Source: Gammaproteobacteria bacterium
GTDB taxonomy: Bacteria; Pseudomonadota; Gammaproteobacteria; Pseudomonadales; Pseudohongiellaceae
Direction of reading: 5' to 3'
DNA: 64,000 nt
Assembly: GCA_008081045.1 (NCBI GenBank)
Contig: VMDC01000021.1
Coordinates: 1-64,000 of the forward strand
Below the pieces are notes generated by a model. The model saw only the letters and a program-made list of their open reading frames with translations. It ran no database searches and was not told the DNA's origin. Within the stretch, counting starts at the first letter, position 1. The number at the start of each line of letters is the position of its first letter. Positions 1-64,000 of the stretch are shown piece after piece. The position numbers and the translations under genes were made by a program.

Positions 1-2
1 AT

Positions 3-95
3 ATCAGCGGCTCGCTGCTCGCCTCTCAGTGGAGCCGTAAGCGGGAATCGCTGGATTATCTGCTACAGGACGAACGTCTCAGACCCGACGAGTAA
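3..95 (+). CDS. C-terminal tail of an unidentified protein (partial)
   Basis: An open frame enters from the left edge and stops with TAA at 93-95, giving about 30 residues that end in LLQDERLRPDE. The tail is basic then acidic, like a normal soluble C-terminus. The other two forward frames give less protein-like sequence. Too little is present to name a family, and it could be a chance open frame. Confidence 0.3.
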   Translation: MSGSLLASQWSRKRESLDYLLQDERLRPDE

Positions 96-823
<728 letters not shown>

Positions 824-838
824 GGAATGAGACTCATT

Positions 839-2146
839 ATGCGAACACGTAAAACCGTCTGCCGCTTTTTCGCTGCACTGACCGCCATGCTGCTTCCTTC
901 ACTGGCACTTGCTCAGGACGATCTCAATGGCGCCAATACCGCGTGGATACTGACTTCCACTGCGCTGGTTCTGTTCATGACCCTTCCCGGTCTGTCGCTG
1001 TTCTATGGTGGCCTGGTCCGAACCAAAAACGTTCTGTCCGTCCTGATGCAGTGTTTTTCGATTGCCGTGGTGATCTCTATCCTCTGGCTTCTGGTCGGCT
1101 ACAGCATCGCTTTCGGCCCATCAGAGTCTGCCTACTGGGGCGGCCTCAGCCGTGCCCTGTTTGCCGGCATCGATCTGAATTCAATGTCCGGAGACATTCC
1201 GGAAACGGTCTTCGCTGCCTTTCAAATGACCTTCGCGATCATCACACCCGCGCTGATCGTTGGCGCTTTCGTTGAACGCATCAAATTTTCTGCCATGCTG
1301 CTGTTCTGCACACTCTGGACTCTGGTCGTCTACTTCCCTGTGGCCAACTGGGTTTGGGGGGGAGGCTGGCTTGGCCAGATGGGCCTGATTGATTTTGCCG
1401 GTGGCACCGTGGTCCACGTCACGGCCGGCGTCGCAGCCCTGGTGACCGCCATAATACTGGGCCCGAGAAAAGACTTTCTCTCAGCAGCCACCCTGCCCCA
1501 CAACCTGACAATGAGTTTCACCGGCGCCGCCATGCTGTGGGTTGGCTGGTTCGGCTTTAATGCCGGCTCCGCACTTGCAGCAGACGGTGCGGCAGGCATG
1601 GCACTGTTTGTGACTCATATCTCCGCCTCGGTCGGCGCACTGACCTGGATCGTCATTGAATGGCTGAAGTATGGGAAACCCAGTGGACTGGGAGCGATCA
1701 CAGGCATGGTTGCCGGACTGGCCACCATTACTCCTGCTTCCGGCAGCGTCGGCCCAGCAGGTGCATTACTGGTCGGTCTCAGCGGTGGCGTTATCTGCTA
1801 TTACGCCACGTCGTATCTCAAACAGGGTTTAAAGATCGATGATTCGCTGGATGTCTTTCCGGTACACGGCGTAGGCGGGATCGTCGGCACTTTTCTGGCG
1901 GGGATTCTGGTGTCAGCAGACCTCGGCATCTTTTCCGGCAACGGCCTGGCAGAGGGAGCTACCATCGGCTCACAAGTCGGAGTACAGGTTACCGGAATTG
2001 TCGCCACCGGCGTATACACCGCCATTCTGACGGTTATCTTGCTCAAGCTCGTGGCCGCGCTTACAGGCGGTCTGCGTGTTGATGAGGAGCAGGAACAACA
2101 GGGTCTGGACATCAGTGATCATGATGAAAAAGGCTATTCCATGTGA
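839..2146 (+). CDS. amtB: Ammonium transporter AmtB
   Basis: 435-residue Amt/MEP/Rh family channel of the inner membrane that takes up ammonium. A cleavable signal peptide ending in SLALAQ is followed by about eleven membrane segments. Hallmarks include LSLFYGGLVRTKNVLS, the NWVWGGGWL block, DFAGGTVVH with the conserved first His, and FPVHGVGGIVGT with the second pore His. Two starts are possible, 827 and 839. The later one is preferred because GAGGA at 822-826 abuts 827 but sits 12 bases from 839. It lies 15 bases after glnK, so the two are very likely co-transcribed, and GlnK is expected to plug the channel. Confidence 0.95.
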   Translation: MRTRKTVCRFFAALTAMLLPSLALAQDDLNGANTAWILTSTALVLFMTLPGLSLFYGGLVRTKNVLSVLMQCFSIAVVISILWLLVGYSIAFGPSESAYWGGLSRALFAGIDLNSMSGDIPETVFAAFQMTFAIITPALIVGAFVERIKFSAMLLFCTLWTLVVYFPVANWVWGGGWLGQMGLIDFAGGTVVHVTAGVAALVTAIILGPRKDFLSAATLPHNLTMSFTGAAMLWVGWFGFNAGSALAADGAAGMALFVTHISASVGALTWIVIEWLKYGKPSGLGAITGMVAGLATITPASGSVGPAGALLVGLSGGVICYYATSYLKQGLKIDDSLDVFPVHGVGGIVGTFLAGILVSADLGIFSGNGLAEGATIGSQVGVQVTGIVATGVYTAILTVILLKLVAALTGGLRVDEEQEQQGLDISDHDEKGYSM

Positions 2147-2168
2147 GTGTGAATTAGACCCGATCAAT

Positions 2169-2193
2169 AACGGCCGCCAATGCGGCCGTTTTT
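2169..2193. terminator. Rho-independent terminator after amtB, probably bidirectional
   Basis: Perfect inverted repeat CGGCCGC-CAAT-GCGGCCG (2171-2188), flanked by AA and TTTTT. It lies between the convergent amtB and thioesterase genes. Confidence 0.85.
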
Positions 2194-2214
2194 GGTTTTG
2201 GCGGTCAGCGACAA

Positions 2215-2637
2215 TCACCCGCTTTTTCGCAAGGTCGTAATCGCATACACCAGCTTATTGCCATCAAGATCCAGAAAATGCGTCGCCACCAGACAGGTCG
2301 TGCGACCGTCATTGATAAGCTCACCGCGCAGTCTGAATGTCGGGCCCAAAACCGGCGCGAAATAGTCGATGCGCATATTAACGGTTGCAGACCACTTGAA
2401 CGCATTCTCGTCATCAAACAGCGTTCGGCAGGTGTAAATGGAGATCATATCCACGTACGTGCCGGTAAATCCGCCGAACAGCTGATTGCGTGGATTCAGC
2501 AGATGCTCCGGCAGATGCGCCTCGACCTCTACCAGTCCGCGCTCTTCAGTCAGAATTTTCCAACGAGTCGACTCAACAAGGTCACCCGCGTTGTGACCGG
2601 GTTTCAGAAAAATAGGTCGTTCGTGTTTAACCGTCAT
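2215..2637 (-). CDS. PaaI-type hotdog-fold thioesterase
   Basis: 140-residue single hotdog-domain protein, expected to hydrolyse an acyl-CoA thioester in the cytoplasm. The motif NPRNQLFGGFTGTYVDM matches the PaaI/YigI-type active-site helix (N-x-x-G-x-x-FGG-x-x-x-x-x-D). It ends in a typical hotdog strand (LVYAITTLRK). Length is normal for the family. It stands alone, convergent with amtB, about 65 bases downstream of the preceding minus-strand metallo-beta-lactamase-fold gene. The substrate cannot be told from sequence. Confidence 0.8.
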   Translation of the reverse strand: MTVKHERPIFLKPGHNAGDLVESTRWKILTEERGLVEVEAHLPEHLLNPRNQLFGGFTGTYVDMISIYTCRTLFDDENAFKWSATVNMRIDYFAPVLGPTFRLRGELINDGRTTCLVATHFLDLDGNKLVYAITTLRKSG

Positions 2638-2702
2638 GTGAGTTCGACTCCGTTCATCCCTTTACGAGCGCAAAAACTGACGCCTGACACCTGTTGCAAG
2701 GC

Positions 2703-3770
2703 TTACCGACGCTGATCCAGCAGCTGATACATCCTCCTGACCGCCCTCGGATCGACTCCTGCCCCCCTGATCTGAGGGAAGTTGGCGCTGTGATTGGTCA
2801 TATCGATTTGCCCGGCTGCTTGCTCCCAGCTCACCCCTTCCCGATACAGGCGGCCCGTCTTCAGCCAGAGATCTCTGAGGAAAGCCTGAAAATTGTCGAT
2901 TGGCTCTTTTGATTCCATGACCGGGCCATGCCCGGGAAGCCAGTAATCGAAATCAAGGCCCTTCAGTCCTTCGAGGCTGTCTGGCCACTCATCTACATGC
3001 CCGTCTCCCATATAGGACAGCCCGGGCAGCATCATGTCTCCGGTAAAAGCCACTTTCTCCTCAGGCAGGAAAATCACCACGTCGCCGCCAGTGTGCGCGC
3101 GCCCGAAGTGCAGCAGCTGAATCTCCCTGCTCCCGCCCTCAACGGCCTGAAACAGCGTCATTTTATCCTGAAGAGTGATGTTGGGTGGCGTCGGTTGGAC
3201 CTCCGGTATCGCTTCAAGGTATTCACGCTGCACCCGGAGCCGCTCCTGCAGACGAGCGCGGCGATCCGGGTCAGACTCTGCCGCTGCCTGCTGCGCCAGA
3301 TCGGCCACTGTCTCAGCCACCGGATCTGAAAAACTGCGAAAGGTATTTTCTTCTAATACGTTACCCGCCTCGCCGTTTAACTTTTGCCGAGTAAATTCAT
3401 GACCGATGATTTCGATACCGGCAGGAAATGCCTGATTACCATGCGCATGGTCAAAATGGTAATGGCTGTTCACCAGATAACGTACCGGTTTGTCCGTCAA
3501 TGCCGGGAGTGCATCAAGCAAAGAACGCGCAGCCGTCGGCGTCACATGGGAATCAACCACGAGTGTGTCGTTCTGCCCGACCAGCACCATCACATTACTC
3601 ATGGTGTACACAGACCCGCTGCCCGTGCCGAGCCAGACGCCGTCCTGTGCTTCCACGAATCGATGCGTCGGGGTGTCAATCACCCTCGGTTGCGCATTCA
3701 GCGTCGACATCAACACTGCCGCCAGAATAAATAGGGTGAATCGGGTCAGTGTCCACTGTGTCTGTCTCAT
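2703..3770 (-). CDS. Exported metallo-beta-lactamase-fold hydrolase
   Basis: 355-residue MBL-fold protein. The start at 3770 gives an N-terminal signal peptide (MRQTQWTLTRFTLFILAAVL, cleavage near LNAQ) and has AAGGA eight bases upstream, so the longer frame from 3842 is rejected. The zinc motif HYHFDH is at about residues 103-108, with later ligands in GRAHTGGD, FTGDMM and LPGHGP, so both metal sites look intact. It resembles the broad periplasmic MBL group that includes quinoprotein-relay and SoxH-like members, and beta-lactamase activity should not be assumed. Confidence 0.8.
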   Translation of the reverse strand: MRQTQWTLTRFTLFILAAVLMSTLNAQPRVIDTPTHRFVEAQDGVWLGTGSGSVYTMSNVMVLVGQNDTLVVDSHVTPTAARSLLDALPALTDKPVRYLVNSHYHFDHAHGNQAFPAGIEIIGHEFTRQKLNGEAGNVLEENTFRSFSDPVAETVADLAQQAAAESDPDRRARLQERLRVQREYLEAIPEVQPTPPNITLQDKMTLFQAVEGGSREIQLLHFGRAHTGGDVVIFLPEEKVAFTGDMMLPGLSYMGDGHVDEWPDSLEGLKGLDFDYWLPGHGPVMESKEPIDNFQAFLRDLWLKTGRLYREGVSWEQAAGQIDMTNHSANFPQIRGAGVDPRAVRRMYQLLDQRR

Positions 3771-4086
3771 AGCAGGAATCCTTCTGAGTTTGATACGCAA
3801 GCTGTGTCGGGGTGGCTGGCAGCATCTGCGGTCTACACGCAACCGATTGACACGGCGAGCAAGCTATCCCATCAGATTTGCGCTGTAAAGCACGCACAAA
3901 CCGGACGGCAGTTCGGCTCAAGTTATGCCAACTGCTGGCGAAACACACTATCGCTGTTAGCCAAATTCGCTATTCTGATCCACTGCTGAGAAGGCAAGAA
4001 CTGTAACCCATTGTTCCTTATAGTTTTTTAATAACTGGCAAGGTAGTTGCACAACCAGCAGGACAGGACACTAGAGGTAAACCAAA
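3771..4086. other. Intergenic region between divergent genes
   Basis: About 316 bases separating the MBL-fold gene (minus) from the repeat protein (plus). Promoters for both must lie here. A TATAGT hexamer at 4019-4024 is a possible -10 for the plus gene but lacks a good -35. AGAGGTAA just before 4087 is the ribosome binding site. Nothing else was recognised. Confidence 0.5.
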
Positions 4087-4755
4087 ATGACAAGATTACA
4101 GTCCCCTTCTCGATTGATCACTCCGGTTGCTCTGCTGATCGGGCTGGGTTGTTACGTTTTCACTGCATCGGCCGACGCGACTGAAGAGGATATCAGTCGG
4201 GTCAACCGGAGCATCTCTATAGCAGCCGGGTTGACTGTCGGAGACGTCTCCACTGTTAATGGTGGCATCAGACTGTCCGCGGCGGCTATTGCCGGTGAAG
4301 TACATACCGTAAATGGCTCAATTGAACTCGGCGCCCGCGCCCGAGTGGACAGCGCCGAAACGGTAAACGGCGGCATCGGAATCGGCGAAGAAGTTATCGT
4401 CAACGGCGCTGTCTCAACCGTTAACGGAAATATCGCTGTGAACGCCGGCTCTGAAATCGAGCGCAACATTGAAACCATCAACGGAGAAATCCTTCTCGAG
4501 AACTCTCGGATCGGAGGAGATCTGGAAACGGCAAACGGTGACGTTACCCTGCTGCAGGGCGCCACAGTCGAGGGAGATATCATCATTGCCGATCAGCGAG
4601 GCTGGTGGAATAAACTCTTTTCCGGGAACAGTCGTCCCCTGAAGCTGGTCATCGATGAAAAATCTTCAGTCAAGGGGCGCATTCATCTTTACCGGGAAGT
4701 AGAGCTGCACATTGACCCGGCAGCCGAGGTCGGCGAACTGATTGAGCACTTCTGA
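4087..4755 (+). CDS. Exported protein with seven ~18-residue TVNG-type repeats (beta-solenoid-like)
   Basis: 222-residue protein with an N-terminal hydrophobic signal (about residues 11-30, ending TASADA). The mature part is built from a repeat whose core is T-V-N-G-x-I, with cores starting near residues 56, 74, 92, 111, 130 and 148 and a degenerate copy (RVNRSI) near 38. The spacing is 18-19 residues. Regular Asn-Gly turns and alternating hydrophobic strands suggest a stacked beta-helix like polymer-forming or DUF4097-type adhesin-like proteins. The C-terminal ~50 residues contain no repeat. Its role is unknown, with a periplasmic or envelope location inferred from the signal. Confidence 0.75.
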   Translation: MTRLQSPSRLITPVALLIGLGCYVFTASADATEEDISRVNRSISIAAGLTVGDVSTVNGGIRLSAAAIAGEVHTVNGSIELGARARVDSAETVNGGIGIGEEVIVNGAVSTVNGNIAVNAGSEIERNIETINGEILLENSRIGGDLETANGDVTLLQGATVEGDIIIADQRGWWNKLFSGNSRPLKLVIDEKSSVKGRIHLYREVELHIDPAAEVGELIEHF

Positions 4756-4788
4756 GCTCTCTCAGGCTGCGCAGCAAATGGCAGCATT

Positions 4789-4823
4789 AAAAAAGCCGGC
4801 CCTTTTTTGGGGGCCGGCTTTTT
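4789..4823. terminator. Bidirectional rho-independent terminator
   Basis: AAAAAGCCGGCC ... GGCCGGCTTTTT inverted repeat around a T/G-rich loop, between the convergent repeat-protein and PEBP genes. A-tract and T-tract flanks allow it to work in both directions. Confidence 0.88.
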
Positions 4824-4838
4824 AAACAAGACTTTCAA

Positions 4839-5414
4839 CTATTCCTTGCGTTCGTAGTGGCCCATCAGCATGCCCGTAGCCAGCACGTGGCCCTCCATCG
4901 CATCAAGCAATTCAGCCTTACCGAGCCCAGGCTCAAGATTTAAAGCGTCATCCAGTGCATACACGCGGAAATGATAAGCATGGAGCTGACCGTTGGCGGG
5001 TGGGCGCGGACCAAAATAGCCGGGGCGCCGGAGACCATTCAGACCATTAACAGCGCCTTCCAGACCGTCCATCTCAAGCGTTGCATCACTCGGCAACCCG
5101 GCGGGCAAACCAGAGGCCGAAGCGGGAATGTTGTACATCACCCAGTGCACGAAAGGCTGCTCCATCATGCCGATCTCCACTACGATGGGGTCATCACAGA
5201 TCAGCGCAAGCTGCTGCGTACCTTCCGGCAGATCTGCCCAGCTCAGATCGATAGACACGTTATCGCCATAGGCCGAATTGGCTTCGGGCACCATGCCATG
5301 ATGATCAAAAGCCGAACTGGTTACCGAGATTGTCTCCGGCGCGTCCTGAGCGCCAACCTCAATAGCCAGAGTGGCGAGCAGAAAACAGGCCAAACTCACG
5401 AGATGTCTTTTCAT
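4839..5414 (-). CDS. YbhB/YbcL-type PEBP (Raf kinase inhibitor-like) protein, exported
   Basis: 191-residue phosphatidylethanolamine-binding-protein-fold protein with a signal peptide (MKRHLVSLACFLLATLAIEV). Family hallmarks are LICDDP, HWVMYNIP, GYFGPRPP and HAYHFRVYALD, which form the ligand pocket. ATG 5414 is chosen because AGAGGA sits six bases upstream; the TTG two codons earlier abuts that site. The biochemical role of bacterial PEBP proteins is poorly known. It is separated from its neighbours and is probably transcribed alone. Confidence 0.85.
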   Translation of the reverse strand: MKRHLVSLACFLLATLAIEVGAQDAPETISVTSSAFDHHGMVPEANSAYGDNVSIDLSWADLPEGTQQLALICDDPIVVEIGMMEQPFVHWVMYNIPASASGLPAGLPSDATLEMDGLEGAVNGLNGLRRPGYFGPRPPANGQLHAYHFRVYALDDALNLEPGLGKAELLDAMEGHVLATGMLMGHYERKE

Positions 5415-5498
5415 AATCAATCCTCTGTTGCATTAGGTTATGTTATCGATGAAGCAAAATTTATCGTCCTGATGAGGTAATACAAATCATCCGACAGC

Positions 5499-7145
5499 TC
5501 ACTTGTTGACCACCAGTTCAACGGCCTCAGCACGCTCACGAAGCAGATACTTCTGCACCTTGCCGGTCGATGTTTTGTCGATCGGTCCAAAAACAACTTT
5601 CTTCGGAATCTTGAATCCGGCCATTTCTTCCCGACAATAGCTGATGAGTTCCTCTACTGTAAGCTCTTCGCCTTCTTTCAAAGCAACAAAAGCGCAAGGC
5701 ACCTCGCCCCATTTCTCGTTGGTGCTGGCCACGACTGCCGCTTCCAGAATTTTAGGGTGTTTAAACAATATCGATTCGACTTCCAGGGAAGAAATATTTT
5801 CGCCACCGGAAATAATAATATCCTTGGAGCGATCCTTGATCTGGGCGTAACCATCCGGATGCCAGACTGCCAGATCGCCGGAATGGAACCAGCCTCCGGC
5901 AAAAGAGGCTTCGGTTGTGGTCGGATTTTTCAGATATCCTTTCATGACCAAATTTCCACGCATGAAAATTTCACCCATGGTTTGCCCGTCCTTTGGCACA
6001 GGCTTCAGGGTTTCGGGATCGGCAACCATCATCTCATCCTGCAGCGGGGCCCGGACGCCCTGACGCGCCAGCAGCTCGGCCCGATCATCAACACTCAGTT
6101 CCTGCCACTCCTCATGTGGCGAGCAGACAACACACGGGCCATAGGTCTCGGTCAGTCCGTAGACATGGCAAACACTGAAGCCCATGTTTTCCATACCGGC
6201 GATCACCGCAGCAGGCGGCGCCGCTCCAGCCGTCATCGCACTCACTGTCTGGCTGATGCCCTGCTTAAGCTCGTCTCTGGCATTGACCAGGGTGTTGAGC
6301 ACCACCGGTGCTCCGCAGAAGTGTGTGACTTGGTGGGCCTTAATCGCATTGAAAATAGCTTCGTCCCGAACGTGTCGCAAACAGACGCTGGTGCCGGTAA
6401 CGGCAGCGAGCGTCCAGGGGAAACACCAGCCGTTGCAGTGAAACATCGGCAACGTCCAGAGGTAGACAGGGTGTCCACTCATATCCCAGCACAGTGCCAT
6501 GGAAATCGCGTTCAGGTAAGCACCCCGGTGATGATAGACCACCCCTTTGGGATCACCGGTAGTTCCCGAGGTGTAATTGAGTGAAATCGCTTGCCACTCG
6601 TCTTTGACCTTGAAGCAGCGGTACTCAGGATCTCCCGTTGCCAATACGTCATCATAGGTCATGTCGCCGAGCAATTCGCCACCGGAAAAGTAAGGGTCGT
6701 CAATGTCAATCACCACCGGCCTGTCAGACAACAGCTCGAGAGCTGCCTTAATCGTATGGCTGTACTCACGATCCGTGAACAGGACCTTGGTCTCCGCGTG
6801 CTGCAAAATGAATGCGATGGCTTTGGCATCAAGCCGGACATTTAGAGCATTGAGCACTGCCCCGGTCATCGGAACCCCAAAATGCGCTTCGAAGGTTTCC
6901 GGCGTGTTGGCTCCCATGAATGACACTGTGTCACCCTCACCGATGCCCATCTTGCTCAATGCCGAGGCAAGGCGACAGGACCTGGCATAGGTTTCGGCCC
7001 AGGTATAGGTGGTGTTTCCGTGAATGACCGAAGGCCGTTCCGGATAAACGCTGGCACTGCGCTCAAGGAAACTGAGAGGGGTCAGAGGAGCGAAATTCGC
7101 CTGGTTCATACCCAGGTTCTGCTCGTAGATATTTTCAACGCTCAT
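5499..7145 (-). CDS. Acyl-CoA synthetase (AMP-forming)
   Basis: 548-residue adenylate-forming ligase, predicted to activate a fatty or other carboxylic acid to its CoA thioester in the cytoplasm. The P-loop motif YTSGTTGDPKGV, the A5 motif YGLTETYGP, the A8 region HSGDLAV and the C-terminal catalytic Lys in KTSTGKVQKYLL are all present. The start at 7145 gives MSVENIYEQNL, the usual N-terminus of this subfamily, so the longer frame from 7238 is not used. It resembles medium-chain or methylmercaptopropionate-type ligases, but the substrate cannot be assigned. Confidence 0.85.
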   Translation of the reverse strand: MSVENIYEQNLGMNQANFAPLTPLSFLERSASVYPERPSVIHGNTTYTWAETYARSCRLASALSKMGIGEGDTVSFMGANTPETFEAHFGVPMTGAVLNALNVRLDAKAIAFILQHAETKVLFTDREYSHTIKAALELLSDRPVVIDIDDPYFSGGELLGDMTYDDVLATGDPEYRCFKVKDEWQAISLNYTSGTTGDPKGVVYHHRGAYLNAISMALCWDMSGHPVYLWTLPMFHCNGWCFPWTLAAVTGTSVCLRHVRDEAIFNAIKAHQVTHFCGAPVVLNTLVNARDELKQGISQTVSAMTAGAAPPAAVIAGMENMGFSVCHVYGLTETYGPCVVCSPHEEWQELSVDDRAELLARQGVRAPLQDEMMVADPETLKPVPKDGQTMGEIFMRGNLVMKGYLKNPTTTEASFAGGWFHSGDLAVWHPDGYAQIKDRSKDIIISGGENISSLEVESILFKHPKILEAAVVASTNEKWGEVPCAFVALKEGEELTVEELISYCREEMAGFKIPKKVVFGPIDKTSTGKVQKYLLRERAEAVELVVNK

Positions 7146-7435
7146 AAGATTGTGGTGCCCCGTAATGTTGTCCGGGCAAGAGACATCTGAGCCAAGTGAC
7201 CCGACGCCCGCCCATCCTGTTGCTGTCGATACGACCACCTACCGCCCGGTTGCTCACCAACAAGTTTTGCTGCGCCGGGGCAGCTGTTGCTCGAATGACC
7301 GCACAGTTCAGTGTCAGACAGAGAGTATCTCAATCCAAAGAGCCTACACAATGTCAGCGGATGACAGGCCGGTCGCCGACCTCCGGCGCGGCGCCTAAAC
7401 CTGTTCTCAGGCAGCTGCATTTCCCGGACGAGAAC

Positions 7436-7852
7436 TCAATGGGATCCCGGATTGCCCCGGCGATGACCCAGCAACGAGACAAGCGCCAACGCAGCGCTCA
7501 GCAACTCGGCATAGAGCAGACGCAGGGTAAAATCATCAAAGAGACCTTCAATAAAAATCCCCCAGGACCTGACCGCAGCCAGCGCTGCATAGCTCAACAG
7601 GAATAAGACCAGCGCCGGCTCCAGCATGCCGCGGAAACTCACTGCCATCAGAGAAAAAACTGCCAGCGACCCCATCATGCCGACATACATGGTTTGCAGT
7701 TCGGTGTAGCCCATCTCATCAATCAGCTCAATCCCGAGATTGGCAAACCATACACGGGGCGTAACAACAAACAGCGCGGCAAGCACGCCATAAATCAAGC
7801 CGTTAACTATCAGAAAACCGCGAGGCAGCACCTTCTGTATAAAATTTTGCAA
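7436..7852 (-). CDS. Small four-helix inner membrane protein (DUF4345-like)
   Basis: 138 residues with four predicted membrane helices (about 10-30, 50-70, 77-97 and 108-128) and short polar loops. The pattern of LIYGVLAALFVVTPRVWFA followed by TELQTMYVGMMGSL resembles the DUF4345 family, whose function is unknown. It lies about 50 bases downstream of the SDR gene on the same strand and could be co-transcribed with it. Confidence 0.65.
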   Translation of the reverse strand: MQNFIQKVLPRGFLIVNGLIYGVLAALFVVTPRVWFANLGIELIDEMGYTELQTMYVGMMGSLAVFSLMAVSFRGMLEPALVLFLLSYAALAAVRSWGIFIEGLFDDFTLRLLYAELLSAALALVSLLGHRRGNPGSH

Positions 7853-7905
7853 AGCCTTATTCTCCCGATGAGCCGCCGTTCAGACGGTAGAAAGCACGGC
7901 AGTTC

Positions 7906-8697
7906 TTATCGCCGCGACAGCGGCGCCATAGTCAGATGTCTGCCACCATCAACGATGAGCGTCTCTCCGGTGACCACCTGTGGTCCGGAGATGAAATGCA
8001 GAATAGCATCTGCCACAGTCTCTGGCGTGGCGGTTACGCCCAACGGCGCGTTATCCCGGTTGAACGCCATGAGTTTGGCATAGCGGTCATCCCCGTAGCC
8101 CTCTTTCAGCCAGTCTCCCTCGATAAACCCCGGGCACACCGCATTGATTCTGAGTTTTGGTCCCAAGGCTCTTGCCAGTGACAGTGTCATGGTAACCATG
8201 GCACCTTTTGATGCCGCGTAGGCCACGCAGCTGCCGATACCGGTGATTCCCGCAGTCGAGGCGACGTTGACCACCGCGCCTCCTTCTTCCTGACCCTGCA
8301 TGAAGGGACTCACCGCCCGGGTCATCTGATAAGCACCCACAACATTGACACTGTAGATACGCTGGAAATCCTCAGCACTGAGACCCTCAAGCTTGTCATG
8401 GTCGACAAATTTGGTCGTACCCGCATTGTTCACCAGCGCGTCAACCCGGCCCCATTTCTCATGCGCGGCCTGCGCCATCGCGACGCAGTCTTCGTCATTG
8501 GCCACGTTGGCTTGCAAAACCAGGGTTTCCGCTCCTGCCGCTTCACAATCTGCGGCAACCTGCTCGGCACCGTCAGCGTTGCTGTTGTAGTTGATTACCA
8601 CATGACAACCCTGCGCAGCGAGAAGGCGTGCCGTTGCCGCACCGACTCCGCTGCTGGAGCCAGTGACTATGGCAACGCGATTCGTTAAATCTTTCAT
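7906..8697 (-). CDS. Short-chain dehydrogenase/reductase (FabG-like)
   Basis: 263-residue classical SDR. The Rossmann motif GSSSGVGAATA is at about residues 13-23, NNAG at about 91-94, and the catalytic Ser plus YAASK follow at about 148 and 161-165. It uses NAD(P)H to reduce or oxidise a carbonyl/alcohol. The C-terminus (GETLIVDGGRH) is also typical. The substrate is unknown; FabG-like or polyol/steroid-type activity are equally possible. Confidence 0.85.
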   Translation of the reverse strand: MKDLTNRVAIVTGSSSGVGAATARLLAAQGCHVVINYNSNADGAEQVAADCEAAGAETLVLQANVANDEDCVAMAQAAHEKWGRVDALVNNAGTTKFVDHDKLEGLSAEDFQRIYSVNVVGAYQMTRAVSPFMQGQEEGGAVVNVASTAGITGIGSCVAYAASKGAMVTMTLSLARALGPKLRINAVCPGFIEGDWLKEGYGDDRYAKLMAFNRDNAPLGVTATPETVADAILHFISGPQVVTGETLIVDGGRHLTMAPLSRR

Positions 8698-9098
8698 GTG
8701 TCAGTTCCTGTGTCCGTACCTTTATCTGTGTCTGAAAGTCTGTTCTGTTTCAGCCGTGTGAAAACTAGCACAAATCCGGGCGGATTCCCGCAGGAACGCC
8801 ATCCGGATGACGCAGCATTTGTGCCGGTGAGAGCATACTCCGTGCGCGGCAGAGGTTGAATGAGCGGGAAAAATCGTTACAATGCGTAACACTTTTGCCC
8901 GGTGGTCTGCCTTATCATCGCGGCCTTTACCTTGCGTTCGAAACCGCTATGATGCAGCGACCCTGCTGACCCCGGCAAAGGCCCACAGGAAATGAACTGA
9001 GGGGCAGCCGCGACCGTAGCGTAGGTAGCGCTCAAAGGTCTCATTTTCGCCTGAGATTGCGGGCACACCATTGATGTCAAATCTGGCCGGAGGCCTTA
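8698..9098. other. Divergent intergenic region between SDR and RND genes
   Basis: About 400 bases. It must hold the promoters of both flanking genes. A short inverted repeat, GTTAC-AATGC-GTAAC, at 8876-8890 could be a regulator's operator. GGAGG at 9089-9093 is the ribosome binding site of the GTG-started RND adaptor. No gene or RNA is evident. Confidence 0.45.
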
Positions 9099-10211
9099 GT
9101 GAAAAAGCAGCATCTGATCTCTCTCGCGATACTTGTCGCCATCACGGCGTGGATGATGGTTCCACGATCAGGTCCCGGTTCAGCAGATAACCCCAAAACC
9201 GCAGAGCGCGAAGTTCAGGTGGTCGCGACAGGAGCGCCTGCCAGTGAAAATCCGGATGTGATTTCCATCCGGGCTGAGCGCATCAGCCCAGAGCTTTACG
9301 TCGAACAGATTATGGTTCGAGGCCGCACCCAGGCGTTTCGTCATGTTCAGGTGAGAGCCGAGCTGCCGGGACGACTGGTGAGCGAGCCGGTCCCCCGGGG
9401 AGCACGGGTCAGTGCCGGCGATGTGCTCTGCGAACTGGCAATTGATGACCGGTCGGCGAATCTCAGTGAGGCCCTGGCGCAGCGTGAACGCGCGCAATTC
9501 GAATATGATGCAGCGGTAGACCTTCAGGCCCGCGATTTGCAGTCCGATGTTGTTGTCGCGCAGCTGAAGGCCGCGCTAGAGTCTGCCGAAGCTGCCGTCA
9601 CGCGAGCACAGCTTGCGGTCGATCGCACCCAGATCGTTGCCCCTTTTGACGGCGTGGTCGAGCAACGCAGCGTCGAGGTCGGAGATCTTCTGAATGTCGG
9701 CTCGGTCTGCGCCTCAGTACTGGATGACAGCCCGATGCTGCTGGTCGGCCTGATTCCGGAACAGGAAGTCAACCGTATCAGAACGGGAGCAGAGGTTAGC
9801 GGACGCCTGCTCGGTGGCCAGCAAGTGACGGGCACCGTGACGTTTCTCGCCGCCTCGGCTGATCCGGTGTCCCGCAGCTATCGCATCGAAATTGAAGTGG
9901 ACAGTCCCGGCGAAAAGATTCGCGAAGGGATCACCACCGAAATACTGGTGAAAGCCGACGAAGTGATGGCCCACCGAATCCCTTCCTCCGCTCTGACTCT
10001 AGACGACAATGGCAATATCGGCGTCAAAGTTGTCGAACGCGGCGACACGGTCGCTTTTTACAACGTCTCCATTGTGGGTGACGACACAAATCAGCTCAAT
10101 CCCGGAATCTGGGTTACCGGACTTCAGGGTGACATCACACTGGTCACGGTCGGTCAGGAAATCGTCTTTCCCGGCCAAACCGTGGCCGCCAATTTTGATT
10201 GGGATCTTTAA
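9099..10211 (+). CDS. RND efflux periplasmic adaptor (membrane fusion protein)
   Basis: 370 residues, GTG start with GGAGG five bases upstream. An N-terminal signal/anchor (LISLAILVAITAWMMV) leads into the barrel-sandwich halves (VQVRAELPGRLV ... IVAPFDGVVEQRSVEVGD) around an alpha-hairpin at about residues 120-175, then beta-barrel and membrane-proximal domains. It would link an inner-membrane RND pump to an outer-membrane channel. The RND permease follows 23 bases later. No outer-membrane TolC-type gene is adjacent. Confidence 0.9.
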   Translation: MKKQHLISLAILVAITAWMMVPRSGPGSADNPKTAEREVQVVATGAPASENPDVISIRAERISPELYVEQIMVRGRTQAFRHVQVRAELPGRLVSEPVPRGARVSAGDVLCELAIDDRSANLSEALAQRERAQFEYDAAVDLQARDLQSDVVVAQLKAALESAEAAVTRAQLAVDRTQIVAPFDGVVEQRSVEVGDLLNVGSVCASVLDDSPMLLVGLIPEQEVNRIRTGAEVSGRLLGGQQVTGTVTFLAASADPVSRSYRIEIEVDSPGEKIREGITTEILVKADEVMAHRIPSSALTLDDNGNIGVKVVERGDTVAFYNVSIVGDDTNQLNPGIWVTGLQGDITLVTVGQEIVFPGQTVAANFDWDL

Positions 10212-10234
10212 CAAAGCCCCACCCGGACAAGTCT

Positions 10235-13200
10235 ATGAATTACCTTGATACTGCGGTTTCGCGATCCAGGACAACCCTCTCGGTTTTTGTCGCGGTTATG
10301 CTGACAGGCTTTGCCTCTTATCTGTCGATTCCCGTTGAACTGAATCCGGATGTTGATGTGCCGATTATCGTGACCACGATCATCCACGAAGGCATTTCTC
10401 CGGAAGATGCCGAGCGGTTGCTGTCCAAGCCGGCTGAGCTTGAACTGAAAACACTGGACGGGATCACCCAGATCAGCTCCTTTTCCAGTGAAAACGCGGC
10501 GACCGTGATCACCGAGTTTGACATCGACTTCGAGTCTTCTACCGCTCTGGCCGACGTGCGCGAAGCCATCAACCGAGCCAAGGCGAGATTTCCGCAAAAC
10601 ACTGAAGAACCTCTGATCACGGAAGTCTCTGCGGCGGAGTTGCCGATTGTCCAGGTCGCCATTGGCGGCGAAGGCGTTCCGGAAAGAACACTGCTGCGCA
10701 TTGCTGAAGAACTGCAGAGAGAGATCGAAATTCTCCCGCAAATCCTCGAGGCGACGATGGTCGGTAACCGCGAAGAGCTGCTGGAAGCAGTGATTGACCC
10801 GGCCAAACTGGAAACTTATGGCATCCCGAACTCCGCCATCATTCAGACGGTTACCAGTAACAACCGCCTGATTCCGGCTGGCCAGGTTGATACCGGACAG
10901 GGGAGTTTTTCCGTCAAGGTGCCCGGCCTTATCGAAAACGCAAATGATCTGTTTAATCTGCCACTCGCCTCCAGCACCGATGGTGTGCTGACCGTATCCG
11001 ACATTGCCGATGTCAGACGGACTTTCAAGGACGCCACCCGATATGCCTACGCCAACGGCGCCTCGTCGATATCGCTCAATGTGATGAAGCGAAACGGCGC
11101 CAATCTGGTTGAAGCCATGACCGCAGTCGATCAGGTAGTCACCGACATTCGGCCATCCCTTCCCCCTGCTGTTTCGGTGTCATACATCAACAACACCGCG
11201 CCTCTGGTTATCGAACAGAACATGGGCCTGCAGGGCAACATGGCGACCGCCATGGTGCTGGTGCTGATCGTCGTCATTGCTTCCGTGGGAATTCGTTCAG
11301 GCCTTCTGGTGACGCTGGCTGTTCCTTTTTCCTTCTTCTTCGCTTTCATCATCATCAGCCTGCTTGGATTCACCTACAACTTCATGGTGATTTTCGGGCT
11401 GTTACTTGGCCTTGGCATGCTCATCGATGGCGCGATTGTGATGGTGGAATATGCCGACCGCAAAATGGCTGAAGGCAAGGACAGCCTCGCGGCCTATCGT
11501 CTGGCCGTGAATCGCATGTTCTGGCCTATACTGGCGTCGACGGCCACCACCCTGGCCGCATTCCTCCCAATAATGTTCTGGCCCGGTGTGGCTGGGCAGT
11601 TCATGAGTTACCTGCCGATCACAGTCTTTGCGGTGCTGATTGGCTCGCTGTTCTATGCCCTGCTCTTCGCGCCGACCATCGGGGCCCTGATGGGCCGCTC
11701 CGGTGCTGTCAGTGAAAACGATGCCGGCGCGCTGAGCGGCCTGGAGTCCGGCAGAACAGAAAACATCGGCGGCATCACTGCTGTCTACGCGCGGATACTG
11801 GATCTGGCCGTACGCATGCCGGTTGCCGTGTTTGTCCTCAGCATTCTCATGCTGATCACCATCGTCACTGCCTACGGTCGCTACGGCAAGGGCGTTGAAT
11901 TCTTCACCGGCGTCGAACCAAGTCAGACCCAGATACAGGTCTTTGCCCGCGGCAATTTTTCGCCGGCTGAGGTACGTGACCTTATGCTTGATGTGGAGAG
12001 CCGCATTCGCCGCGTGGGACACATCAAAGGGATAGTGACGCAGTCCGGCGCCGGCGCACAAATGGGTGGCGATCAGCAAACTGCGCCTGATCTGATCGGC
12101 AGTATTTTTGTGGAGATGACTGACCGGCGGGTTCGCCCGGAAATCGACGGCTTTGAAGTGGAGAATCGCTATCGCGAAGCCATCTCCAACATGCCGGGCG
12201 TCAGAGCGGAAGTGGTTACCGTTGAGAACGGCCCACCCGTTGGGAAAGAAATTCAAATTGAACTGTCAGGCGATGATCTTGATCTGCTGTTTGCTGAAGC
12301 CACTCGAATCCGGACTTTTATGGAAACGGAGCTGGGCGACCAGCTGATCGACATTGATGACACGGCACCTATTCCCGGCATCGAATGGGAATTCATCGTA
12401 GACCGGGCTCAGGCCGCCATGCTGGGAGCCAACATGGCTGAAATCGGCACAGCCATCCAGTTAATGACCAATGGTATCTTCATGGGAGACTATCGTCCGG
12501 ATGACAGCGAAGAAGAGGTCGACATCCGGGTGCGCTATCCCTCTGAGTACCGGGGGCTTGACCAGATGGAATCGATTCGCATCAGCACGATTAACGGACC
12601 GGTGCCGATCAGCAGTTTTGTCTCACGGGAAGCCAAGCCTAAAGTCAGCTCAATTCAGCGCGTCGACGGGGCCCGGGTTGTCTATGTTCGGGCAAACCCG
12701 GCGCCGGGCGTTGTCGCCGACAACAAGCTGCAGGAGATCTCTGCATGGCTGGCTGACAATCCGCCGACCAGTGGTGTTTTTTATGAGTTCAGGGGTGCTA
12801 ACGAAGAGCAGGAGCAGTCGGCCGCGTTTCTGGTGCAAGCCTTCTCGCTGGCCATGGCCCTGATGGCAATTCTTCTGGTCACGCAGTTCAACAGTTACTA
12901 CCAGGCTCTGCTGATCCTGTCGTCCGTACTGCTCTCAACCGCCGGTGTTCTGCTTGGCCTGTTGACCACGGGCCAGACGTTTTCGGTCATCCTGACCGGT
13001 ATCGGCATTGTGGCTCTGGCCGGCATTATTGTGAACAACAATATCGTGCTCATTGATACCTTCAATGTCCTGCGGCAGGAACACCCGGACTGGGCCCTGC
13101 GGAAAATCATCGTACAAACGGGTATACAGCGATTGCGTCCGGTATTTCTCACCACATTCACAACCGGCTTCGGCCTGCTACCGCTCGCCATGGGCGTGTC

Positions 13201-13414
13201 GGTAGATCTGATCGGGGCGGAAATCGAGGTGGGAGGCCCCATTACCTCACAGTGGGTGAGTCTGGCATCTGCCATCGTATTCGGGCTGTCGTTTGCGACC
13301 GTGCTGACCCTGATTGTGACCCCGGCAATGCTGGCGCTCCCGCAAAGGCTGCGTGATCTGATCAAGCGCCAGCCCACAGCGTCTTCCCCGCCGCGCGCAC
13401 AGCTCGCTTCCTGA
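10235..13414 (+). CDS. RND efflux permease (AcrB/HAE1-type superfamily)
   Basis: 1059-residue inner-membrane proton antiporter with twelve expected membrane helices. The first helix precedes LSIPVELNPDVDVPII, and the central helices contain GLLLGLGMLIDGAIVMVEYADR with the conserved Asp pair region typical of RND proton relays. Two large periplasmic loops are present. The start MNYLDTAVSRSRTTL at 10235 is typical of the family; an in-frame TTG at 10199 overlaps the adaptor and is unlikely. Substrate range cannot be predicted. Confidence 0.92.
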   Translation: MNYLDTAVSRSRTTLSVFVAVMLTGFASYLSIPVELNPDVDVPIIVTTIIHEGISPEDAERLLSKPAELELKTLDGITQISSFSSENAATVITEFDIDFESSTALADVREAINRAKARFPQNTEEPLITEVSAAELPIVQVAIGGEGVPERTLLRIAEELQREIEILPQILEATMVGNREELLEAVIDPAKLETYGIPNSAIIQTVTSNNRLIPAGQVDTGQGSFSVKVPGLIENANDLFNLPLASSTDGVLTVSDIADVRRTFKDATRYAYANGASSISLNVMKRNGANLVEAMTAVDQVVTDIRPSLPPAVSVSYINNTAPLVIEQNMGLQGNMATAMVLVLIVVIASVGIRSGLLVTLAVPFSFFFAFIIISLLGFTYNFMVIFGLLLGLGMLIDGAIVMVEYADRKMAEGKDSLAAYRLAVNRMFWPILASTATTLAAFLPIMFWPGVAGQFMSYLPITVFAVLIGSLFYALLFAPTIGALMGRSGAVSENDAGALSGLESGRTENIGGITAVYARILDLAVRMPVAVFVLSILMLITIVTAYGRYGKGVEFFTGVEPSQTQIQVFARGNFSPAEVRDLMLDVESRIRRVGHIKGIVTQSGAGAQMGGDQQTAPDLIGSIFVEMTDRRVRPEIDGFEVENRYREAISNMPGVRAEVVTVENGPPVGKEIQIELSGDDLDLLFAEATRIRTFMETELGDQLIDIDDTAPIPGIEWEFIVDRAQAAMLGANMAEIGTAIQLMTNGIFMGDYRPDDSEEEVDIRVRYPSEYRGLDQMESIRISTINGPVPISSFVSREAKPKVSSIQRVDGARVVYVRANPAPGVVADNKLQEISAWLADNPPTSGVFYEFRGANEEQEQSAAFLVQAFSLAMALMAILLVTQFNSYYQALLILSSVLLSTAGVLLGLLTTGQTFSVILTGIGIVALAGIIVNNNIVLIDTFNVLRQEHPDWALRKIIVQTGIQRLRPVFLTTFTTGFGLLPLAMGVSVDLIGAEIEVGGPITSQWVSLASAIVFGLSFATVLTLIVTPAMLALPQRLRDLIKRQPTASSPPRAQLAS

Positions 13415-13446
13415 GCATCACCGCAGCGTCTGAGCTGAAGAACATC

Positions 13447-13472
13447 GCGCGCTGCCACACCAGGTAGCGCGC
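13447..13472. repeat. Strong GC-rich hairpin downstream of the RND permease
   Basis: GCGCGCTGCC (13447-13456) pairs with GGTAGCGCGC (13463-13472) with one G-T wobble around a six-base loop. There is no T tract after it, so it is a weak terminator candidate or an mRNA-stabilising hairpin between the permease and the CNNM gene. Confidence 0.5.
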
Positions 13473-13523
13473 GGGTGGTATTCATGCCAGAATCTTCGAA
13501 ACTGTCGCTAAGAAAACAGACCC

Positions 13524-14648
13524 ATGGGCCTTTTAGTCGGCTTCTTTTTCGCCAGCATTCTCTTCTCTTTCCTTTGCTCTATTCTGGAAGCCGTACTGCT
13601 GAGCATCACTCCGGCCTATGTCGGCATCCAGGAACAGAAAGGCTCTCATATCGCCGCTGATCTGGTGCGCTTCAAGGACGACATTGATCGCCCGCTGGCA
13701 GCCATTCTCACCCTCAACACGATTGCACATACCGTGGGCGCGATTGGCGTAGGCTCACAGGCCGCGCTCATCTTCGGTGAATCCATGCTCGAAGTCGCCG
13801 GTGTTCCCGTTATCAGCCTAGAAGCCCTGATAGCAGGACTGATGACTCTGGCGATACTGATCTTTTCGGAGGTCATTCCAAAAACCATAGGCGCCAATAA
13901 TTGGGAAGCTCTGACCCCATTCACCATCGCATCGCTGAAAGTAATGCTATTTGTGCTGGCGCCGCTGGTCTGGATAAGCCAGTACATTACCCGACATTTG
14001 AAAAAAGATAAGGATAAGCCGGTACTCAGCCGTACCGACTTTCTGGCAATGGCAAAACTGGGAACGGAGAGCGGCGTGCTTGAGGAAAGCGAGCAGACAA
14101 TCATTCACAACTTGCTTCGCTTCTCCAAGGTCCTGGTCAAGGATGTCATGACGCCCCGAATCGTAGTCAACACCGCCAGCGAAGACATTACGGTGCGAGA
14201 ATTTCAGAACGTTAACGCGAACCTTCCCCATTCGCGCATCCCGGTCTACCGGGATAAAAACGACAACATCACCGGCTACGTACTACGTGATGACATACTG
14301 TTGAATCTGGCCGAAACGCAGGATCACACGCTGCTCAAAGCACTGCGCCGCGACATCGTTGTTGTCCATCGGACGGTCCCGATACCGGATCTGCTGGATA
14401 CTTTTCTTATCAAAAAAGAGCACATGGCTCTGGTGGTCGATGAATTCGGTGGCATGGAGGGTATTGTCACGATGGAGGACATCATAGAGACACTGCTAGG
14501 TCTTGAGATAGTCGACGAATCAGACAACGAGACTGACATGCAGGCCCTTGCCAGAAGCAACTGGGAGCGGCGGGCCAAGCGACTGGGCATCATCCCCAAG
14601 ATCGGGGAGCCCGGACCATCAGAAGAAGGTAAAAGCGCTGATTCCTGA
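13524..14648 (+). CDS. CNNM/CBS-domain membrane protein (CorC/HlyC superfamily, short form)
   Basis: 374 residues. An N-terminal CNNM (DUF21) transmembrane domain of about four helices spans residues 1-155 and includes ILIFSEVIPKTIGANN. A CBS pair spans about 205-330, with VKDVMTPRIVV and VVDEFGGMEGIVTMEDIIETLLGLEI. The protein ends soon after the CBS pair and lacks the C-terminal CorC_HlyC (transporter-associated) domain of longer relatives. The family is linked to Mg2+/Co2+ or Na+ handling. It is convergent with the next gene. Confidence 0.85.
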   Translation: MGLLVGFFFASILFSFLCSILEAVLLSITPAYVGIQEQKGSHIAADLVRFKDDIDRPLAAILTLNTIAHTVGAIGVGSQAALIFGESMLEVAGVPVISLEALIAGLMTLAILIFSEVIPKTIGANNWEALTPFTIASLKVMLFVLAPLVWISQYITRHLKKDKDKPVLSRTDFLAMAKLGTESGVLEESEQTIIHNLLRFSKVLVKDVMTPRIVVNTASEDITVREFQNVNANLPHSRIPVYRDKNDNITGYVLRDDILLNLAETQDHTLLKALRRDIVVVHRTVPIPDLLDTFLIKKEHMALVVDEFGGMEGIVTMEDIIETLLGLEIVDESDNETDMQALARSNWERRAKRLGIIPKIGEPGPSEEGKSADS

Positions 14649-14685
14649 CCAGAATGCAAACTGCCCGCCCGGCAACTTTGGCCGT

Positions 14686-15438
14686 CTAATCAACAGAAGC
14701 AACCAGACCATATTCTGCAGCCCGCTGATTATGGCGGGCATGTTCGATATAACGTTCTGACATCAGGTAGAGATAGGTCTCGGTCAGCTGAATTGATTCC
14801 CGAAGAAAGGCAAATTTCGGATCCGTTTCCGGCAGAGTATGTTCTGCGACCTCCAGCCGCGCCAGGAAAATTCTACGCGCCTGCTGAAGATGCTCCTTTC
14901 GCTTACCGTCTATATTCGAGTTGAACGCATTGACATGCCAGGACGAGACTTTTTGCAGACCGGATTCCAGCCTTTCGTCGTCTGTGTCATAGAGTCGCCG
15001 ATACAAGTGCTCCAGCAGGCCATATTTGTTGTCGACTGCCTGCCAGTTTTCCAGCGCGACTTCGCTGGTGATCATGCGCTCCACGATCGGTATGAGCGAT
15101 TGGTGGTAGAGGCCGTTTGAAACCCTGGCAATCTGCCAGGCCTGTGCGAACAGCTCGGAAGCAGAATCATGATCACCCTCCTCCTGAAATCTCACAGCGC
15201 GGATCATGATGGCCTGCGTGTCAGTGTCGAGGTACGGCGTAAAAGGGGTCTCCAGGACCGGGAGTGCTTCCTGAGAGAGGCTGACTGGCGAGCCGTATTC
15301 AGTTTGAGCGGGGTTTGCTGACTCTGCAGCTTCGCTGTCTTCAGTGACAATCCCCAGCAGCCCGCTGAGCACAAACGCCGTTAAGACTGGCGCCAGGGTG
15401 CGATTCCCAAGGGTGTTGCGATCGAATGTCAGAGTCAT
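14686..15438 (-). CDS. Exported TPR-like hypothetical protein
   Basis: 250 residues. An N-terminal hydrophobic stretch (about 16-33) looks like a signal peptide. The mature region is all-helical with TPR-like spacing (RAVRFQEEGDHDSASELFAQA, then several long amphipathic helices to about residue 235). AAAGG lies upstream of the ATG. It lies downstream of the eight-gene MoxR/VWA operon on the same strand, but an AT-rich gap of nearly 300 bases with its own possible regulatory site separates them. Function is unknown; a scaffold role is only inference. Confidence 0.65.
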   Translation of the reverse strand: MTLTFDRNTLGNRTLAPVLTAFVLSGLLGIVTEDSEAAESANPAQTEYGSPVSLSQEALPVLETPFTPYLDTDTQAIMIRAVRFQEEGDHDSASELFAQAWQIARVSNGLYHQSLIPIVERMITSEVALENWQAVDNKYGLLEHLYRRLYDTDDERLESGLQKVSSWHVNAFNSNIDGKRKEHLQQARRIFLARLEVAEHTLPETDPKFAFLRESIQLTETYLYLMSERYIEHARHNQRAAEYGLVASVD

Positions 15439-15733
15439 AGCGATGTGCCTTTGTTACATACACTATCGTCCATAACCCACTATTTTACAACGAATTTTTT
15501 AAAATAGTTTCATTAATGTGACATTTACGTGACAATTTAAAAAAATAACATCAATAAATTCAATAACTTAAATTTATCTATATATGTCATTCGGGTAACA
15601 TAATTGTCATATTGAGCAGCTCGCTCCGGCTGGCATATCGAGCTACTGACCCAGCAAAAGGCATCTGTGCCGCCTGCCCGGTAAAAACAGGAGGCTATGG
15701 CGAGTTGAGTGGAGAGAGCAGGGTTTTGGGGAA
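15439..15733. other. AT-rich gene-free gap
   Basis: A 295-base stretch, markedly AT-rich at 15480-15610, between the BatA-like gene and the TPR-like gene. It contains a pair of TGTCAC repeats (minus strand) spaced 11 bases apart, two TGTCAT elements at 15585-15590 and 15605-15610, and the 13-mer TTCAATAACTTAA at 15559-15571, which recurs at 44497-44509. It probably holds the promoter of the TPR-like gene. Confidence 0.55.
15518..15534 (-). promoter_or_regulatory. Pho-box-like direct repeat
   Basis: On the minus strand TGTCAC-GTAAA-TGTCAC is an 11-base-spaced direct repeat like the PhoB-binding Pho box. It lies about 80 bases upstream of the TPR-like gene start at 15438, a sensible position for activation. 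One site in an AT-rich region may be chance. Confidence 0.35.
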
Positions 15734-17755
15734 TCAGCGGTAGGTCCGGTTCGCAACCAGCACCTCTACCAGGAGCAGCACCATCACCAGCGTCAGAATC
15801 CACCACCACAATCGCTGCGGATTCTCTAATTCCTCAATCAACTGGGCGGTCTGCGCTTCTCTGGACTGCAATGGACTGGTATCAGGATTCACAACCGCAT
15901 CATAGAGGGTCGATGTCGCCACCCGAGTGAAGTTGCTTTCCTCTGGCAGAATGTTGACCGCATACCGCCTTGAGACGGCACCCGACGTTGCGGTAAAAAG
16001 GCCCGGCGATGTCGCACGCTGCAAGTTGTTGGCTTCCAAACTGACGGAGCGCCCGTTCGCATCCTGCACCGCAACATCAGCATCCGACACAAACTGCGCC
16101 AGATTGATGCTGTCGCCGATCTCGTAAGCGCTCTGGCCCGCCTCTGAGCGAACCAGGTGTCGAAGCGTTTCGTGCACAAATGGCAAAAACAGCCCCTGCA
16201 GCGCGAGATTATTCCACTCAAGATCAAGGCTCGAGGCAAACAGCAAGACCTTACCTTCACCGACATCATTCTCTACCAGCGCCGCTTCCGTATTATCGAA
16301 CTGCATCAGCACTTTGGCATCCTCAGAGGGCGTTAGGCGCCAGTGACCCTGAAAGCGTGCTGACCAGTCGCTACCCAGAGGGCGCAGAATGGGATGGCGG
16401 CGATCATAGTCCGCAATAACGAGGTAGTCATCACGACCCAGCAAGCCTACTTGCTCCAGCCTGGCCGGGCTGATTTCTCCCAACTGCTGATTGAATGCCC
16501 TTTCATCGACCCTGTCACCGGGCGCAATCAGCAGGCTGCCCCCGTTGACGACATATTCACCCAATGCCGCAGCCTGAGAACTCGTGAGTTCACCGACGTT
16601 CAGCAGCGCCACCACATCGCTTTGGCGCATCGCTGCCGCGCTGAGCTCAGCAGGATCAATTGTCTGGAGGGAGAACGGAGAGGAGTCAGTACTGCTTACC
16701 GCCAGACCAAACCAATGACCCTCATCGTCAAACCAGTTATCCGAAGCCTCGCCGTTGACCAGCAAAACATTGATCTTGGGCAGAACATCAACAGTGAAAT
16801 AGTAGGCATTGTCATCTGCGAAATCGTCACCCGCGATCCTGATTTCACCGACGTAGTCTCCCTCTGCCTCAAAATCTACGGCAAAGGTCACCACCTGCTC
16901 AGACCGGTCAGTAAGGTCGACCGGTCTGCGGTCGACCATTTGCCCGTTCAGGCTCAGGCTGACCTCTCCGCTGCCAAGATACTGTGTCCCAGTGGAGCGG
17001 ACTCTAGCCAATATTTGCTGCTGAGCAGAATCCTCAAGCAGCTGTTCAGGAGATCTCACATCGGTCAACACCAGATTTTCACTGTCAGCGGAACCGACAT
17101 CAATCAGATACAGAGCCACTCCGGGAGCCAGTTTCCACGACTCATCGGCACCTTGCAGCCCGACTTCTTGAAAATCAGAAATCAGATAAATTGCGCGATT
17201 CTCATAGCGCGAATCCTCCAGCATCTGATCTGCCAGACGCAGATTCGGATAATAGCGAGTGCTGCCAAACCCGGGCTCGTCAAAGCTTTCGATCAGCTCT
17301 CTGAGCTGGCCATCCTCTGTGTCGAGCTCACGAACCACTTCCGCTGCGCCCGAAAAAGCGATCAGGCCAAGCTCATCACCCCCTGACAACCGATCCACAA
17401 CCGCCAGAGCCTCGGCTTTCGCCTGATCAAAATTGTCCTGCCAGCGCATACTCATCGACAGATCCAGTAAGATCACTGCCGACTGAGGATCTGCATCAAG
17501 CAAGCGCGCCACAGACTGATTGAACAGAGGCCGGGCAAACGCGAGCACCAGCAAGACGATCACTGCGGCGCGCAACAGAAGCAGCGCTATCTGCTGGAGA
17601 TGTTGGAACAGCACCAGTTTTTTTGAGGTTTTTTTCAAGAACCGGATGGTGCTGAACATGACTTTGGGCGGTTTTTCCCGACGGATAAGATGTATCGCGA
17701 CAGGAATCAGGGCCGCCAGCAAGCCAATCAAAAAAAGTGGAGTAAGAAATACCAT
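15734..17755 (-). CDS. BatA-type VWA membrane protein
   Basis: 673 residues. The N-terminus has the BatA signature: two membrane helices around the RREKPPKVMFSTIRFLKK block (residues 1-78). A von Willebrand A domain follows with an intact MIDAS start DLSMS at 98-102. Further on are a beta-rich region and an amidotransferase-like fold (about 330-500), and a C-terminal membrane helix ends the protein. It is the last gene of the operon, 15 bases after DUF58. MoxR-DUF58-BatA sets are thought to assemble or activate envelope complexes through a MIDAS-dependent chaperone step. Confidence 0.85.
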   Translation of the reverse strand: MVFLTPLFLIGLLAALIPVAIHLIRREKPPKVMFSTIRFLKKTSKKLVLFQHLQQIALLLLRAAVIVLLVLAFARPLFNQSVARLLDADPQSAVILLDLSMSMRWQDNFDQAKAEALAVVDRLSGGDELGLIAFSGAAEVVRELDTEDGQLRELIESFDEPGFGSTRYYPNLRLADQMLEDSRYENRAIYLISDFQEVGLQGADESWKLAPGVALYLIDVGSADSENLVLTDVRSPEQLLEDSAQQQILARVRSTGTQYLGSGEVSLSLNGQMVDRRPVDLTDRSEQVVTFAVDFEAEGDYVGEIRIAGDDFADDNAYYFTVDVLPKINVLLVNGEASDNWFDDEGHWFGLAVSSTDSSPFSLQTIDPAELSAAAMRQSDVVALLNVGELTSSQAAALGEYVVNGGSLLIAPGDRVDERAFNQQLGEISPARLEQVGLLGRDDYLVIADYDRRHPILRPLGSDWSARFQGHWRLTPSEDAKVLMQFDNTEAALVENDVGEGKVLLFASSLDLEWNNLALQGLFLPFVHETLRHLVRSEAGQSAYEIGDSINLAQFVSDADVAVQDANGRSVSLEANNLQRATSPGLFTATSGAVSRRYAVNILPEESNFTRVATSTLYDAVVNPDTSPLQSREAQTAQLIEELENPQRLWWWILTLVMVLLLVEVLVANRTYR

Positions 17756-17770
17756 GCTCTGCTACTGACC

Positions 17771-18664
17771 CTAGAAGCTTTTCGCGCGTTTTGACATGTA
17801 AGAAGACAGAGCCTCGTCTAGGGGTTCTGCGGTATTCAGCAGACAGTAATCCACACCACTGCTCTGACACTTCTTACGGCAGTAGGCAAGAAATTCATTC
17901 AGATTTTCCAGATACGCCTGCCGGATCGCGGCGGGCGAAGTGGTGTAAGACTCATCGTCTTCCATATCAATAAATTCGGAGGCTTCATTGAATGGAAAAT
18001 TCAGCTCCGCATCGTCCATCACCTGAAAAGTAATGATGTCGTTTCCCATTCCCCGAAGGTTTTGCAGGGTGTTGATCACCCTCTCCTCATCATCCAGCAT
18101 GTCTGTAATCAGTATCACAATACTCTTCTTATGGAGCGAGGCCGCCAGATCGGTAAGGGGTTTGACCGTATCGGTTTTCTTGCCTGACTCCACCTGCGAG
18201 AGTGTCCTCAGAATCCGGAGCAGATGCGGTTGTCTGGTTTTCGCAGGAATGTATTCTCTGACCTGGTCATCAAACGTGATCAGACCAACGGCATCTCGCT
18301 GTTTCATAATGAAATAGGACAAAGCAGATGCCAGGGTTACGCCATAGCTCAGCTTGCTCATCCCACCGGAGCTGTAGGCCATTGATGCGCTGGTGTCGAG
18401 CAGAATCACACAGCGAACATTGGTTTCGTCCTCGTATTGTTTAATATAAAACTTGTCACTCCTGGCATAGAGCTTCCAGTCTACGTGACGCAGATCGTCG
18501 CCACGCTGATAATGGCGGTAATCGTTGAATTCGACGCTGAATCCCCGATTCGGGCTCTTGTGCAACCCGGACAAAAAACCCTCAACGACGACCCGGGCGC
18601 GTAATTCGAGATTGTCGAGCCCCGACAGCACATTGGGATCAAGAAAGTTGATTGACTCTGCCAT
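17771..18664 (-). CDS. DUF58-domain VWA-like protein
   Basis: 297-residue soluble protein. The DUF58 hallmark (from FNDYRHYQRGDDLRHVDWK, about 46-64) precedes a VWA-like fold with DTSAS at 90-94, an intact MIDAS-type motif. The partner MoxR ATPase lies 34 bases upstream and the BatA-like protein follows, the standard MoxR-DUF58-VWA order. It probably bridges the ATPase and the membrane VWA protein. Function is inferred from family context. Confidence 0.88.
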   Translation of the reverse strand: MAESINFLDPNVLSGLDNLELRARVVVEGFLSGLHKSPNRGFSVEFNDYRHYQRGDDLRHVDWKLYARSDKFYIKQYEDETNVRCVILLDTSASMAYSSGGMSKLSYGVTLASALSYFIMKQRDAVGLITFDDQVREYIPAKTRQPHLLRILRTLSQVESGKKTDTVKPLTDLAASLHKKSIVILITDMLDDEERVINTLQNLRGMGNDIITFQVMDDAELNFPFNEASEFIDMEDDESYTTSPAAIRQAYLENLNEFLAYCRKKCQSSGVDYCLLNTAEPLDEALSSYMSKRAKSF

Positions 18665-18698
18665 GATTTTTCCGCTGAGTTAATGTCTGCGAATCGAA

Positions 18699-19727
18699 TC
18701 AGATTTCCGAACTGGGTTCAGGAACTGCCTCCAGCAGTCGCCTGATGACCTCATCTGTCGTAATCCGCTCTGCCTCGGCGTGGAAATTCAGCAAGATACG
18801 ATGCCTGAAAACAGAAGGCGCCAGGGCTCTCACATCGCTGAACGAAACATTGTAACGGCCCAGCAAGAGTGCCCTGACCTTTCCCGCCAGAATCAGGTTC
18901 TGCGAGGCTCGAATGCCTGCCCCCCAGCTGACCCAGTCCTTGACAAACTCCGGCGCAGATTCGCTTTGTGGCCGCGATGCGTGCACCAGACGGACCGCGT
19001 ACTTAATGACTGCTTCAGCAGCAGGCACCTGACGGGCAATTCGCTGAAAATCCAGGATATCCTCACCGCTGAGGGGATGGGAGAGTGCGCGATCGTGATG
19101 TTGGGTCGTTTGGCTTACGACAGTCACTTCATCATCCTCGGACAAATAACCCAGCTCGATTTTGAACATGAACCGGTCAAGTTGTGCCTCAGGCAACGGG
19201 TAGGTGCCTTCAAGTTCAATAGGATTCTGGGTCGCAAGCACAAAAAACGGCTTCGACATGGGGTGCGTGACTCCGGCCGCGGTCACCTGACGCTCCTCCA
19301 TGGCTTCAAGCAGTGCCGACTGCGTCTTGGGCGGCGTTCTGTTGATTTCATCAGCCAGCAGAATATTGGTGAATATCGGCCCTTTCACGAACTTGAGTTG
19401 TCGACCACCATCCGATTCTTCCACAAGCTCTGAACCCACGACATCAGCTGGCATGAGATCAGGGGTAAACTGGATACGGCTGAAGTCGACCTGCAAAATG
19501 TCAGCGACCGTTTTAATCAACAGTGTTTTGGCAAGACCCGGCACTCCTGTGACCAGCACATGGCCACCACCAAACAGGGCAATAAGTAACTCATCAATGA
19601 TGTCATCCTGGCCCACAATGACTTTTTTAATCTCAGCGACAATCTGGTCGCGACCATCCTGCATGCGTTTGACCAGGGCTATATCATCCTGATTGTCGAT
19701 CTCCAGCGCTTGTTCTTGTTCCGCCAT
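18699..19727 (-). CDS. MoxR-family AAA+ ATPase
   Basis: 342 residues from ATG 19727, which has AAAGGA seven bases upstream; a GTG at 19751 next to the previous stop is a less likely start. Walker A is GVPGLAKT (61-68), Walker B is ILLADEINR, and the sensor-like ATQNPIE and EAQLDRFMF motifs are present. MoxR ATPases act with VWA proteins as metal- or cofactor-linked chaperones. Here the VWA partners are encoded both just downstream and four genes upstream in the same operon. Confidence 0.9.
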   Translation of the reverse strand: MAEQEQALEIDNQDDIALVKRMQDGRDQIVAEIKKVIVGQDDIIDELLIALFGGGHVLVTGVPGLAKTLLIKTVADILQVDFSRIQFTPDLMPADVVGSELVEESDGGRQLKFVKGPIFTNILLADEINRTPPKTQSALLEAMEERQVTAAGVTHPMSKPFFVLATQNPIELEGTYPLPEAQLDRFMFKIELGYLSEDDEVTVVSQTTQHHDRALSHPLSGEDILDFQRIARQVPAAEAVIKYAVRLVHASRPQSESAPEFVKDWVSWGAGIRASQNLILAGKVRALLLGRYNVSFSDVRALAPSVFRHRILLNFHAEAERITTDEVIRRLLEAVPEPSSEI

Positions 19728-19751
19728 GGTGTTGTCCTTTGTCTCTGCCAC

Positions 19752-20579
19752 TTAGTGGCTGAATGCGTAGATTAAAAAGTTAATGCCAATCTTATAAGCT
19801 TCATTGGTGAACTGGGTGGGATAGCCCTCGTAGAAAGTGTGTTCCCAACCATCCCCAAGATCGGTGTTGTAATTCGCAACCATCATGACCCTGCCGTCAT
19901 CATCCAGCACAGCATAAACCTCAGGTGGATAGCTTGGATCATCCAGATTCATGAAACCACCGAAATCCCAGGTCACCATCCTGCCCGGCACCTGAGCGAC
20001 TTCATCTATGTCAAAGAAGGTATGGAAGATTTCATGGCTGGTATCCAGCTTGATGATTTCGCGGTCAGGAAAAATCTTGCCCATTTCCATGAACATGTCG
20101 TCAAGGTGCGGCTCTCCCCAGAAATCGTCCACCATCACAAAACCGCCGCGGAACATAAATTCGCGCAAAGCCTCTATTTCTTCCTCAGAAAAATTCGGGC
20201 CGCTGAAGGATGAGCCTATGGGCACGCGTTTCCAGTTCATGTACAAAAAAATGTGTTCGAACAGACGCGGATCGGTCAGCTGGATAAAGGTTCGATTACG
20301 GGGATTGGTATCGACGTTGGTATAGCGCTGCACGCCGCGCAGGAAGTTCTCATCGGAATCCGGGTAGTCAGTATCCCACCAACCACCGCGCCGCCGCCAG
20401 CCATAGCCCCCGGCCCCGCCGCCGTGGTTGGTGTATTGGCCCCGAAGCCAGGTAAATTCGGTAACGTCGGTGCCATAAATCGAAAGATCCTCGTTATTGC
20501 CGGATAGCGGCATCACCTGAGCACCAAGCTCCAGCGAAACGATCAGACTCACCATACCGAGAAGGGGCGCCTTTATCAC
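19752..20579 (-). CDS. DUF4159 exported protein
   Basis: 275 residues with a short signal peptide. An early Gly/Trp/Arg-rich patch (HGGGAGGYGWRRRGGWW) precedes the DUF4159 core. In that core FMFRGGFVMVDDFWGE and SHEIFHTFFDI resemble an amidotransferase-like alpha/beta fold without an obvious catalytic Cys. The start overlaps the stop of the TPR-peptidase gene by four bases (ATGA), so translation is coupled. DUF4159 proteins usually occur with MoxR/VWA clusters and have no proven activity. Confidence 0.82.
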   Translation of the reverse strand: MIKAPLLGMVSLIVSLELGAQVMPLSGNNEDLSIYGTDVTEFTWLRGQYTNHGGGAGGYGWRRRGGWWDTDYPDSDENFLRGVQRYTNVDTNPRNRTFIQLTDPRLFEHIFLYMNWKRVPIGSSFSGPNFSEEEIEALREFMFRGGFVMVDDFWGEPHLDDMFMEMGKIFPDREIIKLDTSHEIFHTFFDIDEVAQVPGRMVTWDFGGFMNLDDPSYPPEVYAVLDDDGRVMMVANYNTDLGDGWEHTFYEGYPTQFTNEAYKIGINFLIYAFSH

Positions 20580-23296
20580 CTGCTGCCGTCCCCCTCGATC
20601 GAACGCAGCAACAGACGTTGTGCGCGCTCATAACTGGGCGCCTGTTCCAGGGCATACAGCAAATTTTGTTTGGCTTTACTTGCCTGCCCGTTGTTGAGAT
20701 AGGCTTGCGCCAGGTTCGTACGGGCTTCAACCGGATCGCTGATCTCGAGCTGCATCAAAACTTCATATTCAGTGACCGCCGCAGCGCTGTCATTGACCGT
20801 CTCAGCATACCGCGCCTTCAGTTCATGAACCTCACTGCGATAGGGGTCGACCTGAATCGCCCGATCCAGGAAATAGGCGGCCCGCTCAAAATCAGAATCC
20901 TCCAGAGCTGCTTGGGCCAACACCATGGCAGACCCATAGTCATGCTGGAGATTTTCCATCAGCACTTCAAGCCATTGCAGACGGGATTGTCGGTTGCCTT
21001 CACGCTCATAAATTTGCGCCAGCACCAGGGCCGGGCTCGGATAACCGGTGTAGCTTGGCAGCATTTCATGCGCTGTTTCCAGATATTGCTTTGCCTCGGC
21101 AAATGATTCTTCCTTGAACAAAACAATTCCCAACTGCAGATAAGCCTGAAAATCTCTGCTGTTTTCCTCAATACGCGCTCGCATATGCTGTTTGAGAGAG
21201 GCATTGTTATATAGCTCCGCAAGGATCGCGCTGCTGTTCTCGCGAATTCCGTGGCCGTGACCGTCCCCTTCATCCGGCACATCTTCTGTGTGCGCATACA
21301 CATTAATCTCTTTCACCCGCTGATCAATCCAGCCCCGGAAACCCGCGTCAAAATCATCGATGTCGAGTTCAAAAACACTGCGAAAGCGGTCGGCATCTTC
21401 CTTGATCTCACCGTACTGATAAATCAGTTCAACCAACTTTTCAAAGCCATAAGTCTGTGCGATGTAATCCACAACCAGATAGGACTGAAAATAGGCAAAA
21501 CTGAGGTCTGCATTATTGCGGGCCCCCGAAAAGCCACTGTTCAATTCGCCCACCGGCAAAAGCTTCTGCTCCTGAGCTGCCCGAATCAGGTCTAAACCCT
21601 GACTACGCCCCCAGTAAGGCCGGCCCTCTCTTTCCTCCCAGACAGAGATACCCTCTGACAACCACCTAGGCATGCGGTTCTGGGTCATCTGCAGGGTGAT
21701 GACATGCATAAATTCATGCCACACAATTTCCTGCCAGTTCGCCGTCAGGGTGTCCGGCGAAATTAGGGTGATTACCTTGCCAAAACAGATTCCAACCAAT
21801 GGGCCGATGTCTGGAAGACCCACGGAGCGCACCGCAAAGTCCGCACTGTTCTCGAAGACTTCAATAAGAATCTTGCTTTCGGGCTCAAAGCCGTATTTTG
21901 CCGTGAGCGTCTCCCAACTCTCTTCGAGCAAGGGTTCCAGGTAAGGCCATAGGATAAGTGAATCCCTCTCACTCATGTGCACTTTGAAATGCTCACTCTC
22001 AACCGTGGCGTAAGTTTCCAGCGTATCGAAGACTTTCAGCATGTTGGAAGTCATCACATTAAACGGATCATTATCGAACCCGGTCTCGAGGCTTTGTCTC
22101 CCTTCCTCCTCCTCACCCAGGCGTATCAGGTTGCTACCCAACAGCGTATGACCCTGCCAGTATTCAGGATCGGCCTCAATGCTGGCGCGCGCGTAATGCA
22201 CTGCCTCCTCGAACCGATAATTATTTCCGAAGCTGTCTGCGATATGCCCTAGAAATTCAGCGTTGCCGGGGCTGAATGCTTCAACCCGCTGTTGATAGCC
22301 GGCAAAATCGTCCATGCGCTCTTCCAGTGCCGCCGAGGCCGCTAGCACACTGAGCGTTTTCAGAGATTCGGGATTCAGTTCCAGCACTTTGTCGAAATAC
22401 TCTTCAGCTTCCTGCTCACGCCCATTAATCATCAGAAGCTGAGCATAAGTCTCCAGCGCCTGCACCGAGTTTGGATTGATGGCCAGCGCCCGCTGCAAAG
22501 ATCTTTCATCACCCACGACCTGCGCAATGCCCACCAGCGCCGGCACGTATCGGGCATTCACGTCCAATGCGTCCTGATAGCTTCGCTCAGCATCGGCTGC
22601 GTTATATTTCTCCAGAAAAAGGTCAGCCCAGAGGGTGTGGGCCTCCAGATTGTTGGGGTTTGCTCTGGTGGCCTCATCAAACAGGCTGTTGGCATCATGA
22701 AAATTGCCCAGTAACCAACTGGCCAGTGCGACCATCGCAACATCCTCAGAGCTGAACACCAGTCCCGCGTTATAGCGCTGCACCACTCTGTCAAGCACCT
22801 GCCGCCACTGTTCCTGTTGTCCGGTAAATTTGAGAAGGCTGCCGTACTGAACCAGGCTTCGCACCGGCGGTTCCGCATTGCCTCCGATTGCCTGCTGCAG
22901 GATGTCCAGCGCGGCGCGCGATTGGCCTGTCATGCGTTTGATTTCAGCCAGTTGGGTGCTCAGAAGCGGGAAGTCTGCGTATGCGTCACCCTCAATTGCC
23001 TCTGCAACAAGATTTTCCGCTTCCAGATAATTCCCCATCATAACGAGTGCTCTGCTGGCACCAATCAGACCATCGATACGATCCAGACCATCGGCTTGTC
23101 TGAATATTTCACTGGCAGCAGCGTACGACCCGGCCAGCATCAACTCCTCACCCCGAAAAAGCGCAGAATCCTGATTTGTGGAGAGCACATCCTGGGCAAG
23201 AACAACAGGCGCCGGAGCCACCACAAAGACAAACAACACGGACCAAACGGCAGGCAATTTTTTCAGAGATTGATAAGTAAGCATGACTTGCACCAT
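20576..23296 (-). CDS. TPR protein with an HExxH (gluzincin-type) peptidase domain
   Basis: 906 residues with a signal peptide (cleavage near VVLAQ). Many TPR-like helices fill about 45-420. A zinc-peptidase-like domain covers about 430-660, with HEFMH at 527-531 and a downstream Glu in WLSEGISVW near 548, matching the peptidase MA-like group. More TPRs follow to the C-terminus, after a His-rich patch (DGHGHGI). The start (23296) touches the upstream stop; ATG 23284 is an alternative. All zinc ligands look present, so it may be an active periplasmic protease inside the operon. Confidence 0.8.
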   Translation of the reverse strand: MVQVMLTYQSLKKLPAVWSVLFVFVVAPAPVVLAQDVLSTNQDSALFRGEELMLAGSYAAASEIFRQADGLDRIDGLIGASRALVMMGNYLEAENLVAEAIEGDAYADFPLLSTQLAEIKRMTGQSRAALDILQQAIGGNAEPPVRSLVQYGSLLKFTGQQEQWRQVLDRVVQRYNAGLVFSSEDVAMVALASWLLGNFHDANSLFDEATRANPNNLEAHTLWADLFLEKYNAADAERSYQDALDVNARYVPALVGIAQVVGDERSLQRALAINPNSVQALETYAQLLMINGREQEAEEYFDKVLELNPESLKTLSVLAASAALEERMDDFAGYQQRVEAFSPGNAEFLGHIADSFGNNYRFEEAVHYARASIEADPEYWQGHTLLGSNLIRLGEEEEGRQSLETGFDNDPFNVMTSNMLKVFDTLETYATVESEHFKVHMSERDSLILWPYLEPLLEESWETLTAKYGFEPESKILIEVFENSADFAVRSVGLPDIGPLVGICFGKVITLISPDTLTANWQEIVWHEFMHVITLQMTQNRMPRWLSEGISVWEEREGRPYWGRSQGLDLIRAAQEQKLLPVGELNSGFSGARNNADLSFAYFQSYLVVDYIAQTYGFEKLVELIYQYGEIKEDADRFRSVFELDIDDFDAGFRGWIDQRVKEINVYAHTEDVPDEGDGHGHGIRENSSAILAELYNNASLKQHMRARIEENSRDFQAYLQLGIVLFKEESFAEAKQYLETAHEMLPSYTGYPSPALVLAQIYEREGNRQSRLQWLEVLMENLQHDYGSAMVLAQAALEDSDFERAAYFLDRAIQVDPYRSEVHELKARYAETVNDSAAAVTEYEVLMQLEISDPVEARTNLAQAYLNNGQASKAKQNLLYALEQAPSYERAQRLLLRSIEGDGSR

Positions 23297-24433
23297 TTAG
23301 CGATTGAGAGCTGACTGCGACTCCATCGACTCATCTGCGGAGTCGAGCGCAGAGGATGTCGAGGCAAACTCAGAATTAAAGCGAGCAGTGCTGCGCGCGA
23401 GACTGACCAATAGATCTTCCATCTGCTGCCAGTATTCAGCTTCAAGGTATTCCGCCTTTCTGCCTCGCAGTACGATCACAGATCTTTCCAGGTCCTGAAT
23501 GCGGGATTTAAGCGCGAGCCCCTCGGCGGACAGGTTCTCGCCTTGCTCAATCAGAGAGTCAATATAGGCGATTTCGGCAAGACGCCCATCGGCAATATCC
23601 ACGGCAGGGTCAAGACTGAACAGCGCATCACCATTGTCATCCAGACCTGCATGTTCGGACGCCAGGCGACCCTGCTCTTCATACCACAACTCAACATTGG
23701 CCTTGGCATATTCGAATGCCTCCAGCATGGACACGCGGTTATTCTTGTCCCGATCTCCGTTGCGCTGATCGAGGGCCTCAATGAAGTATCCGGAAAAAAC
23801 GGGATCGTAGCGCTCTGAAGAGGAACGGGTTGATGAGATCACCACCCGCCCTTCACTGGACAGCGAAGACGAAAAACCAAAGCTCGCGCTGGTGGTGTTA
23901 ATGATGACCATATCCTGCTGATCGAACCGGTCCAGTAGTGAAGCGAACTGCACTCCCGTCATATCCGGACCGACGATATTGAACTTGGCTTCCTGCTCGG
24001 CACCGGATCCGTGACCAATGAGATAAAGCGTAATCTGATCACCCGTCTTAACGCGTTGCGCAAGTTGCTCGAGTGCGAGTTCGATTCCCTCCCGGCTACA
24101 GGCGCCATCGACCCGGTTGCCACCGGTAAAGTCACCATCGCCGTCGTCATAGAGCAACGTGATCGTTTCGGAACTGTAGCCGTAATCCCGCGTCAGGATG
24201 TCATGCAGAGACAGAGACCACTGACGAAAACGCGCCGAATTGTCATTCCCGACGGCCGGTCCGGTCATAATAACTGCATATTTTGTGGTTTCGGGAGTGT
24301 CGAGAAAGCGACTAGCAGACAGATCCGACGTTAGATTCTGTGCGCTTGTCAGCCCTGCCAGAACCAGCCCGCACAGAAAAACCAGCGCTCTGCCAGCCAG
24401 GTCTTTCACTGTGATTGCAGTCAAATTTTCCAT
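23297..24433 (-). CDS. Caspase/legumain-fold (C13/C14-like) protein, probable pseudo-peptidase
   Basis: 378 residues from ATG 24433, which overlaps the upstream stop by one base (TGATG). A signal or membrane segment spans about 13-32. A caspase-like domain follows: YAVIMTGPA, the LIGHGSG block with His141, then DMVIINTTSASFG where catalytic Cys is expected in relatives (e.g. NSCHSGG). Here the aligned residue is Ser or Thr (180-184), with no Cys nearby. A helical, acidic C-terminal tail (about 300-378) follows. It may be an inactive binding module. Confidence 0.72.
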   Translation of the reverse strand: MENLTAITVKDLAGRALVFLCGLVLAGLTSAQNLTSDLSASRFLDTPETTKYAVIMTGPAVGNDNSARFRQWSLSLHDILTRDYGYSSETITLLYDDGDGDFTGGNRVDGACSREGIELALEQLAQRVKTGDQITLYLIGHGSGAEQEAKFNIVGPDMTGVQFASLLDRFDQQDMVIINTTSASFGFSSSLSSEGRVVISSTRSSSERYDPVFSGYFIEALDQRNGDRDKNNRVSMLEAFEYAKANVELWYEEQGRLASEHAGLDDNGDALFSLDPAVDIADGRLAEIAYIDSLIEQGENLSAEGLALKSRIQDLERSVIVLRGRKAEYLEAEYWQQMEDLLVSLARSTARFNSEFASTSSALDSADESMESQSALNR

Positions 24434-26736
24434 CAGGACAAACCTTTCAGTCGTCGCGCCGTCCAGTCCAGACTCAACAGACTGATTAACAGGGCAAGTA
24501 GCCACGGCTGATCCCACAGATCAAGGCTGACCTGCTCTGAGTAGGCATTGGGGGTGAATTCAACGGCGCTGGCCAGCTGATCAATGTCAGCAAGATCAAA
24601 ATAGGTTCCACCACTGAGCTCAGCAATCCGCCCGAGCAATCCCGTATCCATGGCAGCGTTATTGAACTCCCGAAGGGAAGGGGTCACCACAAAAGGCACC
24701 TGCTTTTCAGACTCTCCCGAGCGTCCCTCGCCCGCTGCGCTGGCAACATCCACGAGCAGATCATAAACCCCCTCTTCTTCAACCTGGAAGCTGCCACGAT
24801 AGACACCGTCTTCCTCAATATCCCACTCCATAGACTGATCCAGAAGAACGTCGAGCGGCGCATTGACCTGCATCCAGAGCGTGGCGTCGTTATCAGGCTC
24901 GTAATCCATATCCAGCACAGTGGCTGTAACATGAACTTCATCGCCAACATTATAGAATTCCCGATCAAATTCGACGGTGACTCGCTCAGGCGCGGAGACA
25001 GCAAGCCAGCGAAGCAACTGCCTCCAGAGAGCCTCATGAGACTGATCTGCAGCTGCCATCATCATCTGCCACCGCCAGGTGCTGGCAGTCGTCAGCGCGA
25101 CGCTTCGGCCGCTGCCGTAACGCTGCGTTGTAAGCACCGGTAGAGCCTGATTCTGATACTGCAGTAACGGGTGCTCCATCAGCACGGTTGCTCCGGGCTT
25201 GATTCGGCCTGTCACGAATACCCCCTGCAGCTCCGGCAGTTGCCGCCAGCGCGCGACATTTTCTCCATCATCGCCTGACAAGCGCAGCAGAGGCGAAAAC
25301 TCGCCGTTGTTGGTCAGCCGCGGAAAAAAGGGTTCTCCAGTTGGATGGCTCCCCCGGCGGATACCTCCACGCAGATGAGAGGGCAAAAAGCTCTCCTCGA
25401 CCAGGCTCACTGGCAGCACATCTTCTACCGGCGTGCCGATGAATTCTTCATCAATCATGCCGCTCATCAGAAATCCGCCGCCACGCTCAGCGACGAATTC
25501 CTGAATCATCTGCAGTTGATCGGCGTTAAAAAACCCCTTCTCAATATCACCGAGAATCAGAGCTTCGTACTGGTAGAGCTCTTCCTTTGACCGCGGGAAA
25601 CCGCCACTGAGTTCGGTAGGGGTATTAATACCCTGTCGGTAGTATTTCTCCGGCCCTGTCTGCAGATAGGTAGCAAGCCGAACCGATTCATCATCTTCTA
25701 CCGCCCTGCGGATAAATTTATATTCATTGCGCGGGTGCCCTTCAATATAAAGAATATCAAGTGGCGCTTTTTCCGTATTATCCACCAAAAACTGATAAAC
25801 ATTATTTTCCGCGATGATTTCATCGCTCTGCAGTTCAACTTCCAGATCATAAACGATCGCGTCGGGACGCGCCGGCGTCAACTCAATCTCATAGCGGCGC
25901 GTCACCCCGGCCGCGCCAAGAGTGACCATGTCTGATGCCACTTCCTGATCACCATCGAGAATAGAGATTCTGACCTGCTGACCCGAATAGCCTTCTTGAT
26001 TGATGCCGACTGAGACATTGAAGACAGAGCCTTCCAGCACGGTTTTCGCAGTATTGACGTCCACGATGCCGATATCCTGGGGGATCTGCTCCTGCCCAAC
26101 ACCCACTGTAAAAACCGGAATATCTCGATTGCCAAAATCCAGCGCCTTATCAAGGGGATCCAATTCGCTGTTATCCGCGCCATCGGTCAGCACAATCAGC
26201 GCACCCAGAGGAAGCCCTCCGAGCTGAGCATCCACATACTCGAGAGCCTGACCGATTGAGGAAGCTGTACCTGAATCGCCCAGCCCCTCTGCCCCGGCGA
26301 TTCGCTCGGCCGTTTTATCGAACCTGAAACTGCGAATCTGGAAATTCTCTGCCAGCTCGTCGAGGACTCCGCGGCCATAAAACCTTTCGCGCATGGCCTC
26401 CCGCCTGGTTTGGCCTGCCGGCATATCGGCAATCGCCATGCTCTGTGAATCATCAATGAGCACCGCCAGATACGTTTCCTGAGGTGCAACCTGAAGTGTC
26501 GTAATTACCGGGCGCAGAAGACAAAACAGCAGGATACTCAGCACACTGGCGCGTAAGGCAATGAAAAACGCTTTCCAGGGAGACGACAGCGGGCGGGTCG
26601 TCTTCCGATAGCCAAACCAGACACCGGCCACAATCAAAACGACCAGAGACAGGAAAACCAGGGGACTGACGCCGTAGGCGAAGTCGACGCTTCCCTCAGC
26701 CAGGGCAGTTAGCAAATTAGGTTCGGTGTATTGCAT
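24433..26736 (-). CDS. Membrane VWA / glutamine-amidotransferase-like protein
   Basis: 767 residues. Two N-terminal membrane helices (about 24-42 and 56-78) lead into a periplasmic VWA domain with a MIDAS motif DDSQS at 95-99 and LTDGADNS later. An Ig-like region and an amidotransferase-like domain (about 345-560) follow, containing LDILYIEGHPRNEYKF and ERGGGFLMSGM, with no catalytic Cys obvious. A C-terminal membrane helix closes the protein. It overlaps the next gene by one base and starts two bases after the DUF4175 gene, so the set is tightly coupled. Confidence 0.82.
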   Translation of the reverse strand: MQYTEPNLLTALAEGSVDFAYGVSPLVFLSLVVLIVAGVWFGYRKTTRPLSSPWKAFFIALRASVLSILLFCLLRPVITTLQVAPQETYLAVLIDDSQSMAIADMPAGQTRREAMRERFYGRGVLDELAENFQIRSFRFDKTAERIAGAEGLGDSGTASSIGQALEYVDAQLGGLPLGALIVLTDGADNSELDPLDKALDFGNRDIPVFTVGVGQEQIPQDIGIVDVNTAKTVLEGSVFNVSVGINQEGYSGQQVRISILDGDQEVASDMVTLGAAGVTRRYEIELTPARPDAIVYDLEVELQSDEIIAENNVYQFLVDNTEKAPLDILYIEGHPRNEYKFIRRAVEDDESVRLATYLQTGPEKYYRQGINTPTELSGGFPRSKEELYQYEALILGDIEKGFFNADQLQMIQEFVAERGGGFLMSGMIDEEFIGTPVEDVLPVSLVEESFLPSHLRGGIRRGSHPTGEPFFPRLTNNGEFSPLLRLSGDDGENVARWRQLPELQGVFVTGRIKPGATVLMEHPLLQYQNQALPVLTTQRYGSGRSVALTTASTWRWQMMMAAADQSHEALWRQLLRWLAVSAPERVTVEFDREFYNVGDEVHVTATVLDMDYEPDNDATLWMQVNAPLDVLLDQSMEWDIEEDGVYRGSFQVEEEGVYDLLVDVASAAGEGRSGESEKQVPFVVTPSLREFNNAAMDTGLLGRIAELSGGTYFDLADIDQLASAVEFTPNAYSEQVSLDLWDQPWLLALLISLLSLDWTARRLKGLS

Positions 26737-26738
26737 GT

Positions 26739-29700
26739 CTACTGTCTCGGGCTGTTGGACCCCTGACCTTCTGACAATACACGATAGTATTCCTGAACCA
26801 GATCCCGATACTCCTCAGGCACCTCTTCATCGAAAGACGCGTACAGCTTGTTGTTGATGTTGTCGAGTTCGGCTTGAGCGCGCAGCGCACCTTCGAGCTC
26901 GACAATCGGCTGGAGCAGCTGACGAAACAACTCCGGTTGATTGATGAAATCCTCGATGTCCTGCTGGGTCAGTTGCTGCCTGATCGAACGGGCATTTCCC
27001 CAGGGCAGATTGTTGCCGTCAGTGTTGATCGCTCCACCCATGCCGGCGCGCTGCTCACTTTCCCCTCGGGCACCGCCGATTTGCTGTCGATTACCACGAG
27101 CACCCGCTTGCCCGGCCTGTGTGCTCTGCTGTCCGCCCCTCGCCTGATCACGCAACTGGTTTTGCAGCTGTTCAGCCAGCTGCTGGCTGCGCTGCAGCTG
27201 CTCGCGCATGTCACGAAGACTCGGCTGCGTGCCCAGCTCGCTACCACTGTCGTTGAAAGCCAGTGCCTGTTGCTGCAACGACTCGATCTGCTCTCTGAGG
27301 TTTTCTGCATCTTCCGCAGCGCGTTGGAGCTGATCAGATTCAGAACCCTGATTCGCCGGATCGAGCCCCGCCAGAGAATCGGCCAGCGCTATGAGCTGAT
27401 CTTCAATTTCCTCTTCGATATCAACCGCGAGATTCACCATACCATTGCGCAGTACACGGCTGCTGGTAGACATCTCTTCACGAATCGGTCGCAAGTCGCG
27501 GCTTGCTTCTTGAGCCTGCGACATAAGCCGCTGGTCTTCGTTACTGCCACGGGCGATGATCGCTCTCAGCATATCTTCAATTTCTTCCAGATCCCGTTGC
27601 TGCTGCTGTTGCGCCTGAATAAGCTCCTGCAAGCCTTCATCATTGCGCACTGACTGACGCGTCTGTCCCAGTCCCTGCTGTCGGCTGGTTTCAGCGATTC
27701 GCTCCTGTAACTGCCGCTGCTGCTGCAGCAACTGCTGTCCGCGCTGACCCAGATTCTGCGCCAACTGATTCACCGATCTCTCGCCCTGTTCATTCAGCTG
27801 CTGCTGTTGCTGCCGCAGATTTTCCAGAGCTTTCTGGCTCCGCGCCGCCGCGATGGAAGCAGAATCGCTTTCCGCCGCCTCCTGCATTTGCTGTGCTGCG
27901 CGCTGAATGGCACTGTCGCGCTGCTGAGCAGCGGAAGCACTGCCGCCGGACGCTGACTGCGACTGACTGCCATTCTGCGGCGTAGACTGGCCGCTCTGCT
28001 GACCTCGCGACATCTGCTGGGCCAGCTGCGCCACCTCGCGGCTCAGCTGTTCCTGCTGCCGCATCAGACGTTCCAGTTCACGGCGTTTCTGCTCTTCAGT
28101 CATCTGGTCTTCCCGCCGCGCCAGATTGCGCTGCGCCCGGGTCAAACCCTCCTGGCGCCGCGCGAGCTCTTCCAGTTTGTCGATCTCCTGCTGATTCTGC
28201 TGAGAGCCTCCCCCGCGGGAGTTAGGCGTTTCATAGCGGTTCTCCAGCTGGCCCATTTCCATTTCGAAAAGCTCTCTGAGATCTTCGCGCTCTTGCTGCG
28301 CCGAACCCCCACCACCGCCACCACCACCTTGCTGCATGCTGATATTCGTGCGGTTGATGTTTGCTTCTGCCTTAAGAATGTATTGTAAAGCCAGCTGTTC
28401 AGGCTGAAGGGCACTGGTAATCTGCACTTTATCCAGCTCACCCGCCGCCAGATTCATCTGCTCAATAGCCAGCGACAGATTCTCGACCGCCGAGTCATAG
28501 GTATCGTCTGAAAAATTCAATCGCTCGGCCAGACGATCAATCGACATCCTCGCTCGACCGGTTGCCTCGCGCTGAGATTCGGCAATAATTTCGGCATCAG
28601 CGCCGAACTCCTCCGGGGATACCTCGCTCTGACGATTACGCAACTTCCAGGTGGCCGCAATGATGTCTTTCTGGACTGACACCAATGCGCTGCTGTCACC
28701 ACCCTGACCGCCGCCGGCACCCTGTCCTCCACTCATCCCGGGATTTCTGCGAAATTCCTGATCTGTAGGGATGATCTGCAGGAAGTAGATATCGGAAATC
28801 ACCTCAGCCGGACCGTCCAGGCCGTTGTTGTCGGCAAGCGTGAGAAAGTAACTGACAAAATCTCCCGGTTCGACTTCAAGGTCTTCAAGATAAATCAGCT
28901 CGCTGCCGGAAACGCTGCGAACATTCGCTTCAGAGAGGAAATCCACTTCGACCTCGTCTGAACCCACCACACTGTAATTCAGAGTAAACTCGCTCAGTCC
29001 GTAATCATCGCTGGCATCCACCTCCAGCACCACTTCCTCGAGCGGCATCACTTCCTGATCGCGCCCCGGACGCCGCAAGGAGAGCTCCGGCGGCGCATCC
29101 TCAATGGTTCTAATAAAATAATCCAGCGGCTCCTGACTCTCCAGGCCAGCCAGATCGGTAGCGAATATGCGGTAGACCCCATCCCGGGTCACGGTGAAGC
29201 TCGCGCTTCCGATATCACCATCGATTTCCAGATCCAGATCAGGATAAGCAGTCAGTTCCGACCCGCCCCCCTCAGAATCCCGATAGCTTTCCCCGAATTC
29301 CACTCGAGCGGTGGCAATAGCTTTGTTGAACTGAATGTCCAGTGCAACCTGCGTGCCTTCCGGCACGATCATGTCCCCACTGCCCTCTTCTGTGGTATCG
29401 GTCAGCCGGGTGTAGTCAGGATAATCAAACGCCAGATTGATCTGCTCGATTTGAGGCAAATCAAACAGGTTGATCTGATATTGTGGAGAACTCTGCTGTC
29501 CCCGCTCCTCAAAGGCAACGTAATAGGTCGTATCCGCCTGCAAGGACGGAATAAAATAACTGTAGGTCGCACTGTTGCTGCCGCTGCCATCCCGATTCAT
29601 CGACACAGCCTGCCAGTTGACGTTGTCGTCCTGCAGCCTCAGATCGATGCTGTCTGGCGCTGCGTTGGACACGCGAGCAATGATTGTGACACTGCTGCCG

Positions 29701-30350
29701 CGCTGTAACTCGAGGTCGCCGGGCTCTACTGAAATTTCAATTTCCGGCAGGAATTCGGTGACAGCCAGTGGCTCGGAGATCGCGAAAGGCCAGGCCAGAC
29801 GGGCACCTGACTTCAGCAGTGATTCTGAATTCAGGAACATTGCCGAAATCACGGAGACGACCGCGACGGCGGCGGCAAGTGTCATCCAGGATTGCTGCGC
29901 GGGTGCCACCGTTTCAACCCTGCGCTGCTGCTCGACCACATGGGTCTGCGCATCTTCCCAGAGCTGCTGGATGAATTGCTGCGACACTCCCGCACGACCG
30001 AATTTGAGGTCGTCTTCGCTGAACTCCAGAGAAGTCAGCAGGCGCTGCTCAAAGTCCGGTATGTGGTCCTCAACATAATGCGCCAGGATCCGGTCATCCG
30101 TGTGGCGACGGCGAAGCAGGCGCAGGAACCGGGCCGTGATCAGAAGTATGGCGAACACGGCCAGTCCGAACAGGATGATAGAGCCTAACTTATCGGGCTC
30201 CAGCCACGCGCCCACCAAGCTGACAGACAAAGCCGAGACGGCCAGAGCAATGACAAAAAGACTCGCAGCCTTGACAAAGAAAAACCTCGCGCGGCGACGG
30301 CGAAGCTGCTGGAGTGTCTGTCGGAGACTTGCGATGGTTGGTGTGGTCAT
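26739..30350 (-). CDS. DUF4175-family giant membrane protein with Gln-rich coiled coil
   Basis: 1203 residues, first gene of the operon. Two membrane helices near the N-terminus (about 27-48 and 57-76) and one around 155-172 anchor a periplasmic beta-rich part (about 200-540) typical of DUF4175. From about 560 to 1130 the chain is extremely Gln/Arg/Glu/Ser-rich and predicted coiled coil, with Gly-rich patches. It resembles a long periplasmic tether or scaffold. The low-complexity part makes exact domain borders uncertain. Confidence 0.82.
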   Translation of the reverse strand: MTTPTIASLRQTLQQLRRRRARFFFVKAASLFVIALAVSALSVSLVGAWLEPDKLGSIILFGLAVFAILLITARFLRLLRRRHTDDRILAHYVEDHIPDFEQRLLTSLEFSEDDLKFGRAGVSQQFIQQLWEDAQTHVVEQQRRVETVAPAQQSWMTLAAAVAVVSVISAMFLNSESLLKSGARLAWPFAISEPLAVTEFLPEIEISVEPGDLELQRGSSVTIIARVSNAAPDSIDLRLQDDNVNWQAVSMNRDGSGSNSATYSYFIPSLQADTTYYVAFEERGQQSSPQYQINLFDLPQIEQINLAFDYPDYTRLTDTTEEGSGDMIVPEGTQVALDIQFNKAIATARVEFGESYRDSEGGGSELTAYPDLDLEIDGDIGSASFTVTRDGVYRIFATDLAGLESQEPLDYFIRTIEDAPPELSLRRPGRDQEVMPLEEVVLEVDASDDYGLSEFTLNYSVVGSDEVEVDFLSEANVRSVSGSELIYLEDLEVEPGDFVSYFLTLADNNGLDGPAEVISDIYFLQIIPTDQEFRRNPGMSGGQGAGGGQGGDSSALVSVQKDIIAATWKLRNRQSEVSPEEFGADAEIIAESQREATGRARMSIDRLAERLNFSDDTYDSAVENLSLAIEQMNLAAGELDKVQITSALQPEQLALQYILKAEANINRTNISMQQGGGGGGGGSAQQEREDLRELFEMEMGQLENRYETPNSRGGGSQQNQQEIDKLEELARRQEGLTRAQRNLARREDQMTEEQKRRELERLMRQQEQLSREVAQLAQQMSRGQQSGQSTPQNGSQSQSASGGSASAAQQRDSAIQRAAQQMQEAAESDSASIAAARSQKALENLRQQQQQLNEQGERSVNQLAQNLGQRGQQLLQQQRQLQERIAETSRQQGLGQTRQSVRNDEGLQELIQAQQQQQRDLEEIEDMLRAIIARGSNEDQRLMSQAQEASRDLRPIREEMSTSSRVLRNGMVNLAVDIEEEIEDQLIALADSLAGLDPANQGSESDQLQRAAEDAENLREQIESLQQQALAFNDSGSELGTQPSLRDMREQLQRSQQLAEQLQNQLRDQARGGQQSTQAGQAGARGNRQQIGGARGESEQRAGMGGAINTDGNNLPWGNARSIRQQLTQQDIEDFINQPELFRQLLQPIVELEGALRAQAELDNINNKLYASFDEEVPEEYRDLVQEYYRVLSEGQGSNSPRQ

Positions 30351-30822
30351 TAGGTCCAGTTGGAAGTGTGATTGCCGGCGTACAGCGGTTGGGCCGACAA
30401 CCGATCCCGAGGTGATTTTATCCTGCTGTCAGTCGTCCCGTTGTCACCTGGAGACTCATGCAGGCCGCTTTAAATCCTGTCGTGAGCAGCAGCCCAACTG
30501 CGCCTCAAATTTGACGCCGGACCGTTTCAACTATCCCACTAACCAGACTGGAGAGCAAGGCTTACGGGCGTCGCCTTCGACGCCGGGCGGGACTCCCTTT
30601 GCAAACTGGCGCTATTGAGCAAAAAGCGCAGAGAAACACCTAAGACTTGCCATTGACTGGTCAGCAAATCTGCTTGTCAGCTTCTGCGAAAAAGCCTAAG
30701 CGGCTACCGGTTAGGGTAGCACCAGCGCGTCAGAAAGGCGCGCCGCTCGGATCAAAACAGCCGTACCAGGCACAAAAACGGTGGGCTCTCAGGAACAGAT
30801 ACGGAGAGCGGAACCGGCCGGT
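30351..30822. other. Gene-free region upstream of the eight-gene operon
   Basis: About 470 bases between the Nudix gene and the DUF4175 gene, both on the minus strand. It should carry the promoter of the eight-gene operon. It contains a perfect hairpin GGCGTCG-CCTT-CGACGCC at 30567-30584, and a 14-base palindrome GAACCGGCCGGTTC at 30811-30824 that touches the Nudix stop. Small open frames here do not look coding. No RNA gene was recognised. Confidence 0.5.
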
Positions 30823-31416
30823 TCAGCTTGAGAAGCAACCCATTTCTTCCGGGCGATAGTATGAAGAATTTTCCGGAAACACCCGAATGCCGGCCTGCGC
30901 CACCCCGGACAACAGCGACGACAGCGTCGCGTGACCTGACAGGTCTCGCAAGGTTGTCACGGTCGGCCGGGGCAAGACCATGGAATCATTCTCAGCTGCG
31001 GCGATCGCCGCGTCGGGGCTGAGCCATCTGAAATCCAGAATTTCATCGTTATCGACGCTTACCTCTACCGCTTCATGCAGGGGACACAGGAAAAACCAGG
31101 TACAGAAGCGCCGCGGTAATTTAGGTGGCGTCGTCCAGTGCGCGGTATGAATCAGCTGATCTTCACAGATTTCAATCCCGGCTTCTTCACGGGTTTCCCG
31201 GACCGCTGCACGAAGCGCGGCGGGATATTCCAGTCTTCGCGATTCATCATCGCCAAAATCCTCATCATCCAGCCTGCCACCGGGGAAGACCCAGTGCCCT
31301 CCATGGAACACCAGCCTCGAATTTCGCTGCACCAGAAGCACTTCAAGTTCTTGCTGCCGGACATTTTCCCGGATCAGAACAACCGTCGCCGCGGGCACTG
31401 GCTCGATATCAGTCAT
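30823..31416 (-). CDS. Nudix hydrolase
   Basis: 197-residue Nudix-fold protein that would cleave a nucleoside diphosphate linked to another group. The Nudix box is split: WVFPGGRLDDED starts it, and REtREEAGIEI completes the catalytic helix after an insertion of about twelve residues. The C-terminal half resembles the NUDT19/RppH-unlike, CoA- or sugar-nucleotide-type branch, but the substrate is not predictable. Confidence 0.8.
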   Translation of the reverse strand: MTDIEPVPAATVVLIRENVRQQELEVLLVQRNSRLVFHGGHWVFPGGRLDDEDFGDDESRRLEYPAALRAAVRETREEAGIEICEDQLIHTAHWTTPPKLPRRFCTWFFLCPLHEAVEVSVDNDEILDFRWLSPDAAIAAAENDSMVLPRPTVTTLRDLSGHATLSSLLSGVAQAGIRVFPENSSYYRPEEMGCFSS

Positions 31417-31575
31417 CTTAACTCCTACTGAGCAAAGGGCTAATTCATAATGCGCCCTATCATAGCGAATAATTGGGTTTGCGGGCAGCAGGCGCGCAGC
31501 ATAGAATCTCGGGGCACTTTACATAGCCCACACACTGATGAGTTATCCATCCTCAGAAAGTAAAAAGGAATCGAA

Positions 31576-32448
31576 ATGACAATAAGTTTTGAAGGTCGCG
31601 TCGCCATAGTCACAGGCGCCGGCGGCGGATTAGGCAAGCAACACGCACTAGAACTTGGCAGGCGAGGCGCGAAGGTCGTGGTTAATGACCTGGGCGGATC
31701 TGTCGACGGCAGCGGTGGATCTGCCTCGGCCGCGGAACTCGTTGCGCAGGAAATCGTGGATAATGGCGGTACCGCCATTGCGAGCGGCGCCTCGGTTACT
31801 GATCTTGATGCCGTGCAGGACATGGTTCAGAGCACGCTTTCCAAATGGGGCCGTATTGACATCGCAGTCAACAATGCGGGCATTCTGCGCGACAAGACAT
31901 TCGCCAAGCTGGAGCTTGAAAACTGGCACGCAGTCATTGATGTACACCTGACCGGCAGCGTGAACGTCACCAAATGCGTTTGGCCAATTATGACCGAGCA
32001 GAACTATGGCCGGCTGGTCATGACCACTTCCACTTCTGGCCTGTTCGGCAATTTTGGGCAGAGTAACTACGGGGCCGCCAAGCTCGGACTGGTCGGCTTT
32101 ATGAACACCCTGCGCCACGAAGGGGCCAAATACAACATCTTCACCAACAGTATCGCACCGATCGCGGCAACGCGAATGACTGTCGACCTCCCCGGATTTG
32201 AAGACAGCGCGGAGCGCCTGGCGCCCGAACTGGTCACGCCTGCAGTTGTCTTCCTGTGCAGCGAACAGGCCCCGAACGGCCGGATCATTCAGGCTGCCGG
32301 CGGTCGCTACTACTCAGCAGACGTCAGGGAAAATGTTGGTGTAGATCTCGGCACCGGCGCCAGTGTTGAGGACATTGCCGAAAACATCGAAAGTATCCTC
32401 GACATGAGCGAAACCAAGGGCATTCTGGAGCGCACTCCGCATCGCTAA
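31576..32448 (+). CDS. SDR dehydrogenase of the multifunctional-enzyme (MFE-2/Fox2) type
   Basis: 290-residue SDR resembling the (3R)-hydroxyacyl-CoA dehydrogenase part of peroxisomal multifunctional enzyme 2. It begins MTISFEGRVAIVTGAGGGLG (Rossmann motif), continues VVVNDLGGSVDGSG and NNAGILRDKTF, and has the catalytic YGAAK about 160 residues in. Bacterial stand-alone versions act in beta-oxidation or steroid breakdown. AAAAGGA lies upstream of the ATG. No partner hydratase is adjacent. Confidence 0.88.
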   Translation: MTISFEGRVAIVTGAGGGLGKQHALELGRRGAKVVVNDLGGSVDGSGGSASAAELVAQEIVDNGGTAIASGASVTDLDAVQDMVQSTLSKWGRIDIAVNNAGILRDKTFAKLELENWHAVIDVHLTGSVNVTKCVWPIMTEQNYGRLVMTTSTSGLFGNFGQSNYGAAKLGLVGFMNTLRHEGAKYNIFTNSIAPIAATRMTVDLPGFEDSAERLAPELVTPAVVFLCSEQAPNGRIIQAAGGRYYSADVRENVGVDLGTGASVEDIAENIESILDMSETKGILERTPHR

Positions 32449-32470
32449 GCCCGGACACCTCACATGAATC

Positions 32471-32495
32471 GCGCACCGGAGGCTTTCCGGTGCGC
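32471..32495. repeat. Perfect 10-base-pair hairpin after the SDR gene
   Basis: GCGCACCGGA (32471-32480) pairs exactly with TCCGGTGCGC (32486-32495) around the loop GGCTT, 23 bases after the SDR stop. No T tract follows, so it may be a rho-type or processing hairpin instead of a simple terminator. Confidence 0.55.
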
Positions 32496-32548
32496 TCGGG
32501 TGACCGACCGGGAGTCCTTCAGAGCCTGAATCGCGAGCCGGAGTTGGC

Positions 32549-33682
32549 ATGCGCAAACGTCTTCTGCTGTTGTCCGCCTATGATGCGCCCAGCCATGCTT
32601 ATTGGCGACATCAGCTGAGAAACCAGCTCACCGAATTCGAGTGGACGGAGCTTAGTCTGCCCCCGAGATACTTTAACTGGCGAATCCGCGGCAATGCCAT
32701 GCAGTGGGCGTCGACAGAAAGCGACAGGTTAGCGAGAGACTACGATCTCGTTCTGGCCACCTCAATGGTAGATCTCGCCAGTCTGCGCGGGCTGGTCCCG
32801 AAATTAGCAGCCGCCCCCTCCCTTCTCTACTTTCATGAAAATCAGTTCGCCTATCCGGCGGGGCGCCAGCGTCACGATAACATTGAGCCCCAGATCGTCC
32901 CTCTTTACGCCGCCTTATGTGCAGATATGATCGTCTTTAATTCGGCTTTCAACCGAGACACGTGCAGGGAGGGCGTCCGGCAGCTGGCAAAACGCTTGCC
33001 TGAAGGTTTGCCCGCGCAACTGTTTACGAAGCTCGACGCCGCCGGGGTGCTGCCGGTGCCCGTGATCAGTGCAGGCGACAGCCATTCCAGCCGGACAGCA
33101 CTGCCAACAGATTCGCCCATGGAAATTGTCTGGAATCATCGCTGGGAATATGACAAGGGAATCGAATTACTGGCGCATATCATCGAGCAGGTGAAACAAA
33201 CAGGCCTAAGATACCGCTTCCACATTGTGGGCCAGCAGTTTCGCCACAGGCCTGAAGCCTTTGAAGAAATCGACCGGCACCTGAATGAAATCAGCGCACA
33301 CTTCGACATGCCCAGGGGAAACTTCGGATATATCGAAGATACAGACCGGTATCAGGCCTTGCTGACATCGTGTCACGTTGTACTCTCAACGGCAAAGCAC
33401 GACTTTCAGGGGCTCTCCGTACAGCAGGCTTGCCTGGCCGGATGCCAGGCTGCTGTGCCGGATGCTCTGGCCTATCCGGAGTACATACCCCCTGCATTCC
33501 GCTATCGGACCTGCGAGGATAGCCGGCAAACGGCCACTGCTGCGGTGTCACTACTCAGGGATATCAGGAGCAGGCTGGAAGATGGGGCATGGAGCAAAAT
33601 TGATCTCAGCGCCTACTCAGGCCGGAACCTGCTGAATCGCTATCGCGACGTATTTCGCTCTCTGATCAACAATTCATCCTAA
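32549..33682 (+). CDS. Glycosyltransferase resembling tRNA-queuosine mannosyltransferase
   Basis: 377-residue GT-B enzyme. The N-terminus (LLLSAYDAPSHAYWRHQL, then FHENQFAYP) matches the domain once called DUF3524 in the family of human GTDC1/QTMAN, which attaches mannose to queuosine in tRNA-Asp. The C-terminal half is a glycosyltransferase-1 Rossmann domain (WNHRWEYDKG, then LSTAKHDFQGLSVQQA). The window also holds tgt, needed for queuosine, though not adjacent. It overlaps the convergent mltD gene by four bases. Specificity is inference. Confidence 0.78.
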   Translation: MRKRLLLLSAYDAPSHAYWRHQLRNQLTEFEWTELSLPPRYFNWRIRGNAMQWASTESDRLARDYDLVLATSMVDLASLRGLVPKLAAAPSLLYFHENQFAYPAGRQRHDNIEPQIVPLYAALCADMIVFNSAFNRDTCREGVRQLAKRLPEGLPAQLFTKLDAAGVLPVPVISAGDSHSSRTALPTDSPMEIVWNHRWEYDKGIELLAHIIEQVKQTGLRYRFHIVGQQFRHRPEAFEEIDRHLNEISAHFDMPRGNFGYIEDTDRYQALLTSCHVVLSTAKHDFQGLSVQQACLAGCQAAVPDALAYPEYIPPAFRYRTCEDSRQTATAAVSLLRDIRSRLEDGAWSKIDLSAYSGRNLLNRYRDVFRSLINNSS

Positions 33683-35928
33683 TCAACTCTCTCGAGCAAC
33701 GGGAAAACTATCGGCTGCCCGATCTGGATTCGATTGAAATCAAGCTCCGGATTGTACTGTCTCACCAGCCAGATCGGAGAAGAGTATCGCCTGCGCGCGA
33801 TGGTGCTGATGTTATCTCCGCGGCGAACCTCGTAGGTTTCGACGTTCTGTATTCGATAGCTGGCAAAGAATTCTTGCTGCAGCGTCGAGTGAAACTCCCG
33901 TCGGGCCCGTTCGAATTCAGCGATGTTCACCTTGCTGAAATCAAGTCGCAACCGATTGCCGATGATCACCGGGTCTCTGAATGCCATATTGTTCAGTCGC
34001 CGGATATCCCAGGCCCGTATACCGAGCCAATCGGCATAGTGCCCCAGCGTTTCACTGGCTTGAATTTCGATGGTGTTATCGCGGCTCACTGAATAGTCAG
34101 ACGGGTCTGCTGAGAGATCTTCAACCAGCTGCTGATTCGCTTCAGCGACGTCGACCGCAGGATCAATCGCCTCTGCAATTTCATCGGCCGCCGTTACCTC
34201 TGAATCCAGCGCCGCGTTATCCGGCAGCACCGCGGCCGGTGGCAACAGTTCCTCGACCAGCGCCAGATCCATCACCGGCTCGAGGGCCGGAACTGCGCTT
34301 ATCGTGTCCGCCTCGGCCTCCGGATTCCGGCTCGCCACGGGAATTTCCTCTTCGGTGACCTGCGCAAGCCCTTCAGCAGCCGCCCGTTCGCTCTCCGGCT
34401 CCGGCGGCCGATCAGGTTCATTTGCAGCAGTAGCGCGGGACTGATCCTCGAAACCGGGTAACTGCAGGTTCTGCCCCGGATAGATTCTGTTTCGATCAGC
34501 AATGCCATTCAGACTCAGAACCTGCTGTTCTGACACGCCGAAACGTGATGCGATCACCGAGATCGTGTCTCCCCGTCTGACCGTATACTGACCGTCCTGA
34601 GCAGCCAGCTCTCCGAGCGTCTGATCCGCAACCGCGTTATCCTGGGGGAGCAAGAGCCGCTGCCCGATTTGGATGCGGTTGCGGCTGCGCAGTTGATTCA
34701 GGGCAACCAGACGCCCAACGGTCGTGTTGAAACGCCGTGCGATGACCGACAGGCTGTCACCTCGCTCCACCACATAGGCGACATCAGGCGTTTGCACTGC
34801 AAATTTATAGTCATCAGAAATCAATGCCAGGACGTTTTCCTCTGCGACCACGCCTTCGCGCAGTTTAACGGGAAAACCTCTGGGGATCCGTTTGTTGCCC
34901 TCCCAGACGGCCGGTCGCAGAGCACGGTTATCAGCTTGCAACTGTTCCAGACTGATCCCTACGGAGCGTGCGAATATCTCTGCATCAATGAAAGCGTCCG
35001 TCACCACCGTCCTGAAGACCGGCGCCGGATCAAAGTTAACATCACCGAAATAGTCGGAGGCCCTGTTCTCGACGTCCAGTACCGCGAGGAACTGCGCGTA
35101 GAAATTTCTCGAGGCGAAACCAAATGCCCGACCTCGGTAGTTGGCTACAATCGTTTCAATGTCGGTCGTACCGGTCTCTCTGACAGCCCGGGCAATGCCT
35201 CCGGCCCCGTGATTGTAGGCAGTCAGTGCCAGCGGCCAGGTGCCAAGCACTGAATGGTTGTACTCCAGCAGACTCATGGCCGCATTCGATGCAATGTAAG
35301 GGTCCATCCGCTCATCAACAATGTGGTCAATACGCATAAAACGCTGACCGGTCGCGCGACCGAATTGCCACATCCCCGCGGCAGCAGCGCTGGAGTAGGC
35401 ATTCGGGTTAAACGAAGATTCTACGTGGGGAAGTACCGCAAGCTCCGCGGGCAGGCCCTTTTCCCGGATGACGGCGTCGATGTGCTGCCGGTAAGCACCC
35501 GAGCGGCGCAGGCCACCCAAAAAGCGATCCGACTGCCCGAGTTGAAAGCGGACATTGTCGACGGCCTCGCGCAGAACGTCGTTGCTGACATCTTCCGGCC
35601 AGAGAGACAGGATTTGCCGCTGACCTTCGGACAGGCCGCTTCGTTTGCCGCCGGCCAAGACACGCAGATCTGTTTGAATCTGGTTACGCCGGTTTTCAAT
35701 CTGACGCCGGTCAAGCGGCATCCTGTCGTAAACCACAGCCAGATTCCGCGCGTCATGAAGAAAACCGCTCTGGGTATCGACCTCGGTATATACGCGAGTC
35801 CAGAAACGCACGGCCGGTTCCAGCTCCGGTGGACGCGGAAACAACTGCGAATCCTGTGCTGCTCCGTGTGCCGACAGCAGCGAAAAGAAGAGGGTTATGA
35901 TTGAAATCGAGCGGAAATCCAAAAGCAT
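33679..35928 (-). CDS. mltD: Membrane-bound lytic murein transglycosylase D with LysM repeats
   Basis: 749 residues from ATG 35928, which yields a signal peptide (LLDFRSISIITLFFSLLSA); the longer frame from 36051 is rejected. The SLT catalytic domain lies at about 155-300 with the catalytic Glu in HVESSFNPNA and the typical SAAAAGMWQF and TAYNHGAGG motifs. Two LysM modules follow (around 420-465 and 485-530), then an acidic Ala/Glu/Pro-rich linker, then another LysM-like segment (VRRGDNISTIARR) near the C-terminus. It cleaves peptidoglycan glycan strands. No lipobox Cys is obvious at the signal end. Confidence 0.9.
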   Translation of the reverse strand: MLLDFRSISIITLFFSLLSAHGAAQDSQLFPRPPELEPAVRFWTRVYTEVDTQSGFLHDARNLAVVYDRMPLDRRQIENRRNQIQTDLRVLAGGKRSGLSEGQRQILSLWPEDVSNDVLREAVDNVRFQLGQSDRFLGGLRRSGAYRQHIDAVIREKGLPAELAVLPHVESSFNPNAYSSAAAAGMWQFGRATGQRFMRIDHIVDERMDPYIASNAAMSLLEYNHSVLGTWPLALTAYNHGAGGIARAVRETGTTDIETIVANYRGRAFGFASRNFYAQFLAVLDVENRASDYFGDVNFDPAPVFRTVVTDAFIDAEIFARSVGISLEQLQADNRALRPAVWEGNKRIPRGFPVKLREGVVAEENVLALISDDYKFAVQTPDVAYVVERGDSLSVIARRFNTTVGRLVALNQLRSRNRIQIGQRLLLPQDNAVADQTLGELAAQDGQYTVRRGDTISVIASRFGVSEQQVLSLNGIADRNRIYPGQNLQLPGFEDQSRATAANEPDRPPEPESERAAAEGLAQVTEEEIPVASRNPEAEADTISAVPALEPVMDLALVEELLPPAAVLPDNAALDSEVTAADEIAEAIDPAVDVAEANQQLVEDLSADPSDYSVSRDNTIEIQASETLGHYADWLGIRAWDIRRLNNMAFRDPVIIGNRLRLDFSKVNIAEFERARREFHSTLQQEFFASYRIQNVETYEVRRGDNISTIARRRYSSPIWLVRQYNPELDFNRIQIGQPIVFPLLERVD

Positions 35929-36058
35929 CTTAGCCTGTATTTCACTATGGACCTGGCTGCGCAAACGATAGCAGCTATCACTGGACTCGCCAAGCGTGAC
36001 CCACTGCTGCCGACAGGCACCCTGCTGGGGTTTTAGCAGGCGAACAGCCACCCGGCCG

Positions 36059-37009
36059 TCAAGGCAGATCGTCCAGTTCCGCTCCTTCTTTAACCGGGAT
36101 CATCAAATCTTCACGAGTGACATTCATATAAATAATGACATTGGAAGCAATGTAGATAGAGCTGTAAGTTCCGATGACAACCCCGATGATGAGCGCGATG
36201 GCGAAGCCCTGAGTGGACTCACCCCCGATAAACAGAATGGAGAATAAAACCAGTAGCGTAGTCAGTGACGTAATCAGGGTTCGGCTCAGGGTCTGATTCA
36301 GGGATGCGTTGACCATCTCGATGGGTGACCCTTTGCGCAAACGCCGGAAGTTTTCCCTTATACGGTCTGAAACAACAATGGTGTCATTCAGCGAATAGCC
36401 TATGATAGCGAGCATGGCAGCCAGCGTATTCAGGTTAAATTCCATTTGAAATACGGAGAAGATCCCAAGGGTAATGATCAGGTCGTGCGCCAGGGCCACA
36501 ACCGCACCCACTGAAAATTTAAACTGAAAGCGCACGGCGATATAGACCATGATAATACCCAGCGCGACCAGCATGCCGAGCCCACCCTGCTCTGCCAGTT
36601 CTTCTCCGACCTTCGCGCTGACATAGTCAGACCCGAGCAGCGTGACCTGACTTTGGGTTTCCTGCTGCAGCATGGCAGCCAGGGATTCACCAACCTGAGC
36701 CGCCTGTTCCGCCTGATCCTGTTCTGCGACCGAACTGTCTACCGGTAGAAGCACCCGGATATCACGGTCAGACCCGAACGTTACGACAACGGCATCCTCA
36801 TATCCGTTTTGCTGCAGCGTCAGATTTACCTGATCAAGATCAACGGTCTGGGAATAGTTCAGACGCACCGATGTGCCACTGGTAAAGTCCAGCCCGAAAT
36901 TCAACGAATTCACGAGCAGTGAAATCACCGAAACAACAGCGAGCAACGCAGAGATGCCGGCCGCGATCCTGCGGACTCCCATAAAATCAATTTCGGTTCT
37001 TGACAGCAT
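36059..37009 (-). CDS. secF: Protein-export membrane protein SecF
   Basis: 316-residue SecF with six expected membrane helices and a periplasmic domain between helices 1 and 2. Hallmarks are FGLDFTSGTSVRL (first periplasmic loop) and the helix block with LAIIGYSLNDTIVVSDRIREN. With SecD and YajC it pulls secreted proteins across the inner membrane using the proton gradient. It lies 12 bases after secD in the usual order. Confidence 0.97.
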   Translation of the reverse strand: MLSRTEIDFMGVRRIAAGISALLAVVSVISLLVNSLNFGLDFTSGTSVRLNYSQTVDLDQVNLTLQQNGYEDAVVVTFGSDRDIRVLLPVDSSVAEQDQAEQAAQVGESLAAMLQQETQSQVTLLGSDYVSAKVGEELAEQGGLGMLVALGIIMVYIAVRFQFKFSVGAVVALAHDLIITLGIFSVFQMEFNLNTLAAMLAIIGYSLNDTIVVSDRIRENFRRLRKGSPIEMVNASLNQTLSRTLITSLTTLLVLFSILFIGGESTQGFAIALIIGVVIGTYSSIYIASNVIIYMNVTREDLMIPVKEGAELDDLP

Positions 37010-37021
37010 CTCTGGTCCTGC

Positions 37022-38896
37022 TCAACTTGAGGACGGCAACGGGGTGGCATATCTGCCTATCGACAGCATCTTTACCGACCGCCCACCGTAGATTAGATTG
37101 ACAATGGCGCGGGTTCCTACAATGGCCGTAAACATCGAGGTCACGATTCCAATCATAAGCGTCACCGCGAATCCCTTGACTGGCCCCGTGCCTATCGTAA
37201 ACAGGACCACCGCAACCAGAAAAGTAGTCAGATTGGCATCAAAGATCGTGGTAAACGCGCGGTTATAGCCTGCATCAATGGCCTGTTGCGGCGGAATACC
37301 ATTGGCCAGTTCCTCCCTGATCCGGGTGAAGATCAGCACGTTGGCATCCACCGCCATACCCACTGTCAACACAATGCCGACAATCCCCGGCAAGGTTAGC
37401 GTGGCTCCGATCAGCGACATAACTGAGAAGATCAGCAGAATGTTCATAATCAGGGCCGCATTGGCAGCCAGACCGAACAATCGGTAGTACAGCAGCATGA
37501 ATAACACCACCAGCGCGGAGGCGATCTGCACACCTCGGAAGCCTGCTTCTAGATTTTCACGCCCCATTGAAGGACCGATGACCGACTGCTCCACAATTGT
37601 CATCGGAGCGGCTAACGAACCTGAGGAAATAAGCAGAGACAAATCATTTGCTTCTCTGGCGGTCAGGCCGGTAATCACAAAGGTGCGAGGCAATGCCGTC
37701 CTGATAGTCGCGTGACTGATCAAGCGCTTCTCTTCATAGAACTCGACTTCTTCAACTTCGTTGCCTTGCTCATCAAGCGAGGCAATCGTTCTGGATTTGG
37801 TTTCAATGAGCAGAATATCCATATTGCGACCCACGTTCTCTCGGGTCACGCGGTTGATCTGATTCCCCCCCTGGGCGTCAAGGTTGATCTGCACCTGAGG
37901 CAGGCCGTTCTGATCGAGTGTTGAACGCACCGACGAAATGCGGTCACCCTGCAGAATGACGTCATTGTCGACGTTCACGGAAAGACCGTCTGGCGTCTGA
38001 TAGGCTTCAAATGATGTCCTGGAGGCACCCAGTTCTGCCTCAAGGTGGAATTCCAGGGTGGCAATACGCTGCAGAATCCGGATCGCCTGAGCCGGGTCCT
38101 GCACCCCGGGCAATTCCACCACGATCCGGTCAGCGCCCTGCTGCTGCACCGTAGGTTCGGAAACACCGAGCGCATCTACCCGGTTCAGCAAGGTAGTCCG
38201 GTTAGCCTGCAGCGTGTCCCTTTGAATTTGCAGAATGACATCCGGCGTCAATCGCATGTCCAGCAGAAACAGGTCATTGGCCTCCCGGTTCTGAAACTGA
38301 ATTTCGGGAAAATTATCAATCAGCTCCGAACGAGCAGCGGAGCGCTCTTGCGTGCTGGAGAACCTCACCTCAAGGTGTGTATTGTCGACCAGATTGATGC
38401 CCCGGGTGCGGATGCGCTGCTCTCTGAGAATTGAACGGACATTGCTCAAATTGTCTTCCATCCGCCGCTCAAGAGCCGCCTCCATGTCCACTTCCATCAA
38501 AAAATGAACACCACCCTGCAGATCCAGCCCGAGATTCATTTTGTCGGCACCGATGGCCTGCATCCAACCGGGGGTTGTGGGCGCAAGATTCAGGGCCACG
38601 ATGTAATCATCGGTCAGCGCCTGCTCGATCACTGTCTTCGCGCGGAACTGATCCTCCACATCCTCGAAGCGGAACTGCATGCTGTTTTCATCAGATACCA
38701 CGCCGAAGAAGTCAATCTGCGCAGCCTCAAGGGCAGTTTCAACCACCGCAACATCGGCTTCGCTGATCTCGAGATTCTCGTTATTGATGAGTATCGCTTC
38801 GTCATCAGGATAGAGATTCGGCGCAGAGTACAGCAGGCCGAGGACGACGATGAAAAGTATGAGAAGATTTTTCCAGAGCGGATAGCGGTTCAACAT
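37022..38896 (-). CDS. secD: Protein-export membrane protein SecD
   Basis: 624-residue SecD with an N-terminal helix (about 7-26), a long periplasmic P1 domain, and a C-terminal five-helix RND-type domain. The family motif DLQGGVHFLMEVD lies near 122-134, and GMAVDANVLIFTRIREEL near the C-terminus carries the conserved Asp used in proton-driven movement. It sits between yajC and secF in the classic operon. Confidence 0.97.
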   Translation of the reverse strand: MLNRYPLWKNLLILFIVVLGLLYSAPNLYPDDEAILINNENLEISEADVAVVETALEAAQIDFFGVVSDENSMQFRFEDVEDQFRAKTVIEQALTDDYIVALNLAPTTPGWMQAIGADKMNLGLDLQGGVHFLMEVDMEAALERRMEDNLSNVRSILREQRIRTRGINLVDNTHLEVRFSSTQERSAARSELIDNFPEIQFQNREANDLFLLDMRLTPDVILQIQRDTLQANRTTLLNRVDALGVSEPTVQQQGADRIVVELPGVQDPAQAIRILQRIATLEFHLEAELGASRTSFEAYQTPDGLSVNVDNDVILQGDRISSVRSTLDQNGLPQVQINLDAQGGNQINRVTRENVGRNMDILLIETKSRTIASLDEQGNEVEEVEFYEEKRLISHATIRTALPRTFVITGLTAREANDLSLLISSGSLAAPMTIVEQSVIGPSMGRENLEAGFRGVQIASALVVLFMLLYYRLFGLAANAALIMNILLIFSVMSLIGATLTLPGIVGIVLTVGMAVDANVLIFTRIREELANGIPPQQAIDAGYNRAFTTIFDANLTTFLVAVVLFTIGTGPVKGFAVTLMIGIVTSMFTAIVGTRAIVNLIYGGRSVKMLSIGRYATPLPSSS

Positions 38897-38987
38897 AACG
38901 GATTCCGGTTTCGACTCGATATCTCGCTGCCGACGCGAGAATACTGATCGGATGCTGGCTTTCGGCGGTTCAGCCTAGCCCGCAACT

Positions 38988-39317
38988 TTATATCTGGTTG
39001 ATTGTGCCTTTGGGTAGCGCCGCGGCAATGGCTGACTTCTGAAGTTTCAGCTCAACCTCTTTGGCAACTTCGATGGCGACATATTCTTCGTTGACCCGGG
39101 TGACCTTACCCATCAATCCGCCGGACGTCATGACTTCGTCACCTTTGCTGATGCTATCGACCAGATCTTTGTGTTCTTTCGCCCGCTTGGATTGCGGTCG
39201 CCACAGAATAAAGTAGAACAGCACAAACATGCCGCCAAACAGAAACAGATTGTAGGTCAGTGAAGGAGCAGCCGGAGCCGCCTCCTGGGCGTAGGCAGTT
39301 GGAAAAATGAAGTCCAT
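38988..39317 (-). CDS. yajC: Preprotein translocase subunit YajC
   Basis: 109-residue single-span membrane protein. The hydrophobic helix (YNLFLFGGMFVLFYFILW) is followed by RPQSKRAKEHKDLV and the cytoplasmic GDEVMTSGGLMGKV block, a textbook YajC pattern. It binds the SecDF complex. It lies between tgt and secD. Confidence 0.95.
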   Translation of the reverse strand: MDFIFPTAYAQEAAPAAPSLTYNLFLFGGMFVLFYFILWRPQSKRAKEHKDLVDSISKGDEVMTSGGLMGKVTRVNEEYVAIEVAKEVELKLQKSAIAAALPKGTINQI

Positions 39318-39436
39318 GTGTCAAGGTCACTCTATATTGTCAGCAGTCGGATGCATGGTGCGGCAGACGGGCGGCTGTGGTCTGTTCAGCTGATCCTTAC
39401 CGGCCATTATTCTCAGTCTGGCGTCATTATCCGGGA

Positions 39437-40576
<1,140 letters not shown>

Positions 40577-42166
40577 TCAGTGCTCGCGAGTCGATCTGAA
40601 GGACACTTCAGGCCAGCGCTCTTCCATCAGGTTAAGGTTGACCCGGGTGGGCGCGAGGTAGGTCAGATATCCGCCACCGTCTATGGCCAGATTGTCAAAA
40701 GCTTTTTTGCGAAAATCCTCAAGCTGTGCCGGATCAGCGGTATCAACCCAGCGGGCAACATGAATCGACACCGGTTCGTACACGCAATCCACTTTGTATT
40801 CATCCTTCAGGCGAAACGCCACAACCTCGAACTGCAGCACGCCGACTGCCCCCACAATCAGATCATTATTACGCAGCGGCATGAACACCTGAGTCGATCC
40901 TTCTTCGGACAGCTGGGTGAGACCTTTCTGAAGTTGTTTGAGCTTGAGCGGGTCTTTCAGCCGAATCCGTTTGAACAATTCCGGAGCGAAGTGGGGAATG
41001 CCTTTGAATTTAAGAACTTCTCCGGCAGTGAAGGTATCGCCAATCTGAATGGTGCCATGATTGTGTAATCCGATGATGTCCCCCGATACGGCCGTTTCAG
41101 TATGCTCACGATCTCCTGCAACGAACGTGACGGCATCGGTAACTTTAATCTCTTTACCAATACGGCTGTGATGCATCTTCATGCCTTTCTGGTACTCACC
41201 AGAGCAGATGCGCATGAAGGCGATTCTGTCACGGTGCTTGGGATCCATATTTGCCTGTATCTTGAAGACAAATCCGGAAAAGCTGGGATCATCAGCAGCA
41301 ACCGTTCTTGATTCTGTTTCCCGGTCCAGTGGCCCGGGCGCCCATTCAACAAAATCATCCAGCATTTCCCGCACACTGAAATTCCCCAGCGCGGTGCCGA
41401 AATAAACTGGCGTCATGTCGCCGCGCAGATAGGCCTGCCGGTCGAATTCATAGGAAGCACCTCTCACCAGTTCAATTTCTTCGAGAAAATCCTGATGATA
41501 GGCGCCCAGCAAGTCCTCCGCTTCCCGACTTTGCAGCCCATTGATGCAGACATCATCCGGAATCTGGTTTCCCTGACCCTGCCGGTAGACATGGATCGTG
41601 TCGGTAACCAGGTTATAGACCCCCTTAAACTCTTTACCCATGCCCAGAGGCCAGTTAATGGGCGCACAGTGAATATTCAGAACGTTCTCTATCTCGTCGA
41701 GAATTTCAATCGGATCACGGATGTCGCGGTCTAACTTGTTGACGAAGGTAAATATCGGGGTGTCCCGCAGCCGGCAAACTTCCATCAGCTTGATGGTCCG
41801 CTCCTCCACACCCTTGGCACCATCGACCACCATCAGCGCAGAGTCGACCGCGGTGAGCACCCGGTAGGTATCCTCCGAAAAGTCTTCATGGCCCGGCGTG
41901 TCTAGCAGATTGACCACCCGATCCTTGTACGGGAACTGCATTACGGAAGAAGTCACCGAAATCCCCCGCTGCTGCTCCATGGCCATCCAGTCTGAGGTCG
42001 CGTGACGGTCTGATTTCTTGCCTTTGACCGTTCCGGCCACCTGAATCAGATTGCCGAACAGCAACAGCTTTTCAGTAATGGTGGTTTTACCGGCATCAGG
42101 GTGAGAAATGATGGCCAGTACTCGCCGGCGATCGATTTCACGCTGTAATGATGCTGTTGGTGACAC
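40577..42166 (-). CDS. prfC: Peptide chain release factor 3 (RF3)
   Basis: 529 residues from a GTG at 42166, matching the length and N-terminus of known RF3 ([10 protein letters not shown] then [12 protein letters not shown]). A GTG at 42235 would add a poor 23-residue extension. The G domain has [14 protein letters not shown], the switch region with [26 protein letters not shown] and NKLDRD. RF3 recycles RF1/RF2 from the ribosome after termination. It is the first gene of the prfC-tgt-yajC-secDF run. Confidence 0.93.
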
Positions 42167-42360
42167 GACAAACTCGCAGTGGCTGCAGGGTGACTGTAAC
42201 GGGGCCGCATTATAGCAGCTGCTTACACTCGTCACATCAGCTCAGGGCACCGGATCGGCAGATGTCAGCGGCCTTCGGCTCTGGGCCGCCATGCATTACA
42301 ATGAGTCGGCGAGATGAGAGCGGACCAGATTGCCCACCCATTACCAGAACGGACCAGATC

Positions 42361-43524
42361 ATGGATTTTACCCTGACAGAACAACAACGCGCCCTCCAGC
42401 AAGCGGTCAGAAAATTTGCGCAACAGGAACTGCCGGACATTGCGCGACAAATTGAGGCTGACGATGAACCAGTGGATCTCGCCCTGCGCCGTCGCTACGG
42501 CGAACTCGGCTATCTCGGGGTGAATCTCGACAGCTCAGTCGGCGGTGGTGGCATGAGTCATCTCGACGCCGTGATCGTGCTGGAGGAAGTTGCGAAGATT
42601 TCAATTGCGGTGGCATTTCCGATCTTCGAAGCCTGCTTTGGCCCCAGTTTGGCCATCGCCCACTTCGGCAGCGAATCACTCAGGCAGCGTTACCTGCCCG
42701 AGGTCTGTGCCGGGGAAAAAGTCGTGGCAGTGTCCATGTCAGAGCCAGGCGCCGGATCTGCACTGACTGATCTCAGCACCCGGGGAGAAATCACCGGAGA
42801 CAGAATTATCCTCAACGGAACGAAACGATGGTGCTCAGGCGCCGGACACTCGGAAGCTTATGTGGTGTACTGCCGTCTCTCGGATGCTCCGGGCGCCAGA
42901 GGCATCGGAGCTGTGGTGGTAGACAAAGGCACTGATGGTTTCAGTTTCGGCAAGCGTGACCACCATATGGGCTTCAGAGGCGTTTACAGTTGCGACATGT
43001 ATTTCGACAATGTCGAAGTGCCGCTGGAAAACATGCTCGTACCGGCCGGCAGTTTCGGCAAGCTGATGGATGCCTTCGATCTGGAACGCTGTGGCAACAC
43101 GACCATGTCACTTGCGGTGGCGCAGTCCGCATTTGACTACGTGCTGAACTACAGCCAGGAACGTGAGCAATTCGGTAAACCACTGGTAGATTTTCAGGCG
43201 GTACAGATACAGCTTGCCGAAATGAAGATGAAGTTAGAAGCTGCGCGTCTGCTGCTGTACCGCGCAGTGGTCAATGCCGAATCGGGGCTGCCGTCAATTG
43301 GCGAAAGCTCAGTTGCCAAATGCTTCGCCAATGAGGCTGTCCGGGAAGTGACGGGTAAAGCGATGCAGATCATGGGCGGGTATGGCTATTCCAAGGAATT
43401 TCCTATCGAGCAAAAGCTCCGTGACGCCTGGGGCTGGGGTATTGCAGGGGGATCAATCGATATCCAGAAAGTAAATATTACCTCTGCACTGGTGAACCGA
43501 CGTTTTAATCAGCGAGCCAGCTGA
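42361..43524 (+). CDS. Acyl-CoA dehydrogenase with atypical active-site motif
   Basis: 387-residue FAD-dependent acyl-CoA dehydrogenase. The start at 42361 gives MDFTLTEQQRALQQ, typical of the family; the frame from 42148 is too long. AVSMSEPGAGSAL and the C-terminal YGYSKEFPIEQKLRDA are normal. Where most members have the catalytic Glu of IGEGTSEIQ, this protein has IAGGSIDIQ, with Gly363 at that position. Glu242 in FDLER could be the base instead, as in isovaleryl-CoA dehydrogenase. The substrate is unknown. It is divergent from prfC. Confidence 0.85.
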   Translation: MDFTLTEQQRALQQAVRKFAQQELPDIARQIEADDEPVDLALRRRYGELGYLGVNLDSSVGGGGMSHLDAVIVLEEVAKISIAVAFPIFEACFGPSLAIAHFGSESLRQRYLPEVCAGEKVVAVSMSEPGAGSALTDLSTRGEITGDRIILNGTKRWCSGAGHSEAYVVYCRLSDAPGARGIGAVVVDKGTDGFSFGKRDHHMGFRGVYSCDMYFDNVEVPLENMLVPAGSFGKLMDAFDLERCGNTTMSLAVAQSAFDYVLNYSQEREQFGKPLVDFQAVQIQLAEMKMKLEAARLLLYRAVVNAESGLPSIGESSVAKCFANEAVREVTGKAMQIMGGYGYSKEFPIEQKLRDAWGWGIAGGSIDIQKVNITSALVNRRFNQRAS

Positions 43525-43529
43525 GCGAT

Positions 43530-44165
43530 CTAGTGCAGGGGTCGACCCGTCGGACGACATCGGCGCTCGGCGAAATCCGGGTGCAGGATATCGATCTGTT
43601 TGACCAGCAAAAGATCGTGACGAGAGAGATGATCATGCTCAATGTCTGAACGAACCTCGACGTCTTCCAGCATCACGCAGACGACATCATCATCGTCAAT
43701 ATCGACGACAATGCAGGATTTAAATCCGTCCACCGTATTGATCGAGGCCAGCGATCCCACGTCGAACTGATAAACCGGCAAAGAACCGCTGGCATGCTGC
43801 AGCAACCCATAAGAAGTGAACGCAACCCCGAAGCCTGCCGCCGCGACCACGTTAATAATCTCCACTACTTCCGGATCGGTCAGATCAACCCGAACGGTCT
43901 CGGCAAGTGGCTGATTCACCTCTAACTGCCGTCGGTTAATCAACCTCAGAAACAGATCAATGTCTTCCTGATTCCATTCGAGCGTTTCTTCCGAGACAGA
44001 TCGGGTGCTGTCTGAGGACAGGCTCTGCACGTCAGTTTCGATAGTCAGATCCCGAACTTTGGTGTCCGGCGGACAAGGCACCACCATTGAGACGGAACAG
44101 TAGCCGTCGCTACGCTCTGCGCTGAGGCGCCAGAGGAAAGGAACTTCACTGCTCAGTTCGAACAT
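43530..44165 (-). CDS. Hypothetical protein, unrecognised
   Basis: 211 residues, no signal peptide or membrane helix. It is rich in Asp/Glu, with a central VVAAAGFGVAFTSYGLLQ helix and an acidic VDIDDDDVVCVMLEDVE segment. I do not recognise a family. It is convergent with the acyl-CoA dehydrogenase (6-base gap) and has a 530-base gene-free region upstream. The long open frame and biased residue use support a real gene. Confidence 0.55.
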   Translation of the reverse strand: MFELSSEVPFLWRLSAERSDGYCSVSMVVPCPPDTKVRDLTIETDVQSLSSDSTRSVSEETLEWNQEDIDLFLRLINRRQLEVNQPLAETVRVDLTDPEVVEIINVVAAAGFGVAFTSYGLLQHASGSLPVYQFDVGSLASINTVDGFKSCIVVDIDDDDVVCVMLEDVEVRSDIEHDHLSRHDLLLVKQIDILHPDFAERRCRPTGRPLH

Positions 44166-44375
44166 AGGAAACCGCTAACAGGAACGAAAAGGCTCGGGAT
44201 CTATCAAGGATGTCGACTGAATGATTGACAAAATTAGCAGCCACAGCAACCTTTTTTTCAGGCCTGTCGGAGGAACGGTGAGACCAAGTTAGCGGGCATT
44301 GCTAAAGCGAATTTCAGCAGTTCCAATTAAGCTATTGAACAAGCAGGAAATTCTCATGGACGGAGATTTTTGAGT

Positions 44376-44398
44376 TTTTCCACAGAATCTGTGGATAA
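44376..44398. promoter_or_regulatory. Inverted pair of DnaA-box matches
   Basis: TTTTCCACA (44376-44384) and TGTGGATAA (44390-44398) are two DnaA boxes facing each other across GAATC. The second is a perfect consensus TTATCCACA in reverse; the first has T for A at position 3. The same bases also form a CCACAG-AAT-CTGTGG hairpin. Confidence 0.6.
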
Positions 44399-44579
44399 CT
44401 CAGTGGATTGTTTCTGCAATCCGACCGTGAGGCACGAATTTTCGTGATTCCCACTTAAATTGGCTAAAAATTAAACAATATGTATTTTTCATATATTTCA
44501 ATAACTTAATATTTATTGAATGATTGTATAAAAATAAAACCCGCTATTTTGTAGGCTTTTCTTACTGACACGTCATTTT

Positions 44580-44588
44580 TGTGCATAA
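44580..44588 (-). promoter_or_regulatory. Third DnaA-box match
   Basis: TGTGCATAA is TTATGCACA on the minus strand and fits the consensus TTATNCACA. It lies on the far side of the AT-rich segment from the inverted pair. Confidence 0.45.
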
Positions 44589-44636
44589 ATTCAAGGGTTA
44601 AAACGATTTCCCAAAATATCGTTCCGTTTTATTACT

Positions 44637-44665
44637 GTTTTTATTGAAGTTTTTGCTCCTATAAT
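44637..44665 (+). promoter_or_regulatory. Sigma-70-like promoter of the downstream gene
   Basis: A perfect TATAAT at 44660-44665 lies 33 bases before the ATG at 44698. The -35 region, 17 bases upstream, is only a T-rich GTTTTT. The position fits the start of the 44698 gene. Confidence 0.45.
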
Positions 44666-44697
44666 ACCGTTCGTTCATAAAGCTTTTCTGACCGGCA

Positions 44698-45156
44698 ATG
44701 GGCAGATTTTCGTCCTCACTTACCTACACACTTTCAACAGTGCTTGCCCTGCTGCTGGTCAGCTTCGGCTACAGTGCGTTGAAAAAATACCGGCTGGATG
44801 GCTCGAGCGATGAAACGGCGGTCAATCTGGCCCGCGCGACCTACACCAGCGGAATGGCAGACTCATTGATAGACTCCGCACATCCTGCCTTTCTCCGTCA
44901 GGTGTCACCCGCCGCGCTCCAGTCGACTGTGTCGGCCACGCTGGCGCGACTTGGGCCACTGACCGCCATGACTGAAATACGTGGCGCGGCGCAGGTTCCT
45001 ATGCTGACCTATCCGACCCAGGAAGTTACCGCCAGCTACGAGATTAACCTGCTTTTTGGTGAGTCGCGGGCGACGCTGTTTATCGACCTGATTACCCAGC
45101 CCGGGGGCTGGCAGGTAACAGCCTTCAGGCTTGATTCTCCGCTCATCTATAACTGA
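44698..45156 (+). CDS. Membrane-anchored hypothetical protein
   Basis: 152 residues with one N-terminal hydrophobic segment (about 8-26: YTLSTVLALLLVSFGYSAL) and a soluble, probably periplasmic C-terminal domain with alternating beta strands (VTASYEINLLFGESRATLFIDLI). I do not recognise a family; the compact alpha/beta shape is like small NTF2-type or DUF4019/DUF3887-like domains. It is convergent with the GspE-like gene. A TATAAT promoter and an AT-rich region lie upstream. Confidence 0.6.
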   Translation: MGRFSSSLTYTLSTVLALLLVSFGYSALKKYRLDGSSDETAVNLARATYTSGMADSLIDSAHPAFLRQVSPAALQSTVSATLARLGPLTAMTEIRGAAQVPMLTYPTQEVTASYEINLLFGESRATLFIDLITQPGGWQVTAFRLDSPLIYN

Positions 45157-45262
45157 CTGAGGGACTCACTGGTCAAAGCCGTAAGCAAAGGGCACGGCTG
45201 GCCCAGGCCGGCAGAGGCAGACCTCGGCTGTTTCTGTAGACACTGAAGAAAACGCTTGCTGA

Positions 45263-47596
45263 CTACTCAGCGACAACACGCAGCAGTTGCGCGTAATCCG
45301 TGTAGCCACCGAAGATTTTGTAGATACCATCCTGCTTCATGGTCCGCATCCCGTCTTTCAACGCCTGGGCGCGGATATCATCCAGTTCAGCCTTCTTATA
45401 GATCATGGCCTGCAGAGTGGGGGTGCCCACCAACAACTCGTGGATACCGGTGCGGCCTTTGTATCCCGTTCCGCCGCAATCTTTGCAACCGTCAGGGTGA
45501 GCCCTCATCAGTTCAATGTTACCGAAATCGTAATCTGGCATGTCTTGCTCAACCAGGTCACGACCGTAGGTGTCAATCAGATGATCCAGCTCTTTCTGAT
45601 CAGGGCGATAGGACTCTTTGCATTTCGGACACAGGGTTCGCATCAGACGCTGCGCCAGCACGCCCAGCAGGGCGTCTGAGAAATTAACCGGGTCGAGACC
45701 CAGATCCAGCAAGCGGGTGATGGTTTCCGGCGCTGAGTTGGTGTGCAGCGTCGACAGCACCAGGTGATCGGTCAACGAAGCCTCGACACCAATGCTGGCG
45801 GTTTCCTCGTCACGCATCTCACCAATCAGAATGACATCCGGGTCGGCACGCAAAAAGGCTCGCATTGCCGTGGCAAAAGTGAAGTCAATCTTCGGAATCA
45901 TCTGGACTTGCTGCAATCCCGGCTGGGTAATTTCCACCGGATCCTCGGCGGTCCAGATTTTTCTTTCTGGCTGATTGATGTGGCCGAGCACGGCGTGCAA
46001 AGTTGTGGTCTTACCGGACCCTGTCGGACCCACCACCAGGAACAGACCATGCGGATGAGACGAAAGCTCAATCACCTTCTCGTGATTGGTCGGCGTCATA
46101 TTGAGTTTTTCCAGCGGCATGGCGGACCCCGCCGCCAGAATACGCAGTACTGCACTTTCGCCCTGAACTGTGGGCACGGTGGCCACCCGCAATTCCAGCT
46201 TCTTGCCACGGACCTTCAACTTGCACTTGCCGTCCTGAGGGAGCCGCTTTTCTGCGATATTCAAACGGGACATGACTTTGATGCGCGCAATCAGTGCCCC
46301 ACAGTGCTCTTGCGGAATTTTGATAATTTCCCGACACAGACCATCCACGCGAATCCTGACCGACCCGGGCGCATTGTCCTTACCCGGCTCAATGTGAATG
46401 TCCGAGGCGCCGAGCCGGTCTGACTCGGTGATAATGCGGTTAACCAGCTGGATGATTGCGGAGGTTGCTGCGAGACCTTCATCCTCCTCCTCTTCTTCCT
46501 CGCTGCCTTCCATTTCGACGCCGGTGCCATCATCCATCGAAGAAAAAATGTCGTCGAACCCTTCTTCGTAATCACCCTCACCGTCCCCTCTCAGAAACTG
46601 GATGATGTGTTCAGGCAGACCCACTCGGAAAATATAGTTCCGGGCATTTACGACACCCTGTATCTCCATGATTCGCTGGTAATCGGAAGGGTCATCTATG
46701 AGGATAACCGCTTCTTCCTTATTGCCTGCCACCGGTAGCCATAAATTACTGCGCAGATAGCTTTCCCCGATGTTTTCCAGCAGATCCGTGGGCAACTCGA
46801 GTTCCGGGTCGTACTTCATGTAAGGAACGCGATAGTACAATTCAAGCGACTGACCAATCAGATCCGCTTCGATGTTGTATTCGTCCATCAGCACCCGTGA
46901 GACTGAGCCACCATACAGGGAGACCTTGTTCTGCACGTCCTCAAGTTCGACGCTGCTGATTTTTCCTTTCTGCACGAGATAGTCATACGGGCCTTGGGTG
47001 CTTTGCAGGGAGGAGCGGAACTGCTTGGCAAGCATCTGACTCACCATCATGGCGTGTTTCAGATCGGTCTTGGTAAAGTCGCGGTCCCCCTCGAAGTTGA
47101 TCAGCTGCATGACGCCCAGCAGAATTTCATCCTTGATCGGGATAACGATTTGGGATTTGACCTTCCAGCCCTTGGCCTCACTGAAACTGCTGTCGAACTG
47201 GAGTCTGGGATGAATGTCCGTCAGTTCCTGACTGTCTTTGACGTTTCTGATGACCAGCGGTTTTTGGCTTAGAGCCACGTAACCAGCCAGTGACGTGGTG
47301 CTGAATGGCACACGAATCTGCACAGAATCGTCGTCATCAGGATCCCCTCCCTTGATGCTGGCGAGGATCTCCTTGCCGTTATCCACTGACTGATAAATGG
47401 TGAAGAGACGCACGCCGAGAAGATCGAGCAGTTCCTGCTCCACCTCTTTCATCGCGGACTTGAGCTTCTTGCTGAACTTGAGCCGCTTATAGATCTTGGA
47501 GAGCTGCGCTACAAATTCGTCCTTGGGCTCAGCCTGTGAAGACCCCTCGGCTGGGGGCGTCTCAACTTCGATCTCTGTGGTTGCTGTATCCGCCAT
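45263..47596 (-). CDS. GAF-domain GspE/PilB-type secretion ATPase
   Basis: 777 residues. A GAF domain covers about 42-198, then a GspE N-terminal-like domain (about 202-335), an acidic linker (340-373, poly-Glu), and the ATPase core. Walker A is GPTGSGKT (523-530), followed by ASP/Walker B motifs (DPDVILIGEMRDEET, TLHTNSA) and the C-terminal zinc motif CPKC ... CKDCGG. These ATPases power type II secretion or type IV pili, but no pilin or secretin gene is nearby. The GAF domain suggests ligand control. Confidence 0.88.
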   Translation of the reverse strand: MADTATTEIEVETPPAEGSSQAEPKDEFVAQLSKIYKRLKFSKKLKSAMKEVEQELLDLLGVRLFTIYQSVDNGKEILASIKGGDPDDDDSVQIRVPFSTTSLAGYVALSQKPLVIRNVKDSQELTDIHPRLQFDSSFSEAKGWKVKSQIVIPIKDEILLGVMQLINFEGDRDFTKTDLKHAMMVSQMLAKQFRSSLQSTQGPYDYLVQKGKISSVELEDVQNKVSLYGGSVSRVLMDEYNIEADLIGQSLELYYRVPYMKYDPELELPTDLLENIGESYLRSNLWLPVAGNKEEAVILIDDPSDYQRIMEIQGVVNARNYIFRVGLPEHIIQFLRGDGEGDYEEGFDDIFSSMDDGTGVEMEGSEEEEEEDEGLAATSAIIQLVNRIITESDRLGASDIHIEPGKDNAPGSVRIRVDGLCREIIKIPQEHCGALIARIKVMSRLNIAEKRLPQDGKCKLKVRGKKLELRVATVPTVQGESAVLRILAAGSAMPLEKLNMTPTNHEKVIELSSHPHGLFLVVGPTGSGKTTTLHAVLGHINQPERKIWTAEDPVEITQPGLQQVQMIPKIDFTFATAMRAFLRADPDVILIGEMRDEETASIGVEASLTDHLVLSTLHTNSAPETITRLLDLGLDPVNFSDALLGVLAQRLMRTLCPKCKESYRPDQKELDHLIDTYGRDLVEQDMPDYDFGNIELMRAHPDGCKDCGGTGYKGRTGIHELLVGTPTLQAMIYKKAELDDIRAQALKDGMRTMKQDGIYKIFGGYTDYAQLLRVVAE

Positions 47597-47738
47597 AAAA
47601 TTCTTGTGTTTTCAGGGTTCCGAGCCGATGACTTATCAGTAACAGACAGCGCGCTGCACGAATTTGCATGTTCAGCACTCGCTGTCCTAAACCGTGTTAT
47701 CGACCTGACCGGTGAGAGATATAGGTTCCCGAGCAAAA

Positions 47739-48557
47739 ATGCCAGTAAATTCAGTCAGATTCAACACTATATTACCCCTCATTGTCACGAGTTTGTTGGG
47801 GCTTTCGGGTGCATCCAGCAGCCAGGACGCTTTCTCTAAACCGGATTTTGACTGGCTGGGACAGCAGGTATTCCGCAATGAATGCCGTTCCAGACCCGCC
47901 TGCCTGACCAGCTGGAATGCCGGAGAAGATTTCCCCTCGCTGGGCATCGGACACTTTATCTGGTATCGCGCCGGACAGCAGGAAATTTTTGAAGAGAGCT
48001 TTCCGCAGCTACTGTCATTCCTGAAGCGGCGGCAGGTCGTGCTGCCCCCATGGCTGCAGAATTCGGCTGACCCTGACAACCCCTGGCCCAGTCGCGCTGC
48101 GTTTAACGCCGCGCAACAAAGCGAGCAGATGCGCGAGCTGAGGGCATTCCTACTTGCGACTGCTCCTCTACAGGCAGAGTTTATCGTCTCCCGCTTTCAC
48201 CTGACTGAAGATGAAATCATATTCAGTTTTCCACCCGCTGACCGCAGTAAAGCGCGTCAGATCCTGCAGGGGCTGGCCGCTGCACACCCGCCCCTGGGAC
48301 AGTATGCACTGATTGACTATCTCCATTTCAAAGGCTCAGGACTGAATCCCGCGGAGCAATATCACAATATGGGGTGGGGGCTAAAACAGGTCGTGGCAGA
48401 AATGCTGGAGGCAGAGGTTTCCCTCCAGCAATTTGTCGAAGCGGGCACCGCGGTGCTGGACCGACGCATCAGCAACGCCCCCGCCGAACGCAGGGAATCC
48501 CGCTGGCGGGCTGGCTGGCACAACCGGTTGCAGTCTTATTTGCCACCAGCCAATTGA
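47739..48557 (+). CDS. Exported hypothetical protein
   Basis: 272 residues from ATG 47739, giving a signal peptide (FNTILPLIVTSLLGLSGASS); a GTG at 47712 is an alternative. The mature part has a notable FPSLGIGHFIWYRAG block and later IDYLHFKGSGL and GLKQVVAEML, mostly helical. This looks like a conserved periplasmic domain but I cannot name it. It is divergent from the GspE-like gene and 69 bases upstream of hisC. Confidence 0.65.
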   Translation: MPVNSVRFNTILPLIVTSLLGLSGASSSQDAFSKPDFDWLGQQVFRNECRSRPACLTSWNAGEDFPSLGIGHFIWYRAGQQEIFEESFPQLLSFLKRRQVVLPPWLQNSADPDNPWPSRAAFNAAQQSEQMRELRAFLLATAPLQAEFIVSRFHLTEDEIIFSFPPADRSKARQILQGLAAAHPPLGQYALIDYLHFKGSGLNPAEQYHNMGWGLKQVVAEMLEAEVSLQQFVEAGTAVLDRRISNAPAERRESRWRAGWHNRLQSYLPPAN

Positions 48558-48626
48558 AGTCATTGCCCACTGCAGCAATAGTCATTACCCTTCTCGCTCC
48601 TGTTGCACACAGTAGAGCCCTGACCT

Positions 48627-49700
48627 ATGTCTTTTCAGCGAACCAACATCGCCACCATGGCCGGCTACGTGCCCGGCGAGCAAGTCAACAGCGCTGATGT
48701 CATCAAGCTGAACACCAACGAAAACCCCTACCCGCCCAGTCCCGCAGTGGCAGCGGCGCTGAACGGGATCGATTCAGCGATTCTGAGACGATATCCATCA
48801 CCAACGGCTGTGTCGTTTCGGGAAGCAGCAGCGCGATGTCACGGCATCAGCGTTGACAACATCGTCCCCACTAACGGGGGTGACGAACTGCTGCGTCTGG
48901 TGCTGACAACTTTTGCAGCGCCAGGTGAAACGGTGGCCGTCACCCGGCCGACTTATTCCCTGTACCGGGTACTGGCCGAAATTCAGGCCAATCCGCTGCA
49001 CGAAATCGCTCTCGAGGACACTTGGGATCTGCCGGAGGATTTTGTCCGGCAACTCTCGGATGCCGGGGCCAAAATGTGCATCCTGGTCAATCCTCATGCT
49101 CCAACGGGCAAACTGCTGCCCGTTGCAACGCTGACCGAGATCGCAGCAAACTTTGACGGTCTGCTGCTGGTCGATGAAGCCTACGTGGATTTCGTTGACC
49201 CGGCCCGGGAACACGACGCGGTGCCTTTGGCGGTCGAACGCGACAATGTCCTGCTGCTGCGCACCCTTTCCAAAGGCTATTCCCTGGCCGGCCTGCGATT
49301 CGGCTACGGCATTGGCTCGGCAGAGCTGATCCATCCAATTCTTTATAAAACCCGGGACAGCTACAACACAGACTATATCGCTCAGCAACTCGCCGCTGCC
49401 GCCATTCAATCCCGTGATTATGCGGAAAACACCTGGGAAAAAGTTCGTCAAGCACGGGAGGCGCTTGCGAATGCACTCACACAGTTAGGTTTCGGCGTCA
49501 CACCCAGTCAGGCCAATTTCGTGCTCGCCACACTACCTGCCGGTCACAGCGCCGAACAGCTCTATCAGCAGCTGAAATCTGAAAATATCCTGGTCAGGTT
49601 TTTTGATCAGGAACGGCTGCGAGATAAACTGCGCATCTCCGTGGGCACGCCTGCGGAAAACGCCACCTTACTTGCTGCGCTGACCCGCAAATTTACCTGA
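48627..49700 (+). CDS. hisC: Histidinol-phosphate aminotransferase
   Basis: 357-residue PLP-dependent aminotransferase (fold type I), which makes histidinol phosphate in histidine synthesis. It has LNTNENPYPPSP near the N-terminus, LVNPHAPTGKLL, LLVDEAYVDF, and the PLP Lys in LLRTLSKGYSLAGLRFGYG. Other his genes are not adjacent, so a broader aromatic or phenylalanine aminotransferase role remains possible. It is followed by a zinc-ribbon gene 15 bases later. Confidence 0.9.
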   Translation: MSFQRTNIATMAGYVPGEQVNSADVIKLNTNENPYPPSPAVAAALNGIDSAILRRYPSPTAVSFREAAARCHGISVDNIVPTNGGDELLRLVLTTFAAPGETVAVTRPTYSLYRVLAEIQANPLHEIALEDTWDLPEDFVRQLSDAGAKMCILVNPHAPTGKLLPVATLTEIAANFDGLLLVDEAYVDFVDPAREHDAVPLAVERDNVLLLRTLSKGYSLAGLRFGYGIGSAELIHPILYKTRDSYNTDYIAQQLAAAAIQSRDYAENTWEKVRQAREALANALTQLGFGVTPSQANFVLATLPAGHSAEQLYQQLKSENILVRFFDQERLRDKLRISVGTPAENATLLAALTRKFT

Positions 49701-49715
49701 ACAACCGGGCTCATT

Positions 49716-50174
49716 ATGGTCGACTCTGAATCAACAGCAGGCTCAAGTTTCAAGTGCCCTGAATGTGGAGCTCCCCTGCAACAGCGTGAAGGGAAAATGG
49801 GCCCTTTCTGGGGGTGTTCGCAGTTCCCCAAGTGCCGGACGACACTGAACGACAGCCAAGGAAAACCCAGCAAAGACATCGATAACCTCTATCGCTGTCC
49901 TCTGTGCACCAGACGTTTAGTCCGCGCTGCTCCCGAGAAAGGGGACTACTGGTTCTGCAGTGGCTACAGCAAGGGCTGCAAGGCAACGGTTTCTGACAAT
50001 CATGGACGGCCCGAAGCTGCCTTCAAATGTCCGGAGTGCGGCTCTATGCTCGCCAAACGGACAGGGAAAAATGGTGAATTCTGGGGCTGTAGTGGCTATC
50101 CTGACTGCAAAGCAACCTTTAACGACCTCAACGGCAGCCCAGATTTTGATTTTCTCCCTGCTAAACGTCCGTAA
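49716..50174 (+). CDS. Triple topoisomerase-type zinc-ribbon protein
   Basis: 152 residues made almost wholly of three C4 zinc ribbons like those at the C-terminus of topoisomerase I (zf-C4_Topoisom). Each has CPxC ... C ... C, e.g. CPECGAPLQQREGKMGPFWGC, CPLCTRRL and CPECGSMLAKR with WGCSGYPDC. It probably binds single-stranded DNA or RNA. No topoisomerase core is attached. It is in a run with hisC and a small membrane protein. Confidence 0.85.
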   Translation: MVDSESTAGSSFKCPECGAPLQQREGKMGPFWGCSQFPKCRTTLNDSQGKPSKDIDNLYRCPLCTRRLVRAAPEKGDYWFCSGYSKGCKATVSDNHGRPEAAFKCPECGSMLAKRTGKNGEFWGCSGYPDCKATFNDLNGSPDFDFLPAKRP

Positions 50175-50406
50175 GAAAACCGCGGCAATCATTGCCGGGC
50201 TTGCGATCGGCGCAACCTGTCTGTGGGCTATCTCCGCGTGGCAGAACATTTCACGGGAAGAGCTCATTGACATTCTACTCGCCTCTTTATTGATGCTGGG
50301 CGGGGTGATGGTCATAGCGCTTGTCGCAGTCGCCGGTTTTAAGCTGTTGGTGCGGCTGATAAACCGGGTATTTTCTGTAAGCCGGCCCTCTTCTGATCAG
50401 GACTGA
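50146..50406 (+). CDS. Small two-helix membrane protein
   Basis: 86 residues if it starts at TTG 50146, which overlaps the end of the zinc-ribbon gene. Two membrane helices are clear (about 15-30 and 42-68: IDILLASLLMLGGVMVIALVAVAGF). An ATG at 50071, with AGGG upstream, would add 25 residues read through the zinc-ribbon frame; the start is undecided. No known family was recognised. It is convergent with rimI. Confidence 0.5.
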   Translation: MIFSLLNVRKKTAAIIAGLAIGATCLWAISAWQNISREELIDILLASLLMLGGVMVIALVAVAGFKLLVRLINRVFSVSRPSSDQD

Positions 50407-50407
50407 G

Positions 50408-50890
50408 TCAGGGCAGCGGCAGCGAACGAGAAAGAATCAGCGCATCCTCCCGCCCCGCGTCTCCCGGATAGTAATTTGATCGCTCGCCAATCTGAGTGAA
50501 TCCTAGAGAGCGATAAAGACTGATCGCCCTGTCATTGGAAACCCGCACCTCCAGAAAACACGCCTTTGCCTCAAGGCTGGCGGCACGATCCAAAAGCAGG
50601 GTAACCAGTTTGCGACCGTAACCCAGTCTTTGAAACGCAGGATGAACACACAGGGTCAGGAGATGACACTCCTCGACAGCCACCGACATGACTCCGTGAG
50701 CGGCAATTTCCTGCTTGTTCGCCAGAACCCATGCCTGGTAGCCGGCACGCAGACAGTCGATGAAGATTCGCTTCGTCCAGGGGTGGGCGTAGGCAGCAGC
50801 CTCATTCTTGACGACCAGATCGAGATCGCTGTGGCGCATGGTGCGCGCGAAAAATTGCGTGCCGGTCGGGCTGGAAGTCTCCATGGGCAT
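50408..50890 (-). CDS. rimI: Ribosomal protein S18 N-alpha-acetyltransferase RimI
   Basis: 160-residue GNAT acetyltransferase. The acetyl-CoA-binding motif is VHPAFQRLGYGRKLV, then LEVRVSNDRAISLYRSLGFTQIGERSNYY, the usual RimI C-terminal pattern. It would acetylate the N-terminus of ribosomal protein S18. It follows a HolD-like gene by six bases, matching the holD-rimI pairing known in Escherichia coli. Confidence 0.9.
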   Translation of the reverse strand: MPMETSSPTGTQFFARTMRHSDLDLVVKNEAAAYAHPWTKRIFIDCLRAGYQAWVLANKQEIAAHGVMSVAVEECHLLTLCVHPAFQRLGYGRKLVTLLLDRAASLEAKACFLEVRVSNDRAISLYRSLGFTQIGERSNYYPGDAGREDALILSRSLPLP

Positions 50891-50896
50891 TACCGT

Positions 50897-51760
50897 CTAG
50901 ACTGACTGCAGGCGCCCGCGCAGAGTCGCCAGATGCTGCCAGGCTTCACGCTTCAGGTCCGAATGCGCCAACATGGCATGCAGGCTGTGGGTAATCGTGA
51001 ATTTGTACGGCGCATCCACCCGCTTTTGATCACCCATGGCCGGCTGTCCTGAGTGATCTGACATCACATCAACGAGCTGGGCCGTCAGCAACAGCAGATT
51101 CGAAAACCCCTGCTGCTCGTGCCGCTGAGTGATGAACCCGTTGAGCGCCAGCTTGGCGGCGTGGCGGGAATCCCCCATCGCACCGAGCCCCTCTGCGATC
51201 GGCCAGTTGAACCTGTCTGCAGTCAGGCCTGCGAGCTCTTCCTGACCCAACCCAAGAGCAACAAGCAGGTTGGTCAGCAGTGAGGTCGCCTGCTGATTTT
51301 CTCTGCCACCGGCTTCATGTGGCGCCTCATTGATCACGGCAAGCTGAGCATTCACCCGGAAGAACTGCACACTGAATCGCAATGATTCGCCCGGGATCTG
51401 CTCTTTTCCGGTCTCGGCTCTCTCACTCTCGGCTCTCTTTATCTCAGCTCGTCCTGTCTCGGCTCTTCCTGTCTCCGCTTCCGCAGGCCTGACCTGCCGT
51501 TGGTGGCGGGTCTCTACTTCTTCTGCAGCAATCGCTCCGTGACGCTTGCCGGCGTCAGATCCAGGCTTTGCATCAAGCTCACTGCGAGGCGGCTCTGCCT
51601 GTCGTGTCTTCGCGGGCAACTGCTGAGAACCCTGAGGGTCATAAATGTCTTGTGCTGCAGCAGGAATGACAGACGCTTTCGCTCCGACCAGAACATACCG
51701 GGAGTAGTATTGCTCAACTCCCATATGCTTGAGATAGGCGATGCGCTGCATTTCATCCAT
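50897..51760 (-). CDS. HolD-like (DNA polymerase III psi) candidate with RAET repeats
   Basis: 287 residues with AAGGAAG well placed before the ATG. The N-terminus (AYLKHMGVEQYYSRYVLVGAKAS) resembles the chi-binding end of psi (QQLGITQWSLRRPGAL), and the C-terminal helix AHSDLKREAWQHLATL resembles the psi C-terminus. Between them lies a low-complexity linker with tandem AETGR/AE-KRAESER repeats at about 95-120. The holD-rimI order supports the call. It is much longer than the 137-residue E. coli HolD, so this is inference. Confidence 0.5.
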   Translation of the reverse strand: MDEMQRIAYLKHMGVEQYYSRYVLVGAKASVIPAAAQDIYDPQGSQQLPAKTRQAEPPRSELDAKPGSDAGKRHGAIAAEEVETRHQRQVRPAEAETGRAETGRAEIKRAESERAETGKEQIPGESLRFSVQFFRVNAQLAVINEAPHEAGGRENQQATSLLTNLLVALGLGQEELAGLTADRFNWPIAEGLGAMGDSRHAAKLALNGFITQRHEQQGFSNLLLLTAQLVDVMSDHSGQPAMGDQKRVDAPYKFTITHSLHAMLAHSDLKREAWQHLATLRGRLQSV

Positions 51761-51935
51761 GACGGAACTTCCTTATCGGGAATGGTCAATATACTGCGTT
51801 GAAACTGCCACAACAACTGTCCCTCTTTCGCGGTTTTATACTGGCCCGACACATGTTCGTCACTGGTCCCCAACAGGTTTGAAGTCACGTTCTATTCATG
51901 ATTGAATCCCGCTTCCCGTCAAGAGAGAGTTCTCT

Positions 51936-52919
51936 ATGAAAGCTGTAATGTGTCATTCCTATGGTCCCCCTGAAAACCTGGTTCTGGAAGACATCCCCGA
52001 TCTTGAACCCGGCGAAGACGAAGCGGTGGTTGAGGTACATGCAGCCTCACTGAATTTCCCTGACGGCCTTCAAATTCAGGGCAAGTATCAGTTCCAGCCG
52101 CCCATGCCCTTCACGCCCGGCTCGGAAGTCGGCGGCGTCATCAGGTCTGTCGGTGCGAAATTCAGCGCACTGAACATCGGTGATCGGGTTATGGCCATAC
52201 CTGGAATCGGGGGACTGGCCGAGCAGGTCATTGTAAAACCCGAAAGTGTGCGCCGCATCCCGGACAACATGGATTTCAAAACTGCCGCCGGTTTTGCCAT
52301 GGTTTACACAACTTCCTATCACGCGCTGAAGCAGCGGGCCAGACTACAACCCGGAGAAACGCTGCTGGTGCTAGGAGCCAGCGGAGGCGTCGGGTTGTCG
52401 GCTGTGGAGCTGGGCAAAGTAATGGGAGCAAGGGTAATTGCAGCAGCAAGCACTGAGGAAAAGCTGGATTTCGTTCGTCAGTTCAACCCGGATGCCACGA
52501 TCAATTACGGTGACGGAGAACTCAAGGAGAAGGTCAAGGAACTCACAGACGGGCGTGGTGCTGATGTCATTTACGACCCGGTTGGCGGAGATCTTTTTGA
52601 CCAGAGTTGCCGCTGCATAAACTGGAATGGCCGTCTTCTTGTGATCGGCTTCACCAGCGGCCGAATTCCGGAGTACAAGGCCAACCTGGCTCTACTTAAA
52701 GGCTCCGCGATGGTTGGCGTATTTCTGGGAAGATTCCGCAAAGAAGAGCCAACAGCGTACGAACAGAACCTCGACGAACTGCTGACAATGTATGCGAACG
52801 GTCAACTGAATCCTGTCGTGACCCAAACGTTTCCCAAAGAGCAGTTCGTCGAAGCATTCAATATCTTCACCAAGCGCCAGGCGAAGGGTAAAGTCACACT
52901 GGAATTTAAGGCTGAGTGA
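51936..52919 (+). CDS. Zinc-less quinone oxidoreductase (MDR family)
   Basis: 327-residue medium-chain dehydrogenase/reductase without zinc ligands. Features are PFTPGSEVGGVI, VLGASGGVGLSAVELGK (NADPH-binding) and DVIYDPVGGDLFDQS. It probably reduces a quinone or alkenal with NADPH. AGAGAGAG sits before the ATG. It is followed seven bases later by an acyl-CoA synthetase, suggesting a shared catabolic operon. Confidence 0.9.
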   Translation: MKAVMCHSYGPPENLVLEDIPDLEPGEDEAVVEVHAASLNFPDGLQIQGKYQFQPPMPFTPGSEVGGVIRSVGAKFSALNIGDRVMAIPGIGGLAEQVIVKPESVRRIPDNMDFKTAAGFAMVYTTSYHALKQRARLQPGETLLVLGASGGVGLSAVELGKVMGARVIAAASTEEKLDFVRQFNPDATINYGDGELKEKVKELTDGRGADVIYDPVGGDLFDQSCRCINWNGRLLVIGFTSGRIPEYKANLALLKGSAMVGVFLGRFRKEEPTAYEQNLDELLTMYANGQLNPVVTQTFPKEQFVEAFNIFTKRQAKGKVTLEFKAE

Positions 52920-52926
52920 GCAATCC

Positions 52927-54660
52927 ATGCTGAGTGACGCTGAAATTCTTGAAGACCTGGGGCAGCTGAAAAATATCGTCGAATCCCACAAAGCGCCAGA
53001 TGCCCCGCTTTCTGTTGGCTCTGCCGTAATTGATGGGCATGAACTCCCGGTCTTCACCAAAGTCCCCGCTAACCTCTGCGAGCTATACCGCATCGGACTG
53101 ACTGACGCCGATCAGGATTTCCTGGTCTATGAAGCGGAGCGATACAGCTTTGGCGAAGCCTTCTCTGCCGCGAGCAAACTGGCGCGACAGCTGCAGGAGC
53201 AATACGGCATTCAGACAGGGGACCGCGTCGCTGTCTGCGGCCGGAATTCGCCAGAGTGGTGCCTCGCCTATATGGCGATCACTATGCTCGGAGCGATTGT
53301 TGTACCCATGAATTCCTGGTGGACCGGGCCAGAGCTTGAATATGGGCTCGAGGACTCCGGGGCAAGACTTATCTTCGCCGACACCCCCCGCTATGAGGCA
53401 ATACACGCCAGCCTCAGCAAGTTGAGCATCGACGTCATAATGATGCGGCCGACTGCTGCCGAACCCGCCATTCCGGAAATTCATCGCCTGATAGCCGGCT
53501 GTGAACCGCTGGAGGAATCTGACTTTGATGCGCTTGGTATCACGCCAGAACACGACGCGTCCATCATGTACACCTCCGGGTCCACCGGCCATCCCAAAGG
53601 CGTGCTGTCTACGCACCGCGGCATCATCAGCGCTCTTTTTACCTGGAAGTTTGTTAAAGAAATCAATGAAATACTGAGACCAGAGCTGCGCGAGGACAAT
53701 CCGCCCTATCAGGCCGCACTGCTCGCTAATGTGCCGCTATTCCACGTGACCGGCAGTCATGCGCAGTTCCTGGCAAGCTTCATCTATCACCGCAAATTCG
53801 TGATGATGTATAAATGGAATGCAGAGGCTGCGCTGGAACTGATCGAAAGCGAACGTATCTCTATTCTGCATGGCGTACCGACGATGACCTGGGAGGTCAT
53901 GCAATCGCCAAATTTCGCCACTACTGATCTGTCCAGCCTGCGCAGCGTGCAGAGTGGTGGCGCACCACGGCCACCGGAGCATCTGGCAATGATGGTTCAG
54001 AAATTCCCGGATAAAGCGCTACCCGGTTTAGGCTACGGACTGACTGAGACAAATGCGCTCGGCGCCATCATCTCGGGAAAATTTTATCAGTCCAGACCCA
54101 ACAGCACCGGCAGACCAACTCCCCCCCTGACCCAGGTCAGAATTGTTAACGAACAGGGACAAACTTTGCCTGCTAACGAAGTTGGCGAAATATGCATCAA
54201 AGGGCCTTCCGTCATGAAAGGCTACTGGAACAAGCCAGAGGCGACAGCGGAAGTGCTGAAAGACGGCTGGTTCCACACCGGAGATCTCGGCCTGCTGGAT
54301 GATCTTGGCTTCCTTATTATTCTGGACCGCGCCAAAGACATCGTGATTCGCGGCGGGGAAAACATCGGCTGCGCAGAGGTGGAGTATGCGATCCACGAGC
54401 ATTCAGCGGTGAGTGAGGTATCGGTGTACGGCATTCCGGACTCTCGACTCGGCGAGGTGCCCTGCGCCACCATAATGTTGAAAGAAGGACGAAGCCTGAC
54501 GGCAGATGAGTTAGCCGGCTTTCTGCGAGACAAGATCGCTGCTTTTAAGGTACCGGAAAAATTCTACTTCCAGCATGAGCAACTTCCTCGCATCGCCTCC
54601 GGGAAAATTGCCAAAAAAGTCTTGCGCCAGCAGGCCATCGATCGCCTTGCCAACACCTGA
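52927..54660 (+). CDS. Acyl-CoA synthetase (AMP-forming)
   Basis: 577-residue adenylate-forming ligase. The P-loop is MYTSGSTGHPKGV; the A5 region is GYGLTETNALG, A7-A8 are HTGDLGLLDDLG and RAKDIVIRGGENIG, and the catalytic Lys is in IASGKIAKKVLR. It is distinct from the ligase at 5499-7145. The co-transcribed quinone oxidoreductase suggests breakdown of a carbonyl-containing substrate. Chain-length preference cannot be assigned. Confidence 0.9.
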   Translation: MLSDAEILEDLGQLKNIVESHKAPDAPLSVGSAVIDGHELPVFTKVPANLCELYRIGLTDADQDFLVYEAERYSFGEAFSAASKLARQLQEQYGIQTGDRVAVCGRNSPEWCLAYMAITMLGAIVVPMNSWWTGPELEYGLEDSGARLIFADTPRYEAIHASLSKLSIDVIMMRPTAAEPAIPEIHRLIAGCEPLEESDFDALGITPEHDASIMYTSGSTGHPKGVLSTHRGIISALFTWKFVKEINEILRPELREDNPPYQAALLANVPLFHVTGSHAQFLASFIYHRKFVMMYKWNAEAALELIESERISILHGVPTMTWEVMQSPNFATTDLSSLRSVQSGGAPRPPEHLAMMVQKFPDKALPGLGYGLTETNALGAIISGKFYQSRPNSTGRPTPPLTQVRIVNEQGQTLPANEVGEICIKGPSVMKGYWNKPEATAEVLKDGWFHTGDLGLLDDLGFLIILDRAKDIVIRGGENIGCAEVEYAIHEHSAVSEVSVYGIPDSRLGEVPCATIMLKEGRSLTADELAGFLRDKIAAFKVPEKFYFQHEQLPRIASGKIAKKVLRQQAIDRLANT

Positions 54661-54662
54661 GC

Positions 54663-54680
54663 GGCGGCGCAGGCGCCGCC
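54663..54680. repeat. Strong GC hairpin after the acyl-CoA synthetase
   Basis: GGCGGCGC pairs perfectly with GCGCCGCC (54663-54680) around AG. It directly follows the stop codon and may end transcription, although no T tract follows. Confidence 0.5.
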
Positions 54681-54821
54681 CCGAGCACTGGCTGCCGCGG
54701 GTCTTTGTAACATTGAAACGAAATTTTCCTGAAGTAATGTCACTCTGGCAACGATAACAGAGGCAGGTGCCCGCTATCCCGGCACCCGCAATCACATCCC
54801 TGGTACGGAGTGAGACTGACG

Positions 54822-55025
54822 ATGAAAGAGCACAACTGGGAAGAACCGGACGAGACCCTCATTGAAATCCCCACTGACCTTGGTCTTGGCAATGAAACCT
54901 TCGTAACAGCGTCTAACGTGTCAGCCGCCAACGGCACGAGCCTGACGGAACTGCGCAGACGCCTTGAAGAGCGCCTGGACAGCAAACGGATCGATCTTCA
55001 GTTTGATTACGACGACCTGGACTAG
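54822..55025 (+). CDS. Small acidic protein with charged helical C-terminus
   Basis: 67 residues from ATG 54822, with GGAG a short distance upstream. It is acidic, with a charged helix ELRRRLEERLDSKRID and an acidic end (DYDDLD). The shape recalls the PA3496-type small proteins of Pseudomonas, but the match is only in pattern. No signal peptide. Function unknown. Confidence 0.5.
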   Translation: MKEHNWEEPDETLIEIPTDLGLGNETFVTASNVSAANGTSLTELRRRLEERLDSKRIDLQFDYDDLD

Positions 55026-55185
55026 CCCGGGCTGTCCCAAAAGAGCTAAACGAACAAAGCGTCTGCTCGATCCCGGCTGCCCGCCAGGCAGCCTTTGATC
55101 TGCATTCCAGCGAGTCCCAATTAGCGCTTTGCGCCTCAGCTTATCCTTAGTATGATTGAGTGATGAAGGGTAAGTTGAGCAGGCC

Positions 55186-55944
55186 ATGACATATTGCGTC
55201 GCAGTAGCGGTGGATGCTGGAATGGTCTTCTGTTCGGACTCCCTGACCAACGCAGGCATCGATCAGGTCTCCACCTACAGCAAGATGTTCAGCTTTGGCA
55301 TTGACGGCGAAAAACAGTTCGTTGTCCTGACCGCCGGCAACCTCGCCACCTCCCAGGCCACCCTTGCAAAAATCAAAAGCGACATCAGACAGGATGCGCC
55401 TGAGCACCTGTTGCGTATGGACAGCGTCGCTGATGCAGCTGACTATATTGGTGACCTCAGCCGCGAGCAGCAGGAAAAGCGCGCCGTCGAGGGAAAGAAC
55501 TTTGAAGCCAGCTTCATCATCGGCGGCCAGGTCAAAGGCAGCCGCCCGGAAATCCTGATGATCTATCCGGAAGGCAATCACATCACAACCTCAAAGGACA
55601 CCAACTACCTGCAGATTGGCGAGAGCAAATACGGCAAGCCAATCCTCGACCGGGTTCTGGCGCCGGAATTAAATCTGGAAACCAGCGCCATGGCAGCACT
55701 GGTCTCTATGGACTCTACGATGCGCAGCAATCTGGGCGTTGGCCCACCGATTGAGCTGCTGATTTATCGCACTGATGCACTTCAACTCGACAAGCCCCAC
55801 CGCTTTGAAGAAGACAGCGATTTTCTCAGAGACCTCAAACGAAACTGGGATGCCCGTCTGAAAGATGCCTTCCGGCAAATGCCACCTCTGGCCTGGGCGA
55901 CTAACTGGGATAGATCAGACCGTGAACAAAACGGAGTTTCCTGA
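55186..55944 (+). CDS. Anbu (bacterial proteasome homologue) protease subunit
   Basis: 252-residue Ntn-hydrolase of the proteasome beta-type superfamily. After removal of Met the N-terminal Thr1 would be the nucleophile, with Asp17 (CSDSLTNAG) and Lys32 (TYSKMFSF) in the expected places. FVVLTAGNLATSQATL and LVSMDSTMRSNLGVGPPIEL are typical Anbu motifs. Anbu forms ring-like or open helical assemblies of unknown substrate. Its neighbours, ATP-grasp and alpha-E genes, are the known Anbu partners. Its 3' end overlaps the antisense end of the zinc peptidase gene by 44 bases. Confidence 0.88.
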   Translation: MTYCVAVAVDAGMVFCSDSLTNAGIDQVSTYSKMFSFGIDGEKQFVVLTAGNLATSQATLAKIKSDIRQDAPEHLLRMDSVADAADYIGDLSREQQEKRAVEGKNFEASFIIGGQVKGSRPEILMIYPEGNHITTSKDTNYLQIGESKYGKPILDRVLAPELNLETSAMAALVSMDSTMRSNLGVGPPIELLIYRTDALQLDKPHRFEEDSDFLRDLKRNWDARLKDAFRQMPPLAWATNWDRSDREQNGVS

Positions 55945-56896
55945 GCGTTAAGTCCGACAGCACGAACGGATAAGCGTCCTCCAAGCCCATACTTCGATTC
56001 AAACTGTTCAGCATCATCGACAGCTGGGACCATTTGGCCAACAGCTGATCTATATCATCAGATAACTCACTGCCCTGCTGCATCCCATACGTTGCGGCAG
56101 TCTCAAGTGTATCTACCATGTGCAGATAGTGAGACCAGACCTCCGCCCAGTCTTCCAGCGGATGAGCCTGCGCATAGTGACTTATCAGGTCAGGGTCTTT
56201 TTGCACACTTGTTCTGTTCGCGTAATAGTTCTGAAGCGCGTCACTGTAATCTTTCCGCTCATCCCCAAACAGCGCGCGAAAGGCTTCTAAAGCACCGGAA
56301 TTTTTGACCAGGCGATCGAAGTAGTAATGCCCGGCTTCATGTCGAAAGTGCCCGAGCAAGGTCCGATACAGTTCCCCGGTATACTGCCTGGACTGCTCCC
56401 GTCTGACATGATCAGCTTCTGCTATATTGATAGTAATCAACCCGTCGTTGTGTCCTGTGCTGACAAACTCTTCCCGGACAAGTGGATTGGTTCTTTGATC
56501 CTCGATGAATTTAAATGCCAGCCCATCCCGAGCATCGCCTTTACTGACCACCGGTAGCTGCAGAGATAGTAGGGAGTAAATCAGCCGACGCTTTGCCTGT
56601 TCAAGGCTTTTCCACCAGCGTCTACGGTCAGGCTCCAACAGATTCGGAATGGTGTGATTAAGGGTACATGACAGACAAAAATCACTGTCCTGATCGGATA
56701 CAAACCAATTGCAGACACCAAAATCCGATGCATTCCGGCAAAGCACGCCGGGACCTCTCGGAGCGTCTTGCCCATCCGGATGGGTGGGGTACATGTGTCG
56801 ACTGCCTGCATCAAAACCCACGGGCTTGTCACAGTTCAGGCAGCGCGTATTTTCAAAGAAGAGCGTTTGCCCGCAGCTGCAGGAAAAATTTTTCAT
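55901..56896 (-). CDS. Zinc-binding gluzincin-type metallopeptidase of the Anbu locus
   Basis: 331 residues. An N-terminal zinc ribbon (C6, C8, C19, C22; then more Cys near 53-77, e.g. CLSC) precedes a peptidase-like domain with HEAGH at 186-190 and a second motif EDWAEVWSHYLH (248-259), which supplies the third metal ligand. It resembles the putative zinc-binding metallopeptidase family found beside Anbu. The canonical Anbu locus instead has a transglutaminase-like protein, which is not seen here. It is three bases downstream of the alpha-E gene. Confidence 0.8.
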   Translation of the reverse strand: MKNFSCSCGQTLFFENTRCLNCDKPVGFDAGSRHMYPTHPDGQDAPRGPGVLCRNASDFGVCNWFVSDQDSDFCLSCTLNHTIPNLLEPDRRRWWKSLEQAKRRLIYSLLSLQLPVVSKGDARDGLAFKFIEDQRTNPLVREEFVSTGHNDGLITINIAEADHVRREQSRQYTGELYRTLLGHFRHEAGHYYFDRLVKNSGALEAFRALFGDERKDYSDALQNYYANRTSVQKDPDLISHYAQAHPLEDWAEVWSHYLHMVDTLETAATYGMQQGSELSDDIDQLLAKWSQLSMMLNSLNRSMGLEDAYPFVLSDLTLRKLRFVHGLIYPS

Positions 56897-56899
56897 GGC

Positions 56900-57850
56900 C
56901 TATTTAGAGGGCAGAAACCAGGTGTCTGCAATCTTGTAATGCACCTTCCCGATCTCCTGCTGAACCTGATCAAGATGCTCCAACAGACCCCGTTGCATAA
57001 GGCCCTGTAAATCAGCATTTCTCACCAGGCGCCGGGTTTTATTGACTTGCCAGGTGACCTTACCGCTGTTTGGCAGCTTAGCAAGCACCTTGGTCAGCGT
57101 AGTCAGATTGTGGGCCGCAGACCGTGGAAACTGCTCATTTTGCAGCAGGAATTTTGCCACATCTGCACCGTTTACCCGCTCCTGCACATGCTGGCGATAC
57201 ATTTGATAGGCACTGGAAGAGCGCAGAACATTCATCCACAGAATGTTGTCGTACGGCTCACGGGCCTCTGGCTCAGCCCTCTCGACCTCCAGCTGCGGCA
57301 TCAGCTTCTGCGCATCGACGTCAATGACCCTGGTAGTCATATCTGCCCGCTCCAAACTTCTGCCAAGGCGCACAAAGCTGTAGGCCTCGTCTCTGCTCAT
57401 AGACCCGGCAAGTAGCCCGCCTATCTGTTGAGCCCTCGATACAATTTGTTCGAGGATGTTATTGCGTTCGGCCCGATGCAGCCCTTTCTCGGCATGATCC
57501 CGGGCAAAATGATAAAGACCGTTTATCAGTTCAAAAGCCTCAGTCGGCATGATCTCGCGGGTTGTCCTCGCGTTTTCGCGGGCTGAAACGAGCATATCGA
57601 CGAGAGAGATGCCATTTTTTTCAGAGAGTAAAAATTTAACGACATTACGTTCATTCTCCTGCTTGTACTTGGTGGAGAAATACGTATCGTGACCGGTAAT
57701 TTGAATAAGAGACTGCCATCCCAGCTTAGTCCCTTTTGGCAAATCCAACTGGAGCGCTGAGAACACGTGCAACAGGCGGGCCATGTTTTCGGCTCGCTCC
57801 AGATAGCGTGCCTGCCAATATACCCTTTCTGCGACTCTTGATAACAACAT
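56900..57850 (-). CDS. Alpha-E domain protein (DUF403)
   Basis: 316-residue all-helical protein. The start MLLSRVAERVYWQARYLERAENMARLL is diagnostic of the alpha-E (DUF403/COG2307) family, and RLGRSLERADMTTRVIDVDA recurs in the second half. These proteins almost always pair with the circularly permuted ATP-grasp next door, encoded 44 bases upstream, and are proposed to help peptide-bond or tag formation. Biochemical function is unproven. Confidence 0.9.
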   Translation of the reverse strand: MLLSRVAERVYWQARYLERAENMARLLHVFSALQLDLPKGTKLGWQSLIQITGHDTYFSTKYKQENERNVVKFLLSEKNGISLVDMLVSARENARTTREIMPTEAFELINGLYHFARDHAEKGLHRAERNNILEQIVSRAQQIGGLLAGSMSRDEAYSFVRLGRSLERADMTTRVIDVDAQKLMPQLEVERAEPEAREPYDNILWMNVLRSSSAYQMYRQHVQERVNGADVAKFLLQNEQFPRSAAHNLTTLTKVLAKLPNSGKVTWQVNKTRRLVRNADLQGLMQRGLLEHLDQVQQEIGKVHYKIADTWFLPSK

Positions 57851-57894
57851 CGAAGTAACCTTACTCGCCTGTCTGGCGCACTGGTCTTGACGTA

Positions 57895-59340
57895 CTAGAC
57901 ATTTTCAACCACCCAGGTGTCTTTGCTGCCGCCGCCCTGCGAGGAATTCACCACGTAAGATCCTTTGACCATCGCCACCCTGGTAAGACCTCCGGGCGTC
58001 ACGTAGGACTCTTCACCCTGCAACACAAAAGGACGAAGATCTACATGGCGGGGCTCTACCACCCGATCTCCCAGAATGGGTACGGTGGAGAGGGAAATCA
58101 GAGGCTGCGCCATATAGTTCCTCGGATCGGCTTTTATGCGTCGCCTGAATTCCGCCAGTTCTTTCCTGCTCGCCTGAGGCCCGATCAGCATGCCGTACCC
58201 CCCGGACTCATTGGCCGGTTTGACCACCAGCTTGTCCAGGTTTTCCAGGACGTGCTGACGCTGCAGCTTGTCGACGCAAAGATAGCTTGGCACGTTGGGT
58301 AAAATCGGATCCTCATCCAGGTAATACTTGATTATCTTAGGCACGTAAGTGTAAATAATCTTATCATCTGCAACGCCGGCGCCGGGTGCATTCGCCAGTG
58401 CCACGTTGCCCTTTTTCCAGGCATTAAACAGACCCGGAACACCCAGAACCGAATCTTTTCTGAACGCAAGCGGATCGAGGAACAAATCGTCGATGCGGCG
58501 ATAGATCACATCTACCTGAGAAAGGCCTGCAATGGTTCGCATGTAGACCTTGTCATTCTCGACAAGCAAGTCTCCCCCCTCAACGAGTTCTGCACCCATT
58601 CGCTGAGCAAGATAGGAGTGCTCAAAATAGGCGGAATTGAAGACGCCGGGCGTCAGGACAACGACCTCAGGGTGCTTTACCTGCCTCGGTGACAGTGATA
58701 CGAGCATATCCAACAGCTCAGCCGGATAGTCGGCGACCGGTCTGATGCTGTAGTTGTCAGCAAACAGCTCTGGAAAAGTACGTTTGGTAACCCGCCTGTT
58801 CTCGACCATGTAGGACACGCCGGAAGGGACTCGCAGATTATCCTCAAGGACATAGAACTGACCGCTCTCCCCCTTGATCAGATCTGTACCGCAAATATGG
58901 GCCCAGACCTCGTGCTTGGGTTTCATGCCCAGACACTGTTTGCGAAAGTTGCCCGAATTCAAAATCAGTTCAGCGGGAACAACTTTGTCTTTCAGAATTT
59001 TCTGCTGGTTGTAGATATCATCAATAAAGCAGTTGAGCGCCGCCAGCCGTTGACGCAAGCCTTTGCTGGTCTGATCCCACTCCGAACCGGCTATCAGCCG
59101 TGGAATAATATCCATAGGCCACTCACGATCGATATTGCCAGCGTCGCTGTAGACCGTAAAAGAAATGCCCATCGTCTTGATCGCCAGCTCCGCAGCGGTT
59201 TTTTTCTGCAACAACTCCTCATGAGTCAGCGAACGAAGATAGCTGGCGAGCTTTTTCGCAGGTTTGCGCGCATAACCCGGACTGCTGATGATCTCATCAA
59301 AAAACGGTCCCGGGTTGTAGGTCTTCCAGTTGACGCGCAT
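57895..59340 (-). CDS. Circularly permuted ATP-grasp protein (type 2)
   Basis: 481-residue ATP-grasp ligase-like protein of the COG2308 family. Hallmarks include LEDNLRVPSGVSYM, GVFNSAYFEHSYLA, VANAPGAGVADDK-like ALANAPGAGVADDK and VVKPANESGGYGMLIG, the last being the glycine-rich phosphate loop. Such enzymes are predicted to join amino acids or peptides using ATP. It is the first gene of the minus-strand Anbu-associated run. Confidence 0.9.
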   Translation of the reverse strand: MRVNWKTYNPGPFFDEIISSPGYARKPAKKLASYLRSLTHEELLQKKTAAELAIKTMGISFTVYSDAGNIDREWPMDIIPRLIAGSEWDQTSKGLRQRLAALNCFIDDIYNQQKILKDKVVPAELILNSGNFRKQCLGMKPKHEVWAHICGTDLIKGESGQFYVLEDNLRVPSGVSYMVENRRVTKRTFPELFADNYSIRPVADYPAELLDMLVSLSPRQVKHPEVVVLTPGVFNSAYFEHSYLAQRMGAELVEGGDLLVENDKVYMRTIAGLSQVDVIYRRIDDLFLDPLAFRKDSVLGVPGLFNAWKKGNVALANAPGAGVADDKIIYTYVPKIIKYYLDEDPILPNVPSYLCVDKLQRQHVLENLDKLVVKPANESGGYGMLIGPQASRKELAEFRRRIKADPRNYMAQPLISLSTVPILGDRVVEPRHVDLRPFVLQGEESYVTPGGLTRVAMVKGSYVVNSSQGGGSKDTWVVENV

Positions 59341-59430
59341 GAATCTGACTACCGTGGCGACTTGATATGGCGCTGTAAGCTAACCGAAACAGCTGACTCA
59401 GACAAGAACAGCGGCATATGAAAACCGCCT

Positions 59431-61206
59431 TTACAGCGGCCACACCAGCAACAAAAGAGGAATAGCGACAAGGACAATCAGCAGCTCAAGCGGCAGCCCC
59501 ATCCGCCAGTAGTCCCCGAACCGGTATCCCCCCGGGCCCATAATCAACGCGTTGTTCTGATGCCCCACTGGCGTGAGGAATGCACAGGAAGCCCCTACGG
59601 CAACGGCCATAAGAAAGGCATCAGGACTGAAATCAAGACTGGTGGCAATATTGTAGGCAATAGGCGCCATCAGAATTGCCGTGGCGGCATTATTCAGTAC
59701 ATCGGATATTGTCATGGTGAGAACAAGAATCGCAGCCAGAATCAGAACCGGTGACAGCTCGCCGACCAAGACCAGCAGGCCGGCGACCAGCAACTCGGTC
59801 GTGCCGGTAGATTCCAGCGCCCCGCCAAGTGGAATCATCGCACCAAGAAGGACGACCACCGGCCAATCCACTCCTTCATAGAATTCTCGCAGCGGGACGA
59901 TGTGGGACACCGCCATGATGACCGTTGTCAGTCCCAGTGCAAGCTGGATCGGCATCAAGCCCACAGCGGCGGCCAAGACTGCCAGGAAAAATACGAGCAT
60001 AGCCGGAACAGCCTTGCTGGTGTCCTTGGCGTCGAAAGCACGTTTCGCAAGAGGGTAACAGTTGAGCTTCACGATCGCTTCGTCCAGCGCCTCCCTTTCA
60101 CCATGCAATAACAGCACATCTCCAACCCTGATTTCGAACTGCCGGAGTCTGCTCTGATGCGGGGTACCCGAGCGGGAGACAGCGAGCAGACTTACGCCGT
60201 AATTTCGGTTGATGCGCTTTTCTTTCGGCGTTTTGCCAACCAGCGGCGATTCAGCCGACACCACGACCTCAGCCAGCGTGCTGTTCGCCGCGTGGGTAAA
60301 GGCTTTCTGCTGATTCAGGGCCGTATGAACTGTCAGAGCGTGGGCAGCAGCAAATTCCTGTACGTCATCATGGGAACCCTGCAGCATGAGGTAATCGCCC
60401 TGACGGATATTGCGGCGCCGGTCAGGCGGGGCAAATTCCTCATTGCCACGGATCATCGCAATTAAATCCATTTTTTTATCGGTGAGCAGGTCCTTGATGA
60501 CTCCGGTTCGCACTCCGACCAGGTCAGAGTCAGCGACCACTCTGGTCTCGAACAGATAATGTTCAATATCAAAAAGCTCAAAACCGGCGGTTTGCTTTCT
60601 GACTTTCACCAGCCTCCAACCAAAAAGAAGCAGGAAAACAATACCCGCTAACGCCACTCCACCCCCCACGGGCGCGAAGTCAAACATCGTGAATGACTTA
60701 CCGGTCATTTCTTCTCTGTAACTGGCGATGAGGATGTTTGGCGGAGTGCCGATCAGGGTGACCAGGCCACCCAGTATGGAGCCGAAGGAAAGCGGCATCA
60801 GCACAGTGGCCGGCGATCTTCCCGCCTTAGAGGCAGACTGGATGGCAACCGGCATCAGCAGCGCCAGAGCCCCGACATTGTTCATAAACATCGAGAGAAT
60901 AGCCGCCAGAAAAGTGAGCACGCTGATATGCAGGATGGGATGCCGGGAGGCCGGCTCAATCAGCGGAATCAGATAATCCACCGCACCGGATTTGGTCAGG
61001 CCATAGCTTACGATTAGCACCAGCACCACGGTGATGGTTGCCGGATTACCAAAGCCGCTGAACAGCTCAGACTGCGGAACCAGCCCGAATAGGCTGGCGG
61101 TGAACAAGGCACCGAGCGCGACAATGTCATACCGCCAGCGGCCCCAGACCAGCAAGACCAGCAGCGCACTCAGAATTGACAGCAATATCGCCTGATCAGC
61201 TGTCAA
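59431..61206 (-). CDS. SLC13-family permease with two RCK_C (TrkA-C) domains
   Basis: 591-residue membrane transporter. About five helices at the start (including GSILGGLVTLIGTPPNIL with a DASS/SLC13 hairpin) precede two cytoplasmic TrkA-C modules (about 210-390) and a second helical half with SDVLNNAATAILMAPIA and GHQNNALIMGPGGYRFGDYW. The RCK_C insertion suggests regulation by nucleotides or ligand. It probably carries dicarboxylates, sulfate or similar anions. It overlaps the following upstream gene by four bases. Confidence 0.88.
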   Translation of the reverse strand: MTADQAILLSILSALLVLLVWGRWRYDIVALGALFTASLFGLVPQSELFSGFGNPATITVVLVLIVSYGLTKSGAVDYLIPLIEPASRHPILHISVLTFLAAILSMFMNNVGALALLMPVAIQSASKAGRSPATVLMPLSFGSILGGLVTLIGTPPNILIASYREEMTGKSFTMFDFAPVGGGVALAGIVFLLLFGWRLVKVRKQTAGFELFDIEHYLFETRVVADSDLVGVRTGVIKDLLTDKKMDLIAMIRGNEEFAPPDRRRNIRQGDYLMLQGSHDDVQEFAAAHALTVHTALNQQKAFTHAANSTLAEVVVSAESPLVGKTPKEKRINRNYGVSLLAVSRSGTPHQSRLRQFEIRVGDVLLLHGEREALDEAIVKLNCYPLAKRAFDAKDTSKAVPAMLVFFLAVLAAAVGLMPIQLALGLTTVIMAVSHIVPLREFYEGVDWPVVVLLGAMIPLGGALESTGTTELLVAGLLVLVGELSPVLILAAILVLTMTISDVLNNAATAILMAPIAYNIATSLDFSPDAFLMAVAVGASCAFLTPVGHQNNALIMGPGGYRFGDYWRMGLPLELLIVLVAIPLLLLVWPL

Positions 61207-61901
61207 ATTGCCGCCCCGGAAACCAGCTCAACTGTGACCTCGCCGACCCCCTCGATACCGCCCTGAATCCTGTCTCCAGCAACCACCGAGGAAACGCCGG
61301 CAGGCGTGCCGGTAAAAACCAGATCCCCTGCTCTGAGGGCATAGTATCGGGACAGCTGCGCCAGTATTTCGGGTACCGACCAAATCATGTCAGAGAGCTT
61401 TGCGTCCTGCCTCAGCTCGCCATTTACCTCAAGCCAGATCCTCGCATCTGCAGGCTCGCCACTGTCGGCCTGTTTGATCGGAGACAGCGGCGCTGACGCA
61501 TCGAAACCCTTTGCAGTATCCCATGGTCTGCCTTTTTGCTTCGCTTGGGCCTGCAGGTCACGGCGCGTGAAATCAATGCCGACCGCATAGCCGTAAATGC
61601 ACTCCAGCGCACGGTCCGCGTCCAGTTCACTGCCACCGGATTTCAGCGCCACAACCAATTCGACTTCATAATGAAGATTGCCCGTGGCGGAAGGATAGGC
61701 GATGCGACTTCCACTTGGCACGACGGCATCGGCCGGCTTGCTGAAGAACACTGGCGCGCTCGATTTCGGATCGCCCCCCATCTCCTTGACGTGGTCACGA
61801 TAATTCTGGCCAACGCAGTAAATCCGCCGGACCGGAAATCTCAGATCAGAGTCCTGAACAGCAACCTCAGGGATCACGACCGAGTCAAACAATAACGTCA
61901 T
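61203..61901 (-). CDS. Fumarylacetoacetate hydrolase-family enzyme
   Basis: 232 residues of the FAH superfamily. YCVGQNYRDHVKEMGG, then FFSKPADAVVPSG, HYEVELVVALKSGG (metal-binding Glu pair) and TGTPAGVSSVVAGD mark the metal-dependent C-C hydrolase/decarboxylase core. It probably cleaves a beta-diketone or fumarylpyruvate-like intermediate in the cytoplasm. The four-base overlap with the SLC13 gene suggests the permease supplies its substrate. Confidence 0.88.
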   Translation of the reverse strand: MTLLFDSVVIPEVAVQDSDLRFPVRRIYCVGQNYRDHVKEMGGDPKSSAPVFFSKPADAVVPSGSRIAYPSATGNLHYEVELVVALKSGGSELDADRALECIYGYAVGIDFTRRDLQAQAKQKGRPWDTAKGFDASAPLSPIKQADSGEPADARIWLEVNGELRQDAKLSDMIWSVPEILAQLSRYYALRAGDLVFTGTPAGVSSVVAGDRIQGGIEGVGEVTVELVSGAAI

Positions 61902-61935
61902 GGCGATTCTCCATCATGTAGCCAAAACCCAGTCT

Positions 61936-62754
61936 CTAGGAACAACCTAAAGCAGCCACCAACTCAGCGTCGTCATCCAATTCAGCGTCCGGAAAAAGTG
62001 CCAGAGAAACTTGACCCTCAATCTCAGCCAGAGTGCTGACCTGAGCGCAGAAATGAGCGTGGGGAGGCAAATTTGCGTCGAACAGAAAAGCGGCAACGCG
62101 CTGCCCGTCACTGACTACTTTATAGAAAGCATCCGCTCTGTCGGACTCACTGCTCCGCCCTTTGCCCTGGTATGACATTACCGGGCCGGCGACAATATAC
62201 AACGGGGCCACCACAGCGGTCAGTTCATTGATCGCCTGATCAAGTCCGGACCAGGGGCCGGTTCGCATGGACTGCGGCAAACCGGACATATTGCTCAGCT
62301 GATTCAGCTCTGGCCAGTACGGCGTAGCCGCAAAACTGGTCATGGGCGTCAGACGCCCCCTGTCTTCAGCGGCCATCCGTATTTCACCGGTCCGATATTC
62401 GCGGTCCTGCGCATTGGAAAGATCCGGCTGAACAAAGCCGGGCGTTTGCTCAAGGGCGCCGTCACGCTGTCCTCCTCGCAGCAACCGGTCTGCTTCCCAC
62501 CACCGCGGCAGCAGGGAAGCGATACCGATTGACTCAGGCAGAACGCGATAGGCGACCCACTCCACCTCCCCGGTTTCCGGAATAACGGCAGCGGCGAACA
62601 CATGATGAAGGCTCACTTCGTTAGTCGGGCGAGAAACGTCCGGGCAACTGTTGAGGCAATGGCTGATATTAATCTCTTGCGCTGAGATTCGAACAGCCGC
62701 CATCAGCAGGCAGACACTAACCCATCGGATAGAGAATTTCTGCGTGAACCGCAT
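61936..62754 (-). CDS. Exported NUC1/EndoG-like protein with degenerate DRGH motif
   Basis: 272 residues with a signal peptide (WVSVCLLMAAVRISAQ). The order of strands, EVEWVAYRVLPES, then DRGRLTPMTSFA, then LSNMSGLPQSMRTGPW and LYIVAGPVM, follows DNA/RNA non-specific endonucleases. However, the catalytic DRGH is DRGR (131-134; codon CGT, one base from CAT), and the second Asn (usually LN-x-G-x-W) is Thr. It may be inactive. Its start overlaps the aldo/keto reductase end by 38 bases. Confidence 0.62.
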   Translation of the reverse strand: MRFTQKFSIRWVSVCLLMAAVRISAQEINISHCLNSCPDVSRPTNEVSLHHVFAAAVIPETGEVEWVAYRVLPESIGIASLLPRWWEADRLLRGGQRDGALEQTPGFVQPDLSNAQDREYRTGEIRMAAEDRGRLTPMTSFAATPYWPELNQLSNMSGLPQSMRTGPWSGLDQAINELTAVVAPLYIVAGPVMSYQGKGRSSESDRADAFYKVVSDGQRVAAFLFDANLPPHAHFCAQVSTLAEIEGQVSLALFPDAELDDDAELVAALGCS

Positions 62755-63736
62755 CGCACTGCCTTAAAACGTCGTCCTCCAGAGTCACCTCCAGTGCCGC
62801 CAGCGAGTCCTCCAACTGTTCTGCAGTCCTCGCCCCGATTATCGTTGACGCGACAAAGTCATGCTGCATACTCCATGCCGTCGCCAGGGTGACCGGGGCC
62901 AGTCCCGCCTCTGCGGCGATCTCTAGATAACGTGCGGTACTTGCCAGCGTGCCTTCATTCAGAAACCGATCCGCCATTGCTCTCTGTCTGGCCTCTCCGG
63001 ACTGCCGATAGTCGTTGAACCGGGAATTTGCCGGCACTTCTCCGAGATTGTACTTACCAGAAAGAACTCCGCCCCCCAGAGGTGAATAGGGTAAAAGTGA
63101 GACTTGCTCCTGCCGACACACGTTTGCCAACTCATCCATGAAACGACGATTGAGCAAGGAAAAATTATTCTGTATCGACTGAAACCGGGACCATCCTTCA
63201 TAGTCCGCGACAGTGTTGGCTTTGGTCAGACCATAGGCTGAGTCGTTGGATGTTCCAAGGTATCTGACTTTTCCGGAATCAACCAACCGATCAAGCGCCT
63301 CCATGGATGCATCTATGGGTACGACTGTGTCCGGCCAGTGCACCTGGTACAGGTCAATGTAGTCAACGCCGAGGCGCCGCAGACTGCCCTCAACTGCTGT
63401 TTCGACATGATGTCTGTCGATAGCTGTGTAGCCGTGCCTGATTGGGGGGACAAACCATCCGGACGCAGCACCGGCTACTTTAGTTGCCACGAGAACGGCA
63501 TCGCGGGATTTGGTTTTAATCCACTGCCCAAAGATTTCTTCGCTTAATCCGGCCATCTCGGCAGTCGGAGGCACGGGATAAATCTCGGCCGTATCAAAAA
63601 AATTGACCCCCCTGTCAAACGCGGTGTCCAAAATCCTGAAAGATTCACTTTTGTCACTCCAGGTACCAAAACTCATGGTACCCATACAGATCGGAGAAAC
63701 CCTCAATCCGCTGCTGCCGACATACCGGTATTCCAT
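62717..63736 (-). CDS. Aldo/keto reductase
   Basis: 339-residue TIM-barrel NADPH reductase. It has SPICMGTMSFGTWSD, FFDTAEIYP (catalytic Asp and Tyr region), LVATKVAGAAS, IDLYQVHWPD with the catalytic His, and SIIGARTAEQLEDSL near the C-terminus for cofactor binding. It resembles the Tas/YghZ-type, potassium-channel-beta-like branch. The substrate is unknown. Confidence 0.9.
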   Translation of the reverse strand: MEYRYVGSSGLRVSPICMGTMSFGTWSDKSESFRILDTAFDRGVNFFDTAEIYPVPPTAEMAGLSEEIFGQWIKTKSRDAVLVATKVAGAASGWFVPPIRHGYTAIDRHHVETAVEGSLRRLGVDYIDLYQVHWPDTVVPIDASMEALDRLVDSGKVRYLGTSNDSAYGLTKANTVADYEGWSRFQSIQNNFSLLNRRFMDELANVCRQEQVSLLPYSPLGGGVLSGKYNLGEVPANSRFNDYRQSGEARQRAMADRFLNEGTLASTARYLEIAAEAGLAPVTLATAWSMQHDFVASTIIGARTAEQLEDSLAALEVTLEDDVLRQCDAVHAEILYPMG

Positions 63737-63796
63737 TCAAACTGCTCCTTTCCCTACGATGTGCAACATTAAATTCCGCGCGGGCGTACTGTCCAA

Positions 63797-64000
63797 TTAA
63801 AGCTGCGCACAGATGTCTCCCAGATAGCCGGTACCCCCGCAATAGGATCTGTCCTGTAACTGGATGCGCAAGCCGTCTGGGTCAGTAAAATAGAGTTCGG
63901 GCGTGCCTCCTTCTGCACCGCCCCGATTGGGCATCCTCATGCTGATCCAATGCATGAAGGGCGCCGTCTCCCGGGGGTTTTCCCGCGGTCTCAGGCCGTA
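63797..64000 (-). CDS. C-terminal part of a VOC (glyoxalase-like) protein (partial)
   Basis: The minus-strand frame enters from the right edge and ends with TAA at 63797-63799, giving 67 residues. GGTPELYFTDPDGLRIQLQD is a clear VOC-superfamily metal-site strand (the final Glu/Asp turn). The start lies outside the window. Such proteins bind a divalent metal and act as dioxygenases or isomerases, which one cannot be told. Confidence 0.75.
   Translation of the reverse strand, partial: YGLRPRENPRETAPFMHWISMRMPNRGGAEGGTPELYFTDPDGLRIQLQDRSYCGGTGYLGDICAQL

Follow-up and report, generated by a model that had tools for sequence, protein, structure and literature searches.

Composition of the eight-gene locus

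Analysis of the window (the whole 64,000-nucleotide stretch of DNA under study) reveals eight nearly touching minus-strand open reading frames (ORFs), arranged as the original prediction claimed (Table 1). In transcription order, the gaps are 2, −1, 0, −4, 0, 34, and 15 bases, which confirms that the genes adjoin or overlap; the −1 gap, between the genes for the VWA/GATase1-like protein (VG) and the legumain-like protein, is a TGATG overlap. The longest ORF of the legumain-like gene starts at a GTG at 24517, and the coordinates given are those from the ATG.

Table 1. Genes of the operon in transcription order and properties of their products
Gene product	Coordinates	Strand	Properties
DUF4175-like	26739..30350	-	1203 aa; hydropathy predicts three N-terminal membrane helices
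VWA/GATase1-like membrane protein (VG)	24433..26736	-	767 aa; VWA MIDAS DxSxS intact
Legumain-like pseudopeptidase (putative)	23297..24433	-	378 aa from ATG; predicted N-terminal signal/anchor; His141, Ser182
TPR - Peptidase_MA_2 (gluzincin) - TPR	20576..23296	-	906 aa; predicted signal peptide; HEFMH...SEG intact
DUF4159 protein	19752..20579	-	275 aa; predicted signal peptide (hydropathy); Pfam E 3e-37
MoxR AAA+ ATPase	18699..19751	-	350 aa; Pfam AAA_3 E 2e-63
DUF58 VWA protein	17771..18664	-	297 aa; Pfam E 2e-47; zero membrane helices predicted
BatA-type protein	15734..17755	-	673 aa; Pfam BatA E 4e-16, VWA_2 E 2e-14

The DUF4175 match of the first product (E 2e-6) lies 0.8 bit below the Pfam cut-off, and among six relatives scanned three were above it (L157, L132, and L117), one at it, and two below. 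Its predicted helices are followed by a long Q-rich stretch with, by eye, the look of a coiled coil. The BatA-type protein also matches TIGR02226 (E 2e-18), and hydropathy predicts a layout of two N-terminal helices, a VWA domain, a weak GATase-like region, and a C-terminal helix. In VG, Pfam finds a GATase1_like domain above the cut-off (9e-7) and a VWA domain below it (2e-4). The GATase domain has the class I GATase fold, and for the catalytic Cys and His of that class no Cys or His column was invariant or even 90% conserved in 38 sequences; the VWA domain has a fold like that of BatB and of a Bacteroides aerotolerance protein. The best Foldseek E-value for VG was to an OST subunit, which we take to be Wbp1, but with a TM of 0.19–0.21 over VG; the beta-galactosidases that dominate the same list (TM 0.1–0.2) were taken as multi-domain noise. 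When VG, DUF4159, and BatA were compared with PDB sequences, matches were absent or weak (DUF4159 to 4i66 at E 3e-4), and NCBIfam and PADLOC returned no specific system name for the window proteins.

The metal and ATP motifs of MoxR, DUF58, VG, BatA, and the peptidase are conserved almost everywhere when counted in homologous ORFs with a profile E below 1e-30 (below 1e-20 for the pseudo-legumain): Walker A and Walker B patterns are each present in 76 of 77 MoxR homologues, and DxSxS is found in all 74 DUF58 homologues.

Conservation of the operon and its relation to smaller MoxR sets

Of 19 congeneric loci, 18 carry all eight genes in identical order, and the other one ends at a contig edge. 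The full set also recurs outside the genus, in Acidobacteriota, Gemmatimonadota, SAR324, and a few further Gammaproteobacteria. Counting both the genus itself and other groups, 25 of 80 named loci hold all eight together; these 80 are the best-scoring of 494, among which other arrangements may be under-represented, and many of the remaining stretches are short. Because of this shared order and repeated co-location, we conclude that the arrangement is not due to chance. The full-order synteny proposed as a check was thus found across the genus, with all eight genes together in other phyla, which supports the claim of a larger conserved unit that includes DUF4159 and the protease-fold pair. Complete orders elsewhere are circular permutations, apart from the place or number of DUF4159 genes; the permuted order runs VG, pseudo-legumain, peptidase, DUF4159, MoxR, DUF58, BatA, DUF4175.

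Several arrangements were counted against a single machine. Among the best-scoring 80 of 494 loci, the pseudo-legumain leads straight to MoxR or DUF4159 with no peptidase between them in 12, the peptidase lies more than 2.5 kb from the pseudo-legumain in 3, the downstream stretch (several of them covering 10 kb) holds no operon gene in 13, and the peptidase and pseudo-legumain stand in a stretch with no other operon gene in six. In two genomes (G390 and G394), the first locus lacks the peptidase and a second locus carries the complete set of eight.

The presence of the pseudo-legumain (threshold E 1e-10) is tied almost one to one to that of VG. It was found in 29 of 30 VG carriers among 119 Acidobacteriota genomes and in 44 of 44 among 81 Gemmatimonadota genomes (44 of 50 if six uncounted weak VG matches lacking it, at E 4e-25 to 3e-33 in G744, G746, G748, G750, G752, and G754, are included), and never in a genome of either sample without VG. 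In the Acidobacteriota sample, where VG was defined by 36 places with E 2e-67 or better and many weaker VWA matches were excluded, VG is immediately followed by the pseudo-legumain at 32 of 33 places; the VG places lacking it on the same contig are G501:C19, G408:C158, G425:C44, and G474:C288. Weak pseudo-legumain matches in the class sample (G149, G191, G252, and G347; E 9e-6 to 9e-4) were excluded as members. In trees of VG and of the pseudo-legumain, the Gammaproteobacteria fall into three similar positions; both are quick trees, built without bootstrap or outgroup, in which L054 and L076 have long branches and an unsure joint placement.

A MoxR core also occurs on its own. In Pseudomonadota, 25 genomes that carry a distant VG yielded no member of the pseudo-legumain family. 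Ten of these loci, presumably from Alphaproteobacteria, were read with profiles of the eight-gene operon, and all ten hold a MoxR-DUF58-BatA-VG set in which BatA and DUF4159 form a single protein of 792–1118 aa (mostly 910–960), the DUF4159 part being below threshold in one; their 20-kb stretches gave no match to the pseudo-legumain, the TPR-peptidase, or DUF4175. In one further genome (G279), MoxR, DUF58, BatA, DUF4159, and DUF4175 matches are present within 20 kb, and VG and the protease-fold pair are missing. The pair is therefore a lineage-specific extension and not part of every MoxR core. The case named in advance as refuting, a MoxR core conserved without the protease-fold genes, thus exists in these lineages; in the Acidobacteriota and Gemmatimonadota samples, the legumain-like gene was found only with VG.

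These ten loci and the 25 genomes without a family member would suit an arrangement of two modules, a MoxR core and a protease pair, that are transcribed together for reasons of expression alone and make no physical contact, as would the pair-only stretches noted above and G408, in which the pair lies on a different contig from the core. Against this, VG is still present elsewhere in the genome in G392 and G408, the two examined cases of a pair away from the core, and the tight coupling of VG to the pseudo-legumain would be unexpected; we regard such a division as quite improbable.

RL3499–RL3502 of Rhizobium leguminosarum is presumably of the same type as the smaller set. Compared through these ten presumed members, that type shares with the eight-gene operon MoxR, DUF58, BatA/DUF4159, and the VWA/GATase-like protein; it differs in that BatA and DUF4159 are fused there and encoded separately here, and in that the 20-kb stretches read there hold no match to the pseudo-legumain, TPR-peptidase, or DUF4175. 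Loss of RL3499–RL3502 disturbs the envelope and cell shape, according to excerpts of two reports (PMC3893208, PMC5700661). The first of these excerpts also describes MoxR proteins as chaperone-like in the maturation of protein complexes, and the operon could likewise encode a chaperone that helps to assemble a respiratory or envelope complex, with the peptidase as a side activity. The lack of the protease pair in the smaller Pseudomonadota set agrees with this idea, but it would explain neither the VG–pseudo-legumain coupling nor the conserved zinc site of the peptidase, and we consider it unlikely, if still worth weighing.

The Bat (aerotolerance) operon resembles the locus in its MoxR, DUF58, and BatA-type VWA protein, and in BatB through the VWA fold of VG; it differs in BatD and DUF4381, which found no Pfam match among the nine window proteins scanned. 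A separate MoxR-DUF58-DUF4381-VWA-VWA/TPR-BatD operon (L077) lies elsewhere in the same genome.

Ternary conflict systems combine MoxR with VWA and caspase-like components (PMC7159879), and an anti-phage or conflict role with a caspase-like effector might be drawn from this likeness. The partner genes are different, and general Pfam and PADLOC scans of the nine window proteins, as opposed to dedicated models, gave no match to VMAP, iSTAND, or an FtsH third component. PADLOC matches are weak (E 4e-4 to 3e-3) and fall on AAA and TPR parts (MoxR to DolB at E 4e-4 and to IetA; the TPR protein to PDC-M71B), envelope signals are predicted by hydropathy, and 67 of 73 members of the genus carry the operon, the six in which it was missed being 68–89% complete. 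A conflict role is thus highly improbable. Among the open-access literature matches listed, we found no description of the eight-gene set; the sole DUF4159/DUF4175 match among them concerns AdvA of Acinetobacter, for which the excerpt names DUF4175 and not DUF4159 (PMC7481262).

The protease-fold pair

The legumain-like protein is predicted to adopt a caspase-hemoglobinase fold with legumains as the best fold matches. Its earlier description as a pseudo-caspase holds at the level of the clan, and the nearer fold is that of legumain. The window protein alone gave no Pfam match; Peptidase_C13 matches 26 of the 63 hand-chosen sequences aligned for the structural analysis (best E 2.5e-8), the window protein not among them. 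The catalytic His (GHG) is conserved in 105 of 106 distinct sequences. The position of the catalytic cysteine corresponds to the Ser182 column, where the Cys of SACYSG in other proteins aligns with no gaps nearby, and it is occupied by Ser in 95 sequences, Thr in 6, Ala in 3 (L154, L162, and L214), Pro in 2 (L111 and L156), and Cys in none. In five Acidobacteriota members, a Cys stands one position past this place. The family differs in this respect from peptidase family C13 (legumain and PIG-K of GPI transamidase; clan CD), and, judged from sequence, the legumain-like protein is a pseudopeptidase with no nucleophile in every copy examined.

The predominance of Ser and Thr, the retained His, and a second Ser two positions on, conserved in 63 of 63 aligned members, would also be compatible with an active peptidase in which serine (or threonine) replaces cysteine. 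Neither the Ala nor the Pro of the five exceptional members can be a nucleophile; the genome of L214 (G422) has another copy and L154 groups with L214, so another copy may keep the Ser. Pseudo-orthocaspases with Ser for Cys are presumed inactive according to PMC6426788, in which most pseudo-orthocaspases have Tyr-Ser where the His-Cys dyad would be. Our family is like these proteins in its caspase-clan fold and missing nucleophile, and unlike them in its conserved His and its closest fold matches. We therefore judge catalysis by this residue improbable.

In the neighboring protein, Pfam finds Peptidase_MA_2 (E 6e-20) together with TPRs. HExxH and the downstream EG of gluzincins are present in 74 of 78 homologues: a narrow HExxH..SEG pattern misses 26, a broader one recovers 22, and the remaining four are fragments of 221–433 aa. 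Fifteen genomes picked for having VG or the legumain-like gene were examined for an orthologue, and all 15 have one. By these motifs, the TPR metallopeptidase alone among the predicted proteases of the set has kept a complete active site.

A putative envelope machine

We give an even chance to the reading that the operon encodes one inner-membrane and periplasmic machine, an expanded version of the MoxR-DUF58-BatA-DUF4159-VWA envelope-integrity system that carries a live and a dead protease. We favor it because the same genes recur in the same order or its circular permutations, VG and the pseudo-legumain are coupled and have similar trees, metal and ATP motifs are kept where the legumain cysteine is lost from all sequences, the second loci of G390 and G394 are complete, and loss of the Rhizobium genes has a reported envelope and shape phenotype. 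The original interpretation is, overall, partly supported. The sequences show which genes are present, their order and co-occurrence, the predicted fold, and which catalytic residues are intact or lost; from these we infer complex formation, location, direction of control, and clients. The envelope location, like the earlier suggestion of an envelope-spanning machine, is predicted from a simple hydropathy scan and from what has been published on presumed relatives. In this model, MoxR would form a cytoplasmic ring and, with DUF58 as adaptor, use ATP to switch BatA and VG, whose VWA domains would bind clients via their metal sites on the periplasmic side, and DUF4175 would join the parts to each other or to the envelope. 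The TPR metallopeptidase would do the cutting, and the pseudo-legumain, encoded beside it, may assist it without cutting, as a scaffold, a regulator, or a receptor for substrates. The machine as a whole would process envelope proteins or control their quality.

GPI transamidase and oligosaccharyltransferase are eukaryotic endoplasmic reticulum membrane complexes, and PIG-K is legumain-like. A bolder version, which we hold to be doubtful, is an envelope protease complex driven by MoxR, in which a legumain inactivated long ago would be the obligatory substrate receptor of the TPR metalloprotease, making the complex, by analogy of architecture, a possible bacterial counterpart of those two.

MoxR-VWA operons are widespread and poorly understood. 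The eight-gene variant would couple a live protease and a dead one to the ATPase, in a set common to several phyla, and it names a pseudoenzyme family whose nucleophile is missing in every examined member. A vague role in envelope integrity may thereby become testable questions: the targets of the metallopeptidase and the job of a legumain that has lost its cysteine.

Operon layout and predicted proteins

The eight genes of the operon (DUF4175, VG, pseudo-legumain, TPR-peptidase, DUF4159, MoxR, DUF58 and BatA in transcription order, VG being a VWA/GATase1-like membrane protein) lie where the original prediction placed them, separated by 2, -1, 0, -4, 0, 34 and 15 bases. Pfam supports BatA+VWA, DUF58, MoxR (AAA_3), DUF4159 and TPR+Peptidase_MA_2; the assignment of VG is weaker than for the others, DUF4175 scores slightly below the cut-off, and the pseudo-legumain of the window (originally termed a pseudo-caspase) has no Pfam match. 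A simple hydropathy scan predicted membrane helices for DUF4175, VG and BatA and N-terminal signals or anchors for DUF4159, the peptidase and the pseudo-legumain, with neither helix nor N-terminal signal for DUF58 and, as the sole feature of MoxR, a weak stretch (55-73) overlapping the ATPase domain. At 13 of the 19 congeneric loci, a match to the small protein encoded downstream of BatA occupies the same position.

In the predicted structure of VG (pLDDT 88), a GATase1-like domain lies between the parts of a Bat-like VWA domain, and there are also beta-rich regions and helices at either end. In an alignment of 38 VG sequences, conservation stays below 90% in every Cys or His column, which makes an amidotransferase role for the GATase-like domain unlikely.

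Coordinates of the operon and related features
Location	Coordinates	Strand	Feature
Window	15734-30350	minus	Eight-gene operon
Window	14686-15438		Small protein, predicted to be secreted; lies downstream of BatA
L077 (window's genome G000, contig C8)	9207-16288		Bat-type operon: MoxR, DUF58, DUF4381, VWA, VWA/TPR, BatD
L083 (G000, contig C1)	9454-10233		Isolated DUF4159 gene
L084 (G000, contig C23)	4373-5170		Isolated DUF4159 gene
L127 (SAR324)	10741-15503		Downstream of pseudo-legumain: gene with TIR-like start by eye, then large gene with ATPase-like start

Conservation of the protease-fold pair

The pseudo-legumain gene is present in 67 of 73 genomes of the genus, the six genomes without it being 68-89% complete, and in 1 of 44 other relatives searched. 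Nineteen congeneric loci were read at length: all eight genes occur in unchanged order in 18 of them, and the remaining locus is interrupted by a contig end. G096, from another family of the order, has the complete set with DUF4159 at the start and DUF4175 at the end. DUF4159 scored above the cut-off in 5 of 274 class-sample genomes (the window's own, G208, G279, G328 and G372), all except G279 with pseudo-legumain; the cluster is complete in G328, broken off by the contig in G208, and made up of seven genes in G372, where DUF4159 genes lie at other sites.

Among 119 Acidobacteriota genomes, VG was found in 30 and pseudo-legumain in 29 of those same 30, adjoining VG at 32 of 33 places (the exception, G474, has only a VG fragment). 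Both were found in an identical 44 of 81 Gemmatimonadota genomes, and six more had a weak, different VG without pseudo-legumain. The peptidase orthologue was present in 15 of 15 genomes checked, all selected as carriers, and is divided between two contigs in G393. Some Acidobacteriota genomes hold two versions of the system: in G390 and G394 (L233 and L234, respectively), a first locus has VG, pseudo-legumain and MoxR in that order without the peptidase, which sits in a second locus with all eight genes. In five Acidobacteriota pseudo-legumains (L129, L141, L143, L151 and L163), a cysteine lies one residue past the lost nucleophile position.

A scan of named genomes detected 494 pseudo-legumain relatives, and neighbourhoods were counted for the best 80 of these, whose record titles name Gemmatimonadota, Acidobacteriota, SAR324, Gammaproteobacteria and one Acidimicrobiia bin. 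Among these 80, the immediate upstream neighbour was VG in 73, the peptidase in 6 and an edge in 1; downstream, the peptidase came next in 45 and farther on in 3, MoxR in 8 and DUF4159 in 4, with no operon gene in 13 and an edge in 7. The complete set appeared in 25 of the 80 stretches, many of the remainder being short. Leaving aside where DUF4159 genes lie and how many there are, these gene orders are circular permutations of a single order, as on the SAR324 contig of the L117 genome (peptidase, two DUF4159, MoxR, DUF58, BatA, DUF4175, VG, pseudo-legumain). At L097, L101 and L103 (Gemmatimonadota), several kb of other reading frames, one at L101 resembling a transposase by eye, separate pseudo-legumain from peptidase.

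The core without the pair, and trees of VG and pseudo-legumain

In 249 Pseudomonadota genomes, VG matched at full strength only in the window's own; a distant VG (E 5e-16 to 2e-31) occurs in 25 others, which we take, from their gene order, to be Alphaproteobacteria. All ten loci read among these have MoxR-DUF58-BatA-VG, nine with a BatA-DUF4159 fusion; at L205 the DUF4159 part scored under the threshold used, and L208 has an additional short BatA match. Members of the window's pseudo-legumain family are absent from all 25. Matches in G712 and G696 (weak) and G279 (stronger) are proteins that carry a cysteine in SACYSG; that in G621, also weak, is part of an 842-aa frame and does not extend to the cysteine region, and G521 has a further weak match.

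Quick, unrooted trees of VG and pseudo-legumain are alike in overall picture. In both, the window's genus adjoins SAR324. G096 and G372 adjoin a single group of Acidobacteriota; the G208/G328 type falls, with other Gammaproteobacteria, in a part rich in Gemmatimonadota. These placements suggest, subject to long branches and possible mis-binning, that Gammaproteobacteria may have gained the system about three separate times, VG and pseudo-legumain travelling together.

Relation to Bat operons and probable envelope function

A Bat-type operon bearing BatD lies elsewhere in the window's genome, so the eight-gene operon is not simply that genome's Bat operon. Many Gemmatimonadota operons hold two DUF4159 genes, so the two isolated DUF4159 genes of this genome, one of them located just after the gene for a ChaN/Tiki-type haem-binding protein, may represent a second type that has become separated. 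In R. leguminosarum, the MoxR operon RL3499-RL3502 is reported to be required to maintain cell shape and an intact envelope (PMC3893208; PMC5700661), and a periplasmic location is reported for the VWA domain of Borrelia BB0173 (PMC5700661). Most likely, the eight-gene operon encodes an envelope machine of an extended kind, in which one protease is live and another dead; we infer its complex formation, location and clients.
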